64,000 nt of DNA from Atriophallophorus winterbourni. Taxonomy: Eukaryota > Platyhelminthes > Trematoda > Plagiorchiida > Microphallidae. The position numbers and the translations under genes are program-made. The stretch is from contig JACCGJ010014621.1 in NCBI GenBank assembly GCA_013407085.1, positions 1-64,000 of the forward strand. The letters run 5' to 3'. The notes beneath the pieces were generated by a model. It ran no database searches. It was given only the letters and a program-made list of their open reading frames with translations, and had not been told where the DNA came from. This document shows positions 1 to 64,000 of this stretch, in pieces; the first letter of the stretch is position 1, and each line of letters starts with the position of its first letter.

Positions 1-1257
1 CACGACTGAGAGAAAAATGTGAGCATCGATGAGGATCTTATCCCATGTATTGATGGATCATTAAATGCACTCCCCAACGAACAGGCAGACGCGGTAAGAA
101 GCTGTATCGCAGGTGTCATTAAAAACCAGGACCAAGGCGTTGCAAACCTTGATTCGCACGAATGACAAGCACTTCTCACGCTGAAACAAGATACAAATAT
201 AGCCATTACTAAGGCTGACAAAGGTAAAGTAACCGTAATTTTGAACAAAAGCGACTATTTAGAGAAGGTTGGGGTACACTTATCATAGGGCCCTTATGAA
301 CAGATAGATAATGGTAAAATGAAAAAGGTAATAGATAATTGCAAAACGGTAGTCTATAGGTATTTGCGTGGCATTAAGGAGAGTTTGGGAAGAGGTTTGT
401 GGTGTAACCTGTATTTCAAGTCGACTCTAACTCCTAGGTTCTACGGCCTACCTAAAATACATAAAGAAGGCATTCCTGTAAGACCTATCGTCGACGGTAT
501 CGGATCACCTGCGCACGAGTTAGCTAGACATTTGGCTTATTTGTTGAAACCTTTAGTCGGCAATACAGCCTCGTTCATCAAGAACGCAAATGACTTTGCA
601 GCACGCTTAAAGTCGGTAACAATAGATAACGATGAAATAATGGTTAGTTTTGATGTGAGCGCTTTGTTCACCAACGTCGATACAACAGGTGCGTTGCAAC
701 TAGCTAGACGGGCCTTGGAATCGGATGCCAGTTTGTCAGATCGCACAAACTTGAGCGTCCAGCAAATTATCAACGGTGTATCGATCTGCCTAAGCATGAA
801 CCACTTCGTATTTAATGAGCAATTATATGGACAAAAAGAAGGGTTGGCAATGGGTTCACCGATATCTCCAGTACTTGCAAACATGTATATGGAGCATTTC
901 GAGAACGAGGCCGTTAACAATGAAGGGTTCAAGCCAAAATTATGGTGGCGCTATGTTGATGACACATTTGTTATAAACAAGCGAGAACAGTTAGAGGCCT
1001 TCTTTAAATATTTAAATGAAATATACCCATGTATTACTGTTGCAAACGAAGTGGAATCCTGCACAGGCACTCTTCCATTTTTGGACTGTTTAGCACAAAA
1101 ATTAGACGGAAAAATAAAAACTTCTGTTTATCGGAAACCTATCGATACAGATGCTGTATTACGATACACTTCCGCTCATCCAAGACAGGTCTTCAGTTCC
1201 ATAGCTTGTTCCATTTTCCACAAGATAGAACAACTGTGCAGCAACGGAAGGTAGCGA
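1..1257 (+). pseudogene. Penelope-type reverse transcriptase
   Basis: The same frame reads from base 1 to the stop at 1255, with TGA at 7 and 163 and TAG at 286. The uninterrupted part is 319-1254 (311 codons). Visible family motifs in order are KADKGK near 220, FYGLPKIHK near 440, RPIV near 485, FDVSALFTNV near 650, GLAMGSPISPVLAN near 845 and the catalytic YVDD near 955. The palm-domain catalytic aspartates are therefore present although the N-terminal region is broken. The PKIHK motif and YVDD box are typical of Penelope RTs rather than of LINE or LTR enzymes. Confidence 0.9.
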
Positions 1258-1390
1258 AAATAGGCGCACCGTGAAGCGAGCCAAAGGCTCATAGACCACG
1301 GTTATCCAAAAAAGTTTTGTAAAACGCCAATTGATGAAGGTAAAATACCCATCCTAAGAATCGGAGAAAAATTGGCGAGATACAGTCTGT

Positions 1391-1885
1391 ATACCTTATG
1401 TAAAATGCACTTCTGAAGCGATACGTAGAATCTTGAACCAGGCGGCCATACGCTTAACTTATAAAAAAGGAAAAACTATCCGTTCGGTTATGATGCACCT
1501 CACGGATAAGACGCCTTTATCTAGCGTTACGAAAAGCAGCCACAGAATCAACCGTAAGGACTGTTCGGGTGTTTAAATAGGGCAGACTTCCAGGGAAATT
1601 CACAGTACAATCGAAGAATACCGAAAGCGTGTCCGGAGACAGCCCCGGGATGCGAGGGAATATCAATCCCTTATGCGTGATTCCGCCTTGGCGGAGCACG
1701 TTTTAGATATGAGCCACAGCGTCGATTTAGACAATAAGGCAATATTGAAACGCGGTATTAAACCGTATAGCGAACGCCTACATGCGGAGGCGGTCGAAAT
1801 TGCCAAGGCAGGTCGACTGGTGGTCAATAAAGTGGATGGGGCAGAAATCTCCACAATCTGGCGCTCGGCACTGATGCGAAAGTAA
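1391..1885 (+). pseudogene. GIY-YIG endonuclease domain of the Penelope-like element
   Basis: Downstream of the RT and in a different frame, one reading frame runs from the conserved linker IPYVKCTSEAIRRIL (1391) to a stop at 1883. The GIY-YIG core survives as CSGV-stop-IGQTSR near 1562-1590: the tyrosine codon before IGQT has become TAA. Further on, the histidine-containing ALAEHVLDMSH (about 1687) and IDxDNKAIL-like VDLDNKAIL match the C-terminal endonuclease region of Penelope elements. The nuclease nicks target DNA for priming. One stop plus the upstream frameshift make this copy non-functional. Confidence 0.82.
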
Positions 1886-2188
1886 AGAGTTTTTCGTAAC
1901 CTTATACCTACTTGTTAATTAAATTTTTGTTTTTCTTCAAAAATAGCCTTAGCCCCGTTAGTTATGTACTTTTACGTATGCGGGCAGCTGTGTCAACTGA
2001 CCTTGAGCGTGTTCACTTGTTTCAGATTGTTTTGGATAAACACTGTGAGGAAAATGGACCACTGATCCTGGTCATTCCCACGAGACGTGACACACTGTAG
2101 GCCTAATACAGGCTGTTTAGCGGTAAGGTCAAATATGTGGGGGTGGGCTGACTCCTACTTAATCATGTTCCCTGTCGTGACTATCACA

Positions 2189-2234
2189 CTTGTTCTGACG
2201 AAGCTTCTGTGTCAGAAGTGAAACGTTACCCAAA
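2189..2234 (+). ncRNA. hammerhead-ribozyme-like motif in Penelope tail, copy 1
   Basis: CTGACGA (2195-2201) is followed by a hairpin (CTTCTG pairing with CAGAAG around a TGT loop) and then GAAAC (2220-2224). This is the order of the hammerhead core: CUGANGA, stem II, GAAA. After GAAA the sequence is CGTTAC, giving only a very short stem III, as known for Penelope-associated dimeric hammerheads. Stem I is poorly paired here compared with copy 2 at 9163. One extra base lies between CUGANGA and stem II, so activity is doubtful. Confidence 0.45.
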
Positions 2235-2290
2235 AACTACTCTAACCGATTGCACACAAATTCCTTTGCATTATGAATAAACGATCGGTC

Positions 2291-3277
2291 CCACTTATTA
2301 CAATGGGTAGTGAAAAATGTTTTTCATTTACGACATTGTTAACTAGGATTCGCAGAACGAATTAAAAGGTCACAAATTTTACCTGTTTTAATAGATCAAG
2401 ACGCCTCAAAGTGACAATGATGCTCGCGTTACCATTTTACACAGGACTGTATCCGTCTTCAAAGGAGACAGTAAGTTTAAGCATACTGACCCACGGAATA
2501 TGGATAATGTGGTAAACAGACATAGGATTAGTAGACACTGTTAGATATTCTCCGTAAAACGAGTTTCGGTCTTTAAATACTCCATAACTCTTAGATTCCG
2601 GGTTCTGACTGTTTTCCGTCTTCTGGGGAAGGCAGTTGGATTATTTCCAGCGGACCTTCATTTAGTGGGATGTTCGTCACACCCTCATATTTTAAAGCCA
2701 ACAATGAAAATAAATGATTTCAATTCTCACTGCAGACATTCATAAACTCAGTCATCACAGTTTTTTCTAACGGTTTGCACTGATCTTGTGTATCGGCTAT
2801 TCGAACGTTGGCCTTGCTGATCTAACTAGCATTTAATCCCTTCTATTTCTATTTGTTTCACCCCAACCCTTCTCCATTTGTGGAAATAAGTGTCAATGTT
2901 AGTCAGAAAAAACAAACAGAGCGCCGATCAAAACCGTATTGTTATCCGGTGTACCGTCATGCAACTCAACTTTGTACTAAGCATTGTGGGCCTAGTATTG
3001 ACTAAAACACGACCTTGGTTGGTTCAAAATCAAGAAAGTTAACCGCTTGTGGTTACGTTCCTTAGCAACCGCGAAGCATATCGACCAAAACAATATGTGG
3101 CGCACACATATACCTAACAGAATCACATAATCTACCTAATAGCAAACAAAGGAAAAAAATTTATTTTTCTCATCTGGAATGTAATTCTCGGTGACCTAGT
3201 GAATTTCTCAAGACTTAGAAATTTGTTTTTGCATTGCGGCCATCAAAACAAATTTTATTTTGGTGCACTTTAAATCT
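2291..3277. other. No gene seen
   Basis: AT-rich non-coding stretch between the Penelope tail and the promoter of the secreted-protein gene. I see no open frame with protein-like content, no tandem repeat and no recognisable element. Confidence 0.5.
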
Positions 3278-3286
3278 TATATATAG
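3278..3286 (+). promoter_or_regulatory. TATA box of the secreted-protein gene
   Basis: TATATATAG lies about 50 bases before the ATG at 3334, preceded by AT-rich sequence. With normal TATA spacing, transcription would start near 3310 and leave a short 5' leader of about 25 bases. Confidence 0.5.
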
Positions 3287-3333
3287 CGGTTACGTAGAAC
3301 ACAATCTAGTTAATTTTCACTGCTGAGAGAAAA

Positions 3334-3406
3334 ATGTGCATCATCGCTGTCTCTATATTGCTTCTGGGTAACATATTGTTGAGCGAATCTCAAGCGGCAA
3401 CACAAG
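3334..3406 (+). CDS. Exon 1: signal peptide
   Basis: ATG then 24 codons: start MCIIAVSILLLGNILL, then SESQAATQ. This is a short positive/polar start, a leucine/isoleucine core and small residues at the cleavage site. Phase 1 donor G|GTTAGA at 3407; the next in-frame triplet is a stop, so splicing is required. Confidence 0.68.
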
Positions 3407-6400
3407 GTTAGATCATGCAATGTGTCACATTATTGATATATTTTGATTGTTAATACAACATTTTACGTTTGTTCAAAAAAGTCCTTTGTGCACTTTTTCT
3501 TTTCATTGACCAATCTGTTGTTGAAATACGGATGCTATGATATTAAAAACGTCGATATTTCTTGTAAGCCATTGCTGGATTAGGTTTGCACGACCAACCT
3601 ATTCAATCGCGTTCGCACACATATGTTGATAGGGTAGTACACCATGTGCTTGAAACGGAAAGCCGTATTTCCATGCATTCCCATCATACACGACTCACAA
3701 CCGCTTTCATGCTGTTTGCACTCAGCAGGTTGGGACAATGCAATCGGATCTGCAAGCCCTTAATCGGTGGAAAATTGGTAAACAAGGTGCAAACTTTTAA
3801 GCTACCTCACTGATGATTCAAGACATCGGTTGTTGTCTCTAAATATATACTAATGAAGATCTTTGTTCATCATGGTGGATTTTATCACTTCTGCTTGCGT
3901 TTGGGCAAGTTTGATTGAACATGTTGGTCGTACCTACCATATCGAACAAGCTTGATTTGTGTATCATTCCACCACTGCTTTAAAGCATGCGTATTCTGAC
4001 TGTCCTTTGCCTACCTGATGAGGTGAGTGGTGGATTGTTTGTGTGATGGAAATGGATGTAAGCAAAGATTTTAGTGAAATTTATTGGTATGCAAAAGTAA
4101 TTCTTTTACTAATGTAATATGCTGCTCATATACCCAGCTCATACATTACACAACCGGTTTGTAACAATTTGCATTTGTAAATATGAATTGTCTTAACAAA
4201 TAATAATTTTTCGTTGAGAAAATTCTCGTTAGCCATCGTATTCCTTTTGAGGTAAGCGTAAATGAGCTCCAAGGGAAATTTCTTGATAATAATCTGAGTG
4301 ATACACAGATCAGGCAAATTCAGTACTTTATTTATCCATACAATTATATATTAATGAATTTTTTATGTAACTATGTTTAGCCATAAGATTAGTATCATTG
4401 AGCATAACAATGGTGGCAAAATGGTAAAAAGAATTGACTTGAAAACCCCCGGATATGTAAGGTTAATACTACGAACAACGATGTTCAAAAACACAATCAA
4501 GTAAGGATATCTGGTCATTCGATCAAGAGCCAAATAAACAGTCAATGTATCATTTATGCGCTCATCACAGGTAGTTAGCCACATTGGCGGTATCTGCCTG
4601 TTTTCGTCATCAGATGAACACGTGATGCGTGCCTCGAAACAATGTAATATTTTTATATACGAAATTATTGTTTAGTGTTTCATAGAATCACGGTGTATTG
4701 TTCAAGCTCTCAGTACGCTAAAAGCAATCAATGTTTATTCTCATGAATATTCCAATGTGAATCTCGTTTATCTGCTTCTCATTTTATCTTTTTTAACTGC
4801 GAAATATCGATAGATAACAATATATTCATCTCTACGAATGTGTTTATTCTGAGTAGGTCTTTTATATATCTGGCGAACAGCAATAGGGCAAACACCCGAA
4901 TGAGTAAACAGTCAAAATTAACTTCAAGTGTTATATACTTTTGTGCAGATTTCAGTAAATACTTGAAACCTTTGAAGAAATAGAAGAAACATACGTGACT
5001 GTTATATTGGTTAGCTTTCATCTAGTTGGTTAGCAGAAATAAATAGTGGATTGCCATACAAAATTATGAATTTGACATCTTTCGAATATTTCGTAGAATT
5101 GATTAATTCAAGAATGAGGTCACATCTATATATTCATACATCCCTTTTATTTCTAAGTTGGCTTTAATTTTGACAAATCACAAGCAGATTGAAGTCACTG
5201 ATTTATACGGTTCGTACCACGAACCTCGAACCACAGAACCACAATGTGATTTCCGGTCAAGCGCTTGACTCGCTTATGGATGACAAATGTTTCTTGCATC
5301 CCCGTCAATCACACACTGCTACTAGTGTTCTGGCTGTTTGCCTTTATGGGATGGAGACAGTAACTGTAGGTTCAGCGAGCTTTATATCAGTACGAATGTG
5401 TTATAGAATGGTGGGCTTCAAAGTCACTGTTATATAGGATTCGTACAACGAACCACGATGTTTAAACTCATAACAGCAAAATGATTCCATGTCGAGCGCT
5501 CCAGGTTCTGATAGATGACCAATGCAAACGGTTGCTCACAATCCCCGCACATACACAACACTCCCGGTTTCTGGCTGTTTGCCTTCATCGGATGGAGGTA
5601 GTAAGATCACGTTCAGTAAGCCTTGAAACAATGGTGAAGTAGTAAACTCAAACTCATTTCTAATTTGTGTTATGTGTAATCTCAGAAAGCACATTATTAA
5701 TAACATTACATTAAAGATAGTTTGACCTATGCACCAACTAAAATGTTGTTTTAAATAGCGAAAATGCACGATAAATATATTCCGCGGTTTTTCAGACCAG
5801 TGTTCGGGAAATTCGAATTTATTAAGCAGTGAGTCCGGTTAACCATTTTGTACGATTTACTGAGTGATTCCGTTTAGTATTTTTTTAAATCCGCCAAAAA
5901 TACACTATTTCGGTATCCCAAAAGGAATAAACGTATCAACGTGTTTACCATCAAGAGCAAGAGTAGCCTCCAATATTAATGCTTCTATATACCTTAGGTA
6001 AATGTGTGAACGCAAGCAAAACATCTATACACCCTCTTTGATGAGCCGTGTGATTATTGAAAGCAGACACATACTGATATTTCACTCTGCATATCACCGT
6101 TCTACCACAGTTCTACCATTATCACCTGATAATAGCCTTCAAGTTCACGGCATTTCATATTTCATTGTCACGGGCCGTTCATATTGTGATCATACTGTCC
6201 CGCCCTTGATTGTGTGCAATCGGAAAATTTCGGCAATTTTACTGACCCGAGATTTGCTTAGACTTTCCACGGCTCGTAAAATCGTGTTCATATCATGCGT
6301 AAACCTGCAAGGGCAACATTAACGAGTAGGTTTGCTTTTACAAATCTTATGTATGGGTTGCTGGAATGCTCATCACTGGCATGTAAGCATGACGTGCTAA

Positions 6401-9400
6401 AAATCCTAAATTTTGTGGAAGTGTGCGACCTACAATGACACGGAACGTATAGAAGATAAGGCAAAAACACACTCAGATGAGGTGTCTACGCATCGAATAA
6501 AACATGAATTCAATCAAGTGCTGTTGACCCGTAGGGCGATATCAACATGACAGCTCCTTTACGGCGTTGACTGGTCACTCATCATAAAATGCTTTCCACG
6601 CCAATTAACTCGACTACATTCAACACTCAAAGAAAATGTTTAAAACGAGACCGCCGTTAAATAATGGTTTTCAGCCATTTCGCTAGGGATAAAAAGCCAT
6701 TGTGAATTTGTTCTCTTAGATCGTAAACGCGGGTAGCCCCAAATAAAGAGAGTGTAACAGTCAAAACCTTCATCTGCTCGGATAAGGTAACTGTTTGGCC
6801 AACATTACAACAACGCCATTCTGAGTTAGGAGTGGCAAACTTAACTGCTTTGAGGAAGCGACGATTTTCCATTCGCAATACGCTGCTCAATCAGCAAAGA
6901 TGGGAATGAGAGCTTGTTTTTCGACAGCTATATCGCTACCAAATATTCTATTTGGGATAGTTGCGTTACGTATCCGATTGCGCTAGGTAACTCCAGCAAT
7001 GGCGTTAAAACATGTATTTGCCATTCTATCGAAAAATCCGTCACTTTGAAGAGCAGGCTAATGAAAACCGACTTCAAGCGCATGCGGATCCTGATCCAGA
7101 TGAGTGTAAACAGCACGAGACGGGTCGTGTGGTATGTGTGATGGAAATGCATGCAAATGAGCTTTTTTAATAATGGATTTCGTTCGTGTACACGAATTTT
7201 CAACGAATAAAATTTAATTTATCCATGAAAATTTCGGAAAATCATGTTTATAGAACAAATTTATGGTAATATGAATTGCTTTTTAATGCTAGTCTCATCT
7301 TCAAATCCCAAACACATTTGCTTTACTCTACAAGCGGCATCTATATATATCAAGCATTTGAATGAGAATAGTGCGAAATTCAATCTGGCGGATTTTTCTT
7401 AGCGTTTCTCAGTATCCATTTTACACTCTGCCGATTGTCTCACAATGCCACCATTGATCTGAGTCGTGGGTAACAGGAAATAGGAGAAAACATCTGTAAA
7501 ATAATTGGCACCGTCGATTAAAATCCGGCAAACGAGTATAAACAATTTCACCTAAGCAAATGTGAATGCATAATATTCACTGTTATTAGGCTGAGTTCAG
7601 ATGCTACAAATATGTGGGTATGAAGTCTGCTTTGTAGTTTCGTATCACGTGATGGTTTTCTGGGTCTTTTGCCAATCTCCCAAGACCTAACATTCACAAT
7701 TTATCGAGAATCTGTGCGAAGTATGAAAACATTCTTCATGTGCTTGTTGACATTAATTTGGTGTTGAAACCTGAATGAGTAGCACCTCTGATGCTGTTAA
7801 ATATGTTCAGGAGTCAGTGATATATGATGGCTTCCCATCGCACGAAACTGGCTATTCCATTTGATTTATTTACATCCAACGTGTAGAGGTTAGCTGTGTG
7901 CATTTTACTCAACGATGGCTTGCGAGAATTATAATGGTGCTGCTGCTCAGCGCTCACAGAAAATTTTCCTTCTCAGTTCTACTAATGATGTATAACTGCG
8001 AGAACTCGTTTTTTACGTTTAAGTTTAGGGATATGAACTCATGAATCACCTAATTGTTATGCTATATATTTATTGCATCAGAAAGTTTTACGGAGCTTGT
8101 GAAAGAGCAATCGGATGGACAAATTGTGATACACGGAAGCGATTGTGAATGTTGTGGATTGAATTTCAATTTAGCAGAGCAGCTTATACCGACGATCGTA
8201 ACGATTTCCGATCCTCAGGTGAGCATCTTATTTTCGCTGAGTTGATTCTCTAAAATCTCGTGAAATATTTTCATTTAGTTGCAAGCTTTCATATGAGTTA
8301 GAGATGCCTCGTAATCGCATGTGAATATTCGTTAAAAGCGAGGTCCATGCTACGATGTTTTGTGCAATGGTGAATTCGAAATCAAGCTTCGTTCAACAGC
8401 CTTTGAATTCCGCAATGATAACTGTAACTGAGCTTGCAGACTCGAACGGAGGCAAGCGAAAGCATATAATGAAACGTAAGATATAAACACAGGGTTTGCG
8501 AAAGAACGTTTCGGAGGTATGGGTTATACCATCCTGATCCATTCAAATTACTGCCACAGAAATATCTTTGTATGAAAAAACAAGTTGCGTCTCATTGACC
8601 ACAAATTTCATTGTGGCCGAAAATATATATTTAAAGGTAATATCAACTTCAAAAGTAAAATGGGCTGTGAGATCTGCCTCATATTTAAAGCTATGTACAC
8701 TGAATGCTTGTAGATAGACATCACCTAAATCTGAGAGAATATTGATCAATTATCCGTGAATCAGCGTTGGCTCACTTGGAGCTCACAGCATCGATTTAAA
8801 CAATCGGGAAATGTTAAGAAGCGGTAGTTAAACACGTGGAAGACCCTACATTCGAAGGCTGTCGAAGTCGTGTTTATTGGAGGTGATGGAGCAGAGATAG
8901 GCCTAATCATTCGCTGAGCGCAGGTGCAAACATGTAGATCAAATTCATCTTATACGTAATAGTTGATTAGATTTCTTCTCCAAACAATTTTAATCCTTGA
9001 TCCCAGTAGTTGTGCACATTTACGCATGTGGCCGGGAATGTCAAATGACACTAAACGTGAATCGTCACCCCTACGCTTACGATAGGCTATTTGACGGTAA
9101 GGTCAAAACAGAGGTGCTGTGATCTACGATACTTAGTAAACATTCTACTTCTGTCTATCACATTAGGTCTGACGAGGCTTCTGTGTCAGGAGTGAAACGT
9201 TACTTAAAACATGCTCTAACTGAATGCACTCAAATCACTATGCATTGTTGATACACGATTGCTCCCAAACATATTTCAATAAAATGTTCACTCGAGTTTA
9301 TTTTCCTGAAGCATCATATAACCCAGTATTTTGTAGCACACATTTTTTAGTCAAACGGTTGCCTGTGAAGACCGAGACAGTATTTTGAGGTGCTACATTG

Positions 9401-10890
9401 TTGCTAAGCTGAGTTTAACTTTCGATCCTGTGTATCCGTTCTCATGTTGTCAATGCGAAGTTGTGTCAGGTTGGATCTCGGTTTTGTAAGATAGAACCAG
9501 CCCCTCATGTTAGTGGGTTTAAATGGATTTACCCAACCTCTAAATAAGCTTCCAGTGATTAGCTAAACGTATTGTTTTGGCAAAACGTACTATTATCCCA
9601 CCTATTTTATGGTTATGGGTTATGGTGGTTATTTTATCAACGAGCAACCTTACAATCTCGTGAAATGTAACATTTTGCAGATAGAAAATGGATTGTATAA
9701 GCGACTACTTACTTTGGATATTATGTCAACCACTGTTCAACATTAAGGGATTCACGTTGTGTTATAGTACACTCACAATTACGGGTAGGCGGAAGTCTGT
9801 ATCATAGACATTTTATTCTAGTCCTGAATGAATCCATGCAAATAACAAATTTGTTTGAAAGACATTTGTATGAAATCAGTTAGAGTAGTTTTGGAATACT
9901 GTTTATAGTTGACGCAGATTATTCATCAGATCAAGTGTAATCGTCAGAACAGGGAATAAAACTTGCCCCAATGCAGCCTATCTATTATGGCACATATGCT
10001 TAATCCAGGCAAATCGCCGCACAGCAATAGTATGCACGTGGACTAAAATAATGTCAGGTTGCCTCGCCCTAGACAGATAAGCGAAAGAAAAACAGCAATG
10101 GCAGGGATTGTGGATTTACTTAAACCAGATCAGCTGGACGAGTTGTGAAGGTCTTCGCCTCATTAAACTAACAAATCGAAATTTCGAGCGCCTACGCATG
10201 TATGCGTTTGTGAGACATTTTTATGTCGCATCAGAACACTTTTATATTGTTGCTATTGCCTCACGGATCTTCCATCCAGAACACTTCCGCGGTTCATTTA
10301 TCGTAGGATGATGTTTCCTGGATTTCTGTCCGGATATTACTTACTTTTGATTCAGTAAATGCTATTCGTGGTACTTGTCACAGTTTATTCATTCTGGTAA
10401 TGAATCAGATCTTAACAGATAATTTTTTATTTCTACTATGATCGTATTCTGAAGATCCTACTTATCTCGATTCTAATATGATTAACCCACTATAAACCAA
10501 CCGCGCTTCAGCACATTGTTATCTGACTTTGCCAATTGCTAATTTATCCACATCAATTCTATTTTACATAGAAGAAAATGTTTCTCAACATTTGTGAATG
10601 CATGAGATTGCTTTAAATACTTCAATAGATATTGCCCATGCTATTCTTAAAATGAACACATGTTTTCTTTCTTCCGGACTGAAAACCATCAATCTAATTT
10701 ACAGAACAAGCTCCACTGGGTTCATAAAAACGGCGAAATTGTGCGTCCGTTCATACCTTCCAATGATCCCAACGACAAAAACAAGTTTTCTCCACTCGTC
10801 ATCCTCGATACGAACGACATTTTGACGCTCTACCAAACTGGCCTTGCTGCAAGCGATACCATTGTGATTGGATATCACGCGTGTGAGTAG
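3334..10890 (+). CDS. Small secreted protein, at least three exons, function unknown
   Basis: Three exons join in frame. Exon 1 (3334-3406) gives a signal peptide, then donor G|GTTAGA (phase 1). Exon 2 (8082-8218) follows TTGCATCAG, begins with two bases that complete a Glu codon, and ends CAG|GTGAGC (phase 0). Exon 3 (10705 on) follows a pyrimidine-rich tract ending TTTACAG and opens in phase 0. The product is about 132 aa if it stops at the TAG at 10888. It has a hydrophobic leader with likely cleavage after SESQA, a cysteine cluster CECCG in exon 2, and hydrophobic beta-like stretches (FSPLVILDT, DTIVIGYH) in exon 3. A consensus donor GTGAGT lies at 10883, six bases before that stop, so a fourth exon (candidate 11064-11137) is possible. 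I do not recognise the family. A secreted flatworm protein is the likely class. Confidence 0.66.
4440..5640 (+). repeat. Dispersed repeat, one fragment plus a tandem dimer, inside intron 1
   Basis: Units of roughly 200-220 bases at about 5200-5415 and 5425-5630 share TTCGTAC-ACGAACC, then ACCACRATG, then CTGGCTGTTTGCCTT, GGATGGAG and a TTCAG block. A third, weaker partial copy is near 4450-4630. A minus-strand relative lies at 15240-15480. No coding potential; probably a short non-autonomous element that tends to occur head to tail. Confidence 0.5.
5650..8070. other. Rest of intron 1, nothing recognised
   Basis: AT-rich intronic sequence. Short open frames on both strands overlap each other, have no protein-like composition, and none is bounded by convincing splice sites. 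Confidence 0.45.
8082..8218 (+). CDS. Exon 2 of the secreted-protein gene
   Basis: 137 nt: 2 bases completing Glu, then 45 codons starting SFTELVKEQSDGQIVIHG and containing the cysteine-rich DCECCGLNF. Acceptor ...TTGCATCAG and donor CAG|GTGAGC both match consensus, and both phases agree with the neighbouring exons. Confidence 0.7.
8766..9275 (+). mobile_element. Second Penelope-like element tail
   Basis: Starts in the C-terminal endonuclease region (SIDLNNREML-like, matching VDLDNKAIL of the first copy) with stops and shifts, and continues into the same 3' non-coding tail. Shared blocks include GACGGTAAGGTCAAA versus GCGGTAAGGTCAAA and the hammerhead-like core. A 5'-truncated copy inserted in intron 2 of the secreted-protein gene, in the same orientation as the gene. 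Confidence 0.72.
9163..9207 (+). ncRNA. hammerhead-ribozyme-like motif in Penelope tail, copy 2
   Basis: CTGACGA (9169-9175), stem II (GCTTCTG / CAGGAGT around TGT), GAAAC (9194-9198), then GTT. Stem I pairs 9163-9168 (TTAGGT) with 9202-9207 (ACTTAA), six pairs including one G-U, which places the expected cleavage after GTT at 9201. Stem III would be only the palindromic ACGT, so it could form stably only in a dimer. An unpaired base 5' of stem II, shared with copy 1, is the main departure from the core. Confidence 0.5.
9276..10660. other. Rest of intron 2, nothing recognised
   Basis: Non-coding AT-rich sequence up to the pyrimidine-rich acceptor region of exon 3. A 67-codon frame at 10108 has no domain signature or splice context. 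Confidence 0.45.
10705..10890 (+). CDS. Exon 3 of the secreted-protein gene
   Basis: Acceptor ...TTTACAG then AACAAGCTC in phase 0. It encodes NKLHWVHKNGEIVRPF, then a polar NDPNDKNK loop, then hydrophobic stretches ending IGYHACE-stop at 10888. A consensus donor T|GTGAGT at 10882/10883 would instead splice on in phase 1. Confidence 0.66.
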   Translation, partial: NKLHWVHKNGEIVRPFIPSNDPNDKNKFSPLVILDTNDILTLYQTGLAASDTIVIGYHACE

Positions 10891-11099
10891 CGTTCGATTA
10901 TAATCTGGAAGTCATCCAATCACGCATTTAAATACCCGCTCGCTTTAATTACATCCCTAAATCGAATCTAAATTGCTACGTGGTTATAAATGAAGACAAT
11001 AATTTTGCTCGTACTCTATCTGGTTCACGTTGTGAGATGACATTTTGGTTAACTGAATTTTAGTAATCCTCGGGTTCTGCAAGCTTTCGACGAAAATGT

Positions 11100-12345
11100 T
11101 CAGTTTTTTTGAAGTTCAAAAGTATGCCAACAGATGAAAGTTTTCAACTACTCAGAGGAGCTAAAAATGATGTCCAAGAGACAGCTCATAGGTGTGCAAA
11201 CATAAAGTGGACTGAAAGTAGCATCGGAATACAAAAAGCTGCATACACACGTAGTTTTCACGGTATATATGATGGGATCAAAAGATTCCTTTGTCTTTAT
11301 AAACGTAAATATCTCTCAATCATACACTCTCTGCTAACCATATTGTAGAGAAAGCTCGGCTGATGGAAAGATGGTTCTAGCGCTCCTCTTCTTTCTACTC
11401 TATGGACAGCATGGTTTTACTTGAAAATGTTGAGCGTTTACCAACCCTTGAACGCTTCGATACTTTCATTAATTTTGATGAGCTCAACAGAGCAATCGAC
11501 CGCATAGCGTGAGGAAAGTCCCCTGGTGATTACTTAATACCACTTAAACTCATGAAATATTGCAGAACAGCTTCATTACAGCCTATTCATCATTGCTGGT
11601 AGAAATGTTTCCACATGAGATGCGAGATACCAAGATCATCACGCTATTTAGGAATTAGGGTGATCCTGGCGACCGAAAATATTACAGCAATATATCCATT
11701 CTGAATATATGGTCAGCAAATTGTTGGCTACAGATTTTCAGATGCGGCTATAAGAATCAGCTAAACAAAATTACACCGATTCTCAATATGGATTTTGTAG
11801 GGAATGAACAAACGCAGACACAACCCTCTCCCTGAGAAAACTTCAAGAAAAGTGTCGGAAACAGAATATGCCTTTATATGCTGATTTTATTGATATAACG
11901 AAGACATTTAACTACGTTAGCCTTGAGGGTCTCTTCAAAATGCTTGATCTTTTATGCTGCCAGCAAACCTAATTAAACTCGTTATTTCATTCCAATCTGA
12001 AATCAAGGAATCTGTCCATTTTAACGATTACAGTTTTAAAGCTCCTACAATTAGCTGAGAGGTCAAACAACGGTGTGTTCTAGTATACACGTTGTTCGTT
12101 ATTTTATTTGCTCTGCTGCTGGAATACGCTTCTATGAGAAGAATGAAAGTGATGACAAGCTTTCCAACCTCAACTGGTTGAGAGCACAAACCATGTTACG
12201 GGATGTTCTAATCGATTACCTGCTGTTTGTCGACGATGCAGCCATTAATGCTTATTCCCAAAAGCAGCTTCACTCGCCAATTGACTATTTTTCATTGGTA
12301 CGCGAAAACTTAGGGCTGACAATCCGCATGCGCAAAATGGAATGA
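11100..12345 (+). mobile_element. RTE-clade LINE fragment, heavily decayed
   Basis: Scattered over all three frames is the RT region of an RTE/BovB-like LINE. KSMPTDESFQLLRGAKND and VQETAHRCAN near 11118 are the linker before the RT. Next comes an AIDRIA-stop-GKSPGD-like finger near 11490, and KLQEKCRKQNMPLYADFID near 11840 (RT motif with the first catalytic Asp). Last is the open piece 12073-12345 with LLFVDDAAINA (F/YADD box changed to FVDD) and the trailing GLTI-RMRKME. Many stops and shifts. The 5' and 3' ends are not definable. Confidence 0.78.
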
Positions 12346-13860
12346 ATCCTAAAAAGTTATGTTTCCAAGTATTTGACACTTTCCCGTTATAATTATATTG
12401 GTAAAATACTACATTCCACACTAAAATATTCCAAGAAAACATTGATATCTCTTCGTCAAATTTGAACAGTAAGAATTCCTTGGATGTAATGAAGGATATT
12501 TGATATGAGGGCATTCTGTAAGGATTTGCTGACATTTTATGTGATCACCTAGCTTGAAATATCCAAACTTTTTATATTGAAAGAATTCATCATTTGCGGA
12601 TAATTGCTTAATGCTGTCTCTAGATTGTGTGAAAAAGAAATGGAGCTTATGTGTAAAATGACTGACATATAACGCAACAACAACACAAATTCTTTGGACA
12701 GAATTGGCGTGAAGGTAGCTGGTGAAGCATTCAAAATTTAGGGAAAATACAGTTAGGTTAAAGTGAGAAAACAAATTGCGTTCAACGTCAAGTAGAATGT
12801 GAGAACAAATCCTTCGAACTTTAGTAAACGTAGCGGTAAGATAATTGGTACAATCTAGTGCGGAATTCAAAGTGCATCACATCTTTTGACCGCATTGCTG
12901 CTTGCTATCGTGAATGGCTGAACAGCGATACATACACTAATAACATAGTTAGATGTGAAGCGTGGCTAACCAATAGGTTTTTCTGCATATCGTTTGCTTT
13001 CAACAAAATAAAAGTAATACAATAAATAAAGTTTTTACAGGAGCCATTTTTATGTAAATGCAAAATATATTAATCATGTAATCCTGAAGCGACGAGGATA
13101 TGACTGTGAACTACTCGGTTGTAACCGAGTACATGTTTATGTTAAACTCTGAAACACATGCGAACTAGCTCGACCAAAAATCGCTCGGTGTGCGCGCAAG
13201 TAGCTTTAGTATCGCTATATATAAAACAACTATGAAATTTGGACTAGAACTGTAGAACACTTGCAGCGATACCGATATTCTCGGATTGCAGAACAGATCG
13301 CAGACACATGGTGTGCTATTTTTAGAATACCGAGCTTCTTGCAATAATATGTGTACGGAATAATAAATCAATGATAATTTTACTCCATAGGAATAAACGA
13401 AAGACTAGTCGCTCTATGTATTCTAGCCGAATGCATTCGTGTACATTGTTTCAAGCTCACTTGCAATCACGTTAGTTCGAAAGTTTTTTTAAAGCACGGT
13501 AACATTTACTTGATATCATTACCAACCGGAACGATTTTAATACATTGTCCTACAATATAATATTGGTTTTGTGACTTATCTTTATCCACAGGCTTACCTA
13601 AATATGGAAGAAACTATGTGGTCAGTTTGTTAACCCTAGATTAATTTCGCGTAAAAATGTGGTTAATTAACTAACTGCATAAATATAGTCCTGATTATCA
13701 TCGATCGCCTATATTAAATTGCCAGTTTTCTTACGGCGCGTGAAACAAAAGATTGTTTGTTATGTGAACGAACGTAATTCTTCGAACGAAAATCCAAGAA
13801 AATTAAAAACAAACATTAACACAACTACGATTGTTCGTGGTGCACATGAACATCATCGTT
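12346..13860. other. No gene recognised
   Basis: AT-rich stretch. It contains a 149-codon minus-strand frame (12421-12870) with no recognisable motif or splice context, which I treat as probably fortuitous. Confidence 0.4.
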
Positions 13861-13867
13861 TCACGTT

Positions 13868-14600
13868 ACAAGATTCAACAATTTATGTCCAATAAAGTAC
13901 AAGGCTTCACAATAACCCAATCATGATAAATATTCGTTCATGAAAAATTAATAACAAATAATCATACTATGTCACGTATAGTCCAGTTGAATACTTACCA
14001 TGAGTAAATACGCAGGTGTCGTCAACAAATGAGTATCCAAATTTCGAATGAAATTTTCGACGCTGGGAGCGGTAACAATATTTTCATGGATGTCATTCCA
14101 AACTAAACAAACAGGTACGGAATAAAAAATATCGCTGCCAGCTAATATGAAAATTTCGAATTTGTAGTTTCGCTGAGTGGTTGCGTGTATGTTGTGATTA
14201 ACGCTATTTGAATACATGTTCCAAAGGATGGTGTGGAATATTTATTATTTTGTATGTCAGTAATACGTCACTCGTAAGCTTTTTAGAACTATGGTGGGGA
14301 GTCGCAGTTTCTGCAAATGTTCCTAGTACGTTAGTTTCCAGAATTTACTCACGAGTTTGGTTGCCCGAAGTTTAATATTTATCAAGCAATTATATATTCT
14401 TTTCAACCAGGGAGTCAAAACTTTCGATGCATGCACCATGTTTGGAATTAAGAGTGCTTTCATGATGGTGGGCAACGTTCCAGGCGAGAGTGTTCTGGAA
14501 GCTGACAAGAATGGCTTACAAGTATAATCTCGTATTAACTCAATCTTTGTTATATTAATAATGAGTCCTTCGAATAACCTATTCATGGCGATAATCAAGA
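13868..14600 (-). mobile_element. CR1-like LINE, 3' end of ORF2 plus tail
   Basis: Two minus-strand frames carry the C-terminal part of a CR1-type ORF2. At 14323-14598 is the post-RT region (ALLIPNMVHASKV..PWLKR, LRATKLV). At 13972-14217 is the extreme C-terminus (VWNDIHENIVTAPSVENF, equivalent to the usual WN-LP-VV-APS block). The element ends in the TTGAATCTTG-type tail seen reversed at 13868-13900. It is 5' truncated, as is normal for LINE copies. Confidence 0.72.
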
Positions 14601-14824
14601 ATGTATGAAATCAATAAATAATTGTAATTATATATTGAAAATCTGTTTATTTACATGATAGGGATGTTGGGCGCGTTTCACATGCCTAAAGGTGAGTCAA
14701 TGCAAATTACTTGCTAATGAAGGGTTTTGAGATATTTTCATGTAATTAAACGAGCGAACCTCAACATCTAATAAGACCAGAGCATATCTATCGTTTTATA
14801 GCACAAGTAAATAAACGAAGCAAA

Positions 14825-14858
14825 CATGCATACATACATACATACATACATACATACA

Positions 14859-14892
<34 letters not shown>

Positions 14893-14929
14893 CATACATA
14901 CATACATACATACATGCATACATACATAC

Positions 14930-14960
<31 letters not shown>

Positions 14961-14969
14961 CATACATAC

Positions 14970-15000
<31 letters not shown>

Positions 15001-15005
15001 CATAC

Positions 15006-15038
<33 letters not shown>

Positions 15039-15080
15039 CATACATACATATATACATACATACATATGCGCATATACACA
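14825..15080. repeat. (CATA)n microsatellite
   Basis: About 250 bases of CATA/TACA tetranucleotide repeat with a few CTTA and TATA interruptions. It creates long artificial frames on both strands (repeating Tyr-Ile-His-Thr and Met-Tyr-Val-Cys), which are not genes. Confidence 0.97.
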
Positions 15081-15239
15081 TGTTTATCAATATTCATAAA
15101 TAAATACAGATCATTTGTGAGACATTATTCCTTAAGATCTTCTGGCGAACCCTTTATTCTGCCTCGCGCCGTAGAAACTTTCATCTTCTCTTGATTTTTG
15201 AACCAAAATTTCACGACTCGCGTATGCCAGTATAACTTC

Positions 15240-15480
15240 TGATTTGATCTGAGCGCCACAACATATTGGTATTTGATAAGCCCCTCGAATGCATGACCAG
15301 GAATCACTTTGTGATTCCGTTTTTGAACATCGTGGTTCTTGTAAGAAATGTGTGAATTACTCATATACCAGTATAACTTTGTTTGTCAAAACTAACTGAA
15401 CCTGATCCTACGGTCTCCACCTGATGATGTCAAACATCCGAAAACCAGTTGTCATATGTCAGTTGGTGGATGTGAGTGGC
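15240..15480 (-). repeat. Minus-strand copy of the intron-1 dispersed repeat
   Basis: Read on the minus strand it has the unit tail (ACTGGTTTTCGG, then GGTGGAGACCGTAGGATCAG) followed by the next unit head (AAGAACCACGATGTTC), so it spans a junction of a former head-to-tail pair. The same order is seen at 5200-5640. Confidence 0.45.
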
Positions 15481-15764
15481 ACAATTTATTGTGCCTAATT
15501 CATTTAGATAATTTTCGAACACGAATTATCAAATTGTAATTGTTACACGACGGAATGAATATATGAAACTGATCATTACCTTGAAGTGTAAATCCCTGTG
15601 ATTTTAACAGGATTCTGTAGCGGAAACGCCAAGAAGCATCACATTGATTGCTAAAGATTCCGCCTTGCGATTGAAAGTTCTTTTACAACATCTCACTTGG
15701 CTTTGGTTCTGTTAAACGTTTTCTTGATACCTCAAATCCGGCTAGATTTGTCATCGTGCAACCA

Positions 15765-17520
15765 AGTTCAAGATTCAAGATTTATAGTGAAAAAGTAAAT
15801 AAATGTACAATACCATATGACATATGTATGTAAGGTAAACAAATCGTTACTTTAATGTTTGCGTTCATGTACGTCAAGCGAGGAGCAAAAATAATTCCTA
15901 CTGTGACAGGCAGGTAGGTAGTCTCGACCGGATATATATGATAGGGTATATTTGTTGTTCCAAGTATTTGTGCAAGTAGCAATCACTATATGATTTCATT
16001 AAACTTGGGCCAACACATTATTATTCTACATTAAAGATCGTTATGTTTCCTTGAATATCAATTGGTTTGATGAGGAAACAATTACTGGAGGTAGGCTGTT
16101 CCACAAAAAGCATTCACGGACTGCGTAAATGTTGCGGCGACAGTTTAATTGGGAATGCTGAATAGTCAGGTTGTGACTACGCGTCGGGAGATTGGAACCA
16201 ATTGTAAACAAGTTTTTCTGCGTGGGTGGGACCTCGAATGGATTATTCGGTGTCAGAATTAGGTCAGCTCGGATGCGTCTGCGCTCGAGGTTGAACAATT
16301 CAAGTCTAGTCAGTCGCTGCTCAAAGGGTAGAATATGCAATACAATAATCATTTTAGTTGCCTTATGATAAATCCCTTTGAAGAGCGAGATGTCTTGAAC
16401 TTCCGAAAATTCGTCTGAGAAAGCCAAGTATGCTACATGCAGTTGACCGCGAACTGCAGACAAATATCCGCACGCTCACATACAAAGATCTCTCTGAGAT
16501 ATACTTCACTCAAGCGTGTGATTGCCAAGTAAGAATGAGTACAGGAACGGTTTTCCCACTGGCAACGTTTTGCACTTGCAAAAGTTCAACGGCAGCTTGT
16601 TTACATCGCACCTTTTTCGAAAGATCGTTTATAAATATTAAGAACAGAATTCGACCGAATACTGAAACTTGTGGGACACTCCTCGCGTCTTCAATAGTAT
16701 GGCAAAGTTCGCCATTTATTTTGACTTTGGCTTTACGTTCAGACAGGTAACTTGTGAATCACGTTAGTAGATTTCCGGTGAATCCAACATTCTGCAGCTT
16801 CTGAAGTAGTAAGTAGTGATCAACTTGATTAAAATCTTTAGATATATATATCAGTAACAAGCATGTACGGAACTCCATTCGTTTATTGCTAGCGTCCAGT
16901 CGTTTAAATTCGTGAGCAAGTTAGACAAGTTTAAGCGAATTTTTCTAAATCCATGTTTTGTCTGAGAAAGAATTTCTTGGCTCTCGAGGTGCCTGAAAAG
17001 ACTTTCAAACAACATGCCTAACAATACTTTAGAAAGCACAGAAAGGAGCGTTACAATGTGGTAATTACCCGGGTCAGAAATACTGCCACTTTTGTAGATT
17101 GGTATAATAACTCCTGTGTTCCAGTTTGCTGACCTGATTCCTGCATTTAGAGCGTGTTTAAATAATTTACATACTGAGCCTCAGAGCTCCAGAATTGCCG
17201 GACTTATTCCGTCTTTCCCTGGGATTTGTTAACGTTATCCAGCGTAGATGCTTTCGCACAACCGTAAAATACACATTGACATAACTTAAGCTTTCCATCT
17301 CTATCAAACGTAACAAAAGAGTTGGCAGGGTGAAATCCTTTGAAAATATACTCGCGCCATTGCGTCAGCTGTATTTTCGACATTATCTGTCAATCCGTCC
17401 TCGGTGTGAACTGCAAAATCCCCTGATTTAACCGTAGTCGTGATGTTTACAATCGTATAGAGGGTATTTGGAAGTCGTTCCGTCCAAACACGTTGTTCTC
17501 GTATCACAGGAATCCTCCTT
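15765..17520 (-). mobile_element. CR1-like LINE, ORF2 RT to 3' tail, broken
   Basis: From right to left on the minus strand: pre-RT linker (17304-17507, DGLTDN, ARVYFQRI), then NYHIVTLLSVLSKVLL and HLESQEILSQTKHGFRK (RT fingers, 16851-17080), then a frameshifted GVSHKFQYSVEFC block near 16660 (the usual GVPQGSVLGPILF). Last is the C-terminal domain 16041-16463 (GIYHKATKMI, ERRRIRADLIL, FLWNSLPPVIV). It ends in the TTGAATCTTGAAC tail at about 15765-15790. Several frameshifts; inactive. Confidence 0.82.
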
Positions 17521-18940
17521 TTCTAACAAAAACAACAAGATGTTGCACAACGCCGCATACAGAGTGATCTAATTCTGGCATTCAAAATTGTCCACACAGA
17601 GTATCATCCACTCAAGCATGGATTATATCTCGAGAATCTTATTCAAACACTCAAAGTCATTCACCACCCCGATTTGATATTCGTTAGAATTTGGGTCAAT
17701 TGAAACGCCGTACCTAAAAAAAATCATACGCTTGGAATCGGTTTTGGTTTTCACTTCAAAACTAGATAAATCCATGACGAACCACATGATATGTGACTCT
17801 CCCTATTAGAAGTCGGTTGGTATTGTTTATATTCCATATACTTACTTATCATGCTGTTTTAGTTACCCTTACTGTTTTTTCTATAATAAAATTTCCAAGT
17901 TTGTAAATAATAGATAAACAACACACAAATAACATGCCCGATGTATTACTATATCTTTTTGAGATTTTGACAGATGTCATATTAGAGATAATCAGATTAA
18001 GATTTTCATTTTCATAATTCTGTTCTCAATAGGTTGATCATAAATAATCACGGGTAAGTATGATGTACGTCTTTAATTGCTTTGCTTTAGTTTTTCTTCA
18101 TTTTCCTGATTCCGTCTCTGTTTCCATCTTTTTCCATGTCAAGTCTCAAACGGACCTGCGTGCAAGCATCTTTTCGTAAAATAAATATTTGCTTAAAACG
18201 GACCTGCGCAAATTGATTCGCATCACATTTTTAATTTAAAATAAAACATTCATTTCGGCATTTATTACCTTTTGATGTAATCAACGGTTATCGCATAAAA
18301 CAGCTGCAACTTTATTCTATCATTAAGGGTAGATCGTACAATGCTCTAACTTTCGTATTGTCGTAGTGTTGGGGCAAACCGGAAAAGATTACATCAGGTC
18401 AATACAGTTCGACGGGTGTCATGTGACCTCTTACAATATATTTGGAACATCGGTGCAACATTAATCCCTTTACCCTCAAGTTTCACAGACATTTAAAGAT
18501 TGCGTCTCGTCTTATCCATGAAGTCGTCCGATCCAAACAAGTCGCGTTCTCTTGACGAATCCCTCAACTCAAGATAAAGCCGATTGGTCAAACGCGTTCA
18601 TTACACTCACAAAAACAAGTAACAAAGCGCATGTCTATCTTATATTGGCAAATTATATATTCACATTATTAGCTGAAACACGTCTGATCCTGTGGTCACT
18701 TCGATCTTATTTGTCATTCGATTTCTTGCCAACCGGAACGATTTAAACAAGGCTCATTTGACCGACATTGAAGTTTTTCATATCATTTGATATTGACCAT
18801 TTCCTCATGCTTCGAGGGATATTTTTGCTCGAAACGTTCCGATGAAATACTCAAGAAACCCGAATTACTACGAATTCACGATTATCGTCGACGGACGTTT
18901 TAGTGCTTCCATTTCTTAAGGTGTTTAGTGGGTGGTGCTC
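17521..18940. other. Mostly unexplained; short dispersed repeat at about 17773-17880
   Basis: No gene recognised. About 17773-17880 (starting ATGACGAACCA, then TATGTGACT and TCCCTATT) resembles 39655-39762, where a CR1 tail fragment follows, so it may be part of a LINE 3' untranslated region or a separate short repeat. Confidence 0.4.
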
Positions 18941-18949
18941 TGCATCTCA

Positions 18950-19030
18950 TCCGGAAGCTCGTGGTTAGCGCTCATCGCTAGTACTCTGTGCATCTCCACA
19001 ATATTTTGGTTGATGAAACGTAATTCAATG
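18950..19030 (+). mobile_element. tRNA-derived SINE head, tentative
   Basis: AAGCTCGTGGTTAGCGC resembles a tRNA A-box region and TTGGTTGATGAAAC, about 50 bases on, resembles a B box. Spacing fits an internal RNA polymerase III promoter. No complete cloverleaf and no defined tail, so a weak call. Confidence 0.28.
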
Positions 19031-19177
19031 GCAAGAAATGTCTGTGTTTCATTGATTATTCAGAGATGGGGAGAACCTATCGACCACGATTGGATTATAT
19101 ACCTGTAATTCACTGGAGTAATAGACGACACGCAGATAAATTTTGCATGCCTGAGTTAAATGATCAGGTGAAATTCA

Positions 19178-19442
19178 CCTTGAAGTAAGCGATTCAATCT
19201 GTTTATCTCCGTAGCCTCCCACGTGAGATGTTGTGTAAATCGGAATAGAGGATACACAACCTATAGCCGTAAACAATTTGGTCAATGCATTGCGCGATGG
19301 ATAAACGGATAGTATGCCACATGAGGAAGCAACCAGGATTGTGTTTGTACAATCTTCACCAGATAAGATTAGACATTGTGAATCGTTCTTCAAAGAAACG
19401 CCATGAAACTCGAATGTGTTGCTCATAGGTTTTATCACATCT
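19178..19442 (-). other. Unrecognised exon-like open frame
   Basis: On the minus strand an 87-codon frame has protein-like composition (DSQCLILSGEDCTNTI, VASSCGILSVYPS, TSHVGGYGDKQ). It is bounded by a CACATGCAG acceptor-like end and an AAG|GTGAAT donor-like end. The same frame continues upstream through a single TGA (MKCGIAGGGQSSKPL). This could be an exon of a minus-strand gene or a fragment of an element I do not know. Confidence 0.25.
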
Positions 19443-19964
19443 GCATGTGATATGTGTGATCATGTGATTGAACAAGATTGACAGTCGAACAGTGGCTTTG
19501 ACGATTGACCACCGCCAGCTATTCCACATTTCATTAAAGGTACGCGTTCCAAGTTGTACTGAAATCATCCCCGAACATTCAGTTAGGCGTACGATGTAAA
19601 GGCGTGCAAATATTGACATAGATACTTTCACGTAAAACAAACTCGCATGTGGACTACAGTTGAGTCGTGAGTGAGGGACAGTCAGAGTGATTATGCGAGC
19701 CCTAGAAGTACGCGAGCACGTGAGATTAAATAGCATTACAAACAGTGATTTGTTGAATTCAAAATATTGTAAGTCCTAATTAAATTTTCTCGGAAACAAT
19801 GACATTGTTGATCAAATAAATGAAGGCTTGTGATATTCTCATTGTAAAGTTTGCGACGGAGTCTTGTGACATGAAATATTTCGAGAGGACACGAATAGAA
19901 CGAGATTAATTGAATGAAGTTTTTTTCATGCAATTCACATTTGGTAATACCGTTGCAATTGTTT

Positions 19965-21060
19965 TCCCGAAGACTGTCTGCTATTAAAAAACGATCTCGA
20001 TATGCTTCACAGCTGGTCGTTGAAGAACAAACTGCCGTTTAACTTCAACAAATGCAGGCTCATTAATGTGGTGAATTCGCGTAACATATATGTTCACATG
20101 TCTTTGAAAATTGCAGTGACGAAAACGATTTTTGTGTCTGGATAGGCTTCAGTTTAAAAACCTCACTTCAAACTAACACTGCCTTCAAAAAAGCAACACA
20201 TGTCCTAAATATAATGAAACGGATATTTGAAAAATTTTCACCCCAGGTATTCACAAGGATCATGAATACATACTTGAGACCAGTCATGGGAAATGTAGTG
20301 TAGTCTTCACGACATTGGGGCCAGAAGAATGTTAAACTTATGCAGAGAATCTATCACCGCTCAACAAAAATAGTTCTCATCATTCGTAACAAGCCTTATA
20401 AAGAAAGGATAGCTAAACGATAGCTCTTACTGTTCACACCTGGTGACGACAAACCGCTAGTAACCTGTTGTGTTATTTAGGTGATTGGGATGTGACCACC
20501 AAAATATATTGGAACGATCTTATTTTCGCTAAGCATGACTCATCCTCTAGAACATGGTGAGTTTTAAGGTCTAATCTCTCACATGTTTCAGCTACTGACA
20601 CGCGTACAATTTCACGGAAAATGTGACAAATCATTGACCTTGGAAGTGATATCGATTTTAAATGATGAAAAGATGCCTGGCCTAGGCTAAATGTGTAAAC
20701 AATTTCGAACAAAGTCAACTGAAGATTAGTATACTTTAACGAGTGTCGAGCAAAGCAAGCTAGGTGATCTCATGTTGGGCTTGGTTCTCAGCAAACAAAA
20801 GTCAAAGGCATCATTGGGAATTCTGGTGACAAATCAGAAATTGAGCTATTCCACTACAGCGTTAGAATAATATGAAAATACAGTTTGTATTGCCACACAG
20901 ACAAAATATACATCTCCACAGATCTTTCCATTTGAACTCTGAATTGTTAATAAACTGCCGGCGATTCTTGAACAGCGTTATCCTTATCAAGGCGTCAGGT
21001 TTATAAAAGCGAGAATTAATGGCATATCTGACCGGAACTACCCGACACGGGAAAACTTAC
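19965..21060 (+). mobile_element. CR1-like LINE 3' part with an internal ORF1-like piece
   Basis: Post-RT motifs appear with stops: LHSWSLKNKLPFNFNKCR (near 20000), VFTRIMNTYLRPV (near 20250), IYHRSTKIVL and PYKERIAK (near 20355-20415). The C-terminal NKLPAILEQRYPYQGVRF is found only at about 20955. Between them, about 20580-20712 reads HGKCDKSLTLEVISILND, which is LINE ORF1 sequence (compare CDKSLTSDLVSIINGD in the ORF1 at 35429), so a second fragment is interposed. Confidence 0.68.
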
Positions 21061-21539
21061 GGCGCTCAAGCCGTCCATTGAAAAAATAACTGTCAACTTC
21101 TGTGCGGTCGCATTTTTTCGCTTCTAACACTTCTGATCATATCTTCGCCGAATCTGCTTGGATTTATCCCATTCCAAGAATTCTGAGCTAATTTCCATCA
21201 GATTTATCGGAATTTATTTGTTTTGCTCGTGTCAACTGATTAACAACGCTAAAGCGCGCAAACTTTTTCCATGGCTAACTATTCTAGGATTTTGCTGTCA
21301 TTGCAAAGATCGCGTCAACCTAGGCATTTTGGTACTTGTTCCCGTATTCTACCTTGTGTGGTTAGCGAGATATAGTAGATTATTTGCTAAATCACGAAAT
21401 CACGAGTTCCGAAGTAGCCACATCGACCTGTCAACCAAACGCCTACCACTCAACCGAGCAACCCAGTTCAGGCTACTAACATGTTTGACCGCATGACGAG
21501 ATCCAACATACGGACCAAAAAATCGATCAATCAAACTGT

Positions 21540-24300
21540 GACAGCGACATGGAACCAACTTGACCTCAGTGCGAACGCAACAATAGTCACGGCCGGCCCA
21601 GCTGATAGGACGAATCTCGACACAGAATTGTGCCGAGGTCACGTGCAAAGCATGTGAACAACCGGTGAGTCCCATGGTGAGTAAAGTCATAACGAGTTTT
21701 CTCTGTATGGGTAAAATCCATGGTAAATGTGACCGTACTTTAGCCCCTGATTCGAAGGCATTAATAAATAATGAAAAGGTTCCAGGCGCCTGCTATGTCT
21801 ATGTTCGTTGTAGAGATAAATCCTTGCGCAGTGCCGATAATTTTGAAGCCAAATTAAAAAATAGAATGGCCATTTTCGAGTTGAGCCTTAGACGTGTGGA
21901 GGAAATATTGGTAAATCATGTGAGTACGCAAGTAATCACTGATGTAAACCATCACATCAGTACAACGATTTCGGTGCCACCACTGAAGAAATCTTAGACT
22001 AAGGCTATGTGCTAAAAAAAGAAAAAGGACTGCAAATGAATATATTGTTTCAGGGTTAATCACGTTTTGGAATGAGATAAAACGACCACGGAAGTGGGAA
22101 TTTCTTTAAGAGATATGCTGCTAGGTCGACCTCAGCTGCACAGTCAAAAACTGCTGCACCTGGCTCATAAAATCAAGCCCCAAATGTTTTAAATTCGAAA
22201 ACATCTGACTTTCTGATACGCAAAAAGAACTCCCCATACTCGCTGAGCGTGATATGTACGAACGTTAGCGAGTCCCAAGAAAGCCTGTTTGATAGCAAAC
22301 AGAAACACGACGTCGAGAAATGGACTCAACTTTGCCGCCTAATGCAAATTGAACATGTAATCGCAGAAAAAGTGACTCGTCTAACTCGCCACTCAACTTC
22401 ATTCCATATTGGTCAACCTCGAGAACGTAATGCTGAATGCGTACCTACTCATGACAGATCCCGATTCAAACTGCCTCATATATCCCGATGTACCGTTGTG
22501 GGAAGGGAAGTGTATCTTGAACGCCAGGGCACAAACGGTATGGTATTAACAGAAAATACTTCTGGAGCATTGATTCAGAAAACCGTGGAGCACGACGTCA
22601 AGCAATGGCGCTACATTGGTGTTCTCTAGATATTTTAATGCCGTTGTTGTAGACATATTTCGAGTTCATTTTTCGCCAAAATATAAATAGGATGGACCGA
22701 AAACTATGAAAATTACGTTTGTGAGCAGCGCTATGGCCGAACTCGACAAGTCGGAATGAAGAAAATGAAAACGAACATTACCCAAAGAGGTTACACTTAG
22801 CCCAAACAAACCCAATGCCATAAGTCAAACACTTCCAGTTCAGAGACAGTGGTTAGCAGCCATCCAAATTGAAGAAATCAATACATCAAAAACCTTCGTA
22901 GGTCCAGCCCAAATCGAGTCGGACTGACCAATTAACAGTGAAACCTTATTGTCGATTCAAACGGTCGGCGAACAATGAGCAGCTCACACGTTTTATCATC
23001 TCAGGCACTGACTATTCAGCGACTTTCGGCATCACAATGTTCAACGCCTCATCCCATACCACATGATTCATCACTACTTGTTGACTCCGACTCCAGAGAA
23101 GCTAGACCAATAACTTCAGTTTACACCCCGTCATTACTCATAAAATATACAATTAAATGCATCTATACATACGCAAACAGCCTTTTAACAAATTAATCGA
23201 ATTCTTCGAGATTTGTAATGAAACGGCGCCGGATATTTTTGCAATAACATGAACGTGTTCAATGCCTCATTGTCTGATACTGAAATCTCTTTGCCCAGCG
23301 TGACTGTTTAGGCTATGGCGGAGGTGCAGCACTATACTTCAAGCAATCGTTTATCTTCAGAGCTATGAACGACCAGACCCTTTGATATAACTGACACATT
23401 TGATGCTCTCTGACTCTTACTTCAGGAGTCCAATACATTATTGGAACAACGCGGTTCAATACTCAAATATTGATAATGGGGTATTTCAACTTTCCCTGCG
23501 CTATAGCCGGGATGGTCATCCATCAGAGACACTTGAATATGAACTTCGAGCCGTCTTGGATCACGCATCCCTTTATATCCATGTTTTTGGATTTACTCGT
23601 ACGAGGGGATCAGACCAGCCGTCTACCTTGGACTTAATACTTACATCAGAACCCACAGCTGTAGAGAATATCGATTATTAACGCAAACTTTCAGGAAAAC
23701 GTACGCAAACGAATCGAAGAAAAGCACCTGGGAGTTTGCATTTGTGGTAATTTGAAAAATGGTCTACAAACGCATTTCTTATCTGTTAGACATTTTACGG
23801 CAGATGCTTGGATTTATTCAATGGAATCGTTTCCCTTAATTTGAAATACATGTACACACATGAATCTAGACTATGTTGACCAAGCCTGGAAATCATGATT
23901 CAAGAAAGATATTTAGCTTCTAGATCGATTGTATCATCGAGTGTATAAGCTTGTTGATGTGTTACAAAATAAACACCATTCGCCAAGTGCTTCAGACGAA
24001 TGGACACAAAGGCCCTTCATCGAAGAATAATGCTAGTCGACCTTACCTCTGTATATTAAGTCCTTACCACTGTTTCCCATTATCGAGATTACTTATTACA
24101 ACTTCAAACTCCGTGAAAGATCACAGGTCATGCTTGAATTTTGGAGGTTAACGCACTCCAAATGAAACTAACGCAGATGTTTAATCAGGTACACGCGTGC
24201 GTGGTTTGTACGGCCAATTCGGTAAACTACAATAATATGCTTATATTTAAATCATCACTTGACGACTATATGCAAGATACCCCGTTGTTTATGTTATCTA
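21540..24300 (+). mobile_element. CR1-like LINE, decayed and internally deleted
   Basis: ORF1 pieces: zinc-finger part VTCKACEQPVSPM..HGKCDRTL (21640-21990), and VSESQESLFDSKQKHD (22249-22629), both matching the intact ORF1 at 35429. ORF2 endonuclease pieces follow: GGGAALYFKQ (near 23313) and, in another frame, RYSRDGHPSETLEYE and RGSDQPSTLDLILTS (23495-23680). The RT itself is missing: the sequence jumps to the post-RT region (KHLGVCICGNL, LLDRLYHRVYKLVD, 23700-23960) and ends near MLIFKSSLDDYMQD (24240). It belongs to the same family as the 35-39 kb element but is much more diverged. Confidence 0.78.
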
Positions 24301-25180
24301 TATGCATACCTTACAGTATAGAAGTGAATATAAGTTGCTCGGTATGACGATGCTGTCAAGACATTTTTATCTTAACGTTGACGTTTTTGCGTAGGCATAA
24401 CTAAATAAAATCTTATCCGTCCAGTGTTTTATTTGGGCAAAAATTTTTCCATCATTTACCACCACATGTAATGGCATGGAACCTGAATTATTTACGAGTT
24501 ATTTCATTTTCCCCTTGCATATTTTTGGTGACGACTTTCATTATATTTCGAATCGAGTCACTATCTTAGCTGTTTGCCTACTGTGTATAAATAAGTAGTG
24601 CACATATATAATATAAATAGTTACCATTGCAAAAGATTTAATAATTAGGGCATCTCACTACGAACGCACGATTTGTAATTCCTCAAGGAACTTCTCATTT
24701 GAAAGAAACCCAAAAATTCTTGTAACCTAAACAAGCATATTCCACAGGTTTTGGTGTGAAAGCAAACCTATCCACGGAACGCCAAGCACAGTTTTTCCTA
24801 CAAACGGAGAATGCGAATAGGACAAAATCTTCATTTGTATTTCAAAAATGTCAATGAATATTTCTTTGGCGTATGACAAATGAAGAGTGCCTAATCACAA
24901 TGATTTTCAGTCGGCCGTAAATCGGAGGAAGAGGTAAATACATATGCATGGAACTTAAATAGAAATATTATGGTTACATCGTTATCTGTTCAGAAATGCG
25001 TTTCAATGATTTCATTGTTTTCCGAGATCACCCACATGATAGTTACACTGGTTCCGTATTGATGACGGTGCCACAACATTTTTGCACACTGTAGCATCGT
25101 ACTATTGATAAGCCGTTCTCTCTGAAAACACTCTAAAAATGGTTTTTTTTGTTTTTTTTATTTGATTTTCACCGGATTTC
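24301..25180. other. No gene seen
   Basis: AT-rich spacer between two LINEs. It ends in T-rich runs (about 25141-25165) just upstream of the next LINE's ORF1. Confidence 0.5.
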
Positions 25181-25212
25181 AACATGGTTATGACTAGAAA
25201 ATCTGCACGAAG

Positions 25213-26256
25213 ATGCAAGGGAATCGGTGCCCCGCTGCTCGCTCGGGCGACTCTTGTCTGGTATGCGCTAAACAGGTTGCTGATAATGCAAAAGCAGTAC
25301 AATGTGAAATATGTCTCAAATGGATGCATATTCGATGCGCAGGAATGAAGCCAGAGACGTATCAGTGGCTTCAGATTATATCATGCGATGTTATTCGGAC
25401 TGTATGTAAGATATGCCTTCCACCATCAAGTGTTGAGCACGGAAGTAGTCAGAATAAAATCGTAGCTGCATCTACTGAAGCCGCTAAAGTGCTTGTTGGA
25501 GGTGACATAAACATTGACCCCGCTTCCTCGAATATAAGCCGTTTACAAAATGGTATTAGTATCGAGGATCCATTGAACGTGCAGGAACTGGACGTTTGCT
25601 CGCCTTCAACACCGTTTGCTCAACAGTCAGGAAGGAATAAGACTTATGCAGATGTGACGTCGAAGGGTCTACACAGTGATCCGGGCTATGAAATATTGTC
25701 ACGGCGATTGAGCAAAATAGAGGCTCAGCTAAATGTAGTGGAAAAAGTACCTACTTCTGATAATGCTTTTAGATCTCCGGTCTCAAAGAAGCCACTTTTG
25801 GATTCTCGGAAGAGATGCCTTATTATGGTAAATGTTCCTGAGCAAACCGGGGACATGGCTGAAATACGCTTACAGCAAGAGCGAACATTCCTACAATCAA
25901 CCTTTTCAAAGCTTTTTGATCAAGGAGAGGAAGGAGTTATCATCATTTCTGCATTCCGACTTGGCCGGAAGAAGGAGGATGATAAACCGCGGACGCTAAA
26001 AATTGTTTTAGCTTCAGATGAGCAAGTCCAGATGGTACTAAGACGCGCTCATCGTCTTAAGGGTGAGCCATTCAAGATACTACGCGACCTATCTCCTGAA
26101 GATAGAATCAAAATGAAAACAGCTACCCAAGAATTGCGAGCACGCAGGGAAGCTGGCGAGGTTGATCTCCATATTTTGGATTTTCGGGTAGTGAGGAGGA
26201 GGCCGCACAATCGGTGGAAGCCGCTGTCAATTCAACCCCAGTTAATCATTCTGTGA
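25213..26256 (+). CDS. LINE ORF1 protein with PHD-like zinc finger, 347 codons, open
   Basis: The N-terminal cysteine/histidine module is CLVCAKQ..CEICLKWMHIRC..VCKIC, that is C-x2-C, C-x2-C, H-x2-C, C-x2-C, a PHD-like zinc finger (residues about 15-75). The middle is a low-complexity linker. The C-terminal half, from KRCLIMVNVPEQ (residue about 200), has the length and spacing of the RNA-binding region of ORF1 proteins (IIISAFRLGRKKEDD, PFKILRDLSPEDR). ORF1 proteins coat LINE RNA. An ATG at 25184 is in another frame, suggesting one lost or gained base near the N-terminus. The open frame does not imply activity, since ORF2 is destroyed. Confidence 0.75.
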   Translation: MQGNRCPAARSGDSCLVCAKQVADNAKAVQCEICLKWMHIRCAGMKPETYQWLQIISCDVIRTVCKICLPPSSVEHGSSQNKIVAASTEAAKVLVGGDINIDPASSNISRLQNGISIEDPLNVQELDVCSPSTPFAQQSGRNKTYADVTSKGLHSDPGYEILSRRLSKIEAQLNVVEKVPTSDNAFRSPVSKKPLLDSRKRCLIMVNVPEQTGDMAEIRLQQERTFLQSTFSKLFDQGEEGVIIISAFRLGRKKEDDKPRTLKIVLASDEQVQMVLRRAHRLKGEPFKILRDLSPEDRIKMKTATQELRARREAGEVDLHILDFRVVRRRPHNRWKPLSIQPQLIIL

Positions 26257-27431
26257 AGCGATTTCGAGTATTGCTTTTCAATGCGAGGAGTCTACGCAAT
26301 AAACTTGATGAGGTTAGTGAAATTGCCTGTCGGCGACAGCCAGATATCATTGCTGTTACGGAATCGTGGTTAACAATGGATATATCTGATATGGAGTGCG
26401 CACTACCACACTATACGCTTTTCAGAAGTGACAGAGTAGCTTCGAGATCTGCCGGTGGCGTTGCCGTATACTTCAAAGAGCACCTGATTGTGGAAGTATT
26501 GGAAAGGTTTCAAAATGATGCTGGAAATGCCGAAAGCCTCTGGTGTAAGGTGAAGTCTAGCTCTGGAGCTGCATCACTTGGGGTCATTTACCGCTCACCT
26601 GGCGCTTACGTTCCAGTGTTATGTGATCAAATCAAACGGTATGGTATTACTGGTGACTGCATCGTTCTTGGAGACCTGAATGCTCCCGATATAAACTAGG
26701 CGGATTTAGTTTCGAGGGGTGAACCGTTCCAACGAGAATTCCTAGATACGATTTTGGAGCTGAATCTGGTGCAGAATGTAAACAATCCTACGAGGATATG
26801 CGTCGGGCAAGTTCCCTTCGATATTGGATTTAGTGGTCACACCTAGATTCTCTGATGTTACGAATCTGTCTATTGAGACACCCATTGGCTGCAGCGATCA
26901 CTGTTCTTTATGGTTCGTTTGGAATCGGGGTCTTCAACCGAGAATACGTACGCATGCCCGGAGAAACTACTGAAAATTAGACACAACGAGTCTAATCACG
27001 TCTGCAAACTCGATGGACTGGTCACTCCCTCTATCTACGAATGTTGATATCTGTTGGTTGGACTTTTTGGGTAAAATAAGATCGCTTGAAAATCATGCCC
27101 CATGGATGAATGGAAGATCCCCCGCTAAGGGACCGCCGTGGTTTGATAACGCTATCCGTAAATACATGAAGGTAAGAAAGCGGTTATGGCGGAAGTTTTG
27201 TTCTAGTGGATGCACCGATGACTATGTAACCTACAAAGTTATCCGCAACAAGTGCACCTACCTCAAAAGAGAAAAAAGGCAGAACTATGAAACTCGCTTG
27301 GTGGACGAAGCCAACTCGATGCCGAAACGCTTGTTTGCGTACATGAGACGTAGAACGAAAGCTTCTCAACGAGTACCTTGCTTGAGATCTATGGGAGGTT
27401 CGACTGAACATGAAGATGAACGTAAAGCAGT
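26214..27431 (+). pseudogene. LINE ORF2: endonuclease domain, truncated before the RT
   Basis: The AP-endonuclease-like (EEP) domain starts RVLLFNARSLRNKLDE (catalytic Asn) and has AVTESW (Glu), GGVAVYFKEH, LGVIYRSPG and LGDLNAP (Asp and Asn). A TAG at 26697 ends the frame. The rest is frameshifted, with SDHCSLWF-like sequence near 26895 and a second open part at 27013-27431 covering the post-endonuclease linker (PPWFDNAIRKYMK, RNKCTYLKREKRQ). This nuclease nicks target DNA for target-primed reverse transcription; here it is dead. Confidence 0.8.
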
Positions 27432-28536
27432 TAGGTTACAATGATCGATAGAAAATTAAAAACTGCATTTTACGACTAACCTGTACGCTCACCGCACTTA
27501 AATTCTGTATATGGGAGAGTTGTATATAATCTTAGTCACAGGAATATATTGTACTCTACGCGTATATGTATATATTTTTCATATATTGCAATTGAATTAT
27601 AATTGAATATTTTATAGTATTCGCCATTAGAACATACCTAATAATGATGATATCGTTCAATACTAACGGCGTCATGTAATATGCTAGCTATAATTGAGTT
27701 TCAAATACTTGAATATTGTTTACAACAAGTTTCACGTTATCTTTATTAATCTGAATGTTATTTTTTTCCATATTTTAAACTACGACTTCGTGTTATTTGA
27801 AACACTGATTGCATTGCAACATGCGTAACATTTCGGGACATTATGGCAAAGCTGGAAGAAAGTGTTTATTATATTTGAAATTTTTCGGTTCGACACACCA
27901 GGCAAAGCTTATGTTTGACAAATATTTTATCGAAACGTTTATAATGTTAGATTTATCCGTGAAATTTTTCATTCGCATAGATACAGCTGTCATCATTGTA
28001 GAATCGACATCCTTATTAGCAATAATAATGACTGCACTCATATAAAGCATGAAACGTCAGATTTAAAATAAGAAAGTTATGTTGGTGGTTATATCTGCTG
28101 ATCACATATCACGCAGACAAATAGGAAACATGAAGTGCACTAGCAACATAAACTCGTGGTTCTCAATGCAGAGCATTGAAAGCGGGAAGATCGATGAAAA
28201 CATTGGCACAACATTCGCAGGAATTCTGTTTTAACAAATTGTTCCATAATAGATCGATTAAGAGGATTTCGAATTGCAGGAGCAGATAAATAATGTTTAT
28301 CACTAGTTAACGACATCCTATACATCAAGTCCGAAAAAATGTGATTAAAGCTGTGTGAGCTCGGGTGCGAACGTTTACTACGTTGTTCAAAAAAAAAAAT
28401 CCGATCAAAGAGGTTGAGAACAATGCTACAGTAACGTGCTTTGTCTATAAAAATACGCAAGTGATATATTCTTTTTTATCTGCACAAAAAACGGTGATCA
28501 GTTAACGTTCTCTTATGTTGTGCGAATGATGGTGTA
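27432..28536 (+). repeat. Long dispersed repeat R, copy 1
   Basis: From TTAGGTTACAATGATCGATA onward at least 1.1 kb matches 62907-64000 in the same orientation with only scattered differences. The left edge is sharp: bases before it differ in the two copies. The right edge cannot be set because copy 2 runs off the window. No conserved open frame: the longest frame in copy 1 is interrupted in copy 2. Confidence 0.9.
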
Positions 28537-29680
28537 CGTGATTACATTTGCAAAGTTTGACCTGAGGAAAGAATTGTGATGGACTTTTTAATGTTTCATC
28601 GAATATCCTCGAACTCTGTGTAAAAAATTAATTGTTGTTTGAACAGGAAATGAGATTTGGTATCGCATCAATTAACCCGTAAATAAGGACAAATGGTGAT
28701 GATCTTGAGAGGTTAGAGCATATTGTCCTTGAATTTTGGGAGCGTCAGGTTTTATGAATAATATAGCATTTATGTGCTTCATGTAAGTATTGCATGAGGG
28801 ATGAAAACAAAGACGCACGTCATCAAACAATCAATAGGAAACAGTTAATTGCAGCGTGACATTTCCTCAAGTATTAACTCTACGAAAATGAAATATTCAA
28901 CTTTCAAGCTTGAAGTGAAGTAACTCCTTATTAATTTTAATTTGTTATACAACAAACTTCATCAATAAAGCAAAACTCTCACCAATAGGAGCTAATTCTC
29001 TGTCTATAAAATTTCGGAAAATCGAAAATTGACAATTATATTAATATATCTGAGTGTATGGATGTATAATTTTAAGTCATACAACCAACTTGGACGCAAG
29101 GTACAAAATTTAGCATGTACAAAACTGAATGTTAAAGCTCAAACAATCAGAAGTTAAACAGCATCGGTTAAAATGCTTCACACTTCAGCTTTTGTCTTAA
29201 AACGCAAATTTTCAAAGACTTTGAATATTGCACATTCATGCTTGGGTGTCTTTGAAAGAACCCCGATTCACTTAAAACGCTTTGCCCGTAACATCGTAAG
29301 TGAACAAATTCGTAGGCTTTTACGCGATAATATAGGGACAATTTTAATATTTTCATTCTAAATTTACTTTAAACAAATCGAAGTTTGTATTTTCAGCAGG
29401 GTTTGTTTACCATGAACATCTCTGACTTTCCTTTAACTGATTACGAATGCATTCCTAGTGGCTTTGAACGGTTTAAATAAGAAAAAGTAATGTCCACTTT
29501 TTAAATAAAGCATTCGAACTTCTATATACTCACCAATTAGTTCTAAATGAACAAAAAGTAAAATCTATCATCATTTTTGTGGATTTAGCATTTCAACTGA
29601 AACGATTAATAAATAATATGAAATATATATAAAAATATAAATATACTTTAAGTTGCACTTTACAAATTTCCAGTTTTGAA
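28537..29680. other. Unexplained AT-rich stretch, possibly the rest of repeat R
   Basis: Nothing coding is recognised. It may include the right part of repeat R, which could be tested only with sequence beyond 64000. It ends in an A/T-rich run at 29600-29660 just before a 5'-truncated LINE. Confidence 0.4.
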
Positions 29681-29885
29681 TCAATCATAGTTGTAGTTAT
29701 TTATCGCCCACCGAGTAATTCTAACCAAGACGATGAACAATTGCTAAGTTACCTGAAACGTGTACTCCTTCAGACACACACACACGTTCTCATCATGGGG
29801 GACTTTAATCTTCCAAATTTGTTCGATCGTCTTAATCCAGATGGTCATTTCGGTGCAAAGTTAATAGTTCTGTTACACACACCCA

Positions 29886-31836
29886 TTGTTCAACCATTCC
29901 ACTGAACCCACCCGTTTCCGTTCTAATGATACGCCATCTTTACTGGATCCATTTTGGACAGACGATGAACTGATGATTGAATGTGTCGAACGTCGTGCAC
30001 CGCTTGGGCGCAGTGATCATGTATTCTTACATTTCCAGCTAGTCTACTGGGCTGACAAGATTGCAGATAGCTCGGTGTTCACACGGCGGTGGACAGACTA
30101 CAACAGGTTAAACACTCTTATTCTGAATCAGGAGTGGCATTCCAGTGCCGACCTATCAGCCGACGATGCATGGTTGAGTTTTTCCTCCCGACTACTACAA
30201 CTAACTGCTTCATGCACGGTAACTAAAGCTGTTCCACTACGGAAGCACAGGAGAACTCCACTACGTAGCCGCACTCGAAAATTTATTCGTGAGCAGAATA
30301 GAGAATGGACCATTTATGTCCACTTCCCTTCCTATCGACAGTGGGAACGCTATCGAATGTATCGAAACCAATCCACGGCTCTCATCCGCGAAGATCGTTT
30401 GAAACACCAGTACAAACTTTCTTGTGCCTTTGCTGATAACCCAAAACGGCTCTCTAGCTTTGTCAATCGTTTACGTCATGTCAAACCTCGCATTACAACT
30501 CTAGAAACACCGTTGGGCCCTACCCAGACAGCCAGTGAAGCAGCTGAAGCACTACGGCTTTACTATGCCTTCATTTCTGAGCCTTCCAGTACATCGGTTT
30601 CCGTACCTCTCCACCCAACCCCATCACTTTTCGAACTCTCATACATCACTTTTACACCTGCCGCTATTTTCGGCAAGCTCTTATCCCTGCGCCCTTCTAG
30701 TTCTGCTGGTCCTGATACGCATCACCCTAGAGTTCTGCGCGAATGTGCTGCATCTTTATGCTACCCTTTGACTGACCTTTGTCAGCATCTTTTTTCTCTT
30801 GGTTGTGTTCCCGTCCAGTGGAGGTGTGGATCCATTTCTCCTATCTACAAGGGTGGTTCACGCTCCGATGTCTGCAACTATCGCCCCATCACCCTATTGT
30901 CCGTGGTATCCAAAATATTGGAATCTATTATTGTGGACGCATTACGGCATCACGTTGATACATTTCAACTCTTATCCGATAAGCAACATGTCTTCCGCCA
31001 TCGTAGATCGTGCCTTACAAATCTTATGCTTGCTCGCGATCGGTGGACGACCGCTGTCGATAATGGTCGGGAAGTCCATGTGATTTATTAGGATTTCTCC
31101 AAGGCCTTTGACAGGGTCGACCACCGGATAATTCTGCAGAAGCTTGTTTCGCTGGCAAGCTCTTGTCGTGGTTGAAAAGTTACCTCCATGAACGATCGGC
31201 ACGTGTGCGTGTTAAAGGCTCTCTCTCAACCCCGTTTGCTACCCCTAGTGGCGTTCCGCAGGGTTCTGTTTAGGACCGAATCTTCTCCTCATCTTTGTGG
31301 ACGATTTGACACATTCCCTTCATTCCCCTCTCTTGCTGTATGCAGATGATGCCAAATATGGCGAACGATTTACAGCCGTACTGACATGGATCTACTGCAA
31401 GCGGAACTCAACACACTCCACTTCTGGTCAGTCACGAATAATCTCCCCTTTAACGTATCGAAATGCCGTGTCCTTTCTACTCGCGCTGGCAGAACTCCAC
31501 ACTATCATCTTGGTACTCGGTCGCTCCAGGTTGGCAACGCTGAACGTGACTTGGGAATCATTGTTGAGTCAAGGTTATCCGTCTCAGCCACCTGTAGAAA
31601 AATGGCATACACTGCCAATAGTATGTTGGGTCTCCTGCGCAGAGCATTCAATCACTTTGACCCACGATGTTTTCCTATTCTTTTGAAAGCGTTTCTTCGG
31701 CCACATTGGGAATATGCTATCCAGGCCTGGAGCTCATGGTTGATCAAAGACCAAAAGTTGTTGGAGGCACCTCAACGGCGTGCGACAAAACTTGTCAGAG
31801 GATTGTTCTTCATTCCATATCCCCAACGATTGGAAA
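29886..31836 (+). pseudogene. LINE ORF2, endonuclease C-terminus and RT
   Basis: Open from 29886 to TAG at 31089. It carries LGRSDHVFLHF (endonuclease His), the basic linker, KLLSLRPSSSAGPD (RT fingers), CNYRPITLLSVVSKILE and SDKQHVFRHRRSCLTN. After the stop: DFSKAFDRVDH (first catalytic Asp), SGVPQGS... with a one-base shift, LLYADDAKY (catalytic Asp pair, 31330 region), then 31386-31836 (LPFNVSKCRVLS, RATKLVRGLF, PYPQRLEI). The catalytic residues are all present but spread over three frames, so it is inactive. Confidence 0.85.
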
Positions 31837-32977
31837 TACACTCAAATCTCAGTACTATGCCACCCGTTGGAACCGAGCAAGAGTGGCATAGTAGCGAGAG
31901 TGGCATAGTAACGAGGTTTTGTAAAAACGGCTTTATTTTCTCAAGTCAATCATTTATTTGCTCAATCGATCAATCCAAAGCTCTTAGAAATCGTTGACTG
32001 ACGCATCTTCTTTCGTCGGATTTCGTTCATCTCGTTGTCTAGCCGATTACACGCTTGCATCAGTCTCGTCCAGGTTGAAGTCTTCATCTGCAGAGAACTG
32101 CCTAAGTAAGGGCCAGAGAACCTGCTACTGTCAATCAATAAGGGATTGGGAATCCACCGCTCCAGCTTCGCCCTGCACTGTCTTGAACGTGTCACCATTT
32201 CGCTTCTTGAAGCAGTATAACCAACCGTCGCTCGCCATGAAGTCTGGGATGTGCATCAGCTCGGCCAGTTTTATCGCCTTCTCCTTGATCAGATCGCCGC
32301 TGACAGGCAGATTCAGTCCTATTGCTTGTTTCAGCCACATCAGCACTCCGTCCTCAAACTTCGAGTCGTGAGGCTGCGTCAGCTTCATGCGCATTGATGG
32401 AACTCCTGCTTTGATTGCAGCTTTAATTGCATCCTTCTTGCTGAGAAAGCCGTTCACGGTGGTTCTCCTAACTTCGACGCCCCATTTCATGCTAATCTCC
32501 CTCGCCAACTTGGACTAATTCGGCTCTTTCTTCGCAGCATCGATGATCTCGAACTTCTCCTTCAGCGTAAAGTCGGTTCGCTAACGTTTCTGAGCTGACA
32601 TTATGGGTTGAATAGTTTGAAAAATAACGATGTCACTGTTGTGAGTGTCTGTTTGTGAGAGCGCTTTCGTGGGTCTTCCTATCGATACTTAAAGCAAGAG
32701 TAGGAAAGAGGCTCGTCGTTGTGCGTAAGATGATTGGCTTGTTGTAGCTGGCGTCAGGGAGAAACATCGCGTGTTTGACCTTGAATCAGGCTGACTATAA
32801 GCCTAAAATGCGCAAAAATGCACTTTTAAATAGTCACAGAATTGTGGCATAGTAGCGAGAGTTGGGAGTGGCATAGCAAATTTATTTTGTATTGAATTTT
32901 GTCGGGACCGAGCAAAAGTGGCATAGTAGCGAGAGTGGCATAGTAACGAGGTGGCATAGTACCGAGATTTGAGTGTA
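31837..32977 (-). mobile_element. Tigger/pogo-like DNA transposon, internally deleted
   Basis: Inverted ends CACTCAAATCTCRGTACTAT... (about 25 bases; 31839-31863 and 32951-32975) are flanked by TA on both sides, the TA target duplication of the Tc1/mariner-pogo group. Next to each end lie direct and inverted copies of GTGGCATAGTARCGAG. The inside encodes the N-terminal part of a pogo-like transposase on the minus strand. At about 1.14 kb it is roughly half of a full element. Confidence 0.9.
32048..32601 (-). pseudogene. pogo/Tigger transposase, DNA-binding part and first catalytic Asp only
   Basis: One minus-strand frame from ATG at 32601 to TAA at 32048 contains four in-frame stops. Order: LKEKFEIIDAAKKEPN and TTVNGFLSKKD (first CENP-B/psq-type helix-turn-helix), GVLMWLKQAIGLNLPVSG with DGWLYCFKKRNGD (Tc5/CENP-B type helix-turn-helix), then DFNLDETDAS, the region of the first catalytic aspartate (usual form N-x-DE-T). 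The rest of the DDE domain is gone. The product would bind element ends but could not cut DNA. Confidence 0.85.
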
Positions 32978-33290
32978 TTTGAAATGTTTTCTGTGCAGTA
33001 TCGCCGGACCCGTGGTGATCTTATCTATCTCTATCAGATCATGTCCTCACCAACCCACCCGTGCTTTTCCCTATTCTCCCGCAATACCGAGACAATGCAT
33101 TTGCGCGGTCACTCCCACAGACTTGCTTGAAATAGTCCCGTATCAACTGCCGAAAGTACTTTTTCTCTGTGCGTGTTTGTGCTCATTTGGAACAAATTAC
33201 CAGAGGATGTGGTATCGGCTCCTTCCTTAACCGTGTTTAAACACACAATCGACTCCTTCCTTCAAGAACTCCATTACAAAATCCCTTGAT
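32978..33290 (+). pseudogene. LINE ORF2 C-terminus, right of the DNA transposon
   Basis: Continues the frame broken at 31836: FEMFSVQYRRTRGDLILIYQIM, then in order RNTETMHLRGHSHRLA, a stop, and WNKLPEDVVSAPSLTVFK. It ends HYKIP-stop near 33289. These are the usual last motifs of CR1-like ORF2 proteins. Confidence 0.85.
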
Positions 33291-33664
33291 GCCTAGCACG
33301 TACTCCATTCAACTTTCTGTTTCACTTGTTTACAGGTCCAACGCAACCACGATGCCTCCGTTTCCCCTGCTACCGCCTCGCAAATTCGGGAAGACGCAAT
33401 TTCCAAGCGAGTGTGGCCCGCTATATGGCCTTACCGCCCACGTACTAGATGATACTCTCTGTTTTATTTTCACCGTACTGTATATAACACCCTGTGGTAT
33501 TTTTAAGCTATGCTCTTACGCCACAAAAACTATCGCTCTATTATCCTCTTATGACACTCGCTTCATATTTTTCACTTTTGCTTGCTTTATTAAATACCAT
33601 ACCATCCTGCAGTTATTTTAAGCTTGTACGCTTTTTTACTGCAATAAACCATTGTTCCATTGTG

Positions 33665-34205
33665 ATAGAAAGATTAGCGTGATTGAGGTCACCAGCAAGT
33701 AAGATCAAAGATTTTTGGTAGGGAGCAAGTTCATTGAGAATTTCATCAAAAATGCACGAAAATTGTTAGAAGGACATTTGGGGACGATATACACATTTGA
33801 AAGAATAAATGAATGAATGTTAGATAAATGCCGTGGTTTGCATTCAACAGCAAGACAGAAAACTTCTGGTTTATCAAAGGTAAAAATAATTTTGCTAGAA
33901 GCACACCACTCTTTGCAAACAAAATTTAAAACTCCACCACCACGATTTGCAATAGGACAGGTCCGATCCAAACGAAAGCACTAAAAACCATCAATGTTAA
34001 TCAAATCAGTGTTGATTTCTGAATGCAGCCAAGTTTCTTGAAACATAGCAACACCGTAACGAATAAAATGATTTGAACGAAGTAGAAGAGAAATTTCATC
34101 ATATTTAGACCAAAAAGATCGCACATTAGATGATAAGATACAAGGTACTGGCATTCGAGAAATTGCGCAACGTCGACGAAGAGCAACTTGCCAACCTGCA
34201 CGATG
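33665..34205 (-). mobile_element. LINE endonuclease-domain fragment
   Basis: On the minus strand two frames give an EEP endonuclease: FKKLGCIQKSTLINIDGF-like start (the ETW motif eroded), DRTCPIANRGGGVLNFVCKE, EVFCLAVECKPRHLS, VYIVPKCPSNN, then LAGDLNHA near 33695. The WC-K-I and P-V-CKPRHLS spacing is closer to L2-like LINEs than to the CR1 copies around it. Confidence 0.65.
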
Positions 34206-35257
34206 TTTTTTTTTAACTTTTCAAAAGATTTTTTGTAATAAACAATCAAATGTCTCTTGAGTGACACAGCAAAATGTTTTTAATAGGATCTGGCTATGCA
34301 GCAAAGCGGTATCGCGGAATTTTTTCATAGTGTGCGCTCCATAAATGATTCTAGGTTGACCTGAACACATTGCAGAAAAACAAAAAAACGGAATCCAAAT
34401 TGACGAGGATAAATGTGAAAAAAATTTTGTGGAGGAATTAATAATTTGCACGGCCGATTTTGAAGGCCCCGCAGAAAAGCAAAGAAAATGCCGAAAAGCG
34501 TGCTAGAAAGAACACACCCTTGTTTGCCGCCTCGCGAATTTCAAAAGCTTCTGTAGCTATACTTCCGATGTAGAACTGAAATTATTTATCTTTTTCCGTT
34601 CCCGTCAAAGTTTCGAATGCCTAGCTTGTAGATGAATGGGTACGTTTGGCGTAATTTTGAGTTATTATCGTGCTCTAGCCTCATTTGCAACATGTTGACA
34701 CACGTAATTCAACCGGTTTCAAACAGGCATGGATTTGAGTATTGCCCCATGGCTAATAACCTAGTGTGAATAATATAAAAATGATATATATATATATATA
34801 CATATATATATATTTATATATATATATATAGTTCGACTCTATGATAATTGTTACGTTAATTATATTTGTGAACCATAAATCTTGAATCTAGTATCTTGAA
34901 TTTTGCCAACAAAATGGCTTAAGATAAATAAAAAAATCACACTAGCTAAATTATACTTGATAATGTTCCATTAGCCTGAATAACTTAATTTTGTGAGTTA
35001 CTTGTTCAATGCTTAACTGATCGCAGTTTGCCTTATTTCATGTTTTTAAGGTTGCCTTGGAACTGACCTGATTTAAACCAATTCTAATGTCGGATCACCA
35101 ATCAAACTAACCTGGACAAAAATTAGTAACTTCCAAATTGTGATTATTGTTTTAATTTCGAAGTTACTGATGCGTTTAGCACCTGGTGGGTTTTTTCAGA
35201 TTAAATATTCGAAATAATTAAATAATCGTGATGTTAAAGTCCTCAAAGGGATTAACG
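34206..35257. other. No gene; (TA)n at 34775-34830 and a CR1 tail at 34840-34915
   Basis: About 55 bases of (TA)n repeat are followed by AACCATAAATCTTGAATC and a TATCTTGAA block, the same tail type that ends the CR1 copies elsewhere, here as a solo plus-strand 3' end. The rest is unexplained and may include the 5' untranslated region of the next LINE. Confidence 0.5.
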
Positions 35258-35428
35258 TCATCGGGAAGATATTATTCTTCGCCGTCGACTGGTTATATAT
35301 TCAAAATCGTGAGAGCAACTACCGAAGCGTATCGCCGGAATCAATTCTGACTTTGCTCTTATTAGTGAACAACGCTTCTCGTCGCGCTCACCATATTCAT
35401 CATTGATCGCTCTACAGAACCACGGCCT

Positions 35429-36781
35429 GTGCACGCACCACTGAACAATACTGCACACAACCCTGACCGGATGAACCCTAAAAGGATACACAGCGCACCG
35501 GGATGCATGTGCACGGTTTGCCGAAAGTCGGTAAGTCCTAAGGCGAGGTCTGTCACGTGTTACGCCTGTTTGTTGAAAGTGCATGCGAAATGTGACAAAT
35601 CGCTGACTTCGGACTTAGTATCGATTATTAATGGAGATGACTATCCTGGTGTCTGTTATGTTTGTCTGCTTTGCAAGGCCAAATCAACACCGTCAGCCTC
35701 GTCGGCGAAAACCCCTGAATATGATATTGAGACCCGTCTAAATGGAATGGAATCCAGTTTAAAAAAACTGAACGAACTGATAATAAAAGTCATAAAGGCA
35801 CCGTCGTTACCCGACTTAGAGGTTCCTGCCGAAGAGCCGGTAGATAATACATCATACTCGAGCAGGCCAACATTTGCCCAGATAACCGCGCAGATGGCGA
35901 CTAAAACGGGGAAGCGTTCGTTGGGATCAGCGACCCCTCGACATAACGGAACCGAGAAAGGACTCAAAAAATCCACTACTAAAATGACTGAGTCAAATTA
36001 TAAAATAAAGTCCGCGGGTGTAAACCTAAGCGTTATATGTACAAACGTGACCGAGTCGCAGGAAACGCTGTTCGAAGCTAAGCAAAAACATGACTTAGCT
36101 GAGTGGTTTAAAGTCTGCAGTCAGATGAGATTGGCCGCGGTTACACCCTCATCAATAGTTCGATTAAATCGCCACCTGAATTCTCCTCACACGGATGATC
36201 CTCGCCTTTTAAGAATAACGCTGCAATCTACGGAGGACGTGGAAAACGTACTCTTAAATGCTTACATTCTTAGAGGTGTTCCAGAGACTAAATGTCGTAT
36301 CCATGCAGACCTACCATGGTGGGAGCGAAAGTCGTCGCAGAAATCTCGTGAAGAAAGTAATCCAAGAAGTATTGTAATTCTTGGTGTTCCAGAAGATGCT
36401 GCTGACGTACCTTCTCAAGAAAAGTCTGAGCACGACCACAAACAGTGGAAATATCTAGCCGAAACAATTGGTATTAAAAATACCGTACTTGTGAATGCTT
36501 TTAGGATACCGCGATCTGCCAACTATAAAGGGCAAGGTCCTAGCCCTTTAAAGCTAACCTTCTTCACAACCGAAATGACTGATACTATCAAAAGTGAATG
36601 GAAAGCTAATAGAAAAAACCTACCCCCAAACATCAAGTTGAGCTTGCCCAAGGTAATAGCCGGTAGCAAGCAAACGGATAGTACCGACCCTCAAACGCCT
36701 AGTGATGAGGTTCAACCTGAATGTCATGTGATGGCTCCAAAAAACTTGAGCATTCCGACTCTAACCGAGTCGGCCCTTTGA
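35429..36781 (+). CDS. LINE ORF1 protein with PHD-like zinc finger, 450 codons, intact
   Basis: The N-terminal module has CMCTVCRKS..CYACLLKVHAKC..CYVCLLC: C-x2-C, C-x2-C, H-x2-C, C-x2-C, a PHD-like zinc finger at about residues 26-82. A predicted helical stretch follows (NGMESSLKKLNELI, about residues 108-121), then a repeated module starting LSVICTNVTESQETLFEAKQ (about residue 203) and again RSIVILGVPEDAADVP (about residue 311). The two modules look like tandem copies of an RNA-binding-type fold, each with a K-HD..W motif (KQKHDLAEW, SEHDHKQW). Likely role: nucleic-acid-binding partner of LINE RNA. The start is the first ATG in an uninterrupted frame. Confidence 0.8.
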   Translation: MHAPLNNTAHNPDRMNPKRIHSAPGCMCTVCRKSVSPKARSVTCYACLLKVHAKCDKSLTSDLVSIINGDDYPGVCYVCLLCKAKSTPSASSAKTPEYDIETRLNGMESSLKKLNELIIKVIKAPSLPDLEVPAEEPVDNTSYSSRPTFAQITAQMATKTGKRSLGSATPRHNGTEKGLKKSTTKMTESNYKIKSAGVNLSVICTNVTESQETLFEAKQKHDLAEWFKVCSQMRLAAVTPSSIVRLNRHLNSPHTDDPRLLRITLQSTEDVENVLLNAYILRGVPETKCRIHADLPWWERKSSQKSREESNPRSIVILGVPEDAADVPSQEKSEHDHKQWKYLAETIGIKNTVLVNAFRIPRSANYKGQGPSPLKLTFFTTEMTDTIKSEWKANRKNLPPNIKLSLPKVIAGSKQTDSTDPQTPSDEVQPECHVMAPKNLSIPTLTESAL

Positions 36782-38085
36782 TAACTTTTCATGATTTGAA
36801 CACCACAAACTTTATAAGATGTTTATATACAAATGCACAAAGCCTTCCAAACAAATTAGCTGAGCTAACCGAGATATGTTCGCGCTACTCACCTGACATT
36901 ATCGCCATTACAGAAACATGGTATTCTTCCCAATTGATTGAATCGGAGATATCAATTCCAAATATGATTTTGATAAGGAACGATCGAGAGAGAAGCGGTG
37001 GTGGTGTTGCTCTTTATTACCATAATAGACTCCAGTGCCATCCAATAGACAAGACAGAATTCACGCTCGAGGATACAATTTGGTGCACTTTGACACTGAT
37101 GTCTGGTGAAGTCTGCAATATTGCTGTGGTCTACCGGTCCCTTTCATCCACGGAATCGTACAACGAAAGGTTGATCCAAGTGCATCGGCGCTTGACTCGC
37201 ACACAGCAAGCAACGACATTTATTATGGGTGATTTTAATCTGTCCACCCTTTATCTCAGGGACGATCACTCCCCACAAACACCAGAATACCGATTTAGAG
37301 AGGTACTAGATTCAATCCCGTTATACAACCATGTTCACGAATGCACCCGGAGGAGAGGTTCTGACCGCCCCTCTGTCTTGGATTTGGTGTTAACATCGGA
37401 AGAACAATCTATCGAAGCGATCGAATTCAAGGCTCCGCTGGGTCTTAGCGACCATTCAGTGCTTGTGTTTGACTATGTTTGCAGTACTCAGCAATCGCTT
37501 GTTCCGAATGGGGTGGTTCGACGGGTAGATAAATTGGCCCTGAGTAAATCGCTCGTGCAGATTCCACATTTTCAGATGGACAACATAAGCCCTGACGCGC
37601 AATGGAACGAACTTGTAGGTTTTCTGAAACTGAAGACAGATGAGAACTCACAGATCGTTCAGAAAAGGTGCGTCCATGAACTTCCTTTTGTTGTCCGCAG
37701 CAGAACAAAAAAGTGGATAGCAATGAAGCGAGCAGCGTGGGTGCAGCACAAAGCCAACAATACTTCTAATTCTTGGCAACATTTCCGTATGTTACGCAAC
37801 AAAGTGACTGCACTTATTCGAGAGGAAAAGGAAGCGCACCAATTGATGCTGCTGTCAAAAATGGAACGCAACCCTAAATTACTATACAAAATCATGAACG
37901 CGAAAGCGAAAGTCAAACCAGGTATTTTTCCCATCCAGAATGGTGAAAAACTCACTGAAACAGCGTTGGAAACCGCAAATGCTCTAGCAATTTACTACTC
38001 TAAAGTGTTCGTGTCAGATGTTTTATGGAACGTTTTGAGTATAAATTCGAAATGTGAATCGAAACATTTTGCGATATTTCGATGA
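36721..38085 (+). pseudogene. LINE ORF2, endonuclease and linker, open but cut off before the RT
   Basis: 454 codons. EEP motifs are complete: YTNAQSLPNKLAE (Asn), ITETW (Glu), GGGVALYY, VVYRS, IMGDFNLS (Asp, Asn), RGSDRPSVLDLVLTS and LGLSDHSVLVF (Asp, His). The linker has LPFVVRSRTKKWIAMKR and VTALIREEKEAH. It terminates at TGA 38083 because of a frame change just before the RT. The endonuclease part could still fold; the element as a whole cannot move by itself. Confidence 0.85.
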
Positions 38086-39526
38086 ATCCAATGATTGTTG
38101 CAAGTCATTTGGTCAAACTAAATGCAATAAAATCCCCAGGAGCGGATGGCAGTACACCGGATGTGCTCAGGTTCTGTCACCGTCAGCTTTGTGAACCGCT
38201 CTTCAGCCTGTTTAAATATTCGTTTCTAAAGGGAGTTGTACCGAAAGATTGGAAGTCCGACAAGATAACGTCTATCTTCAAACGCGGTTGCCGATCTGAC
38301 GCTTCAAATTATCGTCCCGTCACACTTTTACCTGTTATTGATAAGCTCATTGAACGTTTGGTCTCGAAAAGAATGGTTGCACACTTTGAATCGCAGAATT
38401 TGTTGCCGCCAGCGCATCATGTATTTCAATCTCATAGCTTTTGTCCGACGAATCTAATTATAGCTTTAGACAACTGGATAAAGGCGTTGGATAGAAGTTC
38501 TTGCATCAACGTCTGTTACCTAGACATTTCGAAAGATTTTGACACAGTCAATCATCATTTGCTTCTTTAAAAACTGATCCGTTTAGGAATATGTGATTCA
38601 CTCCTCTTTCTGCTGTACACAAATGATTTACCCTACCTCACATCGTTCAAAATGGTCCTGTTCGCGGAAGATATGTAAATTTGGACGCAAATAAGTCCTG
38701 CAGAGGATTGTGAGTAACTGCAAATGGGTTTGGACAGCGTGTCGAATTGGGCGGTTATGAGTGACATGTCATTCAACATACAGAAATATAAGATGCTCCA
38801 TCTTGTGAAGAATGTTCCTTGGGCATATTGATTGGGAACTGATAACCTAGCATGGAGCTCGTTAGAAAAAGATCTTGGAGTGTGGATTAGCGGGAACCGG
38901 AAGAGCACAGTGCACTGCCAGAATATATATCGACAGGCCAACAGATTGTTAGGTATCTTTCGAAGAATATTTGGAAGATTTTCTCTGGCAACGTTAACAA
39001 GGATAATGAATGTCTACCTTCGCTCTACTATGGAGTATGCGTTCGAGGTCTGGGTTCCTTGGCTGCGAAAAGACCTTGCTCTCTTCGATAAAATCTATCA
39101 TAGAGCAACAAAGTTAGTGATGGGTCTTCGCAATGTTCCGTATACCGAAAGACTGCGACGTCTGAGTCTATGTGACTTTACTCAAAGGAGGATACGACGC
39201 GATAATATTCTGACCTATAGAAATGTGTCTACCGAAGGACATGCACTAAAACTCTTGCTTGATGTGTGTGATAGAAAAGTGACACGCTGACATACCTTAT
39301 CCCTTTACGTTCCAACTTCACGTATTGATTGTCGGCGACATTTGTTCGCCGTATGAGCTATATTTCTTTGAATTCTCTACCCCAACATGTGGTGGACTCA
39401 CCTTGCTTGGCGATTTTCAAAGCGAAATTAGACATATGCGAAAGAATAACATTCGTGAGCCTTATATTTGATCTTCACTATTGCTTTTATACTATTGTAT
39501 TTTTTATATTTGAGTTCATACCGTAA
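38082..39526 (+). pseudogene. LINE ORF2, RT and C-terminal domain, broken
   Basis: 38082-38570 carries IKSPGADGSTPDVLRF, RGCRSDASNYRPVTLLPV and VCYLDISKDFDTVNH (first catalytic Asp). A deletion then removes the GVPQGSVLGP block. The next piece reads LYTNDLP and MVLFAEDM-stop: the FADD box is changed to FAED. 38832-39290 holds the post-RT region (SSLEKDLGVWISGN, IYHRATKLVMGL, QRRIRRDNIL) and 39329-39526 the last motif (LNSLPQHVVDSPCLAIFK). The altered catalytic box and the deletion make the RT dead. Confidence 0.85.
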
Positions 39527-39654
39527 TCCTGTGGAGTTATAAAGTATTAACTCTTCAACCATAAGCCCTTGAATCCTTGAATCCTTCCATAGTATTTAGT
39601 TGGACTAATCCATTAATATACAATTCCAAATAAAGAATGACACTCAATGAGTTT

Positions 39655-39960
39655 ATGACGAACCATGCGGTATGTGACTGTCCCTATTGATTTTTGAGAT
39701 ATTTTTTATATATTGCATATCATCCTATGGTTATTTTTAAGCTTACTGCTTTTCCTACCATAACAATTTCTAAGTTCTTTCTGAGTTCTGATTGAGGGAT
39801 TGTTAAATTGAACACATGATATCTGCTACCACGTTCTTCTTGCCGATGAAACATGTGTTCAAGTGGGTGATTCATTGTATACAGAATGTTCAACACCAGG
39901 TTAAAATCACCCCTGACACGGTAGTACGAAAAATCGTATAAGTACAATGTGGCAATCATC
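39655..39960 (-). mobile_element. CR1-like LINE 3' fragment
   Basis: Minus-strand frame 39720-39959 reads YYRVRGDFNLVLNIL, MNHPLEHMFHRQEERG and FNLTIPQSELRKNLE: the C-terminal ORF2 block RRxRGDLILVYNIL, HPL..LF, FKL..P.SRL. About 39655-39762 matches 17773-17880. Confidence 0.68.
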
Positions 39961-39974
39961 TCCTTGAGTATGGT

Positions 39975-40055
39975 CGGTCACGAGTTTCGTAGCGTAGTGG
40001 TTGCAGCAAGGTCATGTCCTTTTATAACCATGGGGACCATGCTTGAACGGCGTAC
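39975..40055 (+). mobile_element. tRNA-derived SINE head, tentative
   Basis: GTAGCGTAGTGGTTGCAGCA is a near-perfect A box with tRNA-like context, and about 45 bases on GACCATGCTTGAACGG is a degenerate B box. The acceptor stem does not close well, so it is not a functional tRNA gene. A TATA-like CCTATATAAGAGAGG at 40172-40186 follows. Confidence 0.38.
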
Positions 40056-40555
40056 ACCGTTTTTGGCCTCAAATAGGTGCTAATTATCCGTGGAAGTAAC
40101 TGCTTTGTGAAACTACGAAAGATCCTTCTCAGCAGGGTTAGTCAGTACATGTTGTAAATCACAGAACACTGCCTATATAAGAGAGGTGTGTGTTTGGTTT
40201 TTCGTCTTGTCTGTATTAAACACGTTCGACCAGTCGCCTTCTATTGTGTTTTCGGATTTGAAGGTAAACTCGATTAGCGTTTGACATTTTGACCCCAGGA
40301 ATGAAGCGAGAAACAATTGGTGTGCGTTCGTGCATCTTTGGGGCGAACGTGGACCTAACTGTGATAATTGGCCAGATGTTCCCCGGCTGCCACCCGGTGA
40401 CCTGGAATGATCCGACTCAATTATTCCCTGCCTCTCTCTACAGACACTCGCTACAATAAGAGATGTAAAACCACAGTAGTTGCCAAACGATATGCAATTC
40501 GTCAACTCTTTAAGTTGCGCATTATTATATGAATTATTTCGAGCCTAAAGGTAAA
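40056..40555. other. No gene; TATA-like promoter segment
   Basis: CCTATATAAGAG near 40172 followed by a GT-rich stretch looks like a core promoter, perhaps of an LTR or LINE fragment. No partner feature could be matched. Confidence 0.3.
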
Positions 40556-41150
40556 GAAAGTTGTCCGTGAAGAGAAAAGATGATGGTGTACTGAATGCTT
40601 TACTGCACGGCAGTGAGACCTGGACTATTCACGAAAGACACGAATGGAAACTGAATTCTCCCCAATTAAGAAGCATCTGTGGTATCGGGATGGTCAAAAT
40701 GATTAATGCTGAAGGGCTTTCAAAAACTGGTCTACAGGTCAGAGCAGAATACGCTTTATTTTCATGTATGCACAATGGGAAATTGTCGTATTTCAAAAGA
40801 TCTACTTCATGGTGAGTTGAAACCAGGAAGCCGACCATTGGTTACACAGACGCTCTTAAAAGAAATATGAAATCTCTGCGAGTTGGGAAGAACTTGCTCT
40901 TGACCGCTTACTGTCTAGGCACTGTGTAAATTTCCATGCCCAAGCTGGGAACGAGCATATACAGATATTGTGTTCTGAACGCAGATTACGCCGTTGGCGT
41001 GCAACTGACGCCGATTGACCGTGTACAGCCATTTGCCGGTAGAGCTGAGGGAGATATTGTCACTCACGAATCGGTCTGTCACGTCATTCTGAACGCGACG
41101 GAGCATGAAATCCCTATGCGCTTGTGATGTACACCCATCGATCAAATGTG
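40556..41150 (+). mobile_element. LINE ORF2 C-terminal fragment (RTE-like)
   Basis: ALLHGSETWTIHERHEWKLN and LRSICGIGMVKMINAE match the post-RT signature LLYGSETW....RHxxKL......LRxIxGI. Shifted frames then give a YGELKPG-like block (near 40810) and WEELALDR-like sequence (near 40890). Both ends are truncated. Confidence 0.7.
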
Positions 41151-41924
41151 GTCCATATCATAGAACTAACACGAGCGTTTACTTAACAAGCAACATCCAT
41201 AGGTAATTCGACGAAGTGATCGAATTCGGTGAACATCGAATGCACTTTACATTACACGCTGTAAATTTCAGTAAGAATTTATATTCATCAGTGTTATTCA
41301 CGCAGAAATCACGCCTGTCAACTATAGGATAAATGCAACTAAACATCAATTTCCACAGGTTTGTTTAGCATCGAGGTTGGCAGTCATTAAAACGACAACC
41401 TCCCTATTGCTTTTAATAATTTGGAATAATGGCCTCAAGATTTCTGGAATGTTCTTCACCTCAATCTTTCTCACACGTCGCGATTATTTTGAAGCGTTTA
41501 GCAGCTCTGATTTGGAGGATGAATGATATCGAACAAAGCCCTTTTTGTATTGAACAATTAAACTTGAATTTGTCACGCAAAACAAAATCTGGTAGCACCG
41601 AAATGATTGACGATCAAAATGTCAAGTCCACGCAAATTCATGTTGCAAAAGAATTACATCATATTTTCGTGCGAGAACCAGTGCGGAACAAGGAGCAGAT
41701 AAGAACGTCATCAGCAAATAAATGCTATGCGTACGTCAGGTTCCGTCAAAAGAGCCGAAAGTTTGAGATCTCTCGAAAGCCTCGAGAGCGCTTTACAAAT
41801 AAGAGCGAATTACCAACTTGTGGAGACTAATTCAAGTGTTAATTGTGGTTAGTTGTATTGAATATAATTAGACAGGCTGTGTGCAATACATGGTCTTGCA
41901 GTTGATAAAGGACAAAACTAATTT
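41151..41924. other. Unexplained; contains a 133-codon open frame
   Basis: A frame at 41429-41830 is basic and polar (HVAKELHHIFVREPVRNKE, YAYVRFRQKSRKFE) with no motif I can name. It might be a diverged LINE ORF1 piece, since CYAYVRFRQKS resembles the PHD end of ORF1 at 21800. Low confidence. Confidence 0.25.
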
Positions 41925-42116
41925 GTGTTATCTTTCTTTGCGCGAATTAAAGATGTTTATCGGTTATTAAATGGTATATAGGTTGCTCGTCGAACATAGT
42001 GTGGCATTATTCACGTGCATCAACTGTCCTAGATGTATATTCAATGAATAAGTAGACGATAGTGATTACGCAGGTTTCTTGCACGTGTGATTTGTCGTGA
42101 TTTTCGCCCTAGACTA
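41925..42116 (+). repeat. Leftmost piece of the tandem array, cut off from the rest by a gypsy fragment
   Basis: From CTAATTTGTGTTATCTTTCT to CCCTAGACTAT the sequence follows the array unit core (for example 44709-44912) including GTGCATCAACTGTCCTAGA at 42015. In normal units the core runs straight into AATAAACCAACTGTT; here that continuation lies at 43690, after the gypsy fragment. Confidence 0.72.
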
Positions 42117-42312
42117 TTGTGATGATATTTTACCGTTCCTGTTTTCTATTACCAACTGTATTCCTATTTCGCACCTTAGTATTACCGTTCTATATTCCAG
42201 ATTGCATACCACGGATTCTAGAAGATTAAAGCACAGTTCTCGGGCATTCGTCTTTTGATATTCTTACAATCGGATCTAACATTCATACTCATAACAATTT
42301 ATTCTTCTAGAA

Positions 42313-43255
42313 ATGGATCGATTACTTCGTCCTGAACGCTTTGAAACCGCCCCAAATGCATCTGATGCTGCAGACTCGTGGGAACATTGATTCTATACAT
42401 TCACAAACTTTCTTGATGTTATAGACTCACATAAGACAGACAAATTAAATACACTCATCCATTTCCTTTCCCCGTCTGTGTATAAACTCGTTTTTCAATG
42501 CACTTCCTATGAATCAGTTATTTCTACTCTGCAGTCAACCTACGTACAGTCGAAAAACGAAGTTTCTGCTCGACATCTACTGGCTACGTTTAAGCAAGAT
42601 TCCAGCGAAAGCCTGGATCAGTTTTTGAAGCGACTCCGCTCGCTCTCACGGGACTGTAATTTCAAATCTGTAACTGCTGTCGAGTATAAAGACGAAGCCA
42701 TACGTGATGCTTTCATTACGGGAATGTCTTCGAATTCTATCCGACAACGCTATCTTGAAAATAAATTTCTAGACATTCAAACGCTTTTGACCAAGCCAAG
42801 TCTCTAGACATGGCAGAAGCAATCAAATTCTTATACATCACTCATCCTGGAAATTTCTTGTAACACTGTGCAAACAGAAATGCATAGCCACCAAAACATA
42901 CCGATAGATTCAGTCCCAAATAAAAGGTTGGCCAGCATCAACCGGAAGCTCCAAGGCCTTTGCTACTTTTGTGGTTATGATAGACATCCTCGTCACAAGT
43001 GTCCTGCTCGTGATGCAATCTGCAAGGTATGTGGAAAAATGGGACATTTTCGCTCGGTATGTCGTTCTTCCAAATCTGACAAACATGTTGCATCTGCATC
43101 ACCATTTGTAGCATCCTATGTCATCACCGCTGCTGCTCCAGCTTGTCTTTCAAATGCAATCACTCAAGTCATTGTGAACGGTCTGAAGTTAGATGCATTG
43201 ATTGATACTGGAAGTTCAAAAAAGTTTTGTATGCGAATCGATTGTTCAGAGGCAT
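42313..43255 (+). pseudogene. Gag and start of protease of the gypsy-type element
   Basis: ATG at 42313 (MDRLLRPERFETAPNASDAA) with TGA at 42388 where WEHxFYTF is expected. The frame then runs through the Gag matrix/capsid region (KTDKLNTLIHFL, LHxLLATFKQDSSE-like, LKRLRSLSRDC). A one-base shift near 42790 is followed by two canonical CCHC zinc knuckles, CYFCGYDRHPRHKC and CKVCGKMGHFRSVC (42960-43066), and the protease active site ALIDTGSS (43198). This Gag style resembles the CsRn1-type gypsy elements of trematodes. Non-functional. Confidence 0.82.
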
Positions 43256-43479
43256 AAATTTCCTACATATCAATCACACAGCGAAATCATTTGAGCTTCT
43301 AGACAATTACGAAGCCATACCAAGGGACATTGTGTTGTTTCTTTGTCGCATAACGGAACAGTATATAACAATGTTAAGCTTTCCGTACTCCCACACTTGT
43401 GCACTGATATCCTTCTCGGACATGAGTTTTTTTAAAACATCACGAAAGTGGTCAACTCTCGTTCCAGGGCGATCGCCCT

Positions 43480-43689
43480 ACCTTCTCTGTATGTGGGCTC
43501 AAGACATCTAGTCTGCCCGCGCCTACGTTATTCGCGCATTTATCGCCTGCATGCCAACCAATACGAATCAAATCACGGCGGTTTAGCCAAGCTGACGAAT
43601 CGTTTATCAAATCTGATGTAAACAGATTAGCTAATGACGGTATAATTTGACGATCCAAGTCTCCTTGGCGTGCCCAAGTGCTCGTAACC
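43480..43689 (+). pseudogene. Ty3-type RT N-terminal fragment
   Basis: The frame through 43540-43685 reads RIKSRRFSQADESFIKSD, VNRLANDGII, stop, then RSKSPWRAQVLVT, matching the Ty3 RT fingers (RRxxxxxxxxIxxEVxxLLxxGIIxxSxSPWxxxVVxV). It ends exactly where array sequence (AATAAACCAACTG) begins. Between the protease and here most of the spacer is deleted. Confidence 0.72.
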
Positions 43690-44566
43690 AATAAACCAAC
43701 TGTTATTCAGTGAGAAAAAGAAATAATTGCAGCACGCATGTATTATAACACGATTCTTCGTGAACATTTCAACGAGTCAAAGAATTTGTTCAGGTATTTT
43801 TTCCTGTTGAAAATTTGAAATAGATTTATCAACGTTGTCATGTGAAATTGATCGAATTACACAGAAAAATTCTGGTAATTACCAGGGAATTTATCAAGTG
43901 ATTTATAAATTTCTTTCTCATCAAAGTCTTTTGAAAGATGCTGTTTGTCAGTGACTCTAGACTGTTACATCAATTTCGACCGCAATATTGATTAAATTCC
44001 ATCAGGTGATTCCCACGACAAATCCGATAGAGGACGACAGTTGCTGAATATGAGTTCAGCATATGTGATTCTACGCAAAACCAGCAATCATTCACAATGA
44101 TGGTATTTGGACTATATGTAATGAGCTTCCTTGTAAACTGTCTGACAATGAAACAAAGCGACCTCAACTGAAAATATTTCGTGTGAGGTTATTGGAGCCA
44201 GATATTAGGGAACTAATATATCATACTATATATGAGAACATATCACAGCCGGTAATATAAATTAGTTTCTTTGAGTCTACCGAGACAAATTGAAATCAGA
44301 AACCCATATAGTGAAATGAAACTTACGTGGTTGTGGAGCTACCGGGGGACCATTTGTAGGAGTAGAAGTAGAAAATATAATGAGGTGTTCGATAAATCAT
44401 CATTCCCTCTAAACAAATTAACAAACTGGAATTTGCATAACATGTTTACAATTAGGGATAGCAGCTATACTCAAATGTGTTGATATTCACACTGCTATAT
44501 TGATTTGGTAAACTGGTTTTTCAATGATGCATTTTTAAATGTGTTGCAGAATAAAAGTTTTGTGAC

Positions 44567-44590
44567 CTGTAACAGCAGCCTTTTGCCCAA
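44567..44590 (-). other. Exon-like cassette class A, copy 1 (24 nt)
   Basis: Minus strand: acceptor ...CTTTAAATGAAG, 24 nt, donor ACAG|GTCACA. In phase 1 it gives GQKAAVT between split codons. The donor is weak beyond GT. The related copy at 45777-45800 has a stop in this phase. Confidence 0.35.
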
Positions 44591-47500
44591 CTTCATTTAA
44601 AGTTAAAAGTAAAATACACGTTGGAAATATTTTTAAATATCATATAAGTTCGAACTTAAAGCAGTTTCATACGACCGGAATTCACGCCAAATTTAGATTA
44701 AGGACTCAACTAATTTGCGTTATCTATTTTTGCGTGAATTGAAGATGATTAACGTTTAATGCATGGCATATAGTGTGATGGCTGAACATATAACGGCGTG
44801 GCATTATTCTCGTGCATCAACTGTCCTAGAGTTATGTTAAATAACCAAGTAGACGCTGGAATTAAGCAGGTTAATTGCCAGTGTGATTTATCGTTTTTAC
44901 TTCCTAGAATATGTCACATGCCTGATCAATAAACCAATTGTTAGTCAACGAGAAAGAACATAACTGCAGCACTCATGTATTATAACGCGATCCTACATAG
45001 AAATGTCAACGATTCAACAGAATGTTTTAAAGACGGGGCTGTTCTAATTTAAAATACATTCTTTACGTTTGTTGTCATGTGAAATTACGCAATTTACTTA
45101 AGATAATTCGGGTAATTACCAGGGTATCTATCAAGTGATTTATAAATTGCTTTCTCATCAAAGGTTTTTAAAGATGCTGTTTGTCAGTGACTCTAGACTG
45201 TTACATCAATTTCGACTGCAATATTGATTAAGTTCCATCAGGTGATTCGCACGACATATCCGATAGAGGACGACAGTTGTTGAATATGAGATCAGCATAA
45301 CTGATTCTAGGCAAAAGTAGCAATGATTCACAATGATGGTATTTGGACTATTTGTGATGACCTTCCTTGTAAACTGTCTGACAATGAAACAAAGCGACCT
45401 CAACGGAAAATATTTCGTGTAAGGTTATTGGAGACGGATATTAGGGAAACAATATAATGTACTATATATGAGAACATATCACAGCTGGTAATATAAATTA
45501 ATTTCTCTGAGTCTACCGAGACAAATTGAAATCAGAAACCTATATAGTGAAATGAAACTTACGTGGACCTTTTGTATGAGTAGAAGTAGAAAATATAATG
45601 AGATGTTCGATAAATCATCATTCCCATTAAACAAATTAACAAACTGGAATTTGCCTTACAATTAGGGATATCAGCTTTACTCAAATGTATTGAAATTTAC
45701 ACTACTAAATTGATTTGGTAAACTGGTTTTTTAATTATGCATTTTTGAATGTGTTGCAGAATAAAAGTTTTGTGACCTGGAACAGCAGCCTTTTACCCAA
45801 CTTTATTTAAAGTTAAAAGTAAAATACACGTTAGAAATATTTTTAAATATCATATGATTTCGAACTTGAAGCAGTTTCATACAACCGGAATTCACGCCAA
45901 ATTTAGATTGAGGACTTAACTAATTTGCGTTATCTTTCTTTGCGCGAATTGGAGATGTTTAACGTTTAATGCATGGCATATAGTGTGATGGCTGAACATA
46001 TTACGGTGTGGCATTATTCTCGTGCATCAACTGTCCTAAGGGTATGTTCAATGACCAAGTAGACGGTTGGAATTAAGCAGGTTTATTGCTCGTGTGATTA
46101 AACGTTTTTCCTCCATAAACTATGTCACATGCCCGATCAACATTCCAACTGTTAGTCAACCAGAAAGAACATAACTGCAGCACTCATGTATTATAACACG
46201 ATCCTACATGGAAATGTCAACGATTCAACAGAATGTGTTTAAGACTGGGCTCTTTTAATTCGAAATACATTTTTTACGTTTGTTGTCATGTGAAATTACG
46301 CAATTTACCTAAGATAATTCGGGTAATTACCTGGGAATATATCAAGTGATTTATAAATTGCTTTCTCATCAAAGGTTTTTAAAGATGCTGTTTGTCAGTG
46401 ACTCTAGACTGTTACATCAATTTCGACTGCAATATTGATTTAATTCCATTAGGTGATTCCCACGACAAATCCGATAGAGGACGACATTTGTTGAATATGA
46501 GTTTAGCATAACTGATTCTACGCAAAAGTAGCAATGGTTCACATTGATGGCATTTGGGCTATATATGATGGCATTCCGTCTAAACTGTATAACAATGAAA
46601 CAAATCGATCTTAACGCATAATATTTCGTGTGAGGTTATTGCAGCCAGAAATTAAAGAACCAATATATCATACTATATATGAGAACATATCAGAGCTGGT
46701 AAAATAAATTAGTTTCTTTAAGTCTATCGAGACAAATTGAAATCAGAAACCCATATATGAAATGAAACCTACGTGTTGGTGGAGCTACCGGAGGACCATT
46801 TGTATGAGTAGAAGTAGAAAATATAATGAGATGTTAGATAAATCATCATTCCCACTAAACAGATTAACAAACTCGAATTTGCATAACATCTATACAATCA
46901 GGGATAGCAACTATACCTAAGTCTATTGAAATTTACACTACTAAATTGATTTGTTAACCTGTTTCGTTAATAATGCATTTTTAAATGAGTTGCAGAATAA
47001 ATTTTTTTGTGAGCAGCATTAGCAGCAGCTTCTCCAAAATCATTTAAATTTAAAAGTAAAATTCACGTTAAAAATACTTTCAAATGTCATATCAAAGTTC
47101 GAACTTTAAGCAGTTTCATACGACCGGAATTCATGCCAAATTTAGATTAAGGACCTAACTAATTTGCGTTATCTTTCTTTGCGCGAATTGAAGATGTTTA
47201 ACGTTTAATGCATGGCGTATAGTGTGATGGCTGAACATATTACGGCGTCGCATTATTCTCGTGCATCAACTGTCCTAAAGGTATGTTCAATGACCAAGTA
47301 GACGGTAGGAATTAGGCAGGTTTATTGCTCGTGTGATTAAACGTTTTTCCTCCCTAAAATTTATCACATTCCCGATCAATAAACCAACTGTTAGCCAACG
47401 AGAAAAAACATAATTGCAGCACTTATGTATTATACCACGACGACATTGGCTGAATATGAGTTCAGCATATGTGATTCTACGCAAAACCAGCAATGATTCA

Positions 47501-47955
47501 CAATGATGGTATTTGTACTATATGTAATGGCCTTCCTTGTAAAATGTTTTTCAATATTTTGTGTAAGAATAATGCAGTCATAAATAATGGAAAAAATATA
47601 TAATACTTTATTTGAGAAAATATCACAGCTGGTAATATAAATTAGTTTCTTTGAGTCTACCGAGACAAATTGAAAACAGAAATCCATATATGAAATGAAA
47701 CTTATGAGTTGGTGGAGTTAACACAGCAACTTTTGTTTGAGCATCATCACACGAAGTAGAAAATATAATGAGATGTTCGATAAATCATCATTCCCAATAA
47801 ACAAGTTAACAAACTGGAATTTGCATAACATGTTTACAATTATGGATAGCAAATATGCTTAAATTTATTCAAATTTATGCTATTAAATTGATTTGGTAAA
47901 CTGGTTTCTTTAATTATATATGCTTGAAAGTGTTGCGGAATAACATTTTACTTAC

Positions 47956-47979
47956 TTCTACCAGCGACCTTTCTTGGAA
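47956..47979 (-). other. Exon-like cassette class A, copy 2 (24 nt)
   Basis: Minus strand: acceptor ...CTTTAAATGAAG, 24 nt, donor AGAA|GTAAGT (full consensus). Phase 1 gives PRKVAGR. The flanks match other copies closely; the 24-nt interior hardly does. Confidence 0.42.
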
Positions 47980-49448
47980 CTTCATTTAAAGTTAAAATTA
48001 AAATACACTTTAGAAACATTTTCCAATGTCATATTTAAATTCGAACTTAAAGCAGTTTCATAGGAATTAAGCAGGTTTATTGCTCGTGTGATTAAACGTT
48101 CTTCCTCCCTAAAGTATGTCACATGCCCGGTCAATAAACCAACTGTTAGTCAACGAGAAAGAACATAACTGCAGCACTCTTGTATAACACGATCCTACAT
48201 TGAAATGTCAACGATTCAACAGAATGTGTTTAAGACTGGGCTCTTTTAATTTGAAATACATTTTTTACGTTTGTCGTCATGTGAATTTACGCAATTTACT
48301 TAAGATAATTCGAGTAATTTCCTGGGAATTTATCAATTAATTTATAACTTGCTTTGTCATCAAAGGTTTTTGAAAGATGCTGTTTGTCAATGACTATAAA
48401 CTGTTACATCAATTTCGACTGCAATATTGATTAAATTCCATCAGGTGATTCACACCCCGACAGTTGTTGAATACAAGTTCAGCATAACTGATTGTACGTA
48501 AAAGTAGCAATGATTCACAATGTTGCTATCTGGACTATATGTGATGGCCTTCCTTGCAAACTGTTTCCCAATGACTTCAACGAATAATATTTCGTGTAAG
48601 AATATTGCATCCAGAAATTAAGGAAACAATATATTATACATTTTACTAGAAAATATCAAAATTGGTAAAAAAATTAATTTCTTTGTGTCTACCGCGAAAA
48701 ATTGAATTCTTGTAAATGAAATTTTCATGACTGTTGTGTTTATCCTGTATTACAGTGGAACACTATTTTACCGTTGCACAATCTAGACGCACACATTTAG
48801 CATTCAGAAAGGGGTATGTTTCATAATGTTTGTAATTCACGTTCTTTGGACCATGGAAATCTAAAAACTTTGGCAGGTTAATGGAAAACATCTGCTTTCG
48901 CATCAGTCAATTTTCACCATTATATAATCAATGCGAGGAAATCCACATGGTGTGCATTTAAATTCAAAATGGGATTCCAAGCATTTTACTTTAGCAAACG
49001 ACATTTTCATACTAACATCTCAAATAGCAAATTAACCTAAAGTTATTCAAATTTACGGGACTAATTTGATTTGTAAACATGGTATTTTTCGATAATACAT
49101 TTTTTAAACATGTTTAAACTGAATTCAATGTTACATTTAGGAGGGGGCATTCTATAAATCTCGTTACCGATATGAGTTTATCATAACTAATTCTACGCAA
49201 AAGGAGCAATGATTCACATTGATGGTATTTGGGCTATATATGATGGCATTCCGTCTAAACTGTATTACAATAAAACAAAGCGATCTTAACGGATATTATT
49301 TCGTGTAAGGTTATTGCAGCTAGAAATTAAGGAACCAATATATCATACTATATATGAGAAAATATCACAGCTGGTATTATAAATTAGTTTGTTTGAGTCT
49401 ACCGAGACAAATTGAAAACAGAATCCCATATAGTGAAATGAAACTTAC

Positions 49449-49487
49449 GATTTGGTGGAAATGACTTAGCACCATTTTCTTGAGTAT
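49449..49487 (-). other. Exon-like cassette class B, copy 1 (39 nt)
   Basis: Minus strand: acceptor CTTGTGAAG, 39 nt, donor AATC|GTAAGT. Phase 1 gives TQENGAKSFPPN. A second possible acceptor (ACTCAAG) nine bases in would make a 30-nt version in the same frame. Confidence 0.42.
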
Positions 49488-49662
49488 CTTCACAAGAAGT
49501 AAACAATTTAATGAGATTTTCGATAAATCATCATTCCCACTAAACAAACTAACAAACTGGAATTTGCATAACATGTATACAATTAGGGATAGCAACTATA
49601 CCTAAGTCTATTGAAATTTACACTACTAAATTGATTTGGTAAACTGTTTTTTTAATTATGCA

Positions 49663-51235
49663 TTTTTAAATGAGTTGTAGAATAAATGTTTTTGTTAGCT
49701 GCATTAGCAGCAGCTCCTCCAACTTCATTTAAATTCAAAAGTAAAATTCACTTTGGAAATACTTTCAAATGTCATATAAGTTCGAACTTTAAGCAGTTTC
49801 ATACGACCGGAATTCATGCCACATTTAGATTAAGGACCTACCTAATTTGCGTTATCTTTCTTCACGCGAATTAAAGAAGTTTAACGTTTAATGCATGGCA
49901 TATAGTGTGATGGCTGAACATATTACGGCGTGGCATTATTCTCGTGCATCAACTGTCCTAGAGTTATGTTCAATGACCAAGTAGACGCTGGAATTAAGCA
50001 GGTTAATTGCCAGTGTGATTTATCGTATTTCCTCCCTAGAATATGTCACATGCCCGATCAATAAACCAACTGTTAGTCAATGATAAAATACACAATTGCA
50101 GCACTCATGTATTATAACACGATCCTGCGTGGAAATGTCAACGATTCAAAACACTTTATTCAAGTTTGGGCTGTTTAAATTTTAAATATATTTTTCACGT
50201 ATCATGTCATGCAAAATTACGCAAATTACTTAGAATAATTCGCGTAATTACCTGGGAATTTATCAAGTGATTTATAATTTGCCTTCTCTTCAAAGGTTGT
50301 TGCAAGATGCTGTTACATAATTTCGGCTACAATATTGATTAAACTCCATTAGGTGATTCACACCCCGTCAGTTGTTGAATACAAGTTCAGCATAACTGAT
50401 TGTACGTAAAAGTAGCAATGATTCACAATGTTTGTATCTGGACTATATGTTATGGCCTTCCTTGTAAACTGTTTTCCAATGAAACATAGCGACCTCAACG
50501 GATAATATTTCGTCTAAGGATATTGCAGCCAGAATTAATGGAAAAAATATATAATAATTTATATGAGAAAATATCACAACCGGTAATGTAAATTAGTTTC
50601 TTTGAGTTTACCGAGAAAAAATTGAATTTTGGCAGTTAAAGTTTCCAGGAATGTTGTGTTTAGCTTGTATTACAGTGGAACACTATTTTGCCGTTGCACA
50701 ATCTAGACGCACACATTTAGCATTCAGAAAGGGGTAATGTTTCAAAATGTTTGTAATTCACGTTCTTTGGACCATGGAAAAACTAAAACCTTTGGCTGGT
50801 TAATAGAAAACATCTGCTTCGGCATCAATTAATTTTCAGCAGTATATATTTCCACAAATCCACATGGTGTAGTGAATATAATGAAAAGTTCGATGAATCA
50901 TCATTCCCACTAAACAAATTAGGAAACTGGAATTTGCCTAACATGTAAACAATTAAGCATAGCAAATGTACCTAAACCTATTCAAATTTACGCGATTAAA
51001 TCTATTTGGTGAACTGGTTTTTTAATTATATGTGTTTAAAATCTATTCAGAATAAAATCTTTCTTACCTTGAGCGGCAGCAGGTTTTTTAGCTTCATTTA
51101 AAGTTAAAAGTAAAATACACATCAGAAACCTTTTCGAATGTCATATTTATATTCGAAATTAAACAGTTTCACACGACCGGAATTCACGCCAAATTTAGGT
51201 TAAGGACTTAACTAATTTGCGTTATCTTTCTTTGC
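49663..51235 (+). repeat. Higher-order duplication, left copy
   Basis: About 1.57 kb nearly identical to 54809-56381 at a constant offset of 5146 bases. Neighbouring units are far more diverged, so this is a recent duplication or gene-conversion tract inside an older array. Confidence 0.85.
51068..51091 (-). other. Exon-like cassette class A, copy 3 (24 nt)
   Basis: Minus strand: acceptor ...CTTTAAATGAAG, 24 nt, donor CAAG|GTAAGA (consensus). Phase 1 gives KKPAAAQ. Duplicated identically at 56214. Confidence 0.42.
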
Positions 51236-53254
51236 GCGAATTGAAAATGTTTAACGTTTAATGCATAGTATATAGTGTGATGGCTGAACATATAACCGCG
51301 TGGCATTATTCTCGTGCATCAACTGTCCTAGAGATATGTACAATGACCAAGTAGACGGTAGGAATTAAGCAGGTTTATTGCTCGTTGATTTATCGTTTTT
51401 CTTCCCTAGAATATGTCACATGCCCGATCAATAAACCAACTGTTAGTCAACGAGAAAGAACATAACTGCAGCACTCATGTATTATAACACGATCCTACAT
51501 AGAAATATCAACGATTCAACACAATGTGTTCAAGACTGGGCTGTTTTAATTTGAAATACATTTTTTACGTTTGTTGTCATGTGAAATTACGCAATGTACT
51601 TAAGATAATTCGGGTAATTACCTGGGAATTTTTCAAGTGATTTATTAATTGCTTTCAAATCAAAGGTTTTTAAAGATGCTGTTTGTCAGTGACTCTAGAC
51701 TGTTACATCAATTTTGACTGCAATATTGATTAAATTCCATCAGGTGAATCCGACGACAAATCCGATAGAGGTCGACAGTTGTTGATTACGAGTTTAGCAT
51801 AACTGATTCTACGCAAAAGTAGCAATGTTTCACATTGATGGTATTTGGGCTTTATATGATGGCTCTCCTTGTAGAATGTATTACAATAAAACAAAGCGAC
51901 CTCAAAGGAAAATATTTCGTGTAAGGTTATTGGAGCCATAGTATATATGAGAAAATATCACAGCTGGTAATATAAATTAGTTTCTTTGAATCTACCGAGA
52001 CAAATTGAAAACAGAATCACATATAGTGAAATGAAACTTACGTGATCTTGGAGCTACCGGAGGACCATTTGTATGAGTAGAAGTAGAAAATATAATGAGA
52101 TGTTCGATAAATCATCATTCCCACTAAACAAATTAACCAACTGGAATTTGCATAACATGTTTACATTTAGGGAAAGCAACGATACTCAAATGTATTGAAA
52201 TTTACACTACTTAATTGATTTGGTAAACTGGTTTTTTATTTATGCATTTTCAAATGTGTTGCAGAATAAAAGTTTTGTGAGCTTCATAGCAGCAGCTTCT
52301 CTAACTTCATTTAAATTTAAAAGTAAAATACACCTTAGAAATATTTTTGAATATCATATAAGTTCGAACTTAAAGCAGTTTCATACGACCGGAATTCACG
52401 CCAAATTTAGATTAAGGACTTAACAAATTTGCGTTATCTTTCTTTGCGTAAATTAAAGATGTTTAACGTTTAATACCAGGTTTATAGTGTGATGGCTGAA
52501 CATATAACGGCGTGGCATTATTCTCCTGCATCAACTGTCCTAGAGTCATGTTTAATTGACCAAGTAGACGCTGGAATTAAGCAGGTTAATTGCCAGTGTG
52601 ATTTATCGTTTTTCCTCCCTAGAATATGTCACATGCTCGATCAAGAAACCAAATGTTAGTCAACGAGAAAGAACATAACTGCAGCACTCATGTATTATAA
52701 CACGATCCTACATAGAAATATCAACGATTCAACAGAATGTGTTCAAGACTGGGCTGTTTTAATTTTAAATTTTTTTTACGTTTGTTGTCATGTGAAATTA
52801 CGCAATTTACTTAAGATAATTTAGATAATTAACTGGGAATTTATAAAGTGATTTATAAATTGCTTTCAAATCAAAGGTTTTTAAAGATGCTGTTTGTCAG
52901 TGACTCTAGACTGTTACTCATAATTTCGACTGCAATATTGATTAAATTCCATCGGGTCATTCCCACGACAAATCCGATATGAGTTTAGCATAACTGATTC
53001 TACGCAAAAGGAGCAATGATTCACATTGATGGTATTTAGGCTATATATGATGGCCTTCCGTGTAAACTGTATTACAATAAAACAAAGCGATCTTAACGGA
53101 TAATATTTCGTGTAAGGTTATTGCAGCTAGAAATTGAGGAACCAATATATCATACTATATTGAGAAAATATCACAGCTGGTAATATAAATTAGTTTGTTT
53201 GAGTCTACCGATACAAATTGAAAACAGAATCCCATATGGTGAAATGAAACTTAC

Positions 53255-53293
53255 GTCTTGGTGGAAGTGAATTAGCACCATTTTCTTGAGTAT
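53255..53293 (-). other. Exon-like cassette class B, copy 2 (39 nt)
   Basis: Minus strand: acceptor CGTGTAAAG, 39 nt, donor AGAC|GTAAGT. Phase 1 gives TQENGANSLPPR. Other units (44327, 46770, 52050, 54605, 57214) keep the GTAAGT-type donor and an open frame (such as TNGPPVAP) but have lost the acceptor AG. Confidence 0.42.
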
Positions 53294-53930
53294 CTTTACA
53301 CGAGGTAGAAAATATAATGAGATTTTCGATAAATCATCATTCCCACTAAACAAATTAACAAACTGGAATTTGCATAACATGTTTACAATTAGGGATAGCA
53401 ACTATACTCAAATGTATTGAAATTTACACTAATAAATTTATTTGGTAAACTGTTTTTTTTAATTATGCATTTTTAAATGTGTTGCAGAATAAAAGTTTCG
53501 TTAGCTGCTTTAGCAGCTGCTCCTCCAACTTCATTTAAATTTAAAAGTAAAATCCGCGTTAGAAAAAGTTTCAAATGTCATATTTAAATTCGAAATTTAA
53601 GCAAATCCGTACCACCGGAATTCACGCCAAATTTAGATTAAGGAGTTAACTAATTTGCGTTATCTTTCTTTGCGTGAATTAATGATGTTTAACGTTTAAT
53701 GCATGGCGTATATAGTGTGATGGCTGAACATATAACGGCGTGGCATTATTCTCGTGCATCAACTATCCTAGAGGTTTGTTCAATGCTCCAGTAGACGGTA
53801 GGAATTAAGCAGGTTTATTGCTCGTGTGATTGAACGATTTTCCTCCCTAGAATATGTCACATGCTCGATCAATATACCAACTGTTAGTCAATGAGAAAAT
53901 ACACAATTGCAGCACTCATGTATTATACAC

Positions 53931-54181
53931 GAACCTACATGGAAATGTCAACGATTCATAACAATTTTTCAAGGTCGGGCTGTTTAAATTTTAAATATAT
54001 TTTTTACGTATCTTGTCATGTGAAATTACGCAAATTACTCAGGATAATTCGCGTAATTAACCGGGATTTTAAAACACTTTTTTCAAGGTTGGGCTGTTTA
54101 AATTTTAAATATATTTTTCACGTATCTTGTCATGTGAAATTACGCAAATTACTCAGGATAATTCGCGTAATTACCTGTGAA
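53931..54181 (+). repeat. Local tandem duplication inside one array unit
   Basis: A stretch of about 110 bases (GGCTGTTTAAATTTTAAATA through GATAATTCGCGTAATTA) is present twice in a row in this unit only, adding to its length. Confidence 0.85.
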
Positions 54182-54808
54182 TTTATCAAGTGATTTATGG
54201 ATTGCTTTCACTTCAAAGGTTATTGCAAGATGCTGTTTGTCAGTTACTCTAGACTGTTACATTAATTTCGACTACAATATTGATTAAACTCCATCAGTTG
54301 ATTCACACCCCGACAGTTGTTGAATATGAGTTTAGCATGACTGATTCTACACAAAAGTAGCAATGATTCACTATGATGGTATTCAGACTATATGTAATGG
54401 CCTTCCTTGTAAACTGTCGCACAATCAAACAAAGCAACCATCAACGGAAAATATTTCGTGTAAGGTTACTGGAGCCAGATATTATGGAAACAATATATCA
54501 TACTATATATGAGAACATATCAGAGCTGGTAAAATAAATTAGTTTCTTTGAGTCTATCGAGACAAATTGAAATCAGAAACCCATATATTGAAATGAAACT
54601 TACGTGATCCTGGAGCAACCGGAGTACCTTTTGTATGAGTAGAAGTAGAAAATATAATGAGATGTTCGATAAATCATCATTCCCACTAAACTAATTAACA
54701 AACTGGAATTTGCATAACATGTTTACAATCAGGGATAGCAACTATACTCAAATGTATTGAAATTTACACTACTAAATTGATTTGGTAAACTGGTTTTTTA
54801 ATTATGCA

Positions 54809-56381
54809 TTTTTAAATGAGTTGTAGAATAAATGTTTTTGTTAGCTGCATTAGCAGCAGCTCCTCCAACTTCATTTAAATTCAAAAGTAAAAATCACTTT
54901 GGAAATACTTTCAAATGTCATATAAGTTCGAACTTTAAGCAGTTTCATACGACCGGAATTCATGCCACATTTAGATTAAGGACCTACCTAATTTGCGTTA
55001 TCTTTCTTTACGCGAATTAAAGAAGTTTAACGTTTAATGCATGGCATATAGTGTGATGGCTGAACATATTACGGCGTGGCATTATTCTCGTGCATCAACT
55101 GTCCTAGAGTTATGTTCAATGACCAAGTAGACGCTGGAATTAAGCAGGTTAATTGCCAATGTGATTTATCGTATTTCCTCCCTAGAATATGTCACATGCC
55201 CGATCAATAAACCAACTGTTAGTCAATGATAAAATACACAATTGCAGCACTCATGTATTATAACACGATCCTGCGTGGAAATGTCAACGATTCAAAACAC
55301 TTTATTCAAGTTTGGGCTGTTTAAATTTTAAATATATTTTTCACGTATCAAATCATGCAAAATTACGCAAATTACTTAGAATAATTCGCGTAATTACCTG
55401 GGAATTTATCAAGTGATTTATAATTTGCCTTCTCTTCAAAGGTTATTGCAAGATGCTGTTACATAATTTCGGCTACAATATTGATTAAACTCCATTAGGT
55501 GATTCACACCCCGTCAGTTGTTGAATACAAGTTCAGCATAACTGATTGTACGTAAAAGTAGCAATGATTCACAATGTTTGTATCTGGACTATATGTTATG
55601 GCCTTCCTTGTAAACTGTTTTCCAATGAAACATAGCGACCTCAACGGATAATATTTCGTGTAAGGATATTGCAGCCAGAATTAATGGAAAAAATATATAA
55701 TAATTTATATGAGAAAATATCACAACCGGTAATGTAAATTAGTTTCTTTGAGCTTACTGAGAAAAAATTGAATTTTGGCAGTTAAAGTTTCCAGGAATGT
55801 TGTGTTTAGCTTGTTTTACAGTGGAACACTATTTTGCCGTTGCACAATCTAGACGCACACATTTAGCATTCAGAAAGGGGTAATGTTTCAAAATGTTTGT
55901 AATTCACGTTCTTTGGACCATGGAAAAACTAAAACCTTTGGCTGGTTAATAGAAAACATCTGGTTCGGCATCAATTAATTTTCAGCAGTATATATTTCCA
56001 CAAATCCACATGGTGTAGTGAATATAATGAAAAGTTCGATGAATCATCATTCCCACTAAACAAATTAGGAAACTGGAATTTGCCTAACACGTAAACAATT
56101 AAGCATAGCAAATGTACCTAAACCTATTCAAATTTACGCGAATAAATCTATTTGGTGAACCGGTTTTTTAATTATATGTGTTTAAAATCTATTCAGAATA
56201 AAATCTTTCTTACCTTGAGCGGCAGCAGGTTTTTTAGCTTCATTTAAAGTTAAAAGTAAAATACACATCAGAAACCTTTTCAAATGTCATATTTAAATTC
56301 GAAATTAAACAGTTTCACACGACCGGAATTCACGCCAAATTTAGGTTAAGGACTTAACTAATTTGCGTTATCTTTCTTTGC
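54809..56381 (+). repeat. Higher-order duplication, right copy
   Basis: Right partner of 49663-51235 (offset 5146). The junction at about 56385 switches to sequence resembling the 52450 unit (AACAGGTTTATAGTG against ACCAGGTTTATAGTG), so the array is a mosaic. Confidence 0.85.
56214..56237 (-). other. Exon-like cassette class A, copy 4 (24 nt)
   Basis: Identical to the cassette at 51068, with the same consensus donor CAAG|GTAAGA and acceptor. It lies within the duplicated segment. Confidence 0.42.
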
Positions 56382-58911
56382 GTAAAGTAAACATGTTTAA
56401 CGTTTAATAACAGGTTTATAGTGTGATGGCTGAACATATAAAGGCGTGGCATTAGTCTCGTGCATCAACTGTCCTAGAGTCATGTTTAATTGACCAAGTA
56501 GACGCTGGAATTAAGCAGGTTGATTGCCAGTGTGATTTATCGTTTTTCCTCCCTAGAATATGGCACATGCCCGATTAATAAACCAACTGTTACTCAATGA
56601 GAAAACACATAATTGCATCACTCATGTATTATAACACGAACCTACATGGAAATGTCAACGATTCAAAGCAATTTATTCAAGGTTGGGCTGTTTAAATTTC
56701 AAATATATTTTTCACGTAACTTGTCATGTGAAATTACGCAAATTACTCAGGATAATTCGCGAAATTACTTGGGAATTTATCAAATAATTTATAACTTGCT
56801 TTGTCATCAAAGGTTTTTGAAAGATGCTGTTTGTCAGTGACGCTAGACTGTTACATCAATTTCGACTGCAATATTGATTAAATTACATCAGGTGATTCCC
56901 AGGACAAATCCGATAGAGGACGACAGATGTTGAATATGAGTTTAGCATAACTGTTTCTACGCAAAAGTAGCAATGATTCACAATGATGATATTTGGACTA
57001 TATGTGATGGCCTTCCCTGTAAACTGTCTCACAATGAAAAACAAAGCGAACTCAACGGAAAATATTTCGTGTAAGGTTATTGGAGCCAGATATTAGGGAA
57101 CCAATATATCATAATATATATGAGAACATATCACAGCTGGTAATATAAATTAGTTTCATTGAGTCTACCGAGACAAATTGAAATCAGAAACCCATATAGT
57201 GAAATGAAACTTACGTGATCGTAGAACTACCGGAATAGCTTTTGTATGAGTAGAAGTAGAAAATATAATGAGATGTTCGATAAATCATCATTCCCACTAA
57301 ACAAATTAACAAACCGCAATTTGCATAACATGTTTACAATTAGGGACAGCAACTATACTTAAATGTATTGAAATTTACACTACTAAATTGATTTGGTAAA
57401 CTGGTTTTTTAATTATGCATTTTTATTGTGTTGCAGAATAAAAGTTTCGTTAGCTGCATTAGCAGCAGCTCCTCCAACTTCTTTTAAACTTAAAAGTAAA
57501 ATACACGTTAGAAAAACTCCCAAATGTCTTATTTAAATTCGAAATTTAAGCAGTTTCATACGACTGGAATTCACGCCAAATTTAGATTAAGGACTTAACT
57601 AATTTGCGTTATCTTTTTTTGCGCGAATTAAATATGTTTAACGTTAAATGCATGGCATATAGTGTGATGGCTGAACATATAACGGCGTGGCATTATTCCC
57701 GTGCATCAACTGTCCTAGTGGTATGTTCAATGACCAAGTAGATGGTAGGAATTAAGCAGGTTTATCGCTCGTGTGATTAAACGTTTTCCCTCCCTAGAGT
57801 ATGTCACATGCATGATCAAATAACCAACTGTTATTCAACGAGAAAAAACATAACTGCACCACCCATGTATTATAACACGATCCTACATGGAAATATCAAC
57901 GATCCAAAAGACATTGTTCAGGGAGTTTTCGCTGTTGAAAATTTGAAATAGTTTTCTTTACGTTGTCATGTGAATTTAAGCAAATTACTGAGAATTCTTC
58001 TGGTAATTACCGGGGAATATATCAAGTGATTTATTAGTTGCTCCCTCATCAACGGTTTTTTGAAAGATGCTGTTTGTCATTTGACCTAGAATATTACAAT
58101 AATTTCAACTGCAATATTGATTTAATTCTATTACGTGATTCACATCTCAAATCCGATAAAGGAGCACTGTTGTAGAAAGCGAGTTTAGCCTATCTGATTT
58201 TACGCAAATGTAGCAATGTTTTCCAATGTTGCTATCTGGACTATATGTGATGGCATTCCTTGTAAACTGTTACCCAATGACTTCAACGGATAATGTTTCG
58301 TGTAAGAATATTGCATCCAGAAATAAAGGAAAAAATATATTATACATTTTATTAGAAAATATCACAATCGGTAAAATAAATTAATTTCTTTGTGTCAACC
58401 GCGAAAAATTGAATTCTTGTAAATGAAATTTCCATGACTGTTGTGTTTATCTTGTATAACGGTGTAACACTATTTTACAGTTGCACAATCTAGACGCACA
58501 AGTTTAGCATTCAGAAAGGGCTACGTTTCAAATTGTTGCTAATTGACGTGCTTTGGCGCATGGAAAAACTAAACCTTTGGCAGGTTAATGGAAAACATCT
58601 GCCTTCGTATCAATCAATTTTCAGCAATAAATATTTCCACAAATCTACGTGGTGTTCATTTAAATTAAGAAAAGTGATTCTTATCATTACACTCTAGCCA
58701 ACGATATATTTAAGAAACCATCTTAATTGGCATTTAAACAAAACACATTTTTAATCTTAAACAGATATATTATAAAAATATCTTATAAAATTTGACCCTA
58801 GTTGCAACCAGGTTTTGCAAACTTTAAATACCATTTAATATATTCCGTTTCAAGTAACATGTACCGCTATCCTATTTGGACTACTGTTAGCTCACTGTTG
58901 ACAATCTGACG

Positions 58912-58963
58912 ATATACATACATACATACATACATATATACATACATATGTATGTATGTATAT
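58912..58963. repeat. TACA/TGTA microsatellite forming an inverted repeat
   Basis: ATACATACATACATAC runs into TATGTATGTATGTATAT, so the tract can fold on itself. It splits the last piece of the array from the rest. Confidence 0.85.
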
Positions 58964-59299
58964 ATAATCGAAATCAGAAACTCATATAGTAAAGTGAAAC
59001 GCACGTGGTCGAAAATATACGTTAGAATGTCATTTGCAAATTCTAAATTACATTAATTTTACACTACATAAACTCACGCAAAATCAATTTCATCTTTCCC
59101 TGTTAAATATATTGAAACAGATATTGAAGAGAAAAAACAATTTGGTGGTTCTTCTGTAGGAAACAAAAATGATTTTTAGGATCGCACGCTTTTTACTTTC
59201 CGCATTCCTACGTTTTCTACAAGAAAAGCGGTATATAAAAAATATCATTTGTTTTCTTTCTAAATATGTTGGTTCCTTTACTTGCCGACATGATACACA

Positions 59300-59345
59300 G
59301 ACCGTTCAAGATTCAAAATTCAAGATTCAAACTTTATGGTTTAAA
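59300..59345 (-). mobile_element. Solo CR1 3' tail
   Basis: Reverse of the tail type CATAAAGTTTGAATCTTGAA, with two TTGAATCTTG-like repeats; no coding part attached. 5' truncation left only the end of the element. Confidence 0.5.
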
Positions 59346-59518
59346 AAGCTAATAACTGTACAACACAATAGGATATTTGTATATATATAAGATATATGTA
59401 AAAATTGAGGATCAAAGAAGTTCGCTAGTTTTTGTTTTTAGGAAAGAAATGACTTGTTTTATCTTAGTATGATGGGAAAACATTCGTTACGATAAATGTC
59501 GTGTGTAATTGCAGGGTG

Positions 59519-60190
59519 GAATCCTCCTCCTCCTCCTCAGACTTCTCCGTGCCGGGTGGCACATGAGGCGAAGAGAACCCCACGCCAGTAGTTCCGGTCA
59601 TTCACGCTGCTTCCGTTGCCGTCTGCACCGTGAATCCTTGTGCATGTAGTTCGCGTTCCAACGTTCTGCGCCAAGTTTCCTTGGGCTTTCCTCGTTTTTG
59701 TTTACCTTACGGAAGCCAGTGAATGGCTACCTTCGTATGCGAACTGGGATCCATCCTGCAGAAATAACCGGACCATCTCAACCGTCGTCTTTTGATTACG
59801 GTAGATACCACCTCAAAACTTGTTTTTCGCAGTAGCTTTTCATTTGAAATGGTGTGTGGCCAAAAAATCCGTAGAATCCTTCTCAAGCACTTAGTTTGAA
59901 ACACGTTCACTCTGCGCTCAATGGCAGCGGTCGTCTTCCAGCTTTCCGATGCATACAGCAACACACTCAAAACGTTGCTCTTGAAGAGTCTGATCTTCGT
60001 GATAATGCATAAAGCGGAGGATTTCCAAATGGAATTCAGCATGCAGAATGCTTGGTTCGCCTTCCCGATCCTTCTCTTGACCTCATCTTCACAGTCACCA
60101 TTTAGAGACAGTTTGTTCCCAAGGTAGACTGTATCTGTAACCTCACTGAGCTATTGACCGTCCACGAACACTGGTGGAATCACTAATGAA
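59519..60190 (-). mobile_element. RTE-clade LINE, 3' end of ORF2 plus tail
   Basis: Minus-strand frame. TVYLGNKLSLNGDCEDEVKR and IGKANQAFCMLNSIW (about 60130-60000) lead into IKTRLFKSNVLSVLLY-like sequence (59707-60042, TKIRLFKSNVLSVLLYASES, CLRRILRIFW). The C-terminus follows: GKPKETWRRTLEREL and NxYWRG-like NYW (about 59690-59560). It ends in a GGA-rich tail (TCC repeat on the plus strand at 59519-59540), typical of short 3' repeats of RTE elements. 5' truncated at about 60190. Confidence 0.82.
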
Positions 60191-60194
60191 AAAT

Positions 60195-60540
60195 GTATCT
60201 AGTTCGTTCTTGAAAATCCTTTTAGTAGATGAGTGTACAACCTCTTACGGCTAGAATTTCATGAGAATCAAACGCGAAACCATCGAACAACCGACGTCAG
60301 TTACGTTAGATGGTGGAATATTTAATCCCCATGTGTGGGATTGCTTGACGGGAGGCGAAAAAGATGTCTCGGAGGATGAATCTTTGAGTTCAGTAATTTG
60401 TGGGTGATGATTAAATTCAATCGAACCCGTTTGTCAACCGATGTATCCAGAATAATATTCACCAGTCGATATTCATGAGGGAGGCCGCGAAGACAGCCAG
60501 CCATTTTATTTGCTCCATGATAAATACTATCAAGCATCTT
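60195..60540 (-). mobile_element. CR1-like LINE C-terminal fragment
   Basis: Minus frame 60322-60537 reads LDSIYHGANKMAGCLRGL, HEYRLVN, KRVRLNLIITHKLLNS and HPPRHLFRL, the post-RT block of CR1 ORF2. About 60240-60320 continues it with stops. Same orientation as the neighbouring RTE tail. Confidence 0.75.
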
Positions 60541-61474
60541 GATGTCCTTTTTTATCCTCGGTTGAACACGGTTTTGCTTTGTATGATGTCCTTCAGGCTT
60601 CCTTTAATCTAACCGCCGATGACATTTTCGAGGGTCGTACATATCGGACCAAATGCTAAATATATCCAAATCGCTCTGTAAGCGCAAACAATCCAGGCAT
60701 TACCTGATTTGGATACAAAGTTTAGTTAGCATTTTCCGCATAAATAACCATGTTGGTTGCGTTGTATTTCAGCAAAAAACAAACATATTATTAAAATCAA
60801 TATAAAATGATCACTACGATCTGATTTATACCGTTCAGTTCGTCTTGATAATCGATCAAAGATAATTATTGTTTACCCAGTGAGATTTGGCCAAGCGGGC
60901 GTAATATAAACTACTGATTTCATATCCCCCGCCATGCATGCAGCATTATGTCATACAGTCATTATGTCTCCAGTTCGTCTTGGTATTGTTCCGTAAGATT
61001 TGGCATCTAACATTCAGCCAAATACCCGTATTTGCAGTTTCTCCTATAAAACTCGCCGCACAAATTTGGACATCATATCTCGAATTTTGTGTACGATATT
61101 TCCACTGTGATATCGTTTTCGGATCTTCATGGTACTTTACCTAACTATTGATTACAGATAGAGGGGTCTTATACATGTAAATAAATAAATATCATAGCTA
61201 ACCAAATTATCCGCTGATTAATCTAATATGAACTCGGAAAAACTGTGGCATATATTTTTTAAATTTAAAACATGAAGCAAAGTAAACACGTGAACATTGA
61301 GATAAATTTAATAAAATACGTACATTATTCTTATCATATTCTAAGTCGACCGACTCTGTATAAAGATAAAATATTACGTTAAAAACAGTGGCATTCAAGT
61401 AAAACACTATTTCAAGACTCCCAGAACCTGAGTATTGCTGTATCCAGCTAATGATGCACACAGACACAAACCAG
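60541..61474. other. No gene recognised
   Basis: AT-rich spacer between LINE fragments and the 5' LTR. Frames of 60-90 codons on both strands have no motif or splice context. Confidence 0.45.
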
Positions 61475-61918
61475 TGTGATGTGTTAGTGCGAGGGATGTG
61501 AGCAACACATTAAATAATTGGTAATTTTGCGTCTAGGATCTCTACTTCTGGGGACATTTTGAATATCATACAAAAATTCACTGGGAATAAAACAAAATTT
61601 AAACAGAAGGGAATCATTCAGTCGTAATTTATTTATATCTAGCGATACGCTTTTATACAATCCTTTAAATTGGAACTATTAACTGTTAAACTTAATGGAC
61701 ACACGCTAAACTCATGGAAAACATACGCGGACACATTCTTTGTGCGATAGAGCATTGTGAGGATTGTTTGATTAATAATCAATACTGCTCAATAATTCCG
61801 TAATTCAAATTCATGTTGTTAAAGCTACATTATTCAATACATACTGTAATTCGAGTGAGCATCGTATGTTCTCACTTACATTTTTGGGTTAGTCATTCAA
61901 TTCAATTCAATTATCACA
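61475..61918 (+). mobile_element. 5' LTR of a gypsy-like element
   Basis: Begins TGTGATGTGTTAGTGCG and ends ...CAATTATCACA, two bases before a primer-binding site. About 444 bases, with TG...CA ends. No second LTR in the window and no confirmed target duplication, so the 5' edge is inferred from the TGT start. Confidence 0.6.
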
Positions 61919-61920
61919 TT

Positions 61921-61936
61921 TGGCGTCGCGAACAGC
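61921..61936 (+). promoter_or_regulatory. Primer-binding site
   Basis: TGGCGTCGCGAACAGC starts two bases after the LTR CA end. TGG pairs with the CCA end of a tRNA primer for minus-strand synthesis. Which tRNA is not determined. Confidence 0.6.
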
Positions 61937-61944
61937 AATTCCTA

Positions 61945-62583
61945 ATGGCAAATTCAAGTCTGGAACCTCTTGATATAAATTCAGACGCTCGAGAAATTGG
62001 AGACTATTGTGAAAGATTCGAAATTTGGTGTATGACACGACCGAAAGCTGAGAATGATAAAAAATCGGTTCATTTTCTAAATGCAGTCGGGAAATCTGCA
62101 TATACGTTAATCACGAATTTAGCCTATACTGATTCTCCTATTTCTCTTCTATACGAAACGCTGAAGACGCTTTTCCGTTCCATGGTGCGTCAGTCCAATC
62201 ACGGAATTAGGGATTTAATTCTTCAATTGTTAATTTAGGCAGCAAAATGCAACTTCGGTGAATTGTTAGAAATGCAATTGAAAGATCGTCTAATTGCTGG
62301 AATACATGACAGTGTTTTGCAGAATGAACTCTTGAAGCTGCCAAAACCCTCTTTTGAAGATGTTCGAGCTCACTGCAAACAGTATGAAGATGCGCGCGTG
62401 GCAACAACAGGTTTGTCGTCAGCAGAAAATTCCGTCATGTTCAATACACATAAACGTGAAAAAGCCAAGGCTCTGATGCAGACAAATAATGATGATACCT
62501 TAAATATGCCGCTTTGCGAAAAAGGAAACGTTCACTTTCATACAGTTTATCATAGTATGGAGAACACTCCCGTTACTGGATAA
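61945..62583 (+). pseudogene. gag of a second gypsy-like element
   Basis: ATG at 61945 (MANSSLEPLDINSDAREIGD) opens one frame to a stop at 62581, broken only by TAG at 62236. Gag-type motifs: YCERFEIWCMTR, HFLNAVGKSAYTLI, IRDLILQLLI-stop-AAKCNFGELLE, LKDRLIAGIHDSVLQNELL and FEDVRAHCKQYED. This is the Boudicca/gypsy-like retroviral-style Gag known from trematodes, different from the Gag at 42313. No zinc knuckle or pol follows; it is cut off before repeat R. Confidence 0.78.
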
Positions 62584-62906
62584 TTGAAGTAGACCTGACG
62601 AGTTTGCGAACACAAACTGATGCTCATAAAAGGGTAATTTAATAGTCCTTTATTTTATTTTTGAGAAACAAAAAATGGTGCAAAACCTGATTAACATCCT
62701 TCACAATCCAGGTACTCAGTTATAATGAAACATTTCGAAAAAACTGATATTATTGGTTTTTTATGCATGTACTACGTTGCTTGAATATACCGGCGAAATA
62801 AAAATCCTTCTCTTCGATTATGTTTATTAGGTGAAAACGATTGTTTTTTTCATGAAATATATGAAAAGGAATTTTCGATCAAAGAGAACGAAAAATTGAT
62901 GTGATT
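62584..62906. other. No gene seen
   Basis: Short AT-rich spacer between the truncated gag and repeat R copy 2. Confidence 0.5.
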
Positions 62907-64000
62907 AGGTTACAATGATCGATAGAAAATTAAAAACTGCATTTTACGACTAACCTGTACGCTCACCGCACTTAAATTCTGTATATGGGAGAGTTGTATA
63001 TAATCTTAGTCACAGGAATATATTGTACTCTACGCGTATATGTATATATTTTTTATATATTGCAATTGAATTATAATTGAATATTTTATAGTATTCGCCA
63101 TTAGAACATACCTAATAATGATGATATCGTTCAATACTAACGGCGTCATGTACTATGCTAGCTATAATTGAGTTTCAAATACTTGAATATTGTTTACAAC
63201 AAGTTTCACGTTATCTTCATAAATCTGAATGTTATTTTTTCATGTTTTATACTACAACTTCGTGTTATTTGAAACACTGATTGCATTACAACATGCGTAA
63301 GATTTCGGGACATTATTGCAAAGCTGGAAGAAAGTGTTTAATATATTTGAAATTTTTCGGTCCGACACACCAGGCAAAGCTTATGTTTGACAATTAATTT
63401 ATAGAAACGTTTATAATGGTAGATTTATCCGTGAAATTTTTCATTCGCATAGATACAGCTGTCATCATTGTAGATTCGACATTTTTATTAGCAATAATAA
63501 TGACTGCACTCATATAAAGCATGAAACGTCAGATTGAAAATAAGGAAGTTATGTTGGTGGTTATATCTGCTGATCACATATCACGCAGACAAATAGGAAA
63601 CATGAAGTGCACTAGCAACATAAACTCGTGGTTCTCAATGCAGAGCATTGTAAGCGGGAAGATCGATGACAACATTCGCACAACTGCAGGAATTCTGTTT
63701 TAACAAATAGTTCCACAATAGATCGATTAAGAGGATTTCGAATTGCAGGAGCAGATAAATAATGTATATCACTAGTTAACGACATTCAATTCATGAAGTC
63801 CGAAAAAATGAGCTTATACGTGTGTGAGCTCGGGTGCGAACGTTTACTACGTTGTTCAAAAAAAATCCGATCGAAGAGGTTGAGAACAATGCTGCAGTAA
63901 CGTGCTTTGTCTATAAAAATACGCAAGTGATATATTCTTTTTTATCTGCACAAAAAGGTGATCAGTTAACGTTCTCTTATGTTGTGGGAATGATGGTGTA
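62907..64000 (+). repeat. Long dispersed repeat R, copy 2, runs off the window
   Basis: Matches 27432-28536 in the same orientation with scattered substitutions and small indels. The left edge is at the same base (TTAGGTTACAATG), with unrelated sequence before it. One 60-codon frame (63521-63703) is interrupted in the other copy, so it is probably not coding. Confidence 0.9.

What the first reader, a model, noticed from the sequence alone, without database searches (positions are those of the whole stretch)
43690..59030. Tandem array whose units carry hypervariable, symmetric micro-exon-like cassettes on the minus strand
Class A cassettes are always 24 nt (44567, 47956, 51068, 56214) and class B 39 nt (49449, 53255). 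Both are phase 1 at each end, so any combination keeps frame. In the best copies they sit between AG and GTAAG-type donors. The flanks are well conserved between units, but the interiors have changed far more: A gives GQKAAVT, PRKVAGR or KKPAAAQ; B gives TQENGAKSFPPN or TQENGANSLPPR against TNGPPVAP elsewhere. Conserved introns around fast-changing tiny symmetric exons is the plan of flatworm micro-exon genes, which secrete variable peptides. Several other copies have lost the donor (CTAACA, CTCACA) or acceptor, so part of the array is pseudo-exonic. That this is a live gene is inference.
Basis: partly seen in the sequence, partly recalled or inferred. Interest (0 to 1): 0.86.

Follow-up and report, generated by a model that had tools for sequence, protein, structure and literature searches.

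The report
Tandem fast-changing micro-exons in a fluke
A parasitic fluke's genome carries tandem arrays of tiny, frame-preserving candidate exons whose short peptides change about twice as fast as the introns around them, the pattern of flatworm micro-exon genes, although no transcript has been seen yet.

Summary
On the minus strand of 43.7-58.4 kb a ~1.2 kb unit is tandemly repeated; units carry an A and usually a B cassette. In 47 regular units the two most divergent 24-nt windows fall on these cassettes (0.30, 0.34; unit mean 0.12). The genome, of a fluke whose nearest COI is Prosthogonimus, has such arrays on at least 12 contigs. A cassettes with intact AG and GTAA sites diverge 1.9 times as much as their flanks (pN/pS 1.6); weak-donor copies 0.9, dead-donor copies 0.7 once out-of-register ones are dropped. 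Phase-1 stops: 0 of 27 intact, 16 of 20 weak, 4 of 51 dead. B exons seem to move their acceptor in steps of three. A 36-nt candidate exon upstream shows the same signature (0.37 against 0.12) and matches only array loci. Best reading: partly decayed micro-exon genes of the flatworm MEG type, translated now or until recently. No transcript, signal peptide or terminal exon was found; homology to named MEGs was not tested. New member of a known kind.

The parts
43679..58430 (-). tandem array of ~1.2 kb units, sense strand minus
   Evidence: BLAST of one unit against the window, 77-100% identity
56214..56237 (-). A cassette, 24 nt, KKPAAAQ, GTAAG donor
51068..51091 (-). A cassette, 24 nt, KKPAAAQ, GTAAG donor
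47956..47979 (-). A cassette, 24 nt, PRKVAGR, GTAAG donor
44567..44590 (-). A cassette, 24 nt, GQKAAVT, weak GTCAC donor
45777..45800 (-). A cassette with in-frame stop and weak GTCAC donor, decayed
57454..57477 (-). A cassette, donor lost (CTAAC)
54845..54868 (-). A cassette, donor lost (CTAAC)
53505..53528 (-). A cassette, donor lost (CTAAC)
52282..52304 (-). A cassette, best read as 23 nt, donor lost
49699..49722 (-). A cassette, donor lost (CTAAC)
47014..47037 (-). A cassette, acceptor and donor lost
53255..53293 (-). B cassette, 39 nt (or 30 from an inner AG), TQENGANSLPPR
49449..49487 (-). B cassette, 39 nt (or 30 from an inner AG), TQENGAKSFPPN
57215..57238 (-). B cassette in its 24-nt form, IPVVLRS
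54604..54627 (-). B cassette in its 24-nt form, TPVAPGS
52042..52053 (-). B cassette, inferred 12-nt form after GGTAG
   Evidence: class profile
46773..46784 (-). B cassette, inferred 12-nt form, GTAGG donor
44327..44338 (-). B cassette, inferred 12-nt form
45563..45568 (-). B cassette after an 18-nt deletion, possible 6-nt exon
47706..47744 (-). B cassette, donor lost (ATAAG)
61320..61355 (-). candidate upstream exon of 36 nt (32 nt with the nearer GT), conserved acceptor TTTTATCTTTATACAG
   Evidence: four-locus alignment; most divergent of 656 windows of 36 nt in three loci, 0.37; coordinates; five genome places, all at array loci
60762..61381 (-). upstream block matched only at six array contigs and at C12100 (not examined); the stretch after it is shared with a repeat found elsewhere
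41904..42117 (-). fragment of a further unit, cut off by a gag-bearing insert at about 42118-43678

Best explanation
The array is the internal part of a flatworm micro-exon gene of MEG type, one of several paralogous loci in this fluke. Shown from sequence: symmetric phase-1 cassettes of 6-39 nt between conserved introns, a phase-1 open frame in the intact copies, and faster change in intact A cassettes than in introns or in splice-dead A copies. Inferred: the cassettes are spliced as interchangeable in-frame peptide modules into a variable, probably secreted protein; unit duplication, loss of splice sites and stepwise acceptor shifts change the repertoire, and selection, probably from the host, favours new peptides.
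For: In 47 regular units the two most divergent 24-nt windows fall on B (0.343) and A (0.299), mean 0.119. Inside/flank ratio for A: intact 1.92 [1.65-2.32], 25 distinct copies; weak donor 0.91, 15; dead donor in register 0.71, 35. At flank divergence 0.10-0.15 intact, weak and dead pairs differ inside by 0.259, 0.075, 0.084. The order holds with any one of nine contigs left out. pN/pS 1.59 [1.25-2.04], pN/flank 2.16 in intact A. Phase-1 stops: 0 of 27 intact against 16 of 20 weak; 0 of 14 against 6 of 9 distinct, Fisher p 0.0008; the other frames of intact A have stops in 2 and 11 of 14. The upstream 36-nt candidate diverges 0.37 against 0.122 for the other columns and 0.026 for the 26 columns before it, in three loci, and matches five genome places, all at array loci.
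Against: No RNA data could be searched. No convincing signal-peptide exon in the upstream DNA read, no clear terminal exon (by eye). Of 98 A sites on nine contigs only 27 are intact. Dead-donor copies have few stops, 4 of 51, so broken splice sites and stops do not go together throughout. With the out-of-register dead copies kept, the dead ratio is 1.60 [0.96-2.22], median pair 0.98. Synonymous divergence in intact A also exceeds the flanks, 1.36 [1.06-1.78]. Below flank distance 0.05 intact pairs show no excess (0.020). B sites lacking the -24 acceptor are still hypervariable, 2.61, which needs the acceptor-shift reading. In 13 longer units of mixed kind the top window (0.32) lies outside A (0.286). 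Sites were found by flank patterns, which favours conserved flanks. Copies are related; bootstraps and permutations do not remove that.
Confidence: 0.72

Rival explanations
1. A dead or dying relic: a former micro-exon gene whose array now spreads as a satellite-like repeat without a product; the excess divergence is inherited from its live past.
For: 71 of 98 A copies lack a good donor or acceptor; retroelement ORFs surround the array; a gag-bearing insert cuts it; no first or last exon found; the youngest intact pairs show no excess.
Against: 0 of 27 intact A cassettes have a phase-1 stop; intact pairs show excess divergence at flank distance 0.05-0.10 (0.117 against 0.056 for dead pairs); 68 of 77 B sites keep GT at the donor.
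Confidence: 0.16
2. A conventional secreted or structural gene, or a composite like schistosome VAL-6, whose repeat region has micro-exons; the repeats are one part of a larger domain protein.
For: VAL-6 is described as having MEG-like small symmetrical exons (PMC4350168, passage); gene ends are unknown here.
Against: The CAP family has 4 matches in the genome, none on an array contig. Of the 30 window ORFs of 120 aa or more, the 20 scanned gave retroelement or transposase domains, DUF6451, two sub-threshold zinc-finger matches (PHD, zinc knuckle) or nothing. Exon-by-exon search and broken contigs can miss exons.
Confidence: 0.08
3. Not exons: the cassettes are mutation or conversion hot spots in a tandem repeat, and the splice-like flanks are incidental.
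For: Synonymous sites are somewhat raised too; duplicated units can exchange sequence.
Against: A hot spot would also act in dead-donor copies, which show none once in register (0.71); of the three frames only phase 1 is free of stops in every intact class; a non-repeated upstream stretch shows the same signature; hypervariable edges follow in-frame AGs.
Confidence: 0.04

Closest known systems
Flatworm micro-exon genes (MEGs) of Schistosoma, Trichobilharzia, Echinococcus and Hymenolepis
   Same: runs of tiny symmetric exons, raised dN/dS, transposon-rich surroundings (PMC4350168, PMC8293314, PMC5825161, PMC7653826: sections or passages seen)
   Different: another fluke lineage; the introns here are themselves tandem repeats; signal peptide and expression not shown; no sequence homology tested
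Sm10.3 / MEG-4, tandemly repeated exons encoding 81-base repeats
   Same: sets of small exons repeated in tandem so that each set adds one peptide repeat (only the title of the 1988 paper was seen, in the reference list of PMC3961193; the rest is recalled)
   Different: two exon sites per unit here (24 nt and 39/24/12/6 nt), many of them splice-dead; homology untested
VAL-6 of schistosomes
   Same: MEG-like small symmetrical exons (PMC4350168, passage)
   Different: no CAP match on an array contig

Membership tests
Micro-exon gene (MEG) | exons short (at most 36 nt in PMC8293314, under 70 nt in PMC7653826), divisible by three, symmetric | tested here: met
   24, 39/30, 24, 12, 6 and upstream 36 nt, phase 1 at both ends; the 39-nt form exceeds the stricter limit; predicted exons only
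Micro-exon gene (MEG) | at least 7 exons, half or more micro, runs of 4 or more micro-exons (rule of PMC7653826) | tested here: inconclusive
   the window has 8 cassettes with AG and GTAAG (3 A, 5 B), counted past the broken ones; no transcript
Micro-exon gene (MEG) | signal peptide | tested here: inconclusive
   no convincing conserved candidate in the upstream DNA read; the first exon may lie further off
Micro-exon gene (MEG) | alternative splicing of symmetric exons gives protein variants | not testable with these tools
   no RNA data
Micro-exon gene (MEG) | raised dN/dS | tested here: met
   pN/pS 1.59 [1.25-2.04] in 25 distinct intact A cassettes
Micro-exon gene (MEG) | sequence homology to a named MEG family | not tested
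   no schistosome MEG sequences were in hand; joining cassettes for a search was left out
VAL-6-type composite gene | CAP domain in the same gene | tested here: not met
   4 genome matches to PF00188, none on an array contig; the search goes exon by exon on broken contigs

The most novel reading that the evidence does not exclude
B micro-exons change length by moving their acceptor in steps of three: copies with AG at -39 or -24 vary from about -24 on, copies that lost it vary mainly in the last 12 nt behind a conserved GGTAG, and 18-nt deletions leave 6 nt. Frame-locked acceptor sliding together with diversifying selection would be a way to shape exon size and peptide at once, in a fluke lineage for which my searches showed no MEG report.
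Probability: 0.35. Interest if true: 0.72.

Novelty: new member of a known kind. Interest (0 to 1): 0.6.

Why it matters
MEGs are described from schistosomes, a bird schistosome (PMC5825161) and tapeworms (PMC7653826), and have been called restricted to schistosomes (PMC8293314) or to platyhelminths (PMC4350168). A diversifying, tandemly built micro-exon locus in a fluke near Prosthogonimus would suggest that MEG-type variation is a wider flatworm device. Because splice-dead and intact copies lie side by side, the array is a natural experiment: it helps to separate selection on the spliced peptide from mutation, and lets the birth, death and resizing of micro-exons be followed.

Tried and rejected
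Extra cassettes elsewhere in the unit: in the 47 regular units the next peaks are 0.24 at the alignment edge and 0.21 or less. In 13 distinct longer units of mixed kind the top window (0.32) lies in the ~300-bp segment that replaces B; aligning 25 distinct copies of that segment I saw, by eye, no AG-to-GT stretch with a variable interior. First exon: hydrophobic ATG-to-donor candidates at window 61617, C11753:54532, C7865:19636 and C8363:60547 each turned up in one locus or its allele only; three ATG frames are shared by C8363, C11753 and C7865, and none looked like a signal peptide to me. Terminal exon: a four-way alignment downstream of the array showed no clear candidate by eye. CAP/VAL rival. 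Host contamination: the three further COI-like loci tested are closer to the main COI (best pieces 81-95%) than to Prosthogonimus (68-79%), so they look like nuclear copies. The RNA family scan gave no match at gathering score. The duplicates were not dated.

In the dead-donor A class I dropped six peptide classes that are out of register or carry indels (51 to 45 sites, 41 to 35 distinct); with all kept the ratio is 1.60 [0.96-2.22] and the median pair ratio 0.98, so the low mean depends on that clean-up. My A scan misses copies: the pattern search shows GTAA copies at C11753:73946 and 80673, C11395:7596, C8363:65114 and C4618:22635 that are not in the counts (25 hits, 23 of them on array contigs; the reversed control pattern gave 13). 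In one search the B set still held decoy intron sites; filter them, though one decoy remains. The 47 units were not freed of near-identical copies. The sliding part failed and was rerun.

Full report
Where it is. The window lies in an unnamed 537-Mb genome of 15,840 contigs. Its intact cytochrome oxidase gene is nearest to Prosthogonimus cuneatus (79% identity), then Tanaisia (70%) and other flukes; Trichobilharzia is at 67% and Schistosoma japonicum at 65% (best 120 of 8000 listed). Three further COI-like loci tested are closer to this gene than to Prosthogonimus, so they look like nuclear copies. The organism is therefore taken as a digenean fluke and not a schistosome.

What is there. A unit of about 1.2 kb is repeated from 43679 to about 58430. 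In the minus-strand direction a unit has an A site (acceptor TTTAAATGAAG, 24 nt, donor) and usually a B site whose donor lies about 235-275 bp further on, in the context GTAAGTTTCATTTCA (the sites were found by these flanks, so the flanks are partly conserved by choice). The window has 11 A and 9 B sites. On the plus strand 0 of 11 A cassettes have AG and GT at their ends. Similar arrays lie on C11753, C7865, C8602, C8363, C11395, C10585, C8387, C4830, C5818, C4618 and C12761; that search scored only 40 of 154 candidates, so this is a lower bound. I fetched the first eight of these, in part. C11753 matches the window at 99.2% over its 5' flank but at 92% over the 3' flank and carries a longer array, so it is a haplotype or a recent duplicate.

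More than chance. In 47 units of regular length from nine contigs (near-identical copies kept), the two most divergent 24-nt windows of the whole unit fall on B (0.343) and A (0.299), against a mean of 0.119 and a standard deviation of 0.051 between windows. In the window alone A is 0.346 inside against 0.160/0.162 outside, B 0.273 against 0.095/0.099. Against this, in 13 longer units of mixed kind the top window (0.32) lies elsewhere and A is second (0.286).

Intact against broken copies. Of 98 A sites on nine contigs, 27 have AG and a GTAA donor, 20 a weak GTC-type donor, 51 no GT. Intact copies (25 distinct) diverge inside 1.92 times as much as in their flanks [1.65-2.32]; weak ones (15) 0.91; dead ones in register (35) 0.71. 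Without removing out-of-register dead copies (41) the ratio is 1.60 [0.96-2.22] and the median pair 0.98. At flank divergence 0.10-0.15 intact, weak and dead pairs average 0.259, 0.075 and 0.084; at 0.05-0.10, 0.117, 0.076 and 0.056; below 0.05, 0.020, 0.033 and 0.007, with no excess in the youngest intact pairs. Leaving out any one contig keeps the order. In intact copies pN/pS is 1.59 [1.25-2.04], pN/flank 2.16, pS/flank 1.36. A mutation hot spot would be expected to act in broken copies too, so the natural reading is selection on translated peptides, though the raised synonymous rate shows that this is not all of it.

Frame. In the phase-1 frame 0 of 14 distinct intact A, 0 of 5 B39 and 0 of 8 B24 cassettes contain a stop. 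The other two frames give 2 and 11 of 14, 0 and 4 of 5, 4 and 2 of 8. Weak-donor A copies have stops in 16 of 20 (6 of 9 distinct), intact ones in 0 of 27 (0 of 14 distinct; Fisher p 0.0008). Dead-donor A copies have stops in only 4 of 51; they are mostly near-identical copies of one form.

Acceptor sliding. Of 77 B sites, 7 have AG at -39, 14 at -24, 17 fall in a class meant for an 18-nt deletion leaving 6 nt (one of these, C8602:1464, is not that deletion), 30 have GT but no AG at those places, and 9 have no GT. The 30-site class is still hypervariable (2.61). In it (26 distinct, one a decoy) divergence is 0.147 at -24 to -13 and 0.329 at -12 to -1, and 24 of 26 have AG just before -12; in the AG(-24) class (12 distinct) the two halves are alike, 0.340 and 0.326. 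On distinct 24-mers (8 and 17) a label permutation gives p 0.001, and 0.006 without the most unlike types (5 and 17). Of 85 AGs in this stretch 67 would give an exon divisible by three. These copies are related, so the p values are rough. In the -39 class positions -39 to -25 hardly vary (0.022), so an exon of 30 nt from an inner AG is also possible there.

Upstream. A block at window 60762-61381 is matched only at C9199, C11753, C7865, C11395, C8363, C4830, all array contigs, and at C12100, which I did not examine; the stretch after it belongs to a repeat found on many contigs. In it a conserved acceptor, TTTTATCTTTATACAG, is followed by 32 or 36 nt with a phase-1 open frame in four loci, of which C11395 and C8363 are near-identical. 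In the three distinct loci the 36 nt diverge 0.37, the 26 columns before them 0.026, the other columns 0.122; of 656 windows of 36 columns this register ties for the highest value, and the best window that does not overlap it is 0.241. A 111-bp query over it matches five genome places, all at array loci. With the 36-nt reading the exon is symmetric, phase 1, like the cassettes. It stands alone, outside the repeats, so array dynamics do not explain it. It remains a candidate until seen in RNA.

Comparison. MEGs are described as genes of small symmetric exons that can be skipped without loss of frame, with signal peptides, raised dN/dS and transposon-rich surroundings (PMC4350168, introduction and passages; PMC8293314, passages). 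They are known from Schistosoma, Trichobilharzia (PMC5825161, outline and one section) and tapeworms (PMC7653826, passages). PMC10526429 was read in outline and half of one section, PMC3961193 in passages. The founding paper of 2010 is not held. My searches 'micro-exon gene' with Fasciola, Opisthorchis or Clonorchis (1,520 papers with two of four terms, 30 listed, 5 of these with the MEG term, all with schistosome titles), with monogenean and flatworm (1 paper), with tapeworm and genome (6), and 'microexon genes' with trematode (2) showed in their listings no report from a fluke of this group; the library is partial. The locus works like a MEG by anatomy and selection; membership is not proven because signal peptide, transcript and homology are missing.

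Noticed in passing
window 42118-43678: A gag-bearing retroelement fragment (Retrotrans_gag; zinc knuckle below cut-off) sits between the last full unit and a unit fragment at 41904-42117.
   Followed up: partly
C8363:91518-92896: A ~243-bp tandem repeat, five to six copies at about 99%, lies where the window runs on near 42.39 kb; it shares about 105 bp with window 61405-61512 and 5197-5634.
   Followed up: partly
window 27431-29627: Same-strand copy (92%) of a block that lies upstream of the arrays in C11753, with no array after it in this window. Its copy number search did not complete.
   Followed up: no
window 53965-54173: A 114-bp tandem duplication (1.8 copies, 97%) inside one unit.
   Followed up: no
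window 14824-15066: ACAT microsatellite of about 61 copies.
   Followed up: no
window 289-1254, 26166-26699, 29868-31091, 36721-38570: Reverse transcriptase and endonuclease ORFs of retroelements (Pfam RVT_1, one of them below cut-off, and Exo_endo_phos).
   Followed up: partly
window 32131-32514: Tc5-type transposase DNA-binding domain on the minus strand.
   Followed up: no
window 59707-60150: Minus-strand ORF with DUF6451, in a high-copy repeat between the upstream block and the array.
   Followed up: no
G000, 24 COX1 matches on 8 contigs: COI-like copies with stops beside one intact gene; the three tested look like nuclear copies of mitochondrial DNA.
   Followed up: partly
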